NCBI GenBank assembly: GCA_009823505.1
Contig: VZQC01009559.1
Location: forward strand, 62,001-126,000
Direction: 5' to 3'
DNA: 64,000 bases
DNA from: Rhizomys pruinosus
Taxonomy: Eukaryota > Chordata > Mammalia > Rodentia > Spalacidae
The notes under the pieces are model-generated. The model searched no databases. It was not told the origin of the DNA and was given only the letters and a program-made list of their open reading frames with translations. Both the position numbers and the translations under genes were made by a program. How positions within the stretch are numbered: the first letter of the stretch is position 1; each line of letters opens with the position of its first letter. Positions 1-64,000 of this stretch are shown in pieces.

Positions 1-3000
1 AAGTTGAATGATCTAATGCTTGCAGCTAAAAGACTTGAGGTAGGCACACAACACGCCATGAACTTTAGAACAGCAAACAGACAGGAGAATCCAATAAAAA
101 ACTCAGAGCAGAAATGATGAAATAGAAACATAGAAAAAACAAAAAAATCAATGAATCCAAAAGTTGTTCTTTGAAAAGATAACAAGATAGACAGACCTTC
201 TAGCCCAGTTAACCAAGGAAAAAGGAACAACTCAAATCAATACAATCCATGATGAAAAGGGAAATCTCACAACAGACAGGAAAAAGTCCAGAAAATCATA
301 TGGGAATATTACAAAAACTATACTCTACCAGTTTGAAAACCTAGAAGAAATGGATGAATATCTGAAATCCTGGGAATCACCAAAGCTGACCAAGAAGAGA
401 TCGGACAGCTAAACAGACCCATAACATTTTAAGAAATGAGGATTGTATAAGAACCTCCAACTAAAAAAGCCAGGCCAGATGATTCACACAGAATCTATAA
501 AACGTTTCAAAAAGCCTACAACCATTATTACTGAAAACTGTTTAGAAGGATAAATCAGAGGGAATTCTCCCAAATTCCTTCTATGAAGCCAGCATCACTC
601 CAATTACCTAAACAGGCAAAGATCCAACTAAAAGGAGAATTATGACCCATCTCCCTAATGAACACAGATGCAAAATCTAAACAGGATTCTGGCAAATCCA
701 TACAGACCCACATCAAGATGATCATCCATCATGACCAAGTTGGATTCTACCAAACGAGATGCAGGGATGGTTCAACATACGAAAATCAATAACATCATCA
801 AACAACAAAAATGGAAATGAAAGACAAAAAACACACCATCATCTCAATTGATGCTGAAAAAGCCTTTGACAAAATCTAGCATCCTTCCAGCTTAAAGTCC
901 TAGAAGGAATTGGATTGGAGGGATCATCTCGATGTAATCAAAGCCAATACAGGAACCCACAGCTAATATTATCCTAAATGGGGAAATGACAGAAACATTC
1001 CCTTTAAAGGGTAGGAACTCGGCAAGGCTGCCCCTGTCACACTCCTCTCAATATAGTGCTTGAAAATTGCTAGAGCAATAAAGGCAAAGAAAAGGAAATT
1101 AAAGGAGTACTAATTGAAAGAGGAAGTCAAGCTATCCCTATTTGCTGATGATATGATTGTTTACTTAAGGGATGCTAAAACTTCATCAGAAACTCCTAGA
1201 AACAATTAACACAGCTTCAGCAAAGTGGCAGGATGCAAAATTAAACCTTAAAAAAAATCAATGGCCTTTCTTTACACCAAACAACAAGCAAATGAGAAGA
1301 ATTCAAGGAGACCTTCCCACTCACAATAAGCTCAAAAACAATAAAAATACCTAGGAACAACTTAACCAAAGACACCAAGGATGTCTACAACAAAAATTTA
1401 AACTTTAAAGAAAGAAATTGAAGAAGACATCAGAAGATGGAAAAACCTCCCATGCTCATGGATTGTGAAAATTAACATTGTAAAATGTCCATTTTACCAA
1501 AACTCTTGTATAGATTTAATGCAATTCCAATCAAAATCCCCAAGAGTTTCTTCACAGGCTTGGAAACAAAAGTCTTAAATTCATTTGGAAAAACAAAAGA
1601 CCCCGAATAGCCAAAACAACCCTTGGCAAAAAGAGCAATACAGGGGGGGGGATCTCTATACCAAGACTTCAAACTATACTACAGGGCTATAGTCATAAAA
1701 ACAGCCCTGTACTGTCCAAAAAAACGACCTGTAGACCAATGGAACAAACCGAAGATCCAAACTGAGCACATACAATTTTAGCCATCTATTTTGACAAGTG
1801 GGCCAAGAAGCCACAATGGAGAAAAGATAGCATCTTCAGCAAGTGTGTTGGCCAAACTGGATCACCACTTGTAGAAAGAATGAATTAAACCCCTACCTCT
1901 CGCCCTGTACAAAAGTCAACTCCAGATGAATGAAAGACCTCAACGTGAAACCCAAACTCTGAAGGTGATAGAAGAAAAAGTTGGCAGCAGACTACAAGAC
2001 ATAGGGGTAGGAAAGACTTCCTAAATCAGACAGCAGCTGCACAAGAATTAAGGTCAACATTGACAAATGGGAATCTCATTAAACTCAAAAGCTTCTGTAT
2101 AATCAAAAGAAACAATCAAGGAAGTGAAGAGAAATCCCACAGAGTGGGAGGAAACCTTCATCGCAGATACATCTGACAAAGCATTGATTTCCAGAATATA
2201 TAAACTCCTCAAAAAACAAAGAAAAATGAAAAATAAAATCACCCACTCAATAGATGGAGCCAAGAACTGAAAAGAGACTTCACAAGTGAGGAATTAGAGA
2301 TGGCTGAGAAACACTTAAGAAGTGTTCAACATCACTAATCATTAAGGAAATGCAAATCAAAACCACTTTAAGATATCATCTTACTCCAATAAGACTGGCT
2401 AGGATCAAGAAACAAATGATACCAGTGCTGGAGAGGTTGTGGGGAAGGGGAACACATCCACTGCTGGTGGGAATGTAACCTCGTGCAGCCACTGTGGAAA
2501 GCAGTGTGGAGAACCCTTGGAAGACTTGGAATGAACTGCCACCCGACCAGCCATACCACTCCTGGGTATGTACCCTCAAGACTCAACCCAACCGGAAAGA
2601 TACATGCACGGCCATGTTTATTTCAGCTCTCTTCACATAGCAAGGAGTTGGAACCAACACAAATGCCCCTCAACTGATGAGTGGATAGAGAAAATGTGGT
2701 ACATCTACACAATGGAGTTTTATGCAGTAGTAAAGAAGATGACAATGGAGCTTTGCAGGAAAATGGCTGGAGCTAGAGGACATCAATCTGAGTGAAGTAA
2801 CACAGTCCCAGAAAAACAAACGTGAATGGTATCCTCATCTGTGGATGCTAGTGCCAATTACATAGTTGTAATAATTTCTTGTGTATGGCCCCCTGAGCTT
2901 TTGTCCAAGCAGTCTTGGGCGTGATGCATATTGGAAACAACAACAACAACAACAACAACAACAAAACAGAAAGGACTGCATCGAAAACTGACTGAAAACA

Positions 3001-3147
3001 GTGAACTTCTGCTCAAAACAGTCAACTTCCTCAATGGGAAATATTGGAAAAGACTGAGAAAGAATGAAAAAGCATGTTTGGCAGAATTCATGATGCTCTG
3101 GGTGGGGGAATGGGCAGGAAACACAGGTCTAGATTTGTTAAAAAAAT
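1..3147 (+). mobile_element. LINE-1, 3' part: ORF2 remnant plus 3' UTR
   Basis: This is the 3' half of a LINE-1 retrotransposon, which copies itself through an RNA intermediate with the ORF2 reverse transcriptase. The endonuclease end lies outside the window. Frame-broken but readable ORF2 blocks are seen: IDAEKAFDKI near 845-876, the polymerase motif FADDMIVY at 1141-1164, and the C-terminal block with KMWYIYTMEFYAVVKK near 2690-2740. The ORF2 stop is about 2849-2851. The 3' UTR follows, with an (AAC)n tract at 2937-2965, a G-rich tract near 3100-3118 and a short A-rich end. Many frameshifts mean it cannot encode a working protein as written; some look like sequencing errors. High confidence in family, moderate in the 3' boundary. 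Confidence 0.93.
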
Positions 3148-3264
3148 AATAAATTTATGTGAAAAAGTTTAAATTATGTGTATTTTGTTGCACATGGTTT
3201 TATTTTTATATGGGACCTTTCACACAATTATAAAGTTTATATTGAACTTCCATGTTCATCAGAA

Positions 3265-3460
3265 ATTGGCTTATTTTTTCTTTTGGTTTTGGTATAAGGG
3301 TAATATTGGCTACATAAAAAAGATTTTTTTGACATCTATTTCTAGTTTATGGAAATAATTTGGGAAGAACTGGTGTTAGGTGTTAATCCTTTAAAAATAT
3401 GATAGAAATAAGAAATTAATCCATCTGGAATTTTGAGCTGGGAGGTTTTTTTTTTTATAC
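3265..3460 (-). mobile_element. Old L1 ORF2 fragment
   Basis: The text around GGTTTTGGTATAAGGGTAAT, followed by the GAACTGGTGTTA and CCATCTGGAATTTTGAG blocks, is the antisense of a well-known mammalian L1 ORF2 region. It is short and diverged, with no open frame. Second copy at 12540-12735. Confidence 0.65.
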
Positions 3461-3619
3461 TTTCTTTCCACCTTCGTTAGTCTAGGGCTATTTAAGTCAT
3501 TTATCTCATCTTGGCTGCACACACTGGCATTGCTGTTGCACCGCTGCCATTCACCTTTGACCTTCAGATGCTTGAACATGATATGTTCTGTACAGATGTT
3601 CCTGTTTGTCCTTTTCTGT

Positions 3620-3693
3620 CAGTGCTAGAGATTGAAGTTAGGAAGTGTGGCAGATGAGACAACACACTCTACCACTGAGCAACACCTCCAGAC
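3620..3693 (-). mobile_element. ID-like SINE (tRNA-Ala-derived head)
   Basis: The block AGTGCTAGAGATTGAA ... CTCTACCACTGAGCAACA ... CCAGAC reads, on the minus strand, as the tRNA-derived body of an ID/BC1-type SINE. Internal pol III box sequences are degraded. Second copy at 12894-12964. Confidence 0.65.
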
Positions 3694-3769
3694 TTTCTGT
3701 GTATTTGTTCTGATTAAGGTTTGTTAAGATTCTGTGATTTATAAATTAATGTTTTTCAATAAATTTGGA

Positions 3770-4034
3770 AATTTTCAGACTGGAGCGTTTTGAGGCAATG
3801 GTCCATTTTTATTCATTACTTTGTCTTTTTCAGCTAGGCAATTTCTTTGGACTTATCTTCAATTACAATTTTTCCCCTTATTTTGTGTATGGCTCGTCAG
3901 TCCATTTAGCTGTTTTCAATTTCAGTTATTTACTTTTCAGCTCTATAGAATACTTTCAGAAAAATAACTTCTGCTTTTCTGTTGAGATTGCCTATTACCT
4001 ATTGCATATGGCTGTTAATTATTTAAAATATTGT
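3770..4034 (-). mobile_element. Old L1 5'-region fragment
   Basis: The order of the motifs GGCAATTTCTTTGGACTTAT, TTTCAATTTCAGTTATTTA and TTTTCTGTTGAGATTGCCTA resembles the antisense of the 5' region of ancient mammalian L1. No coding frame survives. Second copy at 13045-13317. Confidence 0.5.
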
Positions 4035-4262
4035 GGGCTGGAGAGAGATGGCCTAGCGGTTAAGAGGCCGACCGCTCTTGCAGAGACCCGGGTTCGATCC
4101 CAGCACCCACATGGCGGCTGAGAACTGCCTGTAACTCCAATTCCAGGAGAACTCCAGTTCAGGGAATCCGACACCCTCTTCTGACCTCCGCGGCATTGCA
4201 TGACACGGGTGCACAGACCTACATTCAGACAGTACATTCATACATATAGAAAATAAATAAAT
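4035..4262 (+). mobile_element. B2 SINE, near full length
   Basis: It starts with the tRNA-derived head GGGCTGGAGAG, carries the B-box-like GGGTTCGATCC and ends in an AAATAAATAAA tail. Several CpGs survive, suggesting a fairly young insertion. Small indels separate it from its duplicate at 13318-13537, which reads cleaner (GGAGAGATGG rather than GGAGAGAGATGG here). Confidence 0.92.
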
Positions 4263-4331
4263 TCTTTCTAAACTTTCACTCAATCCCAAAAGCAACTAAC
4301 CAAGCAATTAATCAAAGAATCAACCCATTTT

Positions 4332-4576
4332 TTTTTCCCTTTTGAAACAGGTCTCCTATAGCCCCAGCTGTCTGGAACTCACTCTATAGAACCAGGCTGG
4401 CCTCGAACTCACAGAGATCCACCTCCCTCTGGCCTCCTGAGTGCTAGGATTAAAGGAGTGAGCCACCATGCCTGTCTTAAAGTGGTTCTTAGCTGCCACG
4501 TGGGTGCTGGGAATTGAACCCGGGTCCTCTGCAAGAGCAGTCGGCGCTCTTAACTGCTGAGCCATCTCTCCATCCC
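4332..4576 (-). mobile_element. Dimeric SINE: B2 head fused to B1
   Basis: On the minus strand this is the first ~95 nt of B2, cut after AGAACCAC..TTTAA, running straight into a complete B1 (CAGGCATGGTGG ...) and its A-rich tail. One target-site duplication flanks the whole unit: AGAATCAACCCATTTT at 4316-4331 and AGAATCAGCCCATTTT at 4577-4592, 15 of 16 identical. The two parts therefore inserted together. The same junction recurs at 45881-46138. Second copy of this locus at 13607-13853. Confidence 0.85.
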
Positions 4577-4703
4577 AGAATCAGCCCATTTTATAGAAAT
4601 CAGTGCTTCCACTCTGTCTTCTGGGTGTCACTGTTGACTGCCCTCGGGTTCTTGCACCCCAATCTGCTGTAATGTGCTATATAAATCTCTGGCTTAAAAA
4701 AAG

Positions 4704-5100
4704 TAGTCTGTCCTAGTTTTCTCTCTGTTGCGGTGATAAAACACTGACCGAATGCAACCTGGGGCAGAAAAGAGTTTATTTCACTTCTAGGTAGCTGTCC
4801 ATCACTGAACTAAACCAGGGTAGGAACTCAAGGTGGGAACATGGAGTGGCAACCAGGGAGGAATGCTTCTTACTGGCTCATTCTCTGGCTCTCTCACCGG
4901 CTCATACTCAGCTAGCTTTCTATACAGCCTCTGCCCACCTGCCTGCCTGTGGATGGTATGACCCACAGTGAGCTGAGTCCTACATCAATTAGCAGTGAAG
5001 AGAAATCCCCATAGGCACTAATCTGATTCAAAGCCATTCTTCAGTGAAGTTTCCTTTCTCTCAAGTGACTCTAGGTTGTGTTGACAATAAAAGTAGCCAT
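4704..5100 (-). mobile_element. Rodent interspersed repeat, LTR-like (family not named)
   Basis: It shares its whole order of motifs with 38427-38863: TTCTCTCTGTTGCGGTGATAA, GAGTTTATTTCACTT, CTTACTGGCTCATT, CCCACAGTGAGCTGAGTCC and a GTTGACA end. The minus strand carries AATAAA near one end, so I assign minus. I recognise it as a common rodent family but cannot fix the name. Second copy at 13983-14375. Confidence 0.65.
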
Positions 5101-6018
5101 TACATATTCATCACCATGCCAATGTACAATTATTTGTTTCCTTTGGTTAATATAGACAGCTACGCTGAAAGAACTCAGAACAATTAGAAATACTTAGAAC
5201 TGAGGTTACTTATATTGATTCTGCTGATCTAATATTCATTATGGGTTGGATTTCTGAGTCGCAGAAAGCTTTCTTTTCATATTATGGTGCTAAGTCAGTT
5301 CCTATATATTAGATTACATCAACTTGATTAATTTTGCTTCTATGTGTATCAGCTGGCAGTCATTTCCATGGGCAAAATAAAAACCTTTGAATTATCTTCT
5401 TATTTGATTAGAGCATGTTGTATTTTTAAAACCTCTTTCCCTCTCTTTTCTAAATCAAGATTTAGTCATCTTAATTAGAACTGGTAGGCCCTATAGCCAA
5501 TGTTAAATCATGCCAACAGCCCAGTTTTTGAAATGAGAGTGGACACTGGTCTGAGGAGACCTTTCTTTATTACCGTTTGTGGTGGCAGAATGGAACAGAG
5601 CAATTATTGGTGCAGAGTAATTTAATACTGTTTTATTAAACATTGTCTCTTCATCTTGGTGAGGAGGTCTGGGATTCACGAGGATGTCCATTTTCTGTGA
5701 AATACTATCCGATTTACATAGATGAATTCACAGTCTATGGTCATCTTAATAAAAAAAAATCACGATATAAAGATGAACTAAAATCTGAGCAGAGAATAAA
5801 AATTGAAAAGCAATTAACATGTATCTTTCAAAACTTACAGTGATATTGGTTTACTTTTCTTCCTTACCTGAACAGACACACTGTTTTCACATCAGACTGC
5901 TCACACAGAACAGAGATGAGGAATTAAAATAGTGATTAATTGTCCTAAATAGAGCTTAAATTATTCAGATATATTTTATTGAAAAAAGATGCTTTTCTTT
6001 AAGTAGTTTTTTTTTTTT
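5101..6018. other. Unassigned AT-rich DNA
   Basis: No repeat family, exon or promoter is recognisable. A 62-codon minus frame at 5503-5691 is intact in both copies of the duplication but matches nothing I know and is likely chance. Second copy at 14376-15291. Confidence 0.5.
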
Positions 6019-6234
6019 AAATTATATTTATTTTTATTTATGTGGGATGACTTTTTCCTGCATGTAAGTAACCCCTGTCATGTAGTACCCTGTCAGGCCA
6101 GAGATGAGGGCATTGGCTCCTCTGGAACTGGAGTAGCAAAAGGTCATTAGCAGACAGTCATGTGGGTGCTGGGAACCAAATCCAGATATCTGAAGAGCAT
6201 GAAGTGAGTGCTCTAGCTGCTGAGCCATGTCCAG
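6019..6234 (-). mobile_element. B2 SINE, diverged
   Basis: It reads on plus as a T-rich tail, then CTGCATGTAAGT, GGAACTGGAGTAG, GTGGGTGCTGGGAACC and the head complement GCTGAGCCATGTCCAGC. The head is damaged. Second copy at 15292-15512. Confidence 0.85.
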
Positions 6235-6789
6235 CTAACAAATGGTTGTTTTATCAGACATTTAGTGTTTAAGTTACAGTTTATTTTGTCTGCTCTGTAA
6301 ACTTGCAGAAGGAATGGAATTTGGGGTCTTTTAGAGAACTTTTATGAAGGGAAATTCTTTTATACAATTCTTTCTATGTAATAGTGCCATAAAACAATAC
6401 ATTTTCTTAATCTTATTTAATACCAACTACTTTTTCTCCCAAAGGGAAACAGAAGCATTTCCACACAGAAATAAAAGGACTTTCTTCTAAAGAAATCACA
6501 TAAATACATTTTAAAGTTAATATTATTTATGTATTCATATCTAAAGAGTTCTTACTCCTTCAGCTCATAGAGTATTTTCAGTGTTTTTTTTTTTTTTTTG
6601 TAAAATCTCACATACACTTACCTAGGCTATGTTTGAGCTCACTCAGTGTATAGTTCAAGTTAGCTGTGAACTTGAAATATTCCTACTTGCTGGAATTACA
6701 GAATGCCTAACCAAACCCAGCTTGTATGTTTTTGCATGGATTTTATGACCTAATTTTCAAATGTATGCAATACATTCGCTACATGGTAT
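6235..6789. other. Unassigned AT-rich DNA with a poly-T run
   Basis: Nothing recognised except a T run of about 17 at 6583-6599 that differs in length in the second copy (near 15860). Confidence 0.4.
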
Positions 6790-7150
6790 TCAAAGAATAA
6801 AAATGTGAGACAACATGCCTTGCTTGTTTTTCTGAGTCTGAATTATCTCACTTAGCATAACAGTTTTCTATTCTGTCCATTTGCCTGCACATTTCATGAA
6901 TTCAGTATTTTTATAGCTGATCTGAACTCCCTTGTGTGAAATGTACCACGTTTTCATGATCTATTCTTAAGTTAAAGGATATTTAGCTTGTTTCCATTTC
7001 CTAGCTATTGTAAAAGAGCAGAAATAACATTGCTGAGCAAATATCTCTGAAGTTAGATATTGGGTCCTTAGGGTATATGACAAGGAGTAGTATAACTGGG
7101 CCATACAGTAGACCTATTTTTAGTTTATTGAGAATCAACAAGCTGTCTAA
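6790..7150 (-). mobile_element. L1 ORF2 3'-end fragment, older family
   Basis: The antisense of the ORF2 C-terminal region is readable: TCTGTCCATTTGCCTGCACA, ATGTACCACGTTTTC, TCCATTTCCTAGCTATTGT and the GGGTATATGACAAGGAGTAG block. It is more diverged than the edge L1s. Second copy at 16070-16440. Confidence 0.75.
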
Positions 7151-8644
7151 TTGACTTAGGCTCATTCAATAAGAGGGAATCCATCATGGTCTTGTAAAAC
7201 CAGTACACATAGCTCTAGAGTTCATAAATGCTAGAGAACAATCTTTGCAAGCCATGTGGGTCTAGGAAAGGCTCTTAAGTACAGGACTGGGTGCTTGGCT
7301 ACTTAGTGCATGCACAGTGGTCATTACTGGCATTATGAACCCCAGAATTCCTGTTTTGGGGGACTCTCTTGGCAGCAGTCAGTCTCTGCACCTTGAAGTC
7401 AAGAGCTGTGGCTTTTTTCCAAGGATGAAGAAACAGACTGAGTAGAGCAATGCACAGCGTGGTGGAAATCTTTTGCCATATTGAGTAGGTACTATTGTTT
7501 CTTGAACATTATCAAAAGTGACTTTCAAATCAGTGTGAAGGCTGGGGCAGGAGTGAGACTCATCCATAAATTTAGGATGGAAAATTTCCTTGGCAGAATT
7601 TCCTGAGCTGGAAAATCACTAATTTTCTTTCCCTTGTCCACAAGAGGTCAGAAAATTACTTAGCTGCTAGATAATATAGTGACTACATTTCAAATATTCT
7701 TCAAGTCTGACCACATTCCGGGACACCCTTTCTGCACTGATCACCAAATTTGTCCCCCTGACAGATTCCCCATGGGCCCTTTGGGGACTGTCCATGAGGT
7801 AGCATAGGTGTGGTCTTTAGCTCTCTCTCTTCTGTGGTCACCAATGACCCCCCTCACTTACTGTGTGGATGTCTCAGGATTCTTTTCTCCAAGGGGAAAA
7901 AGTTGTTGGGGCAAGTTCTGTTGATGGGGCAAGTTCTCCAGGTTGGATAAGGGCCCTGGGTTCTGAGGCAGGATCTATTCCACATTGCACAGGGTATCGG
8001 CTGTTTGAGGTGGTGTGCAGATGGAGGAAATGCTTCCGAGCCCTTCCATAATCTTTGCTGTTGGTTCAGTTCATTTGGATCCTTCTAGATAGTGATCTCA
8101 TAGAGAAGTCACATTCCATAGAGAAGTCATACCACATAGAGAAGTCATAGACATTCTACCCTGCTCTGAACTATGTGCCTCCAAATAGCAAATCTGCTTG
8201 ACTGGAGTCCTTGAACTTCTTTTTACCCTGGTCACTGATGAAGGACAGCTTGACTTTTATCCCCATCTTATAGCTGTCTAGACTCATCCTCACTCATATC
8301 AAACAGCTTCCCAGACTCATTAAAGTGAACCCAGATTTCATAATCCAGAAGAACCCACATGGTATTGCCATATATAACAGCCTTTTAAGTTAGTACACAC
8401 TATAGTTAATTATGGAAAGAAAATATAGCTATCTAGCAATTTTCAGTAAATGCTTCTGATACATTAAAATATGTAAAGAACAGTATGATGAACAGCACTA
8501 AGAAATGCACTGTGTCCATGCTAGAAGGATCTCCTCCCTGTCATGCCTCTGTGTTCCCTGTCTTCAGGTGTCAACATCTACTCTGAATCTTTAGGAATCC
8601 ATATGCACTTCATCTTTCCTATACTTTATATTTTAGAGTTTGAG
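7151..8644. other. Unassigned single-copy-looking DNA
   Basis: About 1.5 kb without recognised repeats. The two duplicated copies are almost free of differences here (7270-8640 against 16553-17924). It holds a short tandem of three CATAGAGAAGTCA units at about 8099-8149. A 62-codon plus frame at 7863-8051 has no recognised relative. Confidence 0.5.
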
Positions 8645-8780
8645 AGTTTATCAAACACAGTACTTAAGAGCACAGACTCTTGAATCAGACTGTCTGGATT
8701 TGAATCCTGGAGACCTCTTTACTAGCCATGTTTTTTGTAGGAATTATTTAACTGTGTTATGTATTCTTCAGTTTTCTTTC
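8645..8780 (+). mobile_element. MIR SINE
   Basis: The MIR core is clear: AGAGCACAGACTCTTGAATC, AGACTGTCTGGATTTGAATC and a degraded CAGTTTTC end. A minus-strand B1 interrupts its 3' side. Second copy at 17929-18064. Confidence 0.8.
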
Positions 8781-8916
8781 TGGTATTTTGAGACAAGATT
8801 TCCCTATAGCCCCATCTGGCGTGGAACTTGGTATGTAGAGCAAGCTGATCTCATGGAGATCTGCTGTCTCCTCCTGAGTGCAGGGAATCAAAGGTGTGTG
8901 CCCCATGGTCAAGCTC
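8781..8916 (-). mobile_element. B1 SINE
   Basis: 7SL-derived B1 read on plus as TTTTGAGACAAGATTTCCC, ATGTAGAGCAAGCTGATCTC and GTGTGTGCCCCATG. It is older and has lost several consensus bases. Second copy at 18065-18200 has fewer indels. Confidence 0.88.
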
Positions 8917-8945
8917 AATTATTCACTTTTTTGAAAGATATATGT

Positions 8946-9165
8946 GGGCTGGGAGATGGCATGCAGTGGTTAAGACCATTCTGCTCTTGCACGGATGACC
9001 GGGTTTGAATTCCCAGCACCCCATGCAGTGGCTAACAACTTCCATAACCCAGTTCTAGTGGTTCATGATGTTCTTTTCGAACCTCTGTGGGGCATTGCTG
9101 ACATGGGTGCATTTACACATGTGTAGGCAAAACATTAATACACACAAAATAATAAATAGAATTTA
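8946..9165 (+). mobile_element. B2 SINE
   Basis: The head GGGCTGGGAGATGGC, the B-box-like GGGTTTGAATTCC and an AATAAATAGAA tail mark a full-length B2. This copy carries about ten extra or missing bases relative to 18231-18450, where the head reads normally, so many are probably consensus errors. Confidence 0.88.
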
Positions 9166-9394
9166 AAAGAAAAGTGTCTGTAAAGTGGTGGTATCGATAT
9201 TAGCAATATTTAAGAGGAACTCATTTAGAATATGTACAATCTTAAATAACACCAGAACAATAAAGCTCCAGATTAAATATTTTTAATTATGTAATTCTAT
9301 GTGCATTAAAGTTTATACAAACAATATTATAATATGTAAATGTATCCTTTGTAACTTCCCTTGGGGGTATTATAGTCTGTGATATTCATTTTGA

Positions 9395-10200
9395 TGTATA
9401 TATATATAATGTATATATATATTCTTCTTTTTTCAATATTTATATATATTGAATTTTATGCATTTCATATAACAATGTTAATCATATTAGACCCCTCCCC
9501 TATCTGTACACCCCCATAGGCTGCCCACCAGATTTCATACATTGCCTCATATATGTTAAGGCCTATAAGTCCAGTTTGTGTACCCAGATGTTCCTCAGTG
9601 TGAGTTATCCACTGGAGCCTGTTTCAGCCTATCTAGCATCAGTCCCTTAAAGAAGACAAGTTCCTCCTTCAGCTGCCAATAGTTTCCTTGGCTAAAGTTG
9701 GGACCCCCTACCATTTCTCCCAGTTCTGTGCTATGTTTGAGCGAGTCGACTGTCTGACTGAGTTTGCAAGTGTCTTGTGATGCTGTCCCCATTGCTATTA
9801 ACTTCTTATGAGCAAGTTCCCAGAAGCCTAGAAGTCTCTGTTTCCTTTTTGGTCATGCACCAACCCTGGCTCTCACAATCTTTCCACCCCCTCTTCTGCA
9901 GTGGTCCCTGAGTCCTGTGTGGGTGAGGTTTAGTATAGGAGTCCTATTAGGGCAATGCACTCTCAAGTCCCTTATTCTATACATTTTGGCCAGTTTGTGG
10001 CTTCTGTGTTAATCAGGCTCTGTTTCCTGGGGAAACTTCACTGGTAAGAGTTGAAACATGCATTAGTATTTTGTCTACTGCCTGTTCTATTATGTTCTGT
10101 GGGCCTTAGGTATAGGGGTTCCAGCTCAATGGGAGGGCACTCATGTGAGGTCTTGTAAACAGCTAAATACACATGGCTGGAGAGGTCACAGATCCTAGAA
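9395..10200 (-). mobile_element. L1 3' UTR fragment (Lx-like), with (TA)n
   Basis: The antisense matches a rodent L1 3' UTR: TTATGCATTTCATATAAC, TTATCCACTGGAGCCTG, CCCTTAAAGAAGAC, CACCCCCTCTTCTGCAGTGG and GTCTCTGTTTCC. A shorter relative lies at 60968-61380. A (TA)n tract lies at 9397-9423. The distal part after 9900 is less certain. Second copy at about 18715-19490. Confidence 0.75.
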
Positions 10201-10374
10201 AAAACCCTACATCTGTTGTATCCTTAGACAAATGTAATTTCTTACTGTATGCTAAATATTGGATTTTTATATTTACAGACAAGTGTACCTGTCACTATTC
10301 ATAAAAGAAGCTTCTTTTGCAACAGATGGAAACTATGACAGAGTTCACATACAGAGAATAGTTGTCTTTCCCCT

Positions 10375-10463
10375 CTTTTTTAGAACAGGGCCTTGCTATG
10401 TTGCCCAGGCTGACCTTCAACTAGTAGACCCTCCTCCCTTTGTTTTTTGGGTACTGGGATTAC
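10375..10463 (-). mobile_element. B1-like fragment, cut by the N
   Basis: It reads GGCCTTGCTATGTTGCCCAG ... GGTACTGGGATTAC and stops at the N at 10464. In the second copy (19668-19790) the sequence continues as AGGCCTGTGTCTCC, so the cut is the edge of the duplication. Confidence 0.75.
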
Positions 10464-10464
10464 N
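10464..10464. other. Single ambiguous base at duplication edge
   Basis: The only N in the window sits exactly where similarity between the two 7.9-kb copies ends. That is typical of a contig join or failed consensus, so sequence on either side may not be adjacent in the animal. Confidence 0.9.
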
Positions 10465-12209
10465 GTTATCGCATCCCCAGCTGGTATTAAACGGTCAGGG
10501 TTGCTGTAACTCATGAGATCTGCAATCATCTAGGCCAGCGGGAAGGTACTGGGGCACGGCTGAAGAGAACGATGTGTCGCTGTCGTACTACACGATGTGT
10601 AGGCTCGACCCCCCTCCGGCCCGCCAAACTGGGATTACAAAGGGGCAGTGCTCGAAAGCAGGCAGCAAAGCAACCCTTCAACACAGCGAAGAGGCATTTA
10701 AGGACTCACATTTGGAATACAGGCAAGGAGAAGCCACCATATGGCCAAGATCACAAAGAAGAGACAACACTGGAAAGGGGCAGGATTATCCCACACCAAG
10801 CTCTACCAACCCCTATGGAAGATTCCTGCAGTGGACGCCTCCCTCTGCGGCGACCTGCCCCAGGATACAGATTATCAGAAGACAACAACTTTGGGAACAT
10901 ATTTAAAAGAACTACAAGATTATAAAAGCAACAAAGTCAGAGAATTAAGAAAAAGAGAATGAAGAACTCAAGAAGGACCCTAGAGAGAGAGAATGACAAA
11001 CTAGGGAAGGAAGTAGAAACACTGAAAATGATCCCATGCTGCACAAAAGATCCAACCAGCGAAACCAACCAGTGAAGCACATAGCTACAGGAAGAGATTG
11101 AGAATCTCCAAAAAGAAGTAGAAATCTAAAGAAATCAGAAGAGGAAATTAAAAAGGTAATCAAACACTCATCCAATCCAAAAAGAAGGAATGGGAAAAAG
11201 CCTCAGAAGCAGAATGGAGGAAGCAGAACAAAGAATATTAGACCTGGAAGATAACACACAGAACAACTAAAAAACCTCAAAGAAAGGTTCATGACAAACA
11301 TTTAAAAGTTACACAAAAGTGGAAAATAGACAGGAACTGTGGGACACTATGCAAAGATCAAAACTCCGCAATCACCTAGGAACAGCAGGAAGAGAAGAAA
11401 TCCAAAACGAGAAATGAGTATGATTCAGATCTCCACAGAATTATAGATGAAAACTATCCCAAACTAAAAAAGGACAAACCACAATACAAATACAAGAAGA
11501 CTAGAAACTCCAACAGACAAGATCAAGCAAAAGGAATTTTCCACACCACATCATAGCTTAAATGAACTAGACACCCAAAACAAGACCAAAATCCTAAAGC
11601 ACAAGAGAAAAAACAAAAAGTGACCTATAAGGGAAACCTAATCACGAATATCAACATGGACTTCTCAATGCAACATATGAAAGCAAGAAGAACCTGAGGG
11701 GAGCAACAGCGCACATTCCCAGAGTTAAGGGACAATAGATGCCAATCCAGGTTACTATACCCAGCAAAAATGTCAAACATAGTTTAAGGAGAGAGAAAAC
11801 CTTCCATGACTAAAGCAACATTTGAAAGAATACATTCTGGAAAACCAACCCTTCAGAGAAATACTTGAAGAAATTTGCACGGCCATGTTTATTTCAGCTC
11901 TCTTCACAATAGCAAGGAGCTGGAACCAACCCAAATGCCCCTCAACTGATGAGTGGATAGAGAAAATGTGGTACATCTACACAATGGAGTTTTATGCAGT
12001 AGTAAAGAAAGATGACATCATGAGCTTTGCAGGAAAATGGCTGGAGCTAGAGGACATCATGCTGAGTGAAGTAACACAGTCCCAGAAAAACAAACGATGA
12101 ATGGTATCCCTCATCTGTGGATGCTAGTGCCAATTACATAGTTGTAAGTATTTCTTGTGTATGGCCCCCTGAGCTTTTGTCCAGAGCAGTTGGGCGTGAT
12201 GCATATTGG

Positions 12210-12244
<35 letters not shown>

Positions 12245-12427
12245 GAAAGGACTGCATCGAAGAACTGACTGAAACAGTGAACTTCTGCTCAAAACAGTCA
12301 ACTTCCTCATGGAGAATATTGGAAAAGACTGAGAAAGAGATGAAAAGCATGTTTGGCAGAATTCATGAGCTCTGGCGGGGTGGGGGAATGGGCAGGAACA
12401 CAGGTCTAGATTTGTTAAAAAAATAAT
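10465..12427 (+). mobile_element. LINE-1 with ORF1 joined to the 3' end; most of ORF2 missing
   Basis: A CpG-bearing 5' stretch (10465-10740) leads to an ATG at 10741 and a 73-codon frame (MAKITKKRQHWKGAG...). This is the position and style of an L1 ORF1 N terminus, which makes an RNA-binding coiled-coil protein. Lysine- and glutamate-rich coiled-coil remnants follow, then the C-terminal domain signature LLYPAKMS near 11750-11772. At 11876 it jumps into the last ~250 bp of ORF2 (stop at 12125-12127) and a 3' UTR with (AAC)n at 12210-12243. About 3.6 kb of ORF2 is absent. It could be a HAL1-like deletion derivative or an assembly join; the break coincides with the duplication edge. Confidence 0.8.
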
Positions 12428-12539
12428 AAATTTATGTGAAAAAGTTTTAATTATGTGTATTTGTTGCTCATGGTTTTATTTTATATGGGACCATTTCACA
12501 CAATTATAAAGTTTATATTGAACTTCCATGTTCATCAAG

Positions 12540-12735
12540 GAAATTGGCTTATTATTTTCTTTTGGTTTTGGTATAAGGGTAATATTGGCTACATAAAAAG
12601 ATTTTTTTGACATCTATTTCTAGTTTATGGAATAATTTGGGAAGAACTGGTGTTAGGTGTTAATCCTTTAAAAATATGATAGAAATAAGAAATTAATCCA
12701 TCTGGAATTTTGAGCTGGGAGGTTTTTTTTTTATT
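12540..12735 (-). mobile_element. Old L1 ORF2 fragment (duplicate)
   Basis: Same element as 3265-3460, with a few homopolymer differences. Confidence 0.65.
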
Positions 12736-12893
12736 ACTGTTTCCACCTTCGTTAGTCTAGGGCTATTTAAGTCATTTATCTCATCTTGGCTGCACACACT
12801 GGCATTGCTGTTGCACCGCTGCCATTCACCTTTGACCTTCAGATGCTTGAACATGATATGTTCTGTACAGATGTTCCTGTTTGTCCTTTTCTG

Positions 12894-12964
12894 TCAGTGC
12901 TAGAGATTGAAGTTAGGAAGTGTGCAGATGAGACACACACTCTACCACTGAGCAACACCTCCAG
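12894..12964 (-). mobile_element. ID-like SINE (duplicate)
   Basis: Same element as 3620-3693; it lacks the extra bases seen there in GTGTGGCAGATG and ACAACACACT. Confidence 0.65.
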
Positions 12965-13044
12965 ACTTTCTGTGTATTTGTTCTGATTAAGGTTTGTTAA
13001 GATTCTGTGATTTATAAATTAATGTTTTTCAATAAATTTGGAAA

Positions 13045-13317
13045 ATTTTCAGACTGGAGCGTTTTGAGGCAATGGTCCATTTTTATTCATTACTTTGTCT
13101 TTTTCAGCTAGGCAATTTCTTTGGACTTATCTTCAATTACAATTTTTCCCCTTATTTTGTGTTGGCTCGTCAGTCCATTTAGCTGTTTTCAATTTCAGTT
13201 ATTTACTTTTCAGCTCTATAGAATACTTTCAGAAAAATAACTTCTGCTTTTCTGTTGAGATTGCCTATTACCTATTGCATATTGCTGTTAATTATTTAAA
13301 ATATTGTGGGCTGGAGA
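13045..13317 (-). mobile_element. Old L1 5'-region fragment (duplicate)
   Basis: Same element as 3770-4034. Confidence 0.5.
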
Positions 13318-13537
13318 GATGGCCTAGCGGTTAAGAGTGCCGACCGCTCTTGCAGAGGACCCGGGTTCGATCCCCAGCACCCACATGGCGGCTGAGAACT
13401 GCCTGTAACTCCAATTCCAGGAGAACTCCAGTTCCAAGGGAATCCGACACCCTCTTCTGACCTCCGCGGCATTGCATGACACGGGTGCACAGACCTACAT
13501 TCAGACAGTACATTCATACATATAGAAAATAAATAAA
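13318..13537 (+). mobile_element. B2 SINE (duplicate, cleaner copy)
   Basis: Full-length B2 with head GGGCTGGAGAGATGGCC, GGGTTCGATCCCC box and AATAAATAAA tail. Confidence 0.92.
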
Positions 13538-13606
13538 TTCTTTCTAACTTTCACTCAATCCCAAAAGCAACTAACCAAGCAATTAATCAAAGAATCAACC
13601 CATTTT

Positions 13607-13853
13607 TTTTTCCCTTTTGAAACAGGGTCTCCTATAGCCCCAGCTGTCCTGGAACTCACTCTATAGACCAGGCTGGCCTCGAACTCACAGAGATCCACCT
13701 CCCTCTGCCTCCTGAGTGCTAGGATTAAAGGAGTGAGCCACCATGCCTGTCTTAAAGGTGGTTCTTAGCTGCCACGTGGGTGCTGGGAATTGAACCCGGG
13801 TCCTCTGCAAGAGCAGTCGGCGCTCTTAACTGCTGAGCCATCTCTCCATCCCC
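13607..13853 (-). mobile_element. Dimeric SINE: B2 head fused to B1 (duplicate)
   Basis: Same unit as 4332-4576. Target-site duplications lie at 13591-13606 and 13854-13869. The B1 half has the intact text GAAACAGGGTCTCC. Confidence 0.85.
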
Positions 13854-13982
13854 AGAATCAGCCCATTTTATAGAAATCAGTGCTTCCACTCTGTCTTCTG
13901 GGTGTCACTGTTGACTGCCCTCGGGTTCTTGCACCCCAATCTGCTGTAATGTGCTATATAAATCTCTGGCTTAAAAAAAGTA

Positions 13983-14375
13983 GTCTGTCCTAGTTTTCTC
14001 TCTGTTGCGGTGATAAAACACTGACCGAATGCAACCTGGGGCAGAAAAGAGTTTATTTCACTTCTAGGTAGCTGTCCATCACTGAACTAAACCAGGGTAG
14101 GAACTCAAGGTGGGAACATGGAGTGGCAACCAGGGAGGAATGCTTCTTACTGGCTCATTCTCTGGCTCTCTCACCGGCTCATACTCAGCTAGCTTTCTTA
14201 TACAGCCTCTGCCCACCTGCCTGCCTGTGGATGGTATGACCCACAGTGAGCTGAGTCCTACATCAATTAGCAGTGAAGAGAATACCCATAGGCCTATCTG
14301 ATCAAAGCCATTCTTCAGGTGAAGTTCCTTCTTCTCAAGTGACTCTAGGTTGTGTTGACAATAAAAGTAGCCATT
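13983..14375 (-). mobile_element. Rodent interspersed repeat, LTR-like (duplicate)
   Basis: Same element as 4704-5100. A patch at 14281-14340 differs by several indels from 4998-5058. Confidence 0.65.
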
Positions 14376-15291
14376 ACATATTCATCACCATGCCAATGTA
14401 CAATTATTTGTTTCCTTTGGTTAATATAGACAGCTACGCTGAAAGAACTCAGAACAATTAGAAATACTTAGAACTGAGGTTACTTATATTGATTCTGCTG
14501 ATCTAATATTCATTATGGGTTGGATTTCTGAGTCGCAGAAAGCTTTCTTTTCATATTATGGTGCTAAGTCAGTTCCTATATATTAGATTACATCAACTTG
14601 ATTAATTTTGCTTCTATGTGTATCAGCTGGCAGTCATTTCCATGGGCAAAATAAAAACCTTTGAATTATCTTCTTATTTGATTAGAGCATGTTGTATTTT
14701 TAAAACCTCTTTCCCTCTCTTTTCTAAATCAAGATTTAGTCATCTTAATTAGAACTGGTAGGCCCTATAGCCAATGTTAAATCATGCCAACAGCCCAGTT
14801 TTTGAAATGAGAGTGGACACTGGTCTGAGGAGACCTTTCTTTATTACCGTTTGTGGTGGCAGAATGGAACAGAGCAATTATTGGTGCAGAGTAATTTAAT
14901 ACTGTTTTATTAAACATTGTCTCTTCATCTTGGTGAGGAGGTCTGGGATTCACGAGGATGTCCATTTTCTGTGAAATACTATCCGATTTACATAGATGAA
15001 TTCACAGTCTATGGTCATCTTATAAAAAAAAATCACGATATAAAGATGAACTAAAATCTGAGCAGAGAATAAAAATGTGAAAAGCAATTAACATGTATCT
15101 TTCAAAACTTACAGTGATATTGGTTTACTTTTCTTCCTTACCTGAACAGACACACTGTTTTCACATCAGACTGCTCACACAGAACAGAGATGAGGAATTA
15201 AAATAGTGATTAATTGTCCTAAATAGAGCTTAAATTATTCAGATATATTTTATTGAATAAAAGATGCTTTTCTTTAAGTAGTGTTTTTTTT
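14376..15291. other. Unassigned AT-rich DNA (duplicate)
   Basis: Counterpart of 5101-6018; nothing recognised. Confidence 0.5.
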
Positions 15292-15512
15292 TAAATTATA
15301 TTTATTTTTATTTTATGTGGGATGACTTTTTCCTGCATGTAAGTACACCCCTGTCATGTAGTACCTGTCCAGGCCAGATGAGGGCATTGGCTCCTCTGGA
15401 ACTGGAGTAGCAAAAGGTCATTAGCAGACAGTCATGTGGGTGCTGGGAACCAAATCCAGATATCCTGAAAGAGCATGAAGTGAGTGCTCTTAGCTGCTGA
15501 GCCATGTCCAGC
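15292..15512 (-). mobile_element. B2 SINE, diverged (duplicate)
   Basis: Same element as 6019-6234. Confidence 0.85.
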
Positions 15513-16069
15513 TAACAAATGGTTGTTTTATCAGACATTTAGTGTTTAAGTTACAGTTTATTTTGTCTGCTCTGTAAACTTGCAGAAGGAATGGAATTTG
15601 GGGTCTTTTAGAGAACTTTTATGAAGGGAAATTCTTTTATACAATTCTTTCTATGTAATAGTGCCATAAAACATATACATTTTCTTAATCTTATTTTAAT
15701 ACCAACTACTTTTTCTCCCAAAGGGAAACAGAAGCATTTCCACACAGAAATAAAAGGACTTTCTTCTAAAGAAATCACATTAAATACATTTTAAAGTTAA
15801 TTATTTATGTATTCATATCTAAAGAGTTCTTACTCCTTCAGCTCATAGAGTATTTTCAGTTTTTTTTTTTTTTTTGTAAAATCTCACATACACTTACCTA
15901 GGCTATGTTTGAGCTCACTCAGTGTATAGTTCAAGTTAGCTGTGAACTTGAAATATTCCTACTTGCTGGAATTACAGAATGCCTAACCAAACCCAGCTTG
16001 TATGTTTTTGCATGGATTTTATGACCTAATTTTCAAATGTATGCAATACATTCGCTACATGGTATTCAA
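15513..16069. other. Unassigned AT-rich DNA (duplicate)
   Basis: Counterpart of 6235-6789, with a poly-T run near 15859-15875. Confidence 0.4.
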
Positions 16070-16440
16070 AGAATAAAAATGTGAGACAACATGCCTTGCT
16101 TGTTTTTCTGAGTCTGAATTATCTCACTTAGCATAACAGTTTCTAGTTCTGTCCATTTGCCTGCACATTTCATGAATTCAGTATTTTTATAGCTGATCTG
16201 AACTCCCTTGTGTAAATGTACCACGTTTTCATGATCTATTCTTCAGTTAAAGGATATTTAGGCTTTTTCCATTTCCTAGCTATTGTGAAAAGAGCAGAAA
16301 TAACATTGCTGAGCAAATATCTCTGAAGTTAGATATTGGGTCCTTAGGGTATATGACAAGGAGTAGTATAACTGGGCCATACAGTAGACCTATTTTTAGT
16401 TTATTGAGAATCAACAGCTGTCTAATTGGACTTAGGCTCA
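16070..16440 (-). mobile_element. L1 ORF2 3'-end fragment (duplicate)
   Basis: Same element as 6790-7150; a few bases read closer to L1 consensus (TTTCTAGTTCTGTCC). Confidence 0.75.
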
Positions 16441-17928
16441 TTCAATAAGAGGGAATCCATGCATCGTACTGTAAACACAACCAAGTACACATAGCTCTAG
16501 AGTTCATAAATGCTAGAGAACAATCTTTGCAAGCCATGTGGGTCTAGGCAAAGGCTCTTAAGTACAGGACTGGGTGCTTGGCTACTTAGTGCATGCACAG
16601 TGGTCATTACTGGCATTATGAACCCCAGAATTCCTGTTTTGGGGGACTCTCTTGGCAGCAGTCAGTCTCTGCACCTTGAAGTCAAGAGCTGTGGCTTTTT
16701 TCCAAGGATGAAGAAACAGACTGAGTAGAGCAATGCACAGCGTGGTGGAAATCTTTTGCCATATTGAGTAGGTACTATTGTTTCTTGAACATTATCAAAA
16801 GTGACTTTCAAATCAGTGTGAAGGCTGGGGCAGGAGTGAGACTCATCCATAAATTTAGGATGGAAAATTTCCTTGGCAGAATTTCCTGAGCTGGAAAATC
16901 ACTAATTTTCTTTCCCTTGTCCACAAGAGGTCAGAAAATTACTTAGCTGCTAGATAATATAGTGACTACATTTCAAATATTCTTCAAGTCTGACCACATT
17001 CCGGGACACCCTTTCTGCACTGATCACCAAATTTGTCCCCCTGACAGATTCCCCATGGGCCCTTTGGGGACTGTCCATGAGGTAGCATAGGTGTGGTCTT
17101 TAGCTCTCTCTCTTCTGTGGTCACCAATGACCCCCCTCACTTACTGTGTGGATGTCTCAGGATTCTTTTCTCCAAGGGGAAAAAGTTGTTGGGGCAAGTT
17201 CTGTTGATGGGGCAAGTTCTCCAGGTTGGATAAGGGCCCTGGGTTCTGAGGCAGGATCTATTCCACATTGCACAGGGTATCGGCTGTTTGAGGTGGTGTG
17301 CAGATGGAGGAAATGCTTCCGAGCCCTTCCATAATCTTTGCTGTTGGTTCAGTTCATTTGGATCCTTCTAGATAGTGATCTCATAGAGAAGTCACATTCC
17401 ATAGAGAAGTCATACCACATAGAGAAGTCATAGACATTCTACCCTGCTCTGAACTATGTGCCTCCAAATAGCAAATCTGCTTGACTGGAGTCCTTGAACT
17501 TCTTTTTACCCTGGTCACTGATGAAGGACAGCTTGACTTTTATCCCCATCTTATAGCTGTCTAGACTCATCCTCACTCATATCAAACAGCTTCCCAGACT
17601 CATTAAAGTGAACCCAGATTTCATAATCCAGAAGAACCCACATGGTATTGCCATATATAACAGCCTTTTAAGTTAGTACACACTATAGTTAATTATGGAA
17701 AGAAAATATAGCTATCTAGCAATTTTCAGTAAATGCTTCTGATACATTAAAATATGTAAAGAACAGTATGATGAACAGCACTAAGAAATGCACTGTGTCC
17801 ATGCTAGAAGGATCTCCTCCCTGTCATGCCTCTGTGTTCCCTGTCTTCAGGTGTCAACATCTACTCTGAATCTTTAGGAATCCATATGCACTTCATCTTT
17901 CCTATACTTTATATTTTAGAGTTTGAGA
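16441..17928. other. Unassigned single-copy-looking DNA (duplicate)
   Basis: Counterpart of 7151-8644. A disagreement patch at 16455-16490 is followed by well over 1 kb of near identity. The CATAGAGAAGTCA tandem lies near 17382-17432. Confidence 0.5.
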
Positions 17929-18064
17929 GTTTATCAAACACAGTACTTAAGAGCACAGACTCTTGAATCAGACTGTCTGGATTTGAATCCTGGAGACCTC
18001 TTTACTAGCCATGTTTTTTGTAGGAATTATTTAACTGTGTTATGTATTCTTCAGTTTTCTTTCT
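17929..18064 (+). mobile_element. MIR SINE (duplicate)
   Basis: Same element as 8645-8780. Confidence 0.8.
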
Positions 18065-18200
18065 GGTATTTTTGAGACAAGATTTCCCTATAGCCCCATC
18101 TGGCGTGGAACTTGGTATGTAGAGCAAGCTGATCTCATGGAGATCTGCCTGGTCTGCCTCCTGAGTGCAGGGAATCAAAGGTGTGTGCCCCATGTCAAGC
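18065..18200 (-). mobile_element. B1 SINE (duplicate)
   Basis: Same element as 8781-8916, with a more regular central part (GATCTGCCTGGTCTGCCTCC). Confidence 0.88.
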
Positions 18201-18230
18201 TCAATTATTCACTTTTTGAAAGATATATGT

Positions 18231-18450
18231 GGGCTGGAGAGATGGCTCAGTGGTTAAGACCACTAGCTTCTTTTGCAGCGGATGACCCGGGTTTGATTCC
18301 CAGCACCCATGCAGTGGCTAACAACTGTCCATAACTCCAGTTCTAGTGGTTCTGATGTTCTTTTCTGACCTCTGTGGGCATTGCATGACATGGGTGCATT
18401 TACACATGTGTAGGCAAAACATTAATACACACAAAATAATAAATAGAATA
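18231..18450 (+). mobile_element. B2 SINE (duplicate, cleaner copy)
   Basis: Head GGGCTGGAGAGATGGCTCAG and box CCCGGGTTTGATTCCC are intact, unlike 8946-9165. Confidence 0.9.
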
Positions 18451-18714
18451 TTAAAAAGAAAAGTGTCTGTAAAGTGGTGGTATCGATATTAGCAATATTT
18501 AAGAGGAACTCATTTAGAATATGTACAATCTTAGAATAACACCAAGAACAAATAAAGCTCCAGATTAAATATTTGTAATTATGTAATTCTATGTGCATTA
18601 AAGTTTTATACAAACAATATTATAATATGTATATGTATCCTTTTGTAACTTCCTTGGGGGTATTATAGTCTGTGATATTCATTTTGATGTATATATATAT
18701 ATATGTATATATAT

Positions 18715-19490
18715 ATTTCTTCTTTTTTCAATATTTATATATATTGAATTTTTATGCATTTCATATAATACATGTTAATCATATTAGACCCCTCCCCTAT
18801 CTGTACACCCCCATAGGCTGCCCACCAGATTTCATACATTGCCTCATATATGTTAAGGCCTATCAAGTCCAGTTTGTGTACCCAGATGTTCCTCAGTGTG
18901 AGTTATCCACTGGAGCCTGTTCAGCCTATCTAGCATCAGTCCCTTAAAGAAGACCAAGTCTCCTTCAGCTGCCAATAGTTCCTTGGCTAAAGTTGGGACC
19001 CCCTACCATTTCTCCCAGTTCTGTGCTATGTTTGAGCGAGTCGACTGTCTGACTGAGTTTGCAAGTGTCTTGTGATGCTGTCCCCATTGCTATTAACTTC
19101 TTATGAGCAAGTTCCCAGAAGCCTAGAAGTCTCTGTTTCCTTGTGGTCATGCACCAACCCTGGCTCCTACAATCTTTCCACCCCCTCTTCTGCAGTGGTC
19201 CCTGAGTCCTGTGTGGGTGAGGTTTAGTATAGGAGTCCTATTGAGGGCTATGCACTCTCAAGTCTCTTATTCTATACATTTTGGCCAGTTGTGGGCTTCT
19301 GTGTTAATCAGGCTCTGTTTCCTGGGGAAACTTCACTGGTAAGAGTTGAAACATGCATTAGTATTTTGTCTACTGCCTGTTCTATTATGTTCTGTGGGCC
19401 TTAGGTATAGGGGTTCCAGCTCAATGGGAGGGCACTCATGTGAGGTCTTGTAAACAGCTAAATACACATGGCTGGAGAGGTCACAGATCC
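18715..19490 (-). mobile_element. L1 3' UTR fragment, Lx-like (duplicate)
   Basis: Same element as 9395-10200, preceded by (TA)n at about 18688-18716. Confidence 0.75.
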
Positions 19491-19667
19491 TAGAAAAAAC
19501 CCTACATCTGTTGTATCCTTAGACAAATGTAATTTCTTACTGTATGCTAAATATGGATTTTTATATTTACAGACAAGTGTACCTGTCACTATTCATAAAA
19601 GAAGCTTCTTTTTGCAACAGATGGAAACTATGACAGAGTTCACATACAGAGAATAAGTGTCTCTTCC

Positions 19668-19790
19668 CCTCTTTTGACAGGGCCTTGCTATGTTGCCCAG
19701 GCTGACCTTCAACTAGTAGACCCTCCTCCCTTTGTTTTTTGGGTACTGGGATTACAGGCCTGTGTCTCCACATGTAGATTGTATACTTTC
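19668..19790 (-). mobile_element. B1-like fragment (duplicate, uncut)
   Basis: Counterpart of 10375-10463. The first ~88 bp match that copy; here the sequence continues past the duplication edge. Confidence 0.7.
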
Positions 19791-19915
19791 TGATAGAGCT
19801 TTCTTTTATGGGGCATTTGGTTGCTTATGAAATTTTTTTGCAATAACAAATAATTCTACTATGAATGCTTATTATATACTTAATATGTATGCTTATTAAT
19901 ATTCATGAGTAAGAT

Positions 19916-19958
19916 TCCTCCTCCTCCTCCTCCTCCTCCTCCTCCTCCTCCTCCTCCT
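19916..19958 (+). repeat. (TCC)n microsatellite
   Basis: About 14 uninterrupted CTC/TCC units. The tract is pure pyrimidine on this strand and likely variable in length. Confidence 0.97.
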
Positions 19959-20085
19959 TCTTTGGTCTTATCGGTCTCCCTGTAGCCTTAGCTGGCCTGG
20001 AACTCACTATGTAGACCAGGCTAGCCCTGATCTCACAGAGATCCACCTGCCTCTCAAGTGCTGAGATTAAGTTGAGCTGAGCAAG
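19959..20085 (-). mobile_element. B1 SINE
   Basis: Reads TCGGTCTCCCTGTAGCC, ATGTAGACCAGGCTAGCC and AGATCCACCTGCCTC. The (TCC)n tract sits at its A-tail side and may have grown from the tail. Confidence 0.9.
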
Positions 20086-21156
20086 ATCTTTTTCTAAGGC
20101 TTATGCAAGACAATATAATTTGCTAGTCTTAAATTTTATTTGTTCATTAACTAAGGAACAAGCTTTTTCATATTCAACTTCTTCAAGCTTGTATTTACCA
20201 TGAAAGATTGTACTAACCTCTATGTAGGAGAAATTTAAGCCTCTTAATTAATGATAACTCAGACTCTCTTGGTTGAAATGGTCTATTTTGGATATCTAAG
20301 TTATCTCAGTGAATATACTATGTTCTTTTTTTTCATGTTCCTTCTTGTATGTATCAAAACTCATACTGAACAATGAGTTCCGGGTTGCAAAAGAGGATTT
20401 AATTTTGCACCTGTCTGTCATGTCTTTGTTCATCAGCTGAACACAAACACACACACACAGTGCTAAATACTACGTTTTCGTGTTTTACTCCTTCCCCTGT
20501 CTCTTGCTGAGGTGCCTTCTGGGGCTTAATCATGCATCAGCTCCAGGAGGTGGGTTTTTTTTGCTCTCCACTGGGCTGGTGGAGAGCTAGGCCTCTCTCT
20601 GGACTGGCCTATCTAACTGGACATTATGCTTCTGGCTGTTTTAGTGGTTGGGAGGTGTAACTTATCAAAATTGTTTTATTGTAATCTCAGACCTCTGCTG
20701 TCTCCTCGGTGCTTCTAGCAAGTCTGCAGTTTCCATGGCACAATTATCACAAATGGAGACTTGTGGGGTCTGTGGGAATCGGACAAGCTGTGGGCGGGGC
20801 AGGAGTGCTGCCCACAGCGTACAGAGCCATCAGTCCCTCTCCAGTGTGTGATGCCCCTCCTGTGCAGAGCCGGGGGTGTCCATTCTCTCCCAACCTCCAA
20901 ATGCATGTCGAGCCTGGGCAGGTACTGTGATCTCAACTGGGGTTGGTTGGCTTCTCTTGCCTTTCTGGATGTGTCTATTTTGCCTCCCTGTGGGGTTTCT
21001 GTCCCAAGAAGGGGAAATTACTCATATTTAATTGCTCAACTTTATCTCTTTTCTAGTTAGCATTTTCCCTTATGGCTGATATGATTTCAGCCTAACTGGT
21101 ACTTATCTCATGCTTTCATTTAGTCACAGAGGTGGCTGACTGTAGAGATTAAACTG
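20086..21156. other. Unassigned; GC-richer block 20500-21060
   Basis: No repeat family recognised. 20500-21060 is GC-richer than its surroundings and has short overlapping frames on both strands (up to 99 codons) with no recognised similarity. It could be an old LTR or L1 5' region. A short (CA)n lies at about 20447-20459. Confidence 0.35.
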
Positions 21157-21490
21157 GATCTGATGAGATGGTTCAGTTGGTAAAGTCTTGCCATGCAAGA
21201 ATGAGAACCTGAGTTTGATCCATAGCATCCATGTAAAAAGTGCTCCATAGTGATTTGCATTTATAATCTCAATTCTGAGGAGGTGGAGATAGGCAAGTGC
21301 TTGAAGCTTGCTGGCTGTCCTGTTTAGCCTACTGGGAAAGCCAGATCTCAGTGAGACTGTGACTCCAAAAAATAAAAATGTGGATGGCTTCTGAGGGAGA
21401 CTACCTGAGGTTGACTAGCTTCCACTTACACACTCCTCCATACATATTTGTACACACACTCTCCCCTGTTATATACATGTGCCTGCATCC

Positions 21491-21493
<3 letters not shown>
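21157..21493 (+). mobile_element. B4 SINE (ID/B1 chimera)
   Basis: A tRNA-like head (GATGAGATGGTTCAG ... GCCATGCAAGAATGAGAACC ... GAGTTTGATCC) runs into a B1-like body (TTTATAATCTCAATTCTGAG ... GTGAGACTGTGACTCC), followed by the B4-type 3' part and CA-rich tail. Confidence 0.8.

Positions 21494-21572
<79 letters not shown>
21494..21572 (+). repeat. (CA)n(GA)n compound microsatellite
   Basis: About 15 CA units pass directly into about 23 GA units at the tail of the B4 element. Confidence 0.97.
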
Positions 21573-22978
21573 ACTTTAAAGTTAAGAACACAAAAGTGAT
21601 TTAAACCTACACAAGCACCAGATAAACTTTCTATCAAGTGTGAAGGCATTCCTGAGGACAATGGTTTAAAATTGGTTGCTGATGGAACAAAGGAGTATGT
21701 GACTGATGTAGTTCTGACTCACTGGGGAACAAGCAGCAACTCTATCTTAAAAGGGCTGGTTGTGCCAGAAATCTGGGTTCATTGGATAATTATGGACAGC
21801 ACACAGTGCTTCTATCAGTGGGATATCTTCCAGCTAATGGTATCTGAGCTGCGGGGCCCAGCATCAGAGCTTAGAAGAGGTGTTAGAAGAATGGTGTCAC
21901 CAACCTAAAGGTGCTGATAGAGGAAGTCAAATCCATGACATTGAAAATGCTCGAGTCCTCTCCTTTCTTTCTGTGGCCCGCAGAGCAGGTGCCAGGAGTG
22001 CCCCTCAGGATCCATCAGCACTGTGCACTGGCAGCAGCTGCTGCCACAGTCAGAACATTGCTATGGTCTCTGTACAAATGTTTTATTTACCCCTAAGAAT
22101 AAGGTATGAAATATTTCATATCATTTGCCTCGTGATCATAGGATAAAAGAATTAAGGGACAGGGAGAAGTCAAGGTGACTATTTCAGACAGTCATTACCT
22201 TGCACATAAAATACTCTATAAACTTGCCAATATTATTATAGTCCAGTTAGTTTTAGCAATTGCTACCTTCATTGGGTGCCTGAGCCATAGGATATATAGT
22301 CTTTCATATCTGTATGTGGCTGCTCTCCCAGAGTTTCTGAATTAATTTAGGGTATGATACCCACAAAGGAAATTTGAAGTATTCCATGTCAAAAGCAAAA
22401 GAGAGCAGAAAGCTTATTTAGGAAGTGTTTTGGTTTTTGTGAATAACCTCTCCAGATATTAGTCATGGAAAGACAATCGGAATCTAGCTTTCAAGAAGGG
22501 AAGAGTCTTTATCTGCTTGCAGAAAAGGCACAGGTTAATTAAAATTCAACATTATTTTCAGCCCTGAGTACAGGATGATGTTAGGTAACCAAGTGGCAGT
22601 TTCATAGACCTGGCTTAGTGATGAGTAATGTGTCATCCTGGGAGTGGTACTGGTTATGAGATGATAGAAGAGGGAAATAAAGTTAGATGGAAAGGAAAGA
22701 AAACCCAGACTGACTATCCCTGGAAGCCATTTTAACCCTCTCTTTTATGAGACTGCAGAATGTCTGGAAAAGGGAAGATGCTGGTAGGCCAAAGGTCTTA
22801 TCAATTATATATATATAAGTATATATCAAGAAACATGCAGCTGATACCTTTAAATAGACTGCTACATCATGTTTACATAATTTTAAAACATCAGGAAGAA
22901 AGAAAAAAAAACAAAAAATCATCAAGGACTAAAAAACAATAATGGAATAATGGAACAGTAGGTTTGAACACCCCTCCC

Positions 22979-22981
<3 letters not shown>
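21573..22981. other. Unassigned; possible old coding-derived block 21630-22090
   Basis: 21630-22090 is balanced in composition and has two overlapping plus frames (21672-21908, 78 codons; 21880-22146, 88 codons) that would join by one shift. I cannot identify a parent gene and see no poly-A tail, so I do not call a pseudogene. A (TA)n stretch lies at 22808-22830. The rest shows nothing. Confidence 0.3.

Positions 22982-23020
<39 letters not shown>
22982..23020 (+). repeat. (CA)n microsatellite
   Basis: About 19 CA units without interruption. Confidence 0.97.
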
Positions 23021-23022
<2 letters not shown>

Positions 23023-24525
23023 CTGTGTATTTCCTGCATTAATTTGTTAAGTAATGTTTGGTATGTTTCTTAACCTGCTAGCGTTCTTTTTCCATATCTT
23101 TAAAGCCAAGTTCATACTGTTGGCTTTTTTTTCCTCAGAGAGAGGTTAGGAGGGTTAATGGACTCTTAGGTTGGTCTTGAATATTAACCTTTCCAAAGTA
23201 CAGAATCAAACTCCATTTTCCACACGAGAGCATAAAAATCTGCTAAATGAAAATAAGTGGATAAGGAACAGCGTATTTTCTTTCTCTGGCATTTCCACAT
23301 ATCACCCATGACACTTAGCTCCGATACTGAAAATCTCTTCCTTAGCCTTAACTCTCCAATTTCTGAGAATAAGACTTTGACATTGGGAGCTGAAGTATAT
23401 TCTGAGTGGTGTTGACAGATTTTTATTATATTAAAATCAGAGAAGTCTTAGCAGGATGCATGTGAAAGCATAGGCAACAGAGAGAATAAGAATGTGCTGG
23501 TGTGCAGGACAGAGGTGAGGATGCAGACCCTGGAATATGCAATGTTTGAAAGTGGAATGGGACCCACGGGTAACACATGGAGCAGCCGGACACAAGTCCC
23601 AAGTGAGAAATCAGACCTGCCAGGATTTGCACCAGGAGGAGTAAAACGAGTGACCTCTAGAAAGGCTGGGATTTCCCATTGTTCTCGGCATTCTATGCTG
23701 ATGCTTTCTCAATTTTCTTTCCCCAGATCTGGAAGCTTTCAGGCCAATTGTCAGCACATAGTTTTTTTCTAGCTCTGTCCCCCACAACAGCACTAAAGGG
23801 CTCTAGTTGTGATTAGCTGACTTTATCTGGGGACGAGCTACGTAATTTCCAAGAGGACTTAAAATAATTTAGTTCGGCAAAGTACCATTATGATTGGTCA
23901 GGTTGAAAAAGTGCTGCTGAGCCGGCTATAATTCATCCACCTCCTTTAACAGCTCCACCATTTAAATTATATTTCAACCTTGAAAACAAGTGTGCTTTCA
24001 CTGTTTGTCTGCAGTCTTTTATACAGCTTCAGAGTTCCAGAGGAAAATACTGCATTGCAGCTCTCTGTGTTTGCCACAAATCTCTGTTGGCATTTGCCTG
24101 CAGAGGAAGGGTCCCATGAAGGTGCTGTTTATAGCTCAGCTCAGCACAGCATATCCCTCAGCCCTAGAACATAATGTGTATTTTTAGCATTATCCTTCAC
24201 ATCCTTGGGGGCTCAGGAATCTGAGGAGAAAAGACTAGAAACACAGGTACTAATTACAATGCTTTGGTTATCTCTATTATTTATTTAAAAATTATTAGCC
24301 AACAAGTGCGTTATCTCTTATCAGACAATAGAATTTCTCCAAATTGGCAGGTACTTCTTTTTGAAGTCAGGGAATCTGTAAAACAGATTTTGTATACAAG
24401 ATATATTTTGTTCATTTCTACCAGAAATGCTTTAAGTTAACCACAGCAGATGGGTGTTCCATACCTTCCATTCTGTATTGTAGACTGAGAAACTGAGTTA
24501 AATTTGGTGCAAAATTTTTGAGCTG
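23021..24525. other. Unassigned, repeat-poor stretch
   Basis: About 1.5 kb free of recognised SINE, L1 or LTR sequence, unusual here. 23820-24180 contains an inverted CCAAT box (GATTGGTC), TAATTT motifs and GGCAAAGT; it could be conserved noncoding DNA but cannot be tested by eye. Confidence 0.35.
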
Positions 24526-24680
24526 CTGATATTCATTCATTGATATAGACATGCATTCTCCACACATTTATCATCTACCATATTTTAAGTGCTAGAGATG
24601 CAGAGACAAGCAAGAACATTCATCACAGTGAGGAGGTGGTTTTTAATCCCTGCCATGTAGCAGTTCCTATGGGTGATTAG
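24526..24680 (-). mobile_element. L2 3'-end fragment
   Basis: The antisense L2 end is suggested by ATTCATTCATTGATATAGAC, CATATTTTAAGTGCTAGAGA and TTAATCCCTGCCATGTAG in the expected order. Confidence 0.6.
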
Positions 24681-24879
24681 AAATCTGTAGCAATCTCTTC
24701 AGAGCTCTCCTGTCTTTGGTCCTCAGCATACTAGGCTTACGTCATTGTAGAGTTTTGTTTTAGTACAGCTGGTATTGTCTTATGCTACTTTTCTTTAAAT
24801 CATAGCTACCTTATAATTCCATTTAAAGATTGGAATGGACATGATACATACAAACATCTCTTCTGCTAAAACAGACTTG

Positions 24880-25022
24880 TGACACAGTTAATGTTGCTAT
24901 CACTATTTCACAGATGTTGACCTTGAAGTCAAGGGACTTGCTGTGGGCCAGCTGGCTAGTAAGCAGTAGAGCAACTTCTGGCTCCTTGTCAACGCCTTTT
25001 GCCCAACCATGTTTTGATAAGA
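24880..25022 (-). mobile_element. MIR fragment
   Basis: TTTCACAGATGTTGACCTTG, GGGACTTGCTGTGGGCCAGC and TGGCTAGTAAGCAGTAGAGC follow the antisense MIR order. Confidence 0.65.
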
Positions 25023-25227
25023 CTCCCCGCTCCTCTGATTTGCAGAGAACAAAATCCAATCCCAAACCAGCGGTCCATTAGCAATGGTGTATTTTACCCT
25101 TTGACTTCACTTAGGAAACCCCCCCTCAGTATTTTATAGTACTGGGTGAGGAAGCTTATATACTAAATGTGTTATAGAAATGTGTTACAGATCTCTGATT
25201 TTTTTTTTAATTTTTAAAAAATTTTTA

Positions 25228-25462
25228 AAATTTTATTTATTTTTGTATGTGTATGAATGTACTGTCTGCATGTAGGTTTGTGCACCCATGTTGTGCAATG
25301 CTGAGGAGGTCAGAAGAGGGTGTCAGATTCCCCTGGAACTGGAGTTCTCCTGGAATTGGAGTTTCAGACAGTTCTCAGCTGCCATGTGGGTGCTGGGGAT
25401 CGAACCCGGGTCCTCTGTAAGAGCGGTCGGTGCTCTTAACCGCTAGGCCATCTCTCTAGCCC
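25228..25462 (-). mobile_element. B2 SINE, full length
   Basis: Young-looking B2 with GATCGAACCCGGGTCC and the head complement CTAGGCCATCTCTCTAGCCC. An internal repeat of GGAACTGGAGTTCTCCT / GGAATTGGAGTTTC is present, shared with several B2s in the window. Confidence 0.93.
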
Positions 25463-26564
25463 CCAGATCTCTGATTTTTTAATACTTCCTACATATAATG
25501 AGATATTTTTGAAGTCTAAACACAAAATTGATTTACATGGTTTATGTCACATTGTACACACACTCTGAAGTTAATTTTATATAATACTTTTTGGTACACT
25601 TGAGTTTTGGCTGTAACCCTTCAAATGAGGTAGGGGTGAGAATTTTCCAGTTGTGATGTCATGTAATATCAAAAAGTTTTGAATTTTAGAAGAGCTTTTA
25701 TTTCAGATTTGAATCACTGATACTCATCTGTAGCAATTTCTGCACACAGAGGGCTTATCTGCAGTAAAGCAGTTAGTTCCTCTGTTTCCTGTATTTGCTG
25801 TATCATGCTTTCAGCTGCCTTCAACACTTCAGTATTTTCTTAAATAGCTATTATGCTTTCATCCTAAAAACATCCATCTACATTCTGATACAGCAGCTCA
25901 GAGAACTTCTTGGCCTAAAGAGAATCACCAAAAATGTACTGTATGAACCTTGTGTTTTTTCATAACAGTAGGCTTCCAATACCCTGCTTTCACTTTAAAC
26001 AGAGAAGCCTTGTCTGTTGCTCCAAGAGCAGTTCTGTGTGGGCAAAAGCTGTACTGCAGCTGAGAGCAGCTTGAAAGAGGCTCTCGGCGAGCTTTTGTTC
26101 TTGCCTGTTTAACAGCCTCAGGTTTAGAGAAGCCTATGTGAGTTCACCTTTTGCATTTAAGTCCAAAACCTGAATCCATTAAAGGGCTCTCTGGAGCCTG
26201 CCGAGCATTTCCATGCTCTTCAGAGGATGCTCCGGGCTCACTTAGCTGGTTTGAAATCACATGGCCTCAGGCTTCACTGTCTTTATTTGGGGGAGGATGG
26301 GAATCTGGGAATTGGTTCAAAAGCTGCAACCGCTTTCCCCTTTTTGTCTCTGATGTCTTTTATTCAGCATCAGTTCCACACCACTTGCAGCATTTAAGAA
26401 ATATTCCAGAGAACCTAGGTCACAGCAGTTAGAATTAGTAGCATCCTAGCACTTTCTCTATTACTTCTCATTTGCGTGGCAATGTAGTCTATTTGTATAT
26501 AGTTAGGACATTAGGAGAATGAAAAATAATACTGCCGATCTCTCTGGGAATATTTGGTTTTGCT

Positions 26565-26565
<1 letters not shown>
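25463..26565. other. Unassigned, repeat-poor stretch
   Basis: No repeat or exon recognised. 26000-26430 has short inverted segments (GAGAGCAGC / GCTCTC) and low CpG; a 93-codon plus frame at 26151-26432 has no known relative. Confidence 0.35.
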
Positions 26566-26621
<56 letters not shown>

Positions 26622-26685
26622 TATGAATCATACAGAGAACTCTTGCAGTCTCCCCAGAAGGGATATAGGTAGGAGACAGGATGCA

Positions 26686-26752
<67 letters not shown>

Positions 26753-26800
26753 ATATGAATATGAATCATACAGAGAACTCTTGCAATCTTCCCAGGTAGG
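26566..26800 (+). repeat. Two (GA)n tracts in a tandem duplicated unit
   Basis: (GA)n at 26566-26614 and (GA)n at 26690-26752 are each followed by the same flank, ATATGAATATGAATCATAC then AGAGAACTCTTGCA. The unit of roughly 125-135 bp has therefore been duplicated together with its microsatellite. Confidence 0.92.
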
Positions 26801-27179
26801 GGACGGGATGGAGCCCAGAGAATGATACCCATGGCTGCCTAACTGCTCAGAAGCTATTTTCCCCCCAAATTAATTCTTGGGCTCTGTTGATATTATACCT
26901 GCCCCATTAAGCAAAGCAGAGCATCTGAGCATTCAATGAGTTACGAACAGAATTACAGAAGGGCTTCTAGTACCGAAAAGCTGCTACTTTGTTTCAGTGT
27001 GAAGCAATAACTAGTCCAATCAGCTGCATTGGCAAGATCAGACAAGAGGAGTTGGTCTCAGAATCAAGAGGCATCTTGATTCTGGGGCTGAGGTTGGAAC
27101 TGCATAGTAGAGGACCAAAGGGAAGATGGCTGAGGATACCAAAGTCTGGATGGACACTGAAGTATATTGCCCCAGAATA

Positions 27180-27380
27180 CCATCTGGGCTCCAGTCCCAA
27201 TTGTGTTATGACTTTGATTAAACTGCTCCTCAGCGTCGGACTTTATCTGTGTGATATTAGTAATGAGACTGAGCTCGTTTAATTAATTGATTAATTAATT
27301 AGAAGATTAATGGAGCAATAAGGTTAAAGTTATTGTCACAAGGATTGGTACAAACAATGTATTTAATAAATGTTGGTTAT
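27180..27380 (+). mobile_element. Possible MIR fragment
   Basis: CCAGTCCCAATTGTGTTATG, GATTAAACTGCTCCTCAGC and a late TAATAAATGTTGGTTATTA are in MIR order, but divergence is high and TTAATTAAT repeats interrupt it near 27277-27300. Confidence 0.4.
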
Positions 27381-27423
27381 TAATTGGGGGGAGTGCTGTG
27401 CTTCACTGGAGTGATAGGGCAGA

Positions 27424-27568
27424 CTTTCTATAGATTTCTATAGAAAATTCTATAGAATTTCTATAGTTTTCTATAGATTTCTATAGAAAATTCTACAGAA
27501 TTTCTATAGTTTTCTATAGATTTCTATAGAAATTTCTATAGATTTCTATAGTTTTCTATAGATTTCAT
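27424..27568. repeat. Palindromic CTATAG minisatellite
   Basis: About 14 copies of the self-complementary hexamer CTATAG occur in 145 bp, spaced by ATTT, AAAATT and TTTT linkers, in a higher-order unit of about 55 bp repeated at least twice. The tract can pair with itself. Confidence 0.92.
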
Positions 27569-28028
27569 TTTTCATTTGTTCTCATGCATACCGCTACTGC
27601 ATGCTTGGTCTTTAATTAGTAGCTGAGATCCTCACACTAGGTAGTGGGAAATGGCTTGCCAGCAGAAGCAAGAACACCACCGCCTAGACCAGCCAGTGAA
27701 AGCCCCATGTGTGATCTTCAGGGTCTCTTGCCTGTTTTTCTCCATTCATTGCCTCCATTACTGACATGATCGAGATTTCCAAGTCAGTGTGTTTAGCAGC
27801 TGGGGACTTCTTGACATAGTGTGTGGCAATCGTCTAGAAGTCCATATGTGAAAAAGTCCTCTAACTGTGTACAAAATTGACTATGAATTAATACATAAAT
27901 TAGTACATTAAAGCAAAGAAGGAAACATGATTGGCACAATGTAAATGATTTGAATCAGAATTCACCCAGGGCTGAGGTAGGGAAAGTAACACAGTCACAT
28001 CAGAAGGACTTTTTGAGGAGGATGTTGG
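27569..28028. other. Unassigned DNA
   Basis: Nothing recognised between the CTATAG array and the B1 at 28029. Confidence 0.4.
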
Positions 28029-28169
28029 TCTTTCTGAGACAGGATCACTCATAGTCCTTGACTGGCCTAGAAATTGCTATATAGACCAGGCTGGCCTTGT
28101 TCTCACAGAGATCCACCTGCTTCTGCCTTCCAGGTGCTGGGACTAAAGCTTGTGCCACCATACCTAGCT
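28029..28169 (-). mobile_element. B1 SINE, older
   Basis: Reads TTTCTGAGACAGGATCACTC, ATATAGACCAGGCTGGCC and TTGTGCCACCATACCTAGC. Confidence 0.9.
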
Positions 28170-28185
28170 CGCATTGAAAGTGTTT

Positions 28186-28376
28186 TTTTTTTAATTTTTT
28201 TTAAAGTTTATTTAATTTTATGTATATGAGGATATTACTTGCATGTATGTAAGAGGACATCGGAATCCCCTGGAACTGGAGTTAAAGATGGTTTTTAGCC
28301 ACCATGTGGGAATCGAACCCAGGTCCGCTGCAAGAGCAGTCGGCGCTCTTAACTGCTGAGCCATCTCTCTAACCCC
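28186..28376 (-). mobile_element. B2 SINE
   Basis: T-rich tail, GGAACTGGAGTTAAAG, GAATCGAACCCAGGTCC and head complement GCTGAGCCATCTCTCTAACC. A stretch of ~40 bp in the middle is missing relative to other B2 copies. Confidence 0.92.
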
Positions 28377-28392
28377 AAACATTTTTTTTTTT

Positions 28393-28535
28393 GTATTTTT
28401 GAGACAGGGTCTCCCTTTAGTCCAAGCTGGCCTGGAGCTCTCTATGTAGACCAAGCTGGCCTTGAACTCACAGAGATCTGCCTGCTTCTGCCTCCCGAGT
28501 GCTAGGATCAAAGGTGTGTGCCACCATGCCTGGCT
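28393..28535 (-). mobile_element. B1 SINE, full length
   Basis: Reads TTTTTGAGACAGGGTCTCCC through GCCACCATGCCTGGC. It directly abuts a B2 head on its 5' side (28536 onward), an arrangement like the dimeric SINE but with a different join. Confidence 0.93.
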
Positions 28536-28642
28536 CAAACCTGGGTCTTTTTCTCTCTCTCTCTTTTTTTTTTTTTTTTTTTTTGGTCTTTTTGAGACAG
28601 GGTCTCCCTGTAGCCCCAGCTGTCCAAACCTGGGTCTTTTTC
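28536..28642 (-). mobile_element. 5'-truncated B1 with 18-bp target-site duplication
   Basis: CAAACCTGGGTCTTTTTC occurs at 28536-28553 and again at 28625-28642. Between them lie a CT/T-rich tail and only the last ~40 nt of B1 (GAGACAGGGTCTCCCTG ... CAGCTGTC). This is a truncated B1 inserted into a B2 head. Confidence 0.88.
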
Positions 28643-28690
28643 AAGAACATCCAGCAGTGCTCTTAACTGCTGAGCCAGCTCTCCAGCCCC
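28643..28690 (-). mobile_element. B2 head fragment
   Basis: AGTGCTCTTAACTGCTGAGC and CAGCTCTCCAGCCCC are the complement of the B2 head. Its inner part lies before the truncated B1 at 28537-28553. Together with the B1 at 28393 it would form a B2-head/B1 pair. Confidence 0.85.
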
Positions 28691-30448
28691 ACATTGGAAG
28701 GTTTTGATTGCACGAACTGTGAGAGTTCATGTGTTATACAGCTAACCTCTTATACTCTGGAGTGGGCCAGTCTGTCTTCTACCAGTACCTAGAACTCAGG
28801 TGAAGGCACTGACTCTTTTATGAATGTTTTCTGAATAAAACTCTGCATATAAACTAGATCCAGCAAAACACATTCTTTTTTTGCCCAGAGAAGATATTTT
28901 TGCCTGTCTGGCCTAAGACAATGTGAATGGATTATCAGAAGGGAAAATCCCAGTAGAAATAAGTAGGTAGCTAAGTTAGCATATGGAAAGTTTGGTGTTT
29001 GGGGTCATTTGGTTAGTGTGCTCCTGGTTAAAGGGATGATTCTGCTCTAGTTTCCCTGGCCTTCAGTGCCTGAGGCAAGGGTAAAATGGTTTCAGAACAT
29101 TAGTGCTAGGAAACCAGGCATAGGCAGGGGAAAGACAAGGGTAGGCCAGGAGAAGGAGAAGAAATTGAGTCTCCAAAGTGGAGCTTCGACATGTGAGGAG
29201 CAAAGAGAGTGCTTTGAAGGAGCAGCTCATGGGTCTCCAATCTTCACAGCACCTGAGCTCAGGGAAGGAATTTGAATAAGGCACTTCTAGGCTTCTCTTC
29301 CCGGCACTCTCAGGTCACTTATGTAACTCAAGAGTTTTCAGATTCCAAAGTGCCTGATTTCTATATTGTTGCCAGCATGACTCAACCTCTTCACTGACTT
29401 TAATGGGTATTTTAAGCACCTTAATTTATTTCCAGCCATCAGAATTGTTTTCAAACCACTTGTTTAGTTCAGAGATTACTCTCTCACTTAAAATTTGTTT
29501 CAGATTGAAAGACAGAGAAATAACATCAGTTCCCTAGAGTCTATTGCTCTGAGCTCCGTTGACAAGTCTATGTCTGTAGCTTTGATAGGGATGTGTCATT
29601 TAAATAGCTGATGTCTAGAAGGGCAGTAGGGGCTCTATGCCAGTGATTCGATTGACATTGCTTTTGAAACCAAGGGAATAGAGCCTTGAGATCAGAAATT
29701 AGACTGCATGTTCACAGTCAGGTTTACAGAGGTGGATTTTTCCACTGATTGTGCTGAACTCTGAAAGTTATTTCTAATTTTTCTCTTTGGTACCTCTTGT
29801 ATTTCTGTCTGCTTCCTCCATTCATTTGGTCACTTCTCATTTATTCCTCTGTCCATGCACGTTGGCCAGTGACTTCACTGAGCTTCCATTACGTACAGGT
29901 GCTGACCAGGTACGGGAAATGCTCAAAATACTTTCATGGAACTGGAGGCTCCTCAGCAGACTCTAGTTGGTGTTTCCCTCCTCCTGTTTACTAATCTACC
30001 AACTGCTTTCTTGTCTAACTTCTGAAATACCCCCTGCAAGGCTTGTCTGTTAGTGTCAGGTGGGCACTTCCTTAACAATGGTTTCTCGATGTCTATCAAG
30101 TACCAGATTTTCAGAATGAGCTTAGAGTCTGATTACAGGGGTGAAGGAGGAGATGCTGGAGCAGTAGCTATTAATGGGTCATAGCTCATCTCAGAGGTTT
30201 GTGCTAAGGGACCTTCAGGTGACTGAGAGTGTGTCCTCATAAGACTTCAAGGAATTCACAGCTGGAAGGAACCTCACAAGTTTTTCTACCCAAGTTCCAG
30301 GAATCAGAATTCTTCTCTGCTAACTTTCTGTCAAATAAAGACCCAGCTTCTGCCTCAAGGCTTCCATGGACAGAGAGCTCGCACAACAATACATTTATGG
30401 GTTTCTGTAACTTTTACTTATTTTATTTATTTTTATTTTATTTTTTAT
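28691..30448. other. Unassigned, repeat-poor stretch
   Basis: About 1.75 kb without recognised repeats or exons. Open frames are all under 80 codons and look like chance. Confidence 0.4.
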
Positions 30449-30516
30449 TTTTTTGAGACAGGGTCTCCCTATAGCATCAGCTGGCCTGGAACTCACTCTG
30501 TAGACCAGGCTGGCCT
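30449..30516 (-). mobile_element. B1 SINE, 5'-truncated
   Basis: After a (TTTTA)n-like tail at about 30417-30448 it reads TTTTTTGAGACAGGGTCTCC to GACCAGGCTGGCCTTA and stops, so half of the element is missing. Confidence 0.88.
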
Positions 30517-31568
30517 TAAAATTAAGTAAAATAAAAATTTTATTTGAATTTCCATTTTAAAGCTATAACTCTAATTACAGCATCGTGAGTAGATTTGAGA
30601 AGCTGAAACTGGAGATCAAGACACTCATGTGTGCCGTTTCAGAAATCCTCTGCAAGTGCTCATGGTGTGCAACATTGATAAGACACAACTGGACTAATGA
30701 TACAGGAATATTGGGGTGTCTGAGAGCTACAGAGCCTTTCTGGGTTCTGTTGTACTTAGCTTAAGAGGTTAGGGTCCCTGAAACTCAACAGCCATCAGAG
30801 TCACCTCAAGTCAGAAGCTTTTAGATTATGGTCTTGCAAATTCGAAGAATGAAATTCATGGACCACAGAGTGTGAGTTTTAGAAGGGAGTATTTTATCAT
30901 TGGAGCTTAGGCTAGAGAAAGCAGAGCTCTTGTACAGAAGGATCTGTCCCCTGGTGTGGGTTACCATTGAGTTTGATTGGTCTGGAGTTAAAGGTTTAAT
31001 GGAGGGAGGACGGAGAGGCAGATGAGCTCATCAGTCCAGTTCTTATTCCAGGTGTCCAGGTCCCTCGAGGTGAGGTTCTGGTCACATCCTCAGCATGTCT
31101 TCCAGGAACAAGGTATTACTTCAGGAAATGAGATAAGGAAAAAAGAAACCAGACCTTCTTATTAGCACCTCCAGCCTCTAGCTATGGTGGAAACACAGAC
31201 AACTTTTGATTATAGACTTCTGGCATCTTGAGCGTCAAATATCTAAGGGAATTTCCAGCTCTCATCTGAGAAAGAAACAGCTCATTTTTATTTTGGGGTC
31301 TTTATCCTAAAGAGCCTAGCCAATTTCTACTTTCTGCTCTCAGCACTATGAAAAAAAATGACTGAAGAGGAGGGTCTTGGTACAAGATTTACTAAGGAGT
31401 GGCTTTCTGATGGCCTGGATTTATAGAAGGCTAGGAAAAGAGAAGAGCAGGCTTCTAACATCAGAGGACACGTGATGGAGGAAAAGAAGCCGTTTTTAGG
31501 TGAAGAACAAGTTCTGGTGTGTTCAGTTTGAGATTATGCAGGGCATTGAAGCAGAGACATTTTGTTGT
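30517..31568. other. Unassigned DNA, possibly LTR-derived
   Basis: 30830-31330 has an LTR-like feel (CCACAGAGTGTGAGTTTTAG, GGTCTTTATCCTAAAG) but I cannot name a family. No exon is seen. Confidence 0.3.
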
Positions 31569-31801
31569 TAAGTATTTATTTATTTACTTATTTTTATTTT
31601 GTGGGTATTTGTGCTTTGCCTGCACATATTTAAGTGTACCATGTGTGTGTGATGCCTGTGAAGGCCAGAAAAGGGCGTTGGGTCATCTGTTACTAGAGTT
31701 ATGGATGGTTGTAAGCATCCATCTGGGTGCTGGGAACTGAATCTTGGTCCTCGGCAAAAGCAGCAAGTGCTCTTAACTGCTGAATTCATGTTTCTATCCC
31801 C
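31569..31801 (-). mobile_element. B2 SINE, diverged
   Basis: TTTATTTATTTACTTATTTT tail, AAGGCCAGAAAAGGGCG, GGGTGCTGGGAACTGAATC and AAGTGCTCTTAACTGCTG. The head end is worn (TTCATGTTTCTATCCCC). Confidence 0.85.
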
Positions 31802-31818
31802 TTGTTTGTTGCTTTTGT

Positions 31819-31965
31819 TTTTGAGACAGAGCCTTGCTATATGTTGGGTTAGCCTAGATATCATTATGAAGTCCATGCTATCCTTGAAGATGCAGTTCTC
31901 TTGCCTCAGCCTCCTGAGTGCTGGGATTACAGATGTGCATCTCTGTGTACAGCCTGATGTATATC
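31819..31965 (-). mobile_element. B1 SINE, old
   Basis: GTTTTTGAGACAGAGCCTTG, TGCCTCAGCCTCCTGAGTGC and TGGGATTACAGATGTGCA mark a proto-B1-like copy. Confidence 0.75.
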
Positions 31966-32599
31966 TGGATCTTAAGAAGAAGAGCCAAGGAAACAAATGT
32001 AGCCCAAGGACACAGCTTTCGGCTATGTGAATAATTTGGTTTTTCCTCCATTCTTATGTTTCAGAATCCATTCTCAATGGCTCCACTCAACAGTAAGCAC
32101 AGAGACTACATGCTGGGACTTACAATCAGTATGGTAACATGGCAGACCTTCCCTTTTATGAGTATGTAAAAAACAATTTCTTGATTTTCAGGAAACTACT
32201 CATCTGACTGTCCATTCACTGCTGTCTGACTGAACTGTTGGCTGTACCCAGACTCCTGACATGCAAGCCAACCACTCAAATGTGGTCACACTGAGTGTAA
32301 GGCATCTCAGGAACTGGAAAAAGAAGTCTATGCTCCAAAATCTGTCATGGAGACACTGCTGCACAAGCAAAATGGCCAAAATTGTGGTTCTTACATTTAT
32401 CATCGAGAAACTTAGAAATTTCATAAAAGTTTCCAGGAAATCAGAGGCTTCTGGTAATGCATTGGGTGACAGGGAAGGGATATTTCTTCTTCTGGCCAAA
32501 GATCAACTGTCTGTTAATGATGGAAAGTCACTTGGCTTCCTCTTGAGCATGCATATCTAGCCACTTGCCAAGTGTTAGAGACTTGACCTTGTAGCTAAT
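31966..32599. other. Unassigned DNA with overlapping 99-codon frames
   Basis: Frames at 32261-32560 (plus) and 32200-32499 (minus) are mirror-image shadows of one another; neither resembles a family I know. A polypyrimidine run before AG at about 32187-32192 is not enough to call an exon. Confidence 0.35.
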
Positions 32600-33190
32600 T
32601 CTCATCCACTCCTCTTCCTTTCCATTCTTTGTTCTGGCACTAACAATGTCCTCCCATATTTGCACACCTTGTCCCTCCTTAGCCTTAAGCCATTCTGTTC
32701 ACTATACCACAACAGTCCTCCCAAATCACTGGACAAAGTCCAAACTAGCATTCAGTTTCCTTGACTGAGCTATGTATATTGATAATCAAGCTTTTCCTCC
32801 TTCCCTCCATCCCGCCTTCCCTTTTTTCCTTCCACAACCATTACAAATGTAATTGAAAACTAGAATTTTCTTAACACGTCTTCTTATATGCTATGTGTAC
32901 ACATTCTTCCTTACATATTCTCTTCCTCACACAACTGCTTGCATTCAATACCCCACTGAAATATCTTCTGTTAAAGTTGTACATCTTTACCATGCTAGTT
33001 GGAAGCATTTCCTTAAAAAATAATTTATCATACATAAATCTATGACATTTTGAAGAATTTATGTAAAATGCTATTTTTCTCTACTCAAATATAAGCTTTC
33101 TTAGAGCATGGGAATATTATTTTGTTTTATTTTTGTGTACTACATAGCAACTTCCTCACTGTAGGCACTTATTAAATGACTATTGAACAC
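32600..33190 (+). mobile_element. L2 LINE, 3' end
   Basis: In order: CAAAGTCCAAACTAGCATTC, TATAAGCTTTCTTAGAGCAT, GTACTACATAGCAACTTCC and the terminal GTAGGCACTTATTAAATGAC. This is the L2 3' end in sense orientation, diverged as expected for a mammal-wide repeat. Confidence 0.7.
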
Positions 33191-33349
33191 AAAACTGAGG
33201 TCCCACCTTATAAATCTTATTTTATTTAAACTTTTAAAATCATATTTATATCTTTATTTGTTTGCATGTGCGTACATTAGTAGTATCATGATACTGATAG
33301 AGGTCAGAGTATACCTTGTAAGAGTTGTGAAACTGCGTTTTTTTTATTT

Positions 33350-33567
33350 TAAAGAGTTTTTTCTTAATTTTAATGTGCATGAATGATTGCCTGCATGTAG
33401 GTATACCATGTGTCTGCAGTGGCCCTGAGGGCCAGAAGAAAGCACTGGATCCCCTCGAACTGGAGTTACAGATGGGTGTAAGCTGCCATCTAGATGCTGG
33501 GAACCAAACCCAGATCCTCTTCAGGAACAGCACATGCTCCTAACCACTGAGCCATTTCCCTAGCCCC
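33350..33567 (-). mobile_element. B2 SINE
   Basis: GATTGCCTGCATGTAGGTAT, GAACTGGAGTTACAGATGG, GATGCTGGGAACCAAACCC and CACTGAGCCATTTCCCTAGC. Confidence 0.92.
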
Positions 33568-33704
33568 CATTCTTTATTTTAAATGCATCCATTTTAGTAT
33601 TGAAGAGAGCTAGCCTTCCTTCCCCTAGAAACACAGTTTGATCTGGAGATTTCTTTAACAGACTTTGACCTACAAGATAATATTGTACTTCATTGGACTA
33701 TTGA

Positions 33705-33795
33705 AACCCAGTGATTCAAAGGATATTTACTGAGATCTTATTAAGTCCAGACATTGGCCAGTCTCTGAATTTACAGATGAGCAAGAGACTATTCC
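33705..33795 (-). mobile_element. Possible L2/MIR fragment
   Basis: GATATTTACTGAGATCTTAT followed by AAGTCCAGACATTGGCCAG recalls the antisense L2 3' end. It is short and interrupted by B1. Confidence 0.45.
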
Positions 33796-33796
33796 T

Positions 33797-33938
33797 AGCT
33801 GTGCAGGGCAGTGCACACCTTTAATCCCAGTATTCAGGAGGCAGAGGCAAGTGGATCTCTGTAAGATCCAGGATAGCCTTGTCTACATAGCTAATTCTAA
33901 ATTAGCTGGGGCTACAAGGAGACCCTGTCCTGAACAAA
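33797..33938 (+). mobile_element. B1 SINE
   Basis: Sense B1: CACACCTTTAATCCCAGTA, GAGGCAGAGGCAAGTGGATC and GGGGCTACAAGGAGACCCTG. Confidence 0.92.
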
Positions 33939-34207
33939 CAAGCAAGCCACCCAGAAACAGGCAGAGACCATCCCTGCTTCAGAGAATCATATGGTTAAAG
34001 TTCTCGCTAATGAACATGATTGTAATGTGAAGGGAATACCTGGGAGGTGCTCTAACTTTGTCCATGGACAGAAGAACTATCAATACTTCTTACTGTGTAC
34101 GGTGCTTCTCCTTATCAGCCCGGGGGCTTGCATAGCATTCAGTCAACTTAGTTTACCCATCACCATGACTGTGTGCTTTCTAGTAATGCAATACATTGAT
34201 TTTTGTA

Positions 34208-34330
34208 CTCAGTAAATATTTATACAAGAATATTTTGCTTATTATGCTAGGGACTGTTCTCAACATTTTATTGATAATATATTAATTAATAACTCATGAC
34301 AATTTTATGTGGAAAATCCCCAGGAACAAG
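34208..34330 (-). mobile_element. Possible MIR/L2 fragment
   Basis: TACTCAGTAAATATTTATAC and ATGCTAGGGACTGTTCTCAA fit the antisense end of L2 or MIR. Confidence 0.45.
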
Positions 34331-34409
34331 GAAAATGAGTGAATTATTTCAGGCACATGTGCTAGCTTAGTGCCATGGAGGCTCTAGCTAGTTCATTGTC
34401 TAAGTCTTT

Positions 34410-34770
34410 AACTTCCGCACTTACTTTCTGTCTGGATATTATGCTGATGTTTGGATATATTTTTGACTATTTTACCTTCTTACTTATCAGAACTTTTATT
34501 AATATATAATATCTTTCTTGCTCTCCTGTAAATTCTTGCAACTTAAAATCTATTTTGTCTGACATTAGCGTAGCCAACTCTGGTCTCCTGGTTACCATTG
34601 GCATGAAATATATTTTTCTATCATTTCCCTTTCAGTCTGCTTGTTTCTTTGCATAAAAAATCAATTTCTTGCATATAGAATCTAGTCAGAACATATTTTA
34701 AAAAATCTACTCTTCTAAACTCCGTCTTATTGCTAGAGAGTTTTCTATCCTTGATTTCAATGAAAATTTA
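34410..34770 (-). mobile_element. Old L1 fragment
   Basis: TTTTGTCTGACATTAGCGTA, GGTTACCATTGGCATGAAA, TTTCCCTTTCAGTCTGCTTG and TTTCTTGCATATAGAATC follow the order of an ancient L1 region in antisense. Confidence 0.65.
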
Positions 34771-34849
34771 AAATTCAATTTCATTATTTAATCAGCTACA
34801 AAGAGTAATGGAACGGTATCACCTTTAACTCATTTTTTGTGTTACTTTT

Positions 34850-34970
34850 AAGATAAGATCTCCCTATAGCCCCAGATAGCCTGGAACTCACTATGTAGAC
34901 CAGGCTGATCTCGATCTCACAGATGGCCCCTGCCTCTGCCCCCTAAATGGTGGGATTAAAGGAGTAATCA
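34850..34970 (-). mobile_element. B1 SINE
   Basis: AAGATCTCCCTATAGCCCCA, ATGTAGACCAGGCTGATCTC and GGTGGGATTAAAGGAG; the 5' end of the element is worn. Confidence 0.88.
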
Positions 34971-35001
34971 TACAGTAGAATTAGAGAATGTCTGTTTTTT
35001 A

Positions 35002-35238
35002 TTTTTTATTTTTTTAAATTTTATTATTTTTGTATGTGTATGAATGTACTGTCTGCATGTAGGTTTGTGCACCCGTGTCATGCAATGCCACAGAGGTCAG
35101 AAGAGGGTGGGTGTCAGATTCCCCTGGAACTGGAGTTAAAGATGGTTCTCAGCCGCCATGTGGGTGCTGGGGATCGAACCCAGGTCCTCTGTAAAAGCAA
35201 TCAGCACTCCTAATCTCTAGGACATCTCTCCAGCACCC
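35002..35238 (-). mobile_element. B2 SINE with 17-bp target-site duplication
   Basis: Full-length minus B2. AGAATGTCTGTTTTTTA is present at 34985-35001 and 35239-35255, an exact direct repeat that defines the insertion. The head end is mutated (CTCTAGGACATCTCTCCAGC). Confidence 0.94.
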
Positions 35239-35424
35239 AGAATGTCTGTTTTTTACAAAAATTACAGTGCAAATATATAGATTTACTCCAAGAAAGAAAA
35301 ACACCAAGAATCCCAGATCTTACTGTAATTGCTCAGTTTTCTCTCTTTTTTTTTTTTCCCCCACAAGAGTTAAACTTTCTTTGTGTTTACCTTAATGGGA
35401 TAAAAAATAAGTGGTGCATTACTA

Positions 35425-36110
35425 CCACTTATTTTCAGACTTTGTAATTGTGGTAAATGAGGGGAGGGTATGTATGCATATTTTAGAGTAATATAAAATA
35501 TAAAATTAAAGGGGAAAAATGTGAATTCCAAGTATGGTTACCCTCATTTGTGGATGCTAACACCAAATCCCCAGTTTAAAGGCAAGCTGAACATTATTGT
35601 TATATTTCTTTTTATCTAAAAGCAACTGTGCTGTTATGTGAATCTCTTAACAGGCTCTAGAATTGACCTACCACTAGTTTGCAGACTCTGTAATTACTGT
35701 ATATGGGCGGAAGGTATGTATTCATATCTTAGAGTAATATAGAATTAAAGAGGAAAATGTGAATGCTTAAACATATTTTGGAATTAACATACAGTTTATT
35801 CTCCGAGGTCATAATTTTGATACATATGTGATGGTTATATAGGCATATATGTTGGAGCAATACAAAGGGGAGGGAACAACAACATAAAGACTGGGACAAA
35901 GAACTGACTGATACAGTTAAATTCTGCCCAAAACAACAAGACTCTGCAGTGAAAAACTTTGGAAAGACTGAGAGAAAGATACAAGATATGTATGGAAGAA
36001 GGTATGAGCTGGGGTGGGGTGGCGGGCAGGGAGAAGGGAATGTGTCTAAATTGGTCTGAAAGATAATGTATGAAATACACGAATCATCATAAAAGTATTT
36101 TAAAAAGTCA
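35425..36110 (+). mobile_element. L1 3' UTR, older copy with internal repeat
   Basis: TTTGTGGATGCTAACACCAA, GACTGGGACAAAGAACTGAC, GGAAAGACTGAGAGAAAGAT and a GGGGTGGGGTGGCGGGCAGG tract parallel the 3' UTR of the L1s at 2852-3147. A block of about 95 bp occurs twice inside (35425-35527 and 35667-35766), diverged. Confidence 0.72.
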
Positions 36111-37278
36111 GTAGACTATTTGGTAGTTTATGGGACAGTACATCTGTCCCATAGTAAATGTATTATATATACTGTCCCAAGTAAAATGTATTACATATTT
36201 AGATGAATTAGAAACTACACAACATATATGTAGTCAACAGTGGTTGCACCCTGAGTTGTGGTTGTAAGAGGATTCTTACTGTCCTTATATTTGTGAATTT
36301 TTCAGAAAAATTTTCTGTTGTCAAGAAAATGTCTACTTTAATGTAGATAGTCTTATTTGAAAAAAAGAAATCCATGTGGATCAAGATAGGAATAAAGGGG
36401 GCTGCCTGACTTGGGGCGGAATGACATTTTCTGCTTTTGCCTGGTCTTCTATTTCCAGACAGACAGGCTCCCTCTTTATTTTGTTCATAGTTCGTGTTGT
36501 GTGGACATGTGGGCTCACCCAGTTTTATTTTGTAATGCCAATTTTTTCAGTTACTGAAAGCTGAATTTTAAAGGGTATTCAAGGTACATTTAGCCCGTGG
36601 TGGGTGGGTGAGGAATGCACGGAAGGAGTGGCTCCTGAGATGGTGCTGTGTGTGTTCTCATGGCCGTTTTGGGTGGAAAACACATGTTGTAACTTAAAAA
36701 AGAACTTAAAAAATAAAATAAAATTACTTGATAAAAAAAGTTATCCAGTGAAAATTACATTACCACTGGAACAAGAATTAGACTGTTGATTAAAATGTAG
36801 TTTTACATTTAAAGATATAAATTTGGTTTAGGATCTAAATCCTATGTCATGGTCTAGAACTGATCCTGGAAGTAGAAGACACTAAGGTACTATAATGTCA
36901 TTCAAGGACACATCCCAATGATGAAAGGACATCTCATTGGATGACCTTGCCCTTTTTTTTTTTTTTTTTGGATGATCTTACCTTCTAAAAAAGACTTTTT
37001 CCCTTTCAACAGCACCACTCTGATGAGCAGACCTTTAACTCATTGGCTTTAGAGGGCTCAAACTATAGCAAGATTCTAATGAATGACTACTTTCATGATA
37101 AAAAGGATCATTGGCAGTGTATTGGTAATACTGTAGTTGGAGATGAGGTTTGGAGTACTGGAGGAGGGAAAGTAAGAATAAGAGGAAAGTACAGAGGGAC
37201 TGTGGAAGATGAGAGATGAGAAGAAAAAAGGACATAATGACCTTCAAAGAATTAGAGTGTGCATTTCTTTTTCTAATA
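36111..37278. other. Unassigned AT-rich DNA with a hairpin
   Basis: TATGGGACAG at 36129-36138 and its exact complement CTGTCCCATA at 36144-36153 flank a 5-nt loop. A T run lies at about 36953-36969. Nothing else recognised. Confidence 0.5.
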
Positions 37279-37496
37279 AACATTTTCCATTTATTTTTAA
37301 TTTATGAGTATATTGCCTGGATGTGTGTAAATGGGCCTGTGTCATGCAGTGCCTGTGGAGGTCAGAAGAGGGCATCAGGTCCCCTGGAACTGGACTCATG
37401 GATGGTAGTTAGCTACCATGTGGTTGGTGGGAATGGAACCCAGGTCCTCTGCAAGAGCAGCCAGTGCTCTTAACTAGTGAGCAATCTCTCCAGCCC
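37279..37496 (-). mobile_element. B2 SINE
   Basis: TTGCCTGGATGTGTGTAAAT, GGTCCCCTGGAACTGG, GGGAATGGAACCCAGGTCC and GCAATCTCTCCAGCCC. Abuts a second B2. Confidence 0.93.
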
Positions 37497-37511
37497 ATGA
37501 CTGGTATTTCT

Positions 37512-37762
37512 TTTTTTTTTTTTTTTTAATTTTATTTATTTATTTATGTGTATGGATGTACTGTCTGCATGTAGGTTTGTGCACCCGTGTCGTGCAATGC
37601 CGCGGAGGTCAGAAGAGGGTATCAGATTCCCCTGGAACTGGAGTTCTCCTGGAATTGGAGTTACCGACGGTTCTCAGCCGCCATGTGGGTGCTGGGGATT
37701 GAAACCGGGTCCTCTGCAAGAGCAGTCAGTGCTCTTAACCGCTAGGCCATTTCTCCAGCCCA
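37512..37762 (-). mobile_element. B2 SINE, young, next to another B2
   Basis: Full-length, with a long T/ATTT tail and many CpGs (GTGTCGTGCAATGCCGCGG). TGGTATTTCT at 37502-37511 repeats at 37763-37772 as a likely target-site duplication, so this B2 landed just beside the 5' end of the older one. Confidence 0.93.
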
Positions 37763-37772
37763 TGGTATTTCT

Positions 37773-38426
37773 AAGAGCCATCACTCTCCCAGGAATCCTG
37801 ACAGAGCATAACAGGACAAGAGCACACTGAGAAGAAAGAAGAGCATTGGTGTGAGGGGAGGGGAGAGGAGAGTAGATGTGACCTGTAAATGGGACAAGTG
37901 AAGGAAAGGTTCACCATCACGGGACAAGCAAAAGCAGATTAAAACTGGGATAAAGGAGCCTCAGATTAGATGTAAGCAGGTAGAACTTGTAAAAATAAAT
38001 TATTTTACACATTAATAGTCATGGTAGGGAGTTTGTTTGAGGGGAGGGGTCATATGGTCACTCTAGCCATGGAACTCCATGCCTGTTTGTCACTTTATTT
38101 CTTAGTACTTCTCTATAACGTAAAACCAAAGCTATCAGCTCACCTTTGGTGTGTTACCTGATTATTATGTTAGAGTCCAAGTGGCCCGACATATGGTGCA
38201 CAATACAGGGCTAATACCTCAAAGAGAGTTTGAGTGGAGGGGTGAGGATTAAGGGGCCAGGATGGCTTCTCTGTGAGGAAGGTGATCACCCCCTGTTCAT
38301 TCTCCAATTTGCTTACTTTTCTCCATTTATTCCACTTGCAATCATCACACATGAGGCTACAAGGTAAATCTTGTGTAGCTGAGAGGAGGTGGCCATATTT
38401 TGTTTGCTTGGACAATGTACATAGCT
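37773..38426. other. Unassigned DNA
   Basis: No repeat family or exon recognised. Confidence 0.4.
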
Positions 38427-38863
38427 GTTCTAGTTTTTCTTCAATTGCTGTAACAAAACACTCCGATCAATACCAACTTGGAGAGGAAAGGGTTTATTCA
38501 TCTTACATCTCCCAGGTCACAGATCATCACTTAGAGAGTCCAAAGCAGGAATTCAGGGGAGGCACCTGGAAGCAGGAGCTGAAGCACAGGCCATGGAGCA
38601 ATGCTGCTTACTGGCTTGCTCCCCTGGCCCATGCCCAGCCTGCTTTCTTATACAGTACACAACCATCTGCCCAAAGGTGGCACTGTCCACAGTGGGCTGG
38701 GTCCTACCACAGCATACAACAATCAAGGAAACACCCCACAGACATTCCCACAGGCCAATCCAATGCGGGGGGTGCCTCACTTGCAGTTCCCTCAACCCAA
38801 GTGCGTCAAGTTGACAGTAAAGCTATCCGGTATAATATCCTATGGTAATCTGACAGCATAACA
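38427..38863 (-). mobile_element. Rodent interspersed repeat, LTR-like (best copy)
   Basis: Best-preserved of three loci: TTCAATTGCTGTAACAAAAC, AAGGGTTTATTCATCTTAC, CTTACTGGCTTGCTCCC, CACAGTGGGCTGGGTCC and GTCAAGTTGACAGTAAAG. The minus strand has AATAAA near one end. A 191-codon plus frame (38273-38848) runs through it by chance. Relatives at 4704, 13983 and (opposite strand) 57171. Confidence 0.75.
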
Positions 38864-39954
38864 ACTCCTATTGGTTATATCCATCTGATGGTCACCAGTT
38901 TCAGAATTTTCTTGGTGTGCAGTATCAACATTTCTTTATTTCTTACATAAAGAAACAAGCTGTCAGTGAGTTGGGTACTTCTTTGTGCTGCAGGTCGTAT
39001 GCTGGTCTACCTCATTTCTGGACTCTATGGGAACAGCCCCTACATGGGGGCAGGCTCAGAGGGCAAAAGGGGAAGAGGCTGTGCCAACACAGGATAAGGA
39101 GGGGTAACGGTGGAGGAGAGGTTTCTATTCTGCCCACAACGAGGCATCACAAAGACGGAGGTGTATATTCTGCTACAGGGGAGAGAGAAAGAACAATCCC
39201 AAACAACGCTGATGTACCAAATTAATAATCAGCTAGGGCTGAGCTTTATTATGCTTGTCTTTTGGGTACTTGGGTATCATGGGAAGGAAAGAAATCTTTG
39301 CAGCAGAGGTAAAGCAAAGGCCCTGAACATGTCTTATGTCCATCCCTTCCTAATTATATCATGTCATTTTACCACTGAAATTAAAAAGTGAACTCAATAT
39401 TTAAAATGCAAATATAATTATAAATGCAAAGAATATAACAATATTAAAAATGCAAAAGAATGCAAATATAAATTATGTAATTTATCTTTTTGACATACCT
39501 TGTCTGTAGAGACTTGGGCTGATAATTTCATCTTGTTTAGTTTGAAGATAAAAAGATAATCCTTAATACCATGTAAATTATATTGTGGAAACTCTTCATG
39601 TGGGGGAGAAAATAGCTGGGCTTTCTTACTAACACAATCTACTATTATTAAAGGAAATGGTGGAAAAAAAGACAGTTTGACCTACCCAGGTCTTTCATCT
39701 CGATTGAGTTAGCAATTTACCCCTCAACATATTTTTCTTTGGATTGCTTACTTAGCCATTTTAAAGATGACAGGCAGCAGTTGTATTTCAGAAGTCTGCT
39801 ATCAGCAGTCTGTTTTTTTCATAGTAACTATTCTCTGTGACCAACTTCCCCTTTCCTGTGATTGAAAAGTCTAAGATATTAAGGTCTGAAAATTGAGGTT
39901 TCAAATTGAAAAGAAAACATCTTAAGTTTAGCTGTCGTATGGGACTTTGGTGTT
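38864..39954. other. Unassigned AT-rich DNA
   Basis: Contains an A/T-rich block at 39388-39485 with two ATGCAAAT octamers, which may be chance. No exon or repeat recognised. Confidence 0.4.
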
Positions 39955-39967
39955 TTAACATAGTTTT

Positions 39968-40122
39968 TTTTTTTTTTTTAATCTTTTTGAGACAGGGTCT
40001 CCCTGTAGCCACAGCTGTCCTGGAACTCGCTATGTAGACCAGGCTGGTCTTGAACTCACAGAGATCTGCCTGCCTCTGCCTCCTGAGTGCTGGAATTACC
40101 GGCGTACACCACCACACCCGGC
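39968..40122 (-). mobile_element. B1 SINE, full length, with target-site duplication
   Basis: Complete B1. TTAACATAGTTTT at 39955-39967 and TTAACATGGTTTT at 40123-40135 flank it, 12 of 13 identical. CpGs in GCTGGAATTACCGGCGTAC survive, so it is fairly young. Confidence 0.95.
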
Positions 40123-40135
40123 TTAACATGGTTTT

Positions 40136-41001
40136 ACAGAATCTTTATAAGGAGATTTTCACATTTGAGGTTACTTTTTAACTTAGTTTTATTCAGCAAA
40201 TGAAACAAGAATACTAACCTTCAAACACTGTAAGGGTTGATACGAATACAAACACATACATTGAAAGTACAATTATTTTTCAAATGAAAGTTTTATGCAG
40301 TAAATAAGAAACCAATAGTGCCATATTCTTTCTTTGTTGATTGATCTGCTTGAAAATTAAATAACTTGATGGCATTTTTCCATCGTTTATGGAAGAATAA
40401 AGCCAAATCTCATCCTCATTCAAGAGGCCTTCTCCACTTCCTCCAATCTCAATGAACTCCAAACTGTGAACTTGTTTTTCATCTTTCCTACAACAACTAT
40501 CAGGATTCTCTATTGTGTAGTTCATGAGGCAATGCAAGGCTTCTAACCTCTTACCCTGGTCCTAGTTCTCAGTGTGAGCTTGGAAGGAAGTCGGCTCTAA
40601 GTCTCTTAGAGGGGGTATGAATGTGTGTATTTGCAGTATCATACTTCAGACTGCAGATGTGAGTCTCCTGTCTTCACAGGACTACAAATTCCTCTCTGTG
40701 CAGGGTCTTAAAACTCTTCCTTTGAGCTCCCCCAGAACTCTGAAAAGTACTTGCTGATCATACAGGAATCTTTATTTATATGATATTTGTTGAAATGATT
40801 CTTAGAGTTCAGTCTCTTTTGAGTTTTCCATCTTGTCATCTCTAGTCATGTGGAGTTTAGTTTTTTTATGACGACACAATTGAATACTTTGCACTACGGC
40901 CTGTACGGCATGCGCACCTTGCCTGCCACCTTGCGCACAGCATGTAAATTGTTGAAATGAATCAAATTTTTAATTTTTAAAGTATGCCTGCTACTTTTAT
41001 T
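40136..41001. other. Unassigned DNA with a small CpG-bearing patch
   Basis: No repeat or exon. 40885-40940 has four CpGs in about 50 bp (CTACGGCCTGTACGGCATGC and CTTGCGCACAGC), unlike its AT-rich surroundings. Confidence 0.4.
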
Positions 41002-41014
41002 AAAAATTGGCACC

Positions 41015-41243
41015 GGGCTGGAGAGATGGCCTAGCGGTTAAGAGCGCCGACCGCTCTTACAGAGGACCCGGGTTCGATCCCCAGCACCCACATGGCGGCA
41101 GAGAGCCGTCTGAAACTCCAATTCCAGGAGAACTCCAGTTACAGGGGAATCCGAGACCCTCTTCTGACCTCCGCGGCATTGCACGACACGGGTGCACAAA
41201 CCTGCATGCAGACAATACATTGATACACATACAGAAATGAAAA
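41015..41243 (+). mobile_element. B2 SINE, full length and young, perfect target-site duplication
   Basis: Head GGGCTGGAGAGATGGCC, box GGGTTCGATCCCC, tail GAAATGAAAA. AAAAATTGGCACC flanks it exactly at 41002-41014 and 41244-41256. It keeps many CpGs, and serves as the reference B2 for this window. Confidence 0.97.
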
Positions 41244-41256
41244 AAAAATTGGCACC

Positions 41257-41349
41257 TTTAAATGAGAGGAGATGTAACATGAAATAGTTCTACTGCAGTT
41301 GAAACATTTTTTTTTTTTTTCCTGTGGTGTGGCTCGGTCAGTGGAACAC
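41257..41349. other. Short unassigned gap with a T run
   Basis: A T run at about 41308-41321 separates the B2 from the following L1. Confidence 0.5.
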
Positions 41350-43115
41350 TTTCTTTTTTTAATGTATTTTTTATTGTTATTAAACCTGTTCATACATCAT
41401 TTCTTAATACAATTTAGACTCATTTCCTTTTCCATGCCCCCCACCCCACCTGAGTTCATGAACTCTGCCATGCATGTCTTGCATCTTTTTCTGAGTCTTT
41501 CCAGAGTTGTTTCAAAGCAGAGGATTATTGTTTTTATAATAACATAATATCTTCTAGTTCCATCCATTTACCTGAAAATTTCATGATGTAATCTTTCTTT
41601 ACCATTGCATAGAACTCCATTGTGTAGATGTACCACATTTTTTCTATCCACTCATTGGTTGAGTGACACTTGGGTTGGTTCTAGCTCTTTCCTATTGTAA
41701 GGAGAGCTACAATAAACATGGCTGTGCCTGTATCTCTGGGGTAGAATGAGGCTTGTGGGTGTATACCCAAGAGTGGTATGGCTGCGTCAGGTGGTAGGCT
41801 CATTTTGAGTATTTTAAGGGTTCTCCATACTGCTTTCCACAGTGGTTGTACTAGTTTACATTCCCACAAGCAGTGGATGAGTGTTCCCCTTTCTCCACAA
41901 CTGCTCCAGAATTTGGTATCATTTGTTTTCTTTATCTTAGCCCATCTTTTCGGAGTGAGATGATATCTTAAAGTGGTTTTAATTTGCATTTCCTTAATTA
42001 TTAGCGATGTTGAACAGTTTTTAAGATGTTTCTCAGCCATCTCTATTTCCTCACTTGTGAAGTCTCTGTTCAGCTCTTTACTCCATCTTTTGAGTGAGTC
42101 ATTTGTTTTCTTCTTTGTTTTTTGAGTAGTTTATATATTCTGGAAGCTAATGCTCTGTCAGAGGTATCACTGGTGAAGGTTTCCTCCCATTCTGTGGGTT
42201 TTCTCTTCACTTCCCTGATTGTTTCTTTCACTGTACAGAAGCTTTTGAGTTTAATGAGGTCCCACTTGTTAACTGTTGACCTCATTTCCTGAGCAGCTGC
42301 TGTCTGATTTAGAAAGTCTTTTCCTATGCCTATGTCTTTCTGAAACATTTTTTCTGCCAACATTTTCATTTATCACTTTCAGAGTTTTGGGTTTCACGTT
42401 GAGGTCTTTGGTCCATTTGGAGTTGATTTTTGTACAGGGTTAGAGGTAGGGGTTTAATTTCATTCTTCTACAAGTGGTGATCCAGTTTTGCCTACACCAT
42501 TTGCTGAAGATGCTGTCTTTTCTCCTTTGAGTCTTCTTGGCCCCTTTGTTAAATATGAGGTGGCTGAAATTGTATGTGCTCAAGTTTGAATCTACAGTTT
42601 TGCTCCATTGGTCTACAGGTCTGTTTTTGTGCCAGTACCAGGCTGTTTTTATGCCTGTAGTCCTGTAGTATAGTTTATAGACGACATCACGAGCTTTGCA
42701 GGAAAATGGCTGGAGCTAGAGGACATTATGCTGAGTGAAGTAACACAGTCTCAGAAAAACAAACGACGAATGGTATCCCTCATCTGTGGATACTAGTGCC
42801 AATTACCCAGTTGTAAGTATTTCTTGTGTAGGGCCCCCTGAGCTTTTGTACAAAGCAGTTGGGTGTAATGCATTTTGGAAACAACAACAACAACAACAGA
42901 AAAGACTGCATCAAAGAACTGACTGAAAAAAAAATAAAGTCTGGTATAGATATCCTCTGTGTATTGCTCTGTTCACTCAGGCTTGCTTTGCTTTTTCAGA
43001 GTCTTTTGTATTTCCATATGAAATTAAGGATTTTTTTCCAAGCCTGTGAAGAAACTCTTGGGATTTTAATTGGGATTGCATTGAATCTGTATATTAATTT
43101 GGGTAGAATGGACAT
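41350..43115 (-). mobile_element. LINE-1, 5'-truncated ORF2 tail, interrupted by another L1
   Basis: On the minus strand this carries the ORF2 C-terminal third, readable at 41681-42040 ([20 protein letters not shown] ... CGERGTLIHCLWECK) and 42070-42369. A 3' UTR with a C-rich tract (CCCCCCACCCCACC) lies near 41437-41451. The text stops at 42677 and resumes at 42942 (GTCTGGTATAG), exactly as in the uninterrupted L1 near 62990-63010. It ends near 43115 by 5' truncation. Confidence 0.92.
42678..42941 (+). mobile_element. L1 3'-end insertion inside an opposite-strand L1
   Basis: From GACGACATCACGAGC to a short A-rich tail, this is the last ~130 bp of ORF2 plus part of a 3' UTR, with (AAC)n at 42880-42898. 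It interrupts the minus-strand L1 cleanly. I see no convincing target-site duplication. Confidence 0.88.
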
Positions 43116-43449
43116 TTTTTTACTATATTATGTTTTTAGCTATAATTTGGTACTGTCTGGCTGTGTTGACAAAAATCTCCAGATACTGAAAATTGAAATA
43201 TCAAAGAGTAAATGGGACAAAGGAAGATGAAGGATATGATTTATTGGTGACCAAAAATAGTAGCTAGTGTTTACAGAATCTCTGCTTTGAATTGCAGACT
43301 TTAAAGTTGGAAGCATTTCTGCAGAGATGTACAGCTGATGGTGGACTCTGATGTCTCAGGGCTTCGGTTCTAACACTCATTCCCCATGGCTGTGTCTGTG
43401 GTCCACTTATTTATCACTCTGCTTTAAGTTTCTAGCCTTTAAATGCTCA
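43116..43449. other. Unassigned DNA
   Basis: Nothing recognised. Confidence 0.4.
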
Positions 43450-43555
43450 TAAGAGTAGCCTTTATCTCACAGGGTCATTCGTTGTGAGGACAACATGATA
43501 TAACTCCATGAAATCAGAACACTACTGGGCAGAGTAAGTGCCTAATAAAAGTAAT
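43450..43555 (+). mobile_element. MIR fragment
   Basis: CACAGGGTCATTCGTTGTGA, GGACAACATGATATAACTCC and GCAGAGTAAGTGCCTAATAA match the MIR 3' half in order. Confidence 0.65.
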
Positions 43556-43860
43556 CTATTGGAAAAGTACAAAATTCCCAGTACATAAAGATGATTAATG
43601 ATGGGAGAGATGGGATGCTTGTTATGTCGGTTTTATTATTACATTGTAGATATGTGGTAAATTATCATGGCCTGTCTCATATCTATAAATATTATGTCTC
43701 ATTAAAAGTAACCTATTCTATTGTTATAATTGGTGCTGTTATTTACTGAACAGCTATGGCATGCAAAGAACTATAGAGAGAATTCCATAAACAAGGCATG
43801 GCTTCTGAAGTTCATTTATGCTAATTTATTTACTTATTTATTAATTTATTTATTAAATCT
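43556..43860. other. Unassigned AT-rich DNA
   Basis: Ends in ATTT-type repeats at 43818-43857; otherwise nothing. Confidence 0.4.
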
Positions 43861-44096
43861 GTGTGTGTGTGTGTGTGTCTAACAAGTATGTCCAATGTCT
43901 TGCTCTATCATTGTGAATTTATTCCCTCGAGATAGTCGCCCTGAACCTGGAACTGAGCTGGTGGCCAGTAAGCCCCAGCTCTCCTGTTTCTCCTCCCCCA
44001 GAGCCCTGGGGTTACAGATGCACACACATAAAATCAGGTCTCCATGTTTGCTCAGAAAGTGCTGTTACCAACTGAGCCATCTCCCCAGCTTTACTG
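43861..44096 (-). mobile_element. B4 SINE with (TG)n
   Basis: (TG)n at 43861-43879, then GAACTGAGCTGGTGGCCAGT, CCCTGGGGTTACAGATGCAC and AACTGAGCCATCTCCCCAGC, the antisense of an ID/B1-type B4. Confidence 0.7.
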
Positions 44097-44101
44097 ATTG
44101 T

Positions 44102-44336
44102 TTTTTTTTAAATATTTTCTTTATTTCTTTTATTTTTATTTTATGAATGTATTACTTGCACTTGTGTAAGTGCACCCATGTTGTGCAATGCCCACAGAGT
44201 CAGAAGAGGGTGTTGGATCACCTGGAACTGGAGTCACGGACAGTTGTTAGCTACCATGTAGGTGCTAGGAATCAAATCGGGTTCCTCTGCAAGAGCAGCC
44301 AGTGCTCTTAACCGCTGAGCCATCTCTCCAGCCCCT
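44102..44336 (-). mobile_element. B2 SINE
   Basis: Full-length: GTGCACCCATGTTGTGCAAT, CTGGAACTGGAGTCACGG and GCTGAGCCATCTCTCCAGCC. Confidence 0.94.
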
Positions 44337-44340
44337 GATT

Positions 44341-44412
44341 TCTTTTTTTAAATTATTTATGTGTATAAATGTACTTTCTGCATGTAGGTTGGTACACCTG
44401 TGTCATGAAATG
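44341..44412 (-). mobile_element. B2 tail fragment
   Basis: ATTATTTATGTGTATAAATG to CTGTGTCATGAAATGC is only the 3' part of a B2. It breaks off where the inverted repeat begins. Confidence 0.8.
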
Positions 44413-44417
44413 CTCCC

Positions 44418-44682
44418 AAAATAACAACCTCACTGAATAACAACCACCTTTGTTAATTAAATATTTTATTTTTCATTTCGTGTCTTTATTTTTTAAAATT
44501 ATTTATTTATTATTTTTTTATGTGTATGAGTGTATTGTCTGCAAAATCAGAAGAGGGCGTCTGATTCCCTTGGAACTGGAGTTAAAGAGGGTTTTTAGCC
44601 GCCATGTGGGCGCTGGGAATAGAACCCGGGTCCTCTGCAAGAGCAGTCGGTGCCCTTAATCCCTGAACCATCTCTCCAGCCC
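44418..44682 (+). repeat. Inverted repeat, left arm
   Basis: Its reverse complement is found at 44904-45183. The arm has about 72 bp of non-SINE DNA (AATAACAACCTCACTGAAT ... TTTCATTTCGTGTCTTTA) followed by a minus B2 at 44490-44682. The non-SINE part is near identical in both arms, so this is not simply two unrelated B2 insertions facing each other. Confidence 0.92.
44490..44682 (-). mobile_element. B2 SINE in left arm
   Basis: T-rich tail, then a ~30-bp internal deletion after TGTATTGTCTGC relative to the right-arm B2, then the complete head. Confidence 0.92.
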
Positions 44683-44903
44683 AGCTCCTGATTTTTTTTA
44701 AATGATTGTCTGCATGTTGAACCCATGATTGCAGTATCAAAACAACTGTTTAGTCAGCATGGCAATGGAGACTAAGATAAGTCAAACAACTCACGGTAGT
44801 TACCCCAAAAGTCCAGAAGAGTCAGGAGTAAAAGGAGGTTCAGCCTGCTGCGTATGTTCTCTTCAGGAGACAGCTGTACCTGGGCAGCAACAATGCTGTT
44901 ACA
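44683..44903. other. Spacer of the inverted repeat
   Basis: About 220 bp with no recognised repeat or gene. Confidence 0.6.
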
Positions 44904-45096
44904 AGGTGGAGAGATGGCTCAGCAGTTAAGAGCACTGACTCTCTTGCAGAGGACCCGGGTTCGATTCCCAGCACTTACATGGCGGCTAAGGACCGTATTT
45001 AACTCCAGTTCCAGGGGAATCCGACACCCTCGACACGGGTGCACAAAGCTACATGCAGACAATACACTCATACACATAAAAAATAATAAATAAATA
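44904..45096 (+). mobile_element. B2 SINE in right arm
   Basis: Head GGTGGAGAGATGGCTCAGC, box GGGTTCGATTCCC and AATAATAAATAAATAA tail. Its CTTCTGACC segment is deleted (ACACCCTCGACACGGG). Confidence 0.93.
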
Positions 45097-45183
45097 ATTA
45101 AAAAAATAAAGACACGAAATGAATAAATGAAAAATAAAATATTAATTAACAAAGGTGGTTGTTATTCAGTGAGGTTGTTATTT
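44904..45183 (-). repeat. Inverted repeat, right arm
   Basis: Plus-strand B2 followed by TAAAGACACGAAATGAATAA to GAGGTTGTTATTT. It pairs with 44418-44682, with an extra ~9 bp AATAAATGA-like duplication and the B2 stretch that is deleted in the left arm. Confidence 0.92.
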
Positions 45184-45870
45184 AGGGAGGGCACCATTTG
45201 TGACGTAAGCGACACCAGACACAGCATTTTAGAGTGAGAAGTAGCAGTGAACTTTTAGTTTGAAGCACATGCACTCATTTTTTGTAGATCAGAGTCAAGC
45301 ATTGATAATTTCTTATGTTTTCACCCAAATACATTGGTGATAGTGGCTGTGACATGGATAGACATTTTAGTCAGTCATTTTATTTTTCTCCTTGGCTTCC
45401 CATTTTCAAAACAGGGATCTTGAATGTTAGAAAGAAAATTAAAAAATGCAAGCAGATTCAAGTAATAATATTTTGGAAAAAGAGAAACAATCGTAAGTGG
45501 TTGAAGCTCAAATATAAATGGCTAAGGCCATGACTACCAAAATACGGATATTGATTATTAGATTTTAGGCTATCTATATAGGATATAAGCAAAGGAATTA
45601 AAACTTCAGAGGACAGTCAGTGCATCGAGGGTGTTGCCTCATAACTCTTTAAAGTTTCTGTAGAGTAGGTCCAGAGGACTTCATCCACAGCGGTCATTGC
45701 ATGAGGAAGGGGGCGCATTTCAGACCAGAGTCACGCTGCTGTTGCTCTGTGCAATAATTTGACCAAGGCGCGGGGACGGCGCTCTTTGACACAGAGAGTC
45801 AAAACTTTACTCCACTTGTGGAAAGGAAGATTGTTTTACCTTTCTGATTGGAAAAATAGAGACAAAAGTG
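45184..45870. other. Unassigned DNA
   Basis: 45700-45790 is locally CpG-bearing (GGGGGCGCATTTC, AAGGCGCGGGGACGGCGC). No exon recognised. Confidence 0.4.
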
Positions 45871-45880
45871 GTCCAGGAAG

Positions 45881-46138
45881 GGGCTGGAGAGATGGTTCAG
45901 CAGCGCCGACTGCTCTTGTAGAGGATCCCAGTTCGATTCCCAGCACCCACATGGTAGATAAGAACCATCTTTAAGCCAGGCATGGTGGCACACGCCTTTA
46001 ATCCTAGCACGCAGGAGGAAGAGGCAGGTGGATCTCTGTGAATTCAGGGCCAGCCTGGGCTATAGAGTGTGTTCCAGGCCAGCTGGGGCTATAGGGAGAC
46101 CCTGTATCAAAAAGACACCCCCCCCCACACACAAGCAG
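45881..46138 (+). mobile_element. Dimeric SINE: B2 head fused to B1 (second locus)
   Basis: GGGCTGGAGAGATGGTTCAG starts a B2 head of ~94 nt (about 10 bp shortened near GCAGCGCC). It ends AAGAACCATCTTTAA and passes directly into B1 (GCCAGGCATGGTGGCACACG), whose tail includes a C run. GTCCAGGAAG flanks the whole unit at 45871-45880 and 46139-46148. The junction is the same as at 4332-4576. Confidence 0.87.
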
Positions 46139-46148
46139 TCCAGGAAGA

Positions 46149-46673
46149 CTATCGTCAGCGTTTCTGAATTCAGGGGACTCACCTGCTTTGTTGCTTGGGG
46201 TGCTCACTGCTTGGGACACTTAACACCAGCCCTAAGCTTTTTTTCCAAACTGGCATTTTGTGAGGAAAGTGAAGATGACATTCTTCCAGGAAGAACCAGG
46301 ACCCTTTCCATCTGGCCCACTGCCAGGCTTGAATAAACCTTGAAAGTGTTCCAAAGAAGTTATAAAATGTCTGGAAACTTCTGGAGGTGAGGAAAAGACT
46401 ATGATGTTCATAAAGGAACTATATGCCGACTGGTATACTACACACATACTTCTAACATACATGCAGATACTGTTATTATTTGTATGCATACAACAAGAGT
46501 TTATCAGGTAAAGAGGTCCAGGACACATAATCTTATTTGTGGCCTGGTCTTGCTAACTTCAAAGCCTATCTCCCTGTTCTTCATCAAGCATGGTGCCTGG
46601 TAACAGAGGAGTCCCACTTTGCTTTATCCACTGCAGTATTCAACAGTTCCTCCAACAGTGTCGTCTCCTTGAA
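46149..46673. other. Unassigned DNA
   Basis: No repeat or exon recognised; a 98-codon minus frame at 46232-46528 has no known relative. Confidence 0.4.
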
Positions 46674-46880
46674 CAATAGTTCTCAACTGGGGGCTAATTT
46701 TGCTGTCACAAGCCCTTTCATAGTAGTAGGAGAACTTTCTGGCTGTCATACATGGGGGGGGCGGGAGGGGTGGCACAACAAGCACCTAGCAGCACAGGGC
46801 AAGGGTGCTACAGGACGCCACAGTGCACAAGGCAGCTCTCCAGCAAGGAATCGCCCAGGTTAAACTGCAAGCTATCAAAG
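46674..46880 (+). mobile_element. MER5A-like hAT-Charlie DNA transposon
   Basis: TAGTTCTCAACTGGGGGCTA, CTTTCTGGCTGTCATACATG, a GGGGGGGCGGGAGGGGTGG tract, CAAGGGTGCTACAGGACGCC and CAGTGCACAAGGCAGCTC appear in MER5A order. This non-autonomous element has no coding capacity. The terminal inverted repeats are degraded. Confidence 0.78.
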
Positions 46881-49044
46881 CCTTGGTACCCTGCCCATTG
46901 CAGGGCCCCCATGCTGCCTAAGCCCTCCCCATCTCTACGTTTCCTTGTCTTGGAAAATTTTTTTCCCTAGCTTTATATAACCCATTTTTATTTCTAGAAA
47001 ATTAGAAGAACTGAATAATTAATGCAATCTTCCCATTATCAAACTTTCATTAATATCTATTTGTAGAAGTGATTAGCTAGACACTGCACAGTGAATTAGA
47101 TCTTGTGTCTATTAGGAGTGTATAATCTTAGGTAGACTTCTTTACTAATGTGCAGAAGAGAAACTGCAGGAAAAAAAAAGCCTTGCTGACCTTACATGCA
47201 CCAGCAAGGGAGACTTTGCAGTTCCTGAGGTTAACATGGAGAGGGAACGTGTTTCAGGAGAGGAGCAAAGGTTATGGGGAGGGCAGGCCTATGTTCCCTT
47301 TGGCTAGCCAGGGAATGTCATCACCACATCCCGGCTCACTGGAGGATGTAGTATAGAACAATGACTTTGAGAATCTACTGACAGTGGGAAGCTGACGATG
47401 GAAGCTACACTGAGCATACATCCTGTCAGTGTGCACATCTCCTCCTCTCTCACAGACACAGACACGCACACCCTTACAGCAGCCTGCTTGTTACTGATAT
47501 AACCAAATAAACTATTTTATATTTTCCTTTTCCCATGTGAGAACAACTTTAAGAAAAGAGCAATTTGGTTATCGTATGTGTCCTCACAGTCCCCTTAATT
47601 GTTTAAATTCTTTGAACAAAAGGTAAATATTTTATTTGCTACTCTTTGGGAAAAAATACAGCATTAGTTCATTAAGATATCACAATATTTATAAAAGTAT
47701 AGATCAATGTATTCCCTTGTGCCCAAGTCAAACATAATTTGTGAAGAAAGAAGCTTTATAAATACAGAATTCTTGGCTATTTATTTCCTTAAATGAAGCA
47801 TTAAGGCAGAAAAAAAGGGTTGAGACTCTTTTGGTTGTATTACCCACGAGTAGCCACAAGAGGGGGTATGAAGAACGCAATCCTTTTTGGAGTTGGGATT
47901 TCAGAAGCCACAGCAGGGAAGCGGCCCCTAAGATCTTCTTCCAGTATTGTGTATTGGAGGAACGGACCCCAAGAACAATCACTTGCATGCCTTTTAACAT
48001 GCTGTCAACACAGAAATGAGAGGAAGGGAAGGTTTCGGAGTTCCCGTGAGGTGCCAGCGCTTGCTTCCTAACGCTGTTTTGGGCGGAATCTTAAGTCATT
48101 TTAGACAGGCATCTGATCTATCTGATTGAGCTAGCAGTTCGCCATGGCAGAAACAGTCTAGGCTTCTGGCGGGACCCAGTGTTTGAGTGGACGTCATTTC
48201 TCCAAACTTGAATGAATTTACCAGAGTAATTTTGTTTCCATCTGGCATATTTAAAGAGGGCGGAGTGTAAGCATCATTCTCTTTTCTTTCAAAACAAAAG
48301 AAAATAGAAACCATAGTCTAGATCTCCCCCAGCCCTCACCTTTGTTTATATGTCACCATCACGCGGCGGTGGAGGGGATGTCCCACAGAGTTAGTAGTGC
48401 CCAGGTTCCTCTCGGCAGGCCAAAAATTGCTTGGTATAAAGAAAGGCACTGTGGGCCGCGGTCCTTAAATTCTGGCCTACAGTACCACCTGGCTTGTTTT
48501 CTTTTTCAGGCACAAAGTGCTGGCTCCACCGTGACTCTCGGGTGCAGCAGGTTTTGATGGGATCAGGGGATGATCATTTCCTTCAAGGTCCGAGCTGGTA
48601 GGGACACTGCCGGTGGGGAAAACTCCCTTGAGAATCTCTACTCTGGGGGTCATCCTGAGATCTCCTTTGCTCTGGAGAGTGGGTCTGGGAATGTGACGCT
48701 CACAGATGACAGTAACTATGTTTTCCGTGTGGGACTAGTGCCTTGGGTGGATTCTGATCTTCGAGTCTAGGAGATTGAAACTTCCCTATGCTCAGAAAAC
48801 CTTGGAGACTGATGCCTTTAAAATAAAACTTCTGAATTAAAGAAGCCCTCAGTCCACTTTTTTGTCCCCCAGAATATTTCAAAGCACCAGAATTTCTGCC
48901 GATAGCTTCACCTAACCCTGCTAACACCCGTAGCCCTTTATTCTGAAATCTCAGTGTATGGAGAGTGAGCCAGTGAACATATTATATAACTGAGTAGCTG
49001 GATCTTGCCAGACATGGATTGACTCCCACTCATAATGATACTGG
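46881..49044. other. Unassigned, repeat-poor stretch of about 2.2 kb
   Basis: No SINE, L1 or LTR recognised. 47820-48560 is GC-richer and CpG-bearing (AGTTCCCGTGAGGTGCCAGC, CACGCGGCGGTGGAGGGG), with a TTTAAAGAGGGCGG element at 48250-48263. It could be regulatory or an old exon, but no conserved protein is readable. Confidence 0.35.
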
Positions 49045-49195
49045 TAAGTCAGTCTCTGTGTTCACCCATTTTCTCATCTATGAATGGAGACAACAGCTGT
49101 ACCTACCATTCCAGCAGGTTTCTAGTGCTAAATGAGTTACTACTTGAACAGTATTTAGAACAATGTTGCACATGTTGGTGTCAATAAACCTTATC
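49045..49195 (+). mobile_element. MIR SINE
   Basis: CATTTTCTCATCTATGAATG, GTACCTACCATTCCAGCAGG and CAGTATTTAGAACAATGTTG are the MIR 3' half in order. Confidence 0.75.
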
Positions 49196-49879
49196 CATCC
49201 TTTCCAACCTGTACTTCCAGGACCTTGCCTGGAATCTTGAACTAAGAAGCCTGTTGTTTTCTGGGTGTATGCTCTTGTGCTGTGGCACTGGGATGCTGGG
49301 AATTGTGTATCGTTACCTTCGAGGCCTTTCACCTGGTGGACAGCTAAGCCTCGGGGGCCATGCAGAAGCTACTGAAAGGTCATTTATAATTTTTAGCCTT
49401 TGGGGTGTCCAAACTCTCCAGCCGGTTCAAAGCTTCCTGATCCATTATAATCTGGGCACTGTCTTACCTCTGAAAGGGAACAGGACATCCTGTGGAACTA
49501 CTGTTGTCTGCCCTACAGATCAAGTGGTGGCAAGGAGGGCCATCTTTATGCCCAGATGAAGGGCTTCTCACACTGCTCTAAGGCTCAGGGCAGAGCCCTC
49601 ATGTGCCCATGTCTGCTTCCTGGGAGATAAAATGGACATCCTAATCAAAAGCTGCCTTGTGATTCCCAGTTGTGCTTCCGCATGTGATAAACATCAACCA
49701 ATTACTTGCAAGCTTCAGATAAGTATCTTTGATGTTTCATTTTTTACTTTTTCATTTCTTAAAAGGTTGTTTATTGAATAGGTAACAGTATCATGAAGCA
49801 AAATCCAAAGAAAGAGAAGAGCCGTCTCTCCTTCCCTGACCCATCTGCAGTTTACAGCCTTTAAGTCTTCATTTTTTAA
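49196..49879. other. Unassigned DNA
   Basis: Nothing recognised; a 101-codon plus frame at 49254-49559 has no known relative. Confidence 0.4.
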
Positions 49880-50495
49880 TAAATCAATTGACCTTATTTA
49901 TTTGAGAATTTATATGTTCACGAAGCAATTGGGCAGAAAGCTCCCACTTATACCTTTCACCAGCAGGATTCCCCCCCATCACCCCAGACTGGTATGCCGA
50001 CTGGTATGATCTGTGACAAACACCATTGACACAGTGCCATCTCCTGAAGCCCACCATTCACATTAGGCTTCTATCTTAGTGCTGCATGCTCTCTAGGTTG
50101 GGAGAAACGTGGGATGACATATATGTCTACAACTACAATCATGCATAACAATTTCAGTGCCATAAAAATTAATTCTAGCCATTATATGTGTTCACCCTGC
50201 CTGTCACAACCCTGGTGAGCACGGATCTTTGCCATCTCTCCTAGCTCTATCTTTGTAGGGTCATTTAGCTGCAATGGTGCAGTCAGTTTCCTTTTCATAT
50301 TGGCTTCCTCTACTGAGCAGCATGCTTTTAAGATCCCCCATGCCCTCCCCTGGTATTGCTCACATTCATCACGACCTCTCTGTGCTCACTGGTCAAGGAC
50401 ATCTCGGATGGGCTCAGGTTGACAGCTGTTAATAGAACCGTTGTAAGCATTCTCATCCAGGGCTTTGTTTGGATTTAAGTTTTCATCGTAACACT
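49880..50495 (-). mobile_element. Ancient L1 (L1M-type) fragment
   Basis: CCTCTACTGAGCAGCATGCT, TTAAGATCCCCCATG, CACTGGTCAAGGACATCTCG and GGATTTAAGTTTTCAT follow the antisense end of mammal-wide L1M ORF2. The part left of 50170 is weaker. Confidence 0.65.
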
Positions 50496-50500
50496 TAAAA

Positions 50501-50502
<2 letters not shown>

Positions 50503-50551
<49 letters not shown>

Positions 50552-50697
50552 CTTTGCAGAGGCCCACGGAAGCCAGACAGAGACGCTCAATTCTCTGGAG
50601 TTACAGGCAATGCCCTGATATAGGTACTGGGAACAGAACTGGGATCCTTCTGAGAGCAATGGATGCTCTTAACCACGGAGCCATCTCTCCAACCACC
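50503..50697 (-). mobile_element. B3/B2-family SINE with (TG)n
   Basis: (TG)n at 50503-50549, then AGAGGCCCACGGAAGCCAGA, CTGGAGTTACAGGCAATG and CTTAACCACGGAGCCATCTC, the antisense of a B3-type element with the TG tract at its tail side. Confidence 0.8.
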
Positions 50698-51374
50698 ATA
50701 TTAACACTTTCAAGTAGCTCTGACAGATAGGAAATCTTAACCACTTGGGACTTAGAGTTGTTTCATATATCTGGGATGGGATGCACCTTGTATTGAAGGT
50801 GGCCTCAAGAAGCTAAGATAACCAGTCTCATACTGCCTTGAACAGAAACATTCTCTAAAACCTGTCTTCTTTCTTTTTCTATTTCTTTGTTCCCTCCGAG
50901 GGATATGGCACAATACTGCTTAAGATGCTGTCCTTACTAGGGGATAAGGTGGAATTGACATGTTCCTGATGGATCACTTTTTTCTTCTCCTTCTATCCAC
51001 ACTTCCTTCAGTCTCTGGCCCCAGGAAAGGCTCTATATATTGATGTGACCATCACTCCAGGCTCTCAGTTTGAACTAATCTAAACCTGCCCTTTTCCACC
51101 CTTAGCTATGTTAAGCCTGGCTCTCATCCCTATAGTTCCATCTTACAGCTATGTTGGTCAAAATTCATCATCATTTCCCTTACTAAATTTTAAATTGCAT
51201 TTTCTTTTCTTACCTTCAGAATTATATACAATAATTCGCCTGCAAGAGGTGTTCAGTAAACATTTATTGCTAGCACAAAATATTGTTGACATTGCTGCTG
51301 TTAAGAACTATTTGATTAATCAGATGCTGTATCCTCTAGCAGGGAAGATCCCTAAGGGGCATGGCTATAAGACT
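50698..51374. other. Unassigned DNA; possible L2 at 51060-51290
   Basis: GGTGTTCAGTAAACATTTATTG near 51248-51269 resembles an L2 3' end, but the remainder is too diverged to be sure. Confidence 0.35.
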
Positions 51375-51580
51375 AACAATAACTAACACATCTTAATATT
51401 TAATTCATCGTAGAGACAACGCTAAGCATTTTCACATGTTATCTCACTTATTCTTATAAAAATCTCCATTGTCATGCCCATTTTTTATATATGAGGGAAA
51501 CTGAGTATTAGAGAAATTAAATGCCTTGCCTGAGGATGTAGATAGATCATGTACAGAAGTATTCCAGAATTTCATGTCAG
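51375..51580 (-). mobile_element. MIR SINE
   Basis: ACGCTAAGCATTTTCACATG, TTATCTCACTTATTCTTATA, GAGGGAAACTGAGTATTAGA and TAAATGCCTTGCCTGAGG are clear antisense MIR. Confidence 0.85.
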
Positions 51581-51686
51581 GGTTGATGGCAACAAAAAAA
51601 GAAAACAAAATTTAATTTGATTTGCCTGTTACACACTGAAGGGAACTGCTGTGTTTATATTTGCATGTGTGTTTATTTGGTTAGTT

Positions 51687-52022
51687 GTTATGGTTTGAAT
51701 AGAATGTCTCCACAGGCTCATGTATGGTGCATTTGGTCCCTAGATTGTTGACACTGTTTGGAAGCTATTGAGCCTTTAAGAGGTGGTACCTGGATGGCGG
51801 AAGTAGGTTCCTAGGGACAGACCTTTGGAAATCTCACCCTCGTAGTGTTCTGTTTCCTGGTTTGCCATGTGTGAACAGCTTCCGACAGAAGTTCCTACCA
51901 GCATGGACTCAGCCACTTAGCACAATGGACTAAGACCCTCTGATACCACGAGCCAAAATAAATCCCTCCTCTCTTATTTCTGTCAGGCATTTTGTCACAG
52001 CAATGAAAAAAATACTAATGCA
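51687..52022 (+). mobile_element. ORR1-like LTR (ERVL-MaLR), solo
   Basis: GTTATGGTTTGAATAGAATG, TCATGTATGGTGCATTTGGT, GAGCCTTTAAGAGGTGG, ACGAGCCAAAATAAATCCC and GCATTTTGTCACAGCAATG are in the order of rodent MaLR LTRs. AATAAA is present. No internal viral genes are attached. Confidence 0.75.
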
Positions 52023-52257
52023 TTACTTTCCCCAAAATCTAGAAACTGCGTAAGGACGGGGCTGTTTGTCCCACGTATCCTTAGCTTTCTTGTAAACTTC
52101 CTGGTCAGTCTCAGGTATTCCTAGTCTATGAATGATCTCAAATAACCTGCGGGGTCAAGAATAAGGCATTTTGGGAGAAGAATGTGAACAGTCATCATAA
52201 GGAATGTATTGTTAAACCACCTGCTAACACGTTTCTTCCTGATTAATGTCTGGTATG
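52023..52257. other. Unassigned DNA
   Basis: Nothing recognised. Confidence 0.4.
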
Positions 52258-52436
52258 GATCTTTTTATTTTTATTTTATGTGTAGAATGTTTTGCCTGCA
52301 TGTATGTAAGTGCATTCATGTCGGGAGGCCAAAAGAGGTGTTGAACTGGAGTTACAGACCTTGTTAGCTGCCATGTAGATGCTGGGAACTGAGCACAGCT
52401 CCTCTGTCTTAACCACTGAGCTACCTCTCCAGCCCC
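52258..52436 (-). mobile_element. B2 SINE, internally shortened
   Basis: CTTTTTATTTTTATTTTATG tail, GGAGGCCAAAAGAGGTGTTG, GATGCTGGGAACTGAGC and CTGAGCTACCTCTCCAGCCC. CTGGTATGGATCTTT and CTGGTTTGGAGCTTT flank it as a likely worn target-site duplication. Confidence 0.9.
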
Positions 52437-53149
52437 TGGTTTGGAGCTTTCATAGAGAAATGTCACATTCTTATACAAAGTAACATATAACTGGTGTTAA
52501 AAACACATTTTCTAAATGATTTATACAATAGAATCAGGACCCCAGAAATTTTCCTTGAAATTATGACCACATTTACACATTAGTGCTAGGATTACATCAT
52601 TGTACCAAGCCACGAGTTATCAGTAAGAACCAAGGGAGAAGAAGTTTGTGTTTCCACAGTTAAAACCTTGATGTACCTCTGAGAAACACAAAAGCTATCT
52701 GGATTCTTCATGTCATCAGACAGGACAATGGAAACAACGTGAGACTGGACTATTGTACACTTCTCAAAAGCATGGTGATTTGCTCTTGATTTCCTGTTGC
52801 TAGACTTTCAAGTTTTAACTGCTCAGTGTGGCATTCAAGAAGTCCCATTTTTATGACCCCTAGTTTATATCTTCACCCTTATATAATGGTCCTCGGCAGA
52901 CACTCTGGTCTACTGGAATGGATTCTTCTGTCCCCTTCATGTCAGGGTCATTTCAATCTTTGTTGCTCAGAAAGCAAGATTTACTCACATCTCTCTCCAC
53001 TTACACTTGCCCCGTTCCCCAAAATTGGATAGAAATACAGTTTACTGCTTCCTTCTGTGGCTCTAATTACAACCAATCATTATCAGAATTTAGCAGTGTT
53101 AGAAAGTTCACATTCTGCCTTGATGTGAAGCAAGGCTTCATCATTTGCT
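52437..53149. other. Unassigned DNA
   Basis: No repeat or exon recognised. Confidence 0.4.
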
Positions 53150-53265
53150 TGATAGGTGCTTGTGAGGGAGTTACTAACTTCTCTAAACAGTTTCCTCATC
53201 TGTAAAATGTAAATACATGAAATGACCTCATAGAATAGTTATAACAGTAAATTAGTGTGTGAATA
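53150..53265 (+). mobile_element. MIR fragment
   Basis: ACAGTTTCCTCATCTGTAAA, ATGACCTCATAGAATAGTTA and AACAGTAAATTAGTG follow MIR. Confidence 0.8.
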
Positions 53266-53404
53266 TAAAATTGTTAATAGGGCACTATGTAGAAATCAAC
53301 AACTATAGACAGTTTTGCATACTTCTTAATTATTTCAAATGCTACTCCAATTAGATTGCAATTCCCTATATGAGAACAAAGATCACAACTTTCATTTTAT
53401 TTTA

Positions 53405-53637
53405 TTTTATTTATTTTTGTATGTGTATGAATGTACTGTCTGCATGTAGGTCTGTGCACCCGTGTCATGCAATGCCGCGGAGGTCAGAAGAGGGTCTTGG
53501 ATTCCCCTGGAACTGGAGTTCTCCTGGAATTGGAGTTACAGATGGTTCTTAGCTGCCATGTGGGTGCTGGGGATTGAACCCGGGTCCTCTGTAAGAGCAG
53601 TCGGTGCTCTTAACTGCTAGACTATCTCTCCAGCCCC
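53405..53637 (-). mobile_element. B2 SINE
   Basis: Full-length and fairly young (CCCGTGTCATGCAATGCCGC). Together with the next B1 it lies inside one pair of CACAACTTTCA repeats (53394-53404 and 53798-53808). Confidence 0.94.
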
Positions 53638-53639
53638 TA

Positions 53640-53797
53640 AACTACATTTTATTTTTGTCTTTTCGAGACAGGGTCTCCCTGTAGTCCCAGCTGTCCTGGA
53701 ACTCACCCTGTAGACCAGGCTGGCCTTGAACTCATAAAGATCCACCTGCCTCTGCCTCCCAAGTGCTAGGATTAAAGACGTGTGCCACCATGCCTGG
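53640..53797 (-). mobile_element. B1 SINE
   Basis: TTTTCGAGACAGGGTCTCCC to GTGCCACCATGCCTGG, complete. The B2 sits at its tail side, either nested there or carried in with it. Confidence 0.94.
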
Positions 53798-53892
53798 CAC
53801 AACTTTCACTTTAAATAATCACAACTACATATGTTCTTTCAGTCCCAACTTAAGTGGAACCAAACATGGAGTTAAAGAGATGACACTTTTAT

Positions 53893-54030
53893 TGCCAGCC
53901 ATGTGGTGCTGTTCAGTACTCAGGAGGCAAAGGTAGGGTGATTTCTGCGATATCAAGGTTAGCCTGGTCGATACAGGGAGTCCAGGCCAGCTGGAGCTAT
54001 AGGGAGACCCTGTCTCAAAAAAAGAATAAA
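53893..54030 (+). mobile_element. B1 SINE
   Basis: GTACTCAGGAGGCAAAGGTA, AGCCTGGTCGATACAGGGAG and GAGACCCTGTCTCAAAAAAA. Confidence 0.92.
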
Positions 54031-55071
54031 AGCTAAAGAACTAACAATTTCGACACATTGGGCTCTAGGCAAGTCTGCATGATGGTGCAATTAATTGCAC
54101 TTGGGCTCACAAAGGGGGACTACTATGCTACCCTGGTGGTAACAGCAGGAAGGATTTGCATTCAATTTCAGAAATGTCAGGTTGATGAAAGCTTAAGACT
54201 GCTAAGGCGCAAGTGGGCAGTAGTATTCACAGTTCTGCCAATGTGGGAGAAATCTGAGCTGGCCATAATCCATTTTCAAGTCATTTATGTGCAGTGTCCA
54301 GGAGGTTGTAGAAGCCTTGTAGGAATCCAGCTTCTCTTGGTAAGTCATCATGGTTCTAACTGCACTTTTGCCTGACAGACAACCCTGGCATGTATCCAAA
54401 CCCTATAGGATAAAATAAGGTAGTTAAGATACTCTGCAGAGTGTTTTGGACCAGTCCCTGACACCTGAACTGTTTTTGCTAGGTTGATATTTTCTGAGCA
54501 AACCCAGATTCATTCTGATGGACAGTGGGCTAACTTTGTCTTGTTTAGCTTGTAATCTTCCTCAGTATATGGGAAACATGTCCAAGACATGCTTCTGCCT
54601 GTGTGTCTCCAATAAGTTCTGTTCAGTTTGGGATATGCTAGCCTCTTCTGTCCATTTCTAGGCAACTTCTCCCTGTGGTAGCTTTTTCTTTTATATCAGA
54701 TTTTTCCCAAACAGGCATCTCTTGGAGTAAAACTACAGAGCCTACAAATGATCTATGAACAAGAATTGTAGGCTTGTGTATTGGCTACATGCATGATTAT
54801 TAGCTTGCAAAAGAAGTGTCAGCATCTGTACAAAGATAAAAATGAAACAATGATGGTCCTATGTCCCAACTGGAAGAGAAGACAGTTGGGCTCCACTTCC
54901 CAGTGGGAGAGAATATTTCAAGACAATGGGCACTTTTAATGCCACTAGAAGCTTGTGTGGGCCCACATATACTAAAGACTAAAAGAAACCTTGTTTTTAC
55001 CTGCAGGAATCCATGGCTAACTTTGTGGGAACTACTGGAGTTATTATAGTGGATCAAGAATAAAATAGCGC
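54031..55071. other. Unassigned DNA
   Basis: No repeat family seen. A 105-codon plus frame at 54058-54375 has no recognised relative or codon signature. Confidence 0.4.
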
Positions 55072-55250
55072 TTGGACTGCTAGATGGCTCAGCTGGTGAA
55101 AATACTTGCTGCTCAGCCTGATGTCCTGAATGCAGAGCCCAAGATCCACAAGGTGAAAGGAAAGAACCATGTTCTGCAAGTTGTCCTCTGACCTGCACAT
55201 GGGCTTACCATGGTACATATCCTGCCTCCAATAAATAAATGTAATAGAAT
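55072..55250 (+). mobile_element. B3-type SINE
   Basis: TGCTAGATGGCTCAGCTGG, CCTGATGTCCTGAATGC, GCAAGTTGTCCTCTGACC and an AATAAATAAATG tail. Confidence 0.75.
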
Positions 55251-55329
55251 AGAACGAGACTGCTGAACGACTGGCTCTTAGATTCAGAGGGAGATGAGAG
55301 AAGGAGTCATTGCCTTCAGCTCTCTGCCC

Positions 55330-55615
55330 ACTGGTCATGACACAGGGCCTCAGTAGTTCTAATACAATGCTCGTAGAGTTGGTCCTGCTTAAATTGAATG
55401 GGTCACGAAACAAAACCAGAAGTCATGAATCTGGGACAAGGACTGAGAGAGAGGAGGGAGGGGATTGATAGGGATGAAAGGGGAGATGGGGAGGAGGTTG
55501 ATATGGATGAGAAGGGAGATGAGTGAGGTGAGGAGAGAGAGTCAGCTGAATGTGTTATATACATGTATGGAATTGTCAAAGAACAAAATAAAAAATGAAA
55601 CAAATCCCAAGGTCA
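55330..55615 (+). mobile_element. L1-like 3'-end remnant (or ERV-derived)
   Basis: A purine-rich G/A stretch at 55430-55545 is followed by TGTGTTATATACATGTATGG and AATTGTCAAAGAACAAAATA, a typical rodent L1 3' terminus. Confidence 0.5.
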
Positions 55616-55693
55616 AACAAATAAAAAAAAAAATTGGACGGGAAATAGAACAATAGAGATGTCAAGTAAAGAAATCATTCTTCTAAAATGACT

Positions 55694-56010
55694 GTTGAGA
55701 CTGGGGAAATGGCTCAGTGGGTCAAGTGCTTGCTGCAGACCTGAGTTTGATTTCCAGCACTCAGGTAAAATCTTAGTGCAGTTGCATGTCTCTGTAAGCC
55801 CAGTGCTGGGTGCTGGGGTGGGGCAGGCCAGGCCAGGGGCCTGGGGTCCTGCTTGCAACGTGGTCTATTCAGAACGAGGAAATTGAGGTCCAGGAGGAAT
55901 TGTCTCAAAATGTAGGGTGGCAAGTGATTGGGGAGGACACCTGACATTGATACCTGGCCTCTAAACATGTGCTCATGGGAAATGCACCTGCACATCCATA
56001 CTGCACACAT
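55694..56010 (+). mobile_element. B4 SINE
   Basis: GGGGAAATGGCTCAGTGGGT, TTGCTGCAGACCTGAG, a B1-like body with GCCCAGTGCTGGGTGCTGGG, then GAGGACACCTGACATTGATA and a CA-rich end. Confidence 0.8.
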
Positions 56011-56485
56011 AGCTGTTAAAAGATTAGTGATATGGAGGTAGATGTGAATTAAAAGGAATAGATTTTTGGTGATGTTTTGAAGGGGAGAATGTTGAGGGTC
56101 TGTAAGGGACAATGGTAAGAATGGCATTGGTTATAAGTTTGATAGGTCTCTCTAAATTAATATGCTGGCATCTTAGTCTCCAGAACCTCAGGACATGACC
56201 TGTGTAAGTAGGGTCATTGCCAAAGGAATTAGTTAAGAATTGAGTCGTTCTGCTTTGCTTAGATCCTACTCTAACATGACTAATTTCCTTTTAAAAAGAA
56301 ATATTTGAACAGAGAGATACCCACAGAGGGAGAATGCCATGTGATAATGAAGGCAGACAAAGGGGTGACATCTGTGAGCTGAAGGAGAGGCATGGAACAT
56401 TGTGTAAGATCTTGCCCTGAGATTTCACTCTCCAGAACGGTTTGGTGATGGTTCTTAAGATGCCACCCAATTTGTGGTACTTTTT

Positions 56486-56497
56486 TTTTTTAATTTT

Positions 56498-56532
<35 letters not shown>

Positions 56533-56680
56533 TTGGTCTTTTTGAGACAGGATCTCCCTGTAGTCCCAGCTGTCCTGGGACTCACTCTGTTGACCAAGCT
56601 GGCCTTGAACTCATAAAGAGCTGCCTGCCTCTGCCTCCCAAGTGCTAGGATTAAAGGTGTGTGCCACCATGCCTGGCTTA
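56486..56680 (-). mobile_element. B1 SINE with long (TTTA)n tail
   Basis: (TTTA)n at about 56497-56535 and TTTTTGAGACAGGATCTCCC to GTGCCACCATGCCTGGC, lodged at the tail of the following B2 inside the MLT1 LTR. Confidence 0.92.
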
Positions 56681-56897
56681 ATTTTTATTTATTTTTTTAT
56701 GTGTATGAACATACTGCCTGCATGTAGGTTTGTGCACCCATTGCACGCAGTGCCACAGAGGTCAGAAGAGGATGTCAGATTCCCCTGGAACTGGAGTCAA
56801 AGACGGTTCTTAGCCGCCATGTGGGTGCTGGGGATCGAACCAGGGTCCTCTGCAAGAGCAGTCGGTGCTCTTAACTGCTAGGTCATCTTTCCAGCCC
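56681..56897 (-). mobile_element. B2 SINE
   Basis: Full-length, ending CTAGGTCATCTTTCCAGCCC. GGTACT on either side of the B1-B2 pair marks the LTR break. Confidence 0.93.
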
Positions 56898-56925
56898 CGG
56901 TACTCTGTTTTGAGAGTCCTAGAAA

Positions 56926-57170
56926 AAGAATATGAGATCACAAGTGGTAACCATGCATTGGACAGTTGATAGCATAAACTCCTTAGAAAGTGTGAATGTG
57001 ATCCAACTTGTAAGAGGTAGCAGTATCTTTGAGACATAGGGAAGAGTATGGTTGGTATTGAAAAGATAATGATCTACCTCTGATGATTTCTAGTTTCTCT
57101 GAAGCCTAGCAGTATTTGGATGAAAGAAAGGAAGGAACCAAGGACAAAGTAAGACTTGGTGTGCTGGATA
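56926..57170. other. Unassigned DNA
   Basis: Nothing recognised. Confidence 0.4.
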
Positions 57171-57425
57171 ACTTTAGTTGTCAACTTGACACGTCTGGGC
57201 AGGGGATATCTCAGTTGAGCAATTTCCTTCATTGGATTGCTCTGGAGCATTTTCTTAATTGTTGAGTGATGTGGGAGGGCCTTTTAATCACAACAATAGA
57301 AAGAAACTACGACAATTGGCGAGAGGATTCCAGCCTGCACTAATCTGTTTCGGGGGTCTGACTCTCTTCAACCATGGTCAGCCATGGGTTGAGGTCACAT
57401 GGAAGTTAATAGCCAGGCCACTCAG
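57171..57425 (+). mobile_element. Rodent interspersed repeat, LTR-like (truncated)
   Basis: GGATAACTTTAGTTGTCAAC, AGCATTTTCTTAATTGTTGA and TGATGTGGGAGGGCCTTTTA are the opposite strand of the end of the 38427-38863 element. Confidence 0.6.
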
Positions 57426-57829
57426 GGGAGCCTAAAGGGCAGTGCAGTCAAAATGCCAAGCTGAGAACGTTGAAGCAATATCCTAAGGATCTGACATAAA
57501 CAGGTGAAGAACTGAAGGATGGGGTTGATGTTTTGAAGAAAGTAAAGGAATCCTGATGCTTTCGAAGAAGGTGAATGATGAAATGGATTGCTCGGGAAAG
57601 GAAAGATGTGTGTGGGGGTGGCAGGGTTCAAGATGGGAGTGACAGAGTTGATGAGCAGGGACAGAAAAGTAGAGAAGGACAATACCCTGAAAGGTTAGGT
57701 AGGGGCAGATTGTAAAAACTGATCATTTACTATGTAACAAGTACTACTAGAAGGCCAGAGAATAAAACTGTGAACCAAATAGGCATATATCTTTATTTTG
57801 TAGAGATTCCAGTAGAAAGAGTGAAGCAT
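57426..57829. other. Mostly unassigned; possible L2 at 57710-57790
   Basis: TGATCATTTACTATGTAACA and AAGTACTACTAGAAGGCCAG resemble the antisense L2 3' end; the rest shows nothing. Confidence 0.35.
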
Positions 57830-58052
57830 GGGGCTGGAGACATGGCTCAATGGTTAAGAGAACTGTCTGCTTTTCCAGAGGACCTGAGTTCAATTCCTAG
57901 CACCTTCCTGGACACCAACGACTATCTGTAACTCTAGTTCCAGGGGATACAATGTTTTCTTCTGGCCTCCTCTGGCATTACACACACCTGGTGCACTTAT
58001 ATACAGCCGATAAAGCATTAACACACATGCAATAAAAATAAATTAAAAAATA
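57830..58052 (+). mobile_element. B2/B3 SINE
   Basis: GGGGCTGGAGACATGGCTCA head, GAGTTCAATTCCTAGCACC box, AATAAAAATAAATTAAAAAA tail. Confidence 0.92.
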
Positions 58053-58132
58053 GTTAAGCAAACATATGTAATGTATCAGATATGTTATTATAATGGAGAA
58101 ATAGAAGTAGGGATACTAGACTGGGAGTGTGA

Positions 58133-58133
<1 letters not shown>

Positions 58134-58171
<38 letters not shown>
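58134..58171 (+). repeat. (GT)n microsatellite
   Basis: About 18 GT units. Confidence 0.97.
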
Positions 58172-58172
<1 letters not shown>

Positions 58173-59546
58173 TACTATTTTAAGAAGGGTGTTCAAAAAT
58201 CACACTCCTGCTAAAGAAGCATTTGAACACAGGAGAAAAGCAGCTGTGCATCTACCTGCAGGAACATTGCAGAAAGGGAGAAAGGAGGGGAAGACCTAAC
58301 CACACAGCACTGCTGCGTGACCTCCTGTTAATGCATCTGAGATGAGCAATGTCCTTGGAAGTGCTTCGTAGTATTTACATGACTCTTCTTATAGAAGATG
58401 ACCTCATAGGAACCCCAATGGGGAACTCAGAGGTGTCCTCAAAGGTGACACCAGCAGTAGACCTCACAGGTGTCCTCACAGACAGGCCTCACAGAGTCCT
58501 TATTGATGTTCTGATGGGAAGCAAGCCTCAAGGCTTCCCAGCAAATCTGCCGCTAAAGTTCCAGATGGGTCTGCATTCTGTAGGAGATGGCTGTCCTCCC
58601 TGTGGAAACACTGGGCATTCTATTTTCTTCAAGGAGGGGATGCTTCTCCCCCAGTGTACAGTGTTCTTGCATTGCTTTTGTGATGCCACAGGAGTTGATG
58701 ACTGCTGTGTCAGGGGGGTGGCCTACTTCAACCAGACCTCTTGCCATACCTGCTACCTCTAGCTCTGGTCAACAGCAGAAGGTCTGCTTCCTTTCTGAGG
58801 AGAGAGGCAGGTGGCACCTATCACAGACACAAGCTGTTCTTCTAGAGAAAGAAAAGATGTCCGAAGTACAAGTCTTGTTTCGTGTCCTCAGGTTATCTTG
58901 TTGGTATATTTGTTTGTTGCCCTCATTACATCAGAATCTTATCATATCCATCTGGGCATGATCTTGCCTTGGCTCCAAAAGCCAACAATTCAGGATAGTC
59001 TGATACTGAAACATTTCTCAGAGGCTAGAGCATTGGATCACATACATAGTATCTTATTTTCCTCCTGGAAGTAAACATTAAAGGGCAAATTCAACTGCAC
59101 AGTAATCAAAGTTTTGTTGTGTGTTTATCATCATAAAAGGCTTTGTGCTGTGTTGAATTAGATGTAGTTAAGACAGAAGCAGCATGTAAAATCAAAGTTT
59201 ATAGATTAGTAAGCTTATAGTAACTCATCACAGAAATTTTGTATTTAGAGGGATTCTGCACTGGGACATTTTCTTAGGTTAGGAGACTGGCTATGTCCTA
59301 GTTTCCTAAGCTATCCACTCATATTTCAGGCTAAATAAATCATATCTTTGTCATCTATCATCAGAGAATTCACATTTGCCCATTTAACTAAGCTTAGTAC
59401 AAATTTTGCTAAAAATATATTTATAGTAAATATCACAAAAGAGAAGATTTAGCTAAATTATTGTTTTTAATCTTGCGCTGAAAACATAGGGACATACTTG
59501 ATTAAATTCTTAGAAGATAAAGCTCTTGAAGGATCTATGTTAAAGT
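58172..59546. other. Unassigned DNA with a 137-codon open frame
   Basis: A plus frame at 58349-58762 (MSLEVLRSIYM ... CHTCYL) is open in a GC-richer block that repeats GGTGTCCTCA twice. It lacks a recognised domain, splice context or signal peptide, and a second frame at 58587-58961 overlaps it. I treat it as unproven. Confidence 0.3.
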
Positions 59547-59776
59547 TTTATTTATTTATTATTTTATGTGTATTTATTTATTTTATTTATTTATTTATTA
59601 TTTTCTGTTCAGTATGTGAGTGCAATGCCCATGGTGCTCAGAAGAGGGCTCTGAACCTCCTAGAACTGGGTTTACAGTCAGTTGTTAGCTGCTATGGGTC
59701 TGCTGGGAAGTGAATCTGCATTTTCTGCAAGAGCAGCCAGTACTCTTCACTGCTGAGCTGTCTCTCCAATCCCCGT
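59547..59776 (-). mobile_element. B2 SINE, old
   Basis: Long ATTT-rich tail, GTGCAATGCCCATGGTGCTC, CTGCTGGGAAGTGAATC and ACTGCTGAGCTGTCTCTCC. Confidence 0.9.
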
Positions 59777-60967
59777 TTTTGAGAAAGAAAATATTTCAAA
59801 ACCATCGTAACCTAATCTGTATAACTAAGCTGACTGTTCTGGGAGTGATGAGAAAATTAGACTATATTTTGAGCAGAAGCTAAGACATGCAAAACATTCA
59901 ATAACCAGGTCCTGCCCAAATCAAGCTGAAATTTCTTCCCAGACAGGTGGTTGGTGAGGCTTGTGTCCTGGGATGCCCTGTGCACACAGCCCTGTAAAGA
60001 GGACTGCTATTCTTTGCCTAGAGATGGTGTTGGTATTCCTCATGTAGATCATTCTCTGTTCCCAGGGTCTTCAATATTCACCTGCAAAAGAAAGGTTTTT
60101 TAAAAATATATTTTGTTCATCTTGTGATCCATATTAATCTGTGACTGCTCTTGGGCATTATGGGTTTTAGGATGTGGGGACCGCAGAGAGCTCCTTTCTC
60201 CCCAGCACTTGCTATCCAAAGATGTTTTTGATTCTCAAACAATTCCCTGCTGTTTACAACTTCAGAGATATCTTCCAAATACTTTCTGCCTCTTATCTTC
60301 AATCGTGCCTTTCTACTTTTCATCTGAGTTGGTAGCTAATAAACCAAGAACAGAGGAGAAAGAGATATATATAGAGAAACAAAAGCATCTTTGTCATAGC
60401 TTCTTTTATTTTTCTGTTCTCAGGGGTTATTTACTAAAGAACTTTCATATGTTCTGACTTTTAGTTTCACCTTTTCTAAAACTGAAATTTGTGAGATTCC
60501 TTTATTTCTTTTTTTGAAAACACATCTATAATCCTATATAAAACATTGTTTAAAAAGGTATTATAATTGTTACTGATGGTCTTATTATCAAATTTATCTT
60601 GGTCACCTTGATTTATAGCTATGAACTTGAGAGAACAAGCATATTCCTTATAAAATATTTATATGTAGGATTTTAAGGATGCAGCAGAATCCATGAAGAG
60701 CTGGGTGTGTGGTCAGTGAGGCCAGCAGTACAGAAATGCATCCCATACAATAGGAAGTTGAGAAGAACGTGGCTTCAGGGTGAAGGGGGCGGAACTCCCG
60801 TCCTCTTGACATCTCGCAGCTCTGTTCTCCTACGTGAGTCCTTGTTTGGGGCTGTGAGTCAAATGACCGAAGCACTTCTCGATTTGCCATTCATTATGGA
60901 ACAAAAAAGGCCACTTCTCCTTGGGTTTCCTTCTTGGACTCAGGAATATTTTCTTTTTATTCAGTAT
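59777..60967. other. Unassigned DNA
   Basis: No repeat family or exon recognised in about 1.2 kb. Confidence 0.4.
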
Positions 60968-61380
60968 ATATATATTTTACTGACTTTTTGTGCATTCCAT
61001 ATAACATATCTTAATCATATTGAGAGCTCCCTCCGCTCTCTGCACTCCCACTGGATTTCATGCTTCTGTCCATACATGGTAAGGCCTATCAAGTCAAATT
61101 GGTGTCTCAGATGTCCCTCGGTCTGTTTATCCACTGGAGGCTGGTGGGCATATCCAGCATCGCTCCCTTAAAGAAGACCAACTCTCCCTCACCCAGCGGT
61201 AGTCAGCTGCTAATAGTTCCTCAGCTAAGGCTGGGACTTCTTGCCAATTTCCCCCATTCTATGCTGGGTTTCTGTCTGATTTGAGTTTGCGTGGGTCTTG
61301 TGCGTGCTGCCACCATTGCTGTAAGCTCATGTGAGAAATTCTGAGAGCCCTGGAAAACTCGGTTTCTTTTTCTTTTCTTC
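60968..61380 (-). mobile_element. L1 3' UTR fragment (Lx-like)
   Basis: It parallels 9430-9850: GTGCATTCCATATAACATAT, TTATCCACTGGAGGCTGGTG, CCCTTAAAGAAGACCAACTC and GTCTTGTGCGTGCTGCCACC. It is independent of the 7.9-kb duplication and more diverged from both of its copies. Confidence 0.78.
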
Positions 61381-61385
61381 TTTTT

Positions 61386-61486
61386 TCTTATTTTTTTTAA
61401 ATGTAATGTGAGTGACCCCTGTCATTCAACACTGCAGAGGTCAGAAGAAGGTGTCAGATACCCCTGGAACTGGAGTTAAAGACAGT
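61386..61486 (-). mobile_element. B2 tail fragment cut by L1
   Basis: TGTAATGTGAGTGACCCCTG and GGAACTGGAGTTAAAGACAG are the 3' half of B2. The head is missing; it may lie beyond the L1, outside the window. Confidence 0.8.
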
Positions 61487-64000
61487 TCTTTTTTTTAAAT
61501 TTATTTATTCATTTTTTTTTATCAAATCTAGACCTGTGTTCCCACCCATCCCCCCACCCCACCAGAGCTCATGCATTCTGCCAAACATGCTTTTCATCTC
61601 TTTCTCAGTCTTTCTCAATATTCTCCATGTGGAAGTTGACTGATTTGAGCAGTTCACTGTTTCAGTCAGTTCTTTGATGTAGTCCTTTCTGTTGTTGTTT
61701 TGTTGTTGTTGTTGTTGTTTCCAATATGCATCACTCCCAACTGCTTGGACAAAAGCTCAAGGGGCCGTGTGCACAAGAAATACTTACAACTACGTAATTG
61801 GCACTAGCATCCACAGATGAGGGATACCATTCTTCGTTTGTTTTTCTGGGACTGTGTTACTTCACTCAGCATGATGTACTCTAGCTCCAGCCATTTTCCT
61901 GCAAAGCTCATGATATCTGTCCTCTTTCTTTACTGCTGCATAGAACTCCATTGTGTAGATGTACCACATTTTCTCTATCCACTCATCAGTTGAGGGGCAT
62001 TTGGGTTGGTTCCAGCTCCTTGCTATTGTGATGAGAGCTGAAATAAACATGGCCATGCATGTATCTCTGCAGTGGGGTGAGTCTTGAGGATACATGCCTA
62101 GGAGTGGTATGGCTGGGTTGGGTGGCAAGTTCATTCCAAGTCTTCCAAGGGTTCTCCACACTGCTTTCCATAGTGGCTGCATGAGTTTACATTCCCCCCC
62201 ACCCCCAGCAGTGGATGAGTGTTCCTCTTTCCCCACAACCTCTCCAGCACTTGGTATCATTTGTTTTCTTGATCCTAGCCAGTCTTATTGGAGTAAGATG
62301 ATATCTTAAAGTGGTTTTGATTTGCATTTCCTTAATGATTAGTGATGTTGAACACTTCTTGAGGTGTTTCTCAGCCATCTCTAATTCCTCACTTGTGAAG
62401 TCTCTGTTCAGCTCTTTGCTCCATCTATTGAGTGGGTCATTTGTTTTCTTTCTTCTTTGTTTTTTGAGTAGTTTATATATTCTGGAAATCAATGCTTTGT
62501 CACATGTTTCTGCAGTGATGTCCCCACTGCTGTGGATTTCTCTCACTTCCTTGTTTGTTTTGTTGTTCAGAAGCGTTTGAGTTTAATGAGGCCCATTTGT
62601 CAATTGTTTGACCTTAATATCTTGTGCAAAGCTGCGTCTGATTTAGGAAATCTTTTCCTATGCCTATGTCCTTGTAGTCTGCTGCCAACTTTTTCTTCTA
62701 TGATGCTTTCAGAGTTTGGGAGTTTCACGTTGGAGGCTTTTGATCCATTGGAGTTGACTTTTGTACAGGGCAGAGGTAGGGGTTTAATTTCATTCTTCTA
62801 CAAGTGAATGATCCAGTTTTGCCAACACCACTTGCTGAAGAGGCTGTCTTTCTCCATGTGGGTTCTTGGCCCCCTTGTCAAATATGAGATGGCTGAATTG
62901 TATGTGCTCAGGTTGGATCTTTGGTTTTGTTCCATTGGTCACAGGTCTGTTTTTTGTGCCAGTACCAGGCTGTTTTTTATGACTATAAGTATAGTTTGAA
63001 CTCTGGTATAGAGATCCCTCCTGTGTAGCTCTTTTTGCTCAGGGTTTGTTTGGCTATTTGGGGTCTTTTGTTTTTCCAAATGAATTTAAGGACTTTTTTT
63101 TTTTTCAAGCCTGTGAAGAAACTCTGGGGATTTTGATTGGGATTGCATCAAACTATACAGAGTTTTGTTAAAATGGACATTTTTACAAATGTTAATTTTC
63201 CCAATCACGAGCATGGAGGTTTTTCCATCTTCTGATGTCTTCTTCAATTTCTTTCTTTAAAGGTTTAAAATTTTTGTTGTAGAGATCTTTGGTGTCTTTG
63301 GTTAGGTTATTCCTAGGTATTTTATTGTTTTGTTTGAGGCTATTGTGAGTGGGAAGGTCTCTTGAATTCTTCTCCAGTTGCTTGTCTTGGTGTAAAGAAA
63401 GGCCATTGATTTTTTAGGTTAATTTTGTATCCTGCCACTTTGCTGAAGCTGTGTTAATTGTTTCTAGGAGTTTTCTGGTGGAGTTTTTAGCATCCTTAAG
63501 TAAAACAATCATATCATCAGCAAATAGGGTAGCTTGACTTCTCTTTCCAATAGCACTCCTTTAATTTCCTTTTCTTGCCTTATGCCCTAGCAAGTGTTTC
63601 AAGCACTATATTGAAGAGGAGTGGTGACAGGGCAGCCTTGCACAAGTTCCTAGCTTTAAAAGGGAATGTTTCTGTCATTTCCCCATTTAGGATGATATTG
63701 GCCATGGGTTTCCCGTATATGGCCTTTGATTAATTAGGAATGATCCCTCCAATCCAATTCCTTCAAGGACTTTAAGCATGAAGGGATGCCTGATTTTGTC
63801 AAAGGCTTTTTCACCGTTCAATTGAGATGATGTGTGGTTTCTGTCTTTCAATCCCTTTATGCGCTTTATGATTGTTATTGATTTTCATATGTTGAACCAT
63901 CCTGAATCTTGGTATGAATCCCAACTTGTCATGATGGATGATCCTTTGATGTGGGTCTGTATGCATTTGCCAGTATCCTGTTTAGAATTTTGGCATCTGT
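61487..64000 (-). mobile_element. LINE-1, 3' UTR and ORF2, running off the right edge
   Basis: On the minus strand the order is ORF2 (64000 to about 61805, stop complement at 61805-61807), then the 3' UTR with (AAC)n as GTT repeats at 61692-61720 and a strong G-rich tract (complement at 61543-61564), then the A-rich tail near 61515-61490. The polymerase motif FADDMIVL is at about 63502-63525. The C-terminal block (KMWYIYTMEFYAAVKK, GCGERGTLIHCW) is near 61930-62560. Frames are broken in many places. It is the same subfamily as the left-edge L1 but in opposite orientation. Confidence 0.94.

Follow-up and report, generated by a model that had tools for sequence, protein, structure and literature searches.

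A 7.9-kb segment occurs twice, in direct orientation, within the 64-kb window, by which we mean the whole stretch of DNA that was analysed, and this repeat is most likely an ordinary assembly error rather than a real duplication. Judged from the sequence, one locus was very probably written twice: overlapping contig ends would have been laid in tandem with a gap and one of the two copies left unpolished, an arrangement described as a homotype false duplication. A probable false duplication had already been proposed in the initial annotation. It stands as the best interpretation and gains further evidence, since copy 1 is the deviant one at 30 of the 35 differences for which a closely related repeat can act as referee. 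Left uncorrected, the repeat would enter counts of recent segmental duplications, and with it an L1 carrying an odd internal deletion would be recorded. The coordinates of the features are collected in Table 1.

Table 1. Features at and around the 7.9-kb direct repeat (positions in the window)
Feature	Position	Strand	Description	Basis
Left L1	1..3154	+	ORF2 (ORF2p residue ~377 through to the end) followed by the 3' end; indel-rich; last 550 bases within copy 1	
Copy 1	2605..10463	+	Carries most scorable errors; probable right end of the left contig	BLAST, alignment with cheap gaps, comparison with related repeats
Single N	10464..10464	.	Probable scaffold join; immediately follows the end of the match in copy 1	
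Spacer (first part of the middle L1)	10465..11875	+	Frame-broken, L1 ORF1-like; start presumed to be L1 5' UTR (our own reading, without database match); probable left end of the right contig	
Copy 2	11876..19755	+	Cleaner copy; continues without a gap into the right-hand sequence; starts at about ORF2p residue 1192 within an L1	

Extent of the repeat and the N at its edge

When the window was compared with itself using BLAST, copies 1 and 2 emerged as one continuous direct repeat, the top-scoring by far among those listed. This single alignment, which bears out the duplication first described, comprises 7,940 columns at 97.76% identity, and includes 37 mismatches and 124 gap openings. Since pairs of indels may mimic runs of substitutions, the copies were realigned with the gap price set low, as for sequencing error; a MAFFT alignment, in which compensating indel pairs were displayed as substitution runs, was replaced and its counts were not used. 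Realignment gave 7,951 columns, 7,772 of them identical, and 159 events, comprising 143 indels and 16 substitutions. A single base is involved in 128 of the indels, in agreement with the initial annotation, and the shorter copy is copy 1 in 82 events and copy 2 in 61.

These events are distributed unevenly along the repeat. The longest run free of differences covers approximately 1.5 kb (7266-8785), which upholds the earlier report of identity over more than 1 kb, and the next covers approximately 0.69 kb (5058-5748). When 159 events were placed at random, the largest gap in 20,000 trials was 664 bases. The dispersion index is 4.4 (30 bins), and 20 events lie within the 262-base bin starting at 8893. 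Clustering in patches was thus correctly perceived, but it is not restricted to the three patches originally named, as further accumulations of events occur at about 5980-6500, 6860-7270 and 9155-10380. Furthermore, 91 of the 159 events (57%) fall inside the part of copy 2 (33%) with matches to other repeats of the window, a density of 34.8 per kb versus 12.9 per kb elsewhere, with the repeat intervals set by us from the referee matches plus a SINE-like end at 19676-19755. Such an excess is consistent with short-read correction or polishing failing in repeats.

The N at 10464 is the sole non-ACGT base in the window, and its position exactly at the end of copy 1 was accurately recorded at the outset. 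Past the end of the repeat, copy 2 continues with letters unlike those after the N, which would mark a scaffold join. In the consulted parts of the scaffolding literature, including PMC5368935, PMC7736779 and PMC7081964, no rule was found by which a scaffolder writes a single N between overlapping contigs, and this counts against our explanation. A 12-mer common to positions 10628 and 19745 was disregarded, because in 98.5% of 200 randomly chosen stretches of equal length one or more 12-mers recur elsewhere in the window. Just to the right of copy 2, a full-length match to the SNORA40 snoRNA family is located at 20334-20464 on the minus strand (107.7 bits), representing either a gene or a retrocopy.

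Direction of the differences between the copies

Related L1 pieces and SINE-type repeats occur in the window outside the duplication; the latter are several elements that we take to be B1-like and B2-like SINEs, types that suggest a rodent genome. The related repeats to the right of 19755 were consulted as referees at each difference, with either copy serving as the frame. With referees at least 82% identical, 35 events were scorable, the remaining 124 of 159 having no referee that close; copy 1 deviates in 30, copy 2 in 3 and 2 are ties, and the count is the same in either frame. At a threshold of at least 75%, copy 2 is favoured in 48, copy 1 in 7 and neither in 5 of 60 events when copy 2 is the frame, and in 31, 3 and 2 of 36 when copy 1 is the frame. 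At 88% or more, the corresponding figures are 26, 3 and 1 of 30, and 10, 1 and 2 of 13. When no identity limit was imposed, 86 events were scorable in the frame of copy 2 (73 of the 159 lacking any referee), the family state being found in copy 2 at 61 and in copy 1 at 17, with 8 ties; in the frame of copy 1, 82 were scorable, divided into 55, 12 and 15, respectively. The events in which copy 1 keeps the family state, 17 and 12 without a limit and 3 at 82% or more, count against a false duplication.

Gap openings likewise mark copy 1 as the deviant. When each copy was compared with other repeats of the window (matches of at least 80% identity and at least 90 bases), 437 mismatches and 88 gap openings were counted for copy 1 (3,879 aligned bases, 22 hits) and 470 mismatches and 22 gap openings for copy 2 (4,142 aligned bases, 24 hits). 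Gap openings are therefore fourfold in copy 1 relative to copy 2, while mismatches are alike. Differences that have referees look mainly like errors in copy 1 of the kind produced by sequencing, and by extension the events without a referee would also be errors of copy 1. Judging the differences between two copies by related repeats of one and the same sequence thus provides a check, free of reads, that indicates which copy is likely to be wrong.

L1 sequence around the repeat

The left L1 was recognized from two protein matches: 191-409 corresponds to residues 377-445 of LINE-1 ORF2p (E 1e-4), and 2308-2475 to residues 1092-1125 (E 4e-11), a segment for which the CFAP61 chain 9d2f_J scored slightly better (1.8e-11). 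The same chain also turned up in a second search. In the spacer, 11566-11694 resembles the structure of the L1 ORF1 C-terminal domain 2jrb (PDB search, E 0.42, weak), and 11698-11784 resembles Tnp_22_dsRBD (Pfam, E 0.13, below the cut-off). ORF1 matches were absent from seven of eight spacer pieces and from both spacer ORFs in Pfam, and from two of three PDB queries (10738-10959 and 11295-11414); in all, no Pfam family exceeded the cut-off for six ORFs or ten pieces. On the two weak, colinear matches and our own reading of the frames, the spacer looks like L1 ORF1. At its junction with copy 2, this ORF1-like sequence adjoins the last ~80 codons of ORF2, followed by the L1 3' end, and the residue numbers suggest that ~3.6 kb of ORF2 is missing from the middle L1 at 11876. 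The initial annotation described the two elements as if one L1 had been split between contigs, the left piece supplying ORF2 and the middle piece ORF1. That assignment is retained with a refinement, as the middle L1 also holds the final codons of ORF2 and the 3' end.

Indel excess outside the duplication was assessed through L1 pairings. The ratio of indels to substitutions is 0.82 for the left L1 at 664-3154 against the L1 at 64000-61507 and 0.61 for copy 1's own L1 end. It is 0.24-0.25 for copy 2 against 64000-61507, for the left L1 at 1671-2783 against 42676-41547, and for the right L1 against 42653-41553. The second of these pairings (0.25) shows no indel excess in the left L1 and counts against our explanation, which makes an indel excess beyond the duplicated segment less certain than the one within it; the right L1 may account for part of the value of 0.82. 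Two observations concern these elements in their own right. The stretches 664-3154 and 61507-64000 are related L1 3' parts at opposite ends of the window and in opposite orientations, 88% identical over 2.5 kb. Additionally, at 62480-62981 (minus strand), the right L1 aligned with that at 41553-42653 shows 30 indels in the first 500 aligned bases versus 4 in the remaining 600, and errors in one of the two are likely.

Alternative explanations and known systems

It appears improbable that the tandem duplication is real and very recent, with its breakpoints within or close to L1 sequence and with short-read polishing restricted to copy 2 as the sole reason why copy 1 is poor. L1 sequence does lie at the start of both copies, and the two long stretches without differences show no more than a true divergence close to zero, as would also be expected of a duplication that is real but very young. 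Moreover, real copies could be polished unequally too, and for this reason the patchy indels, which had been offered as diagnostic of a false duplication, do not discriminate alone: a very young real duplication polished in this manner could yield the same pattern. The case against a real duplication lies instead in the sole N of 64 kb standing at the exact edge of copy 1 and in a spacer that neither flank explains. True tandem copies would be adjacent or separated by sequence derived from a flank; here the 1.4 kb between them has no counterpart in 1-2604, in 19756-23000 or in the rest of the window, so that the arrangement goes beyond what a simple tandem duplication accounts for and would require an extra insertion. 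The L1 pieces at 1-3154, 10465-11875 and 61507-64000 have no match in 19756-30000, where no partner for L1-L1 recombination is therefore seen, and unequal recombination between L1s was set aside. Less probable still is a genuine tandem duplication with copies identical through youth, in which an L1 5' fragment was trapped at the junction during repair and copy 1 escaped polishing.

The least probable of these alternatives is a heterotype (allelic) false duplication, in which two haplotypes differing by an internal L1 deletion were kept as two contigs. The ORF2 segment lacking from the middle L1 is in large part present in the left L1 and could be allelic, as could some of the substitutions, which number only 16 over the 7.9 kb, all of them outside the long runs free of differences, and which may or may not be haplotype-specific. 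However, at 30 of the 35 differences with a close referee the change lies in copy 1, and no difference of any kind interrupts the stretches of ~1.5 and ~0.7 kb. The haplotype-derived false segmental duplications of PMC2864568 are similar in that one locus appears twice in an assembly, but in the consulted parts of that study separately assembled haplotypes show more SNPs than indels (124,432 versus 22,960 in chimpanzee, 188,617 versus 16,840 in chicken and 50,209 versus 10,764 in cow), whereas indels here exceed substitutions by 143 to 16. Half read depth, originally suggested as a supporting sign, belongs to this allelic case; a homotype false duplication is expected to show very low depth, as far as the relevant section of PMC9516828 indicates.

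Under the preferred homotype explanation, two contigs, one ending at 10463 and the other beginning at 10465, would share the same 7.9 kb, and the scaffolder would have joined them in series through a single N instead of merging them. The overlap was probably overlooked because the end of the left contig is full of what would be uncorrected long-read indels, and probably also because the first 1.4 kb of the right contig is an L1 5' piece either misjoined at 11876 or joined there with the collapse of ~3.6 kb of ORF2. The contig boundary, the long-read origin of the errors, the polishing of one copy and the collapse inside the L1 are all parts that we infer.

Homotype false duplications, as outlined in the consulted text of the Vertebrate Genomes Project (PMC8081667), arise from overlaps where contigs meet, frequently about as long as a corrected read. 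Scaffolding turns such overlaps into tandem copies separated by a gap, which are recognized by their differing consensus quality. The main signs of homotype false duplications in the corresponding portion of PMC9516828 include a gap between the copies and low depth. The present repeat resembles them in its tandem copies, with the N as the gap on what would be one scaffold, in its kilobase size, in the unequal quality of the copies and in differences of the error type; a length of 7.9 kb would match corrected long reads, depending on the source reads. Unlike the cases described there, what would be the right contig opens with 1.4 kb that the left contig, as far as it lies in the window, does not show. 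Overlapping nanopore contigs left unhandled by a hybrid scaffolder are described in a passage of PMC7736779. Furthermore, the passages on BiSCoT (PMC7649008) report that, of two duplicated copies, one tends to attract the short reads while the other stays unpolished. The Bionano overlap artefact that BiSCoT corrects shares with our case overlapping contigs in series, a kilobase duplication and one unpolished copy, but 13 Ns are written there and a single N here, which makes another scaffolding or gap step likely in this assembly.
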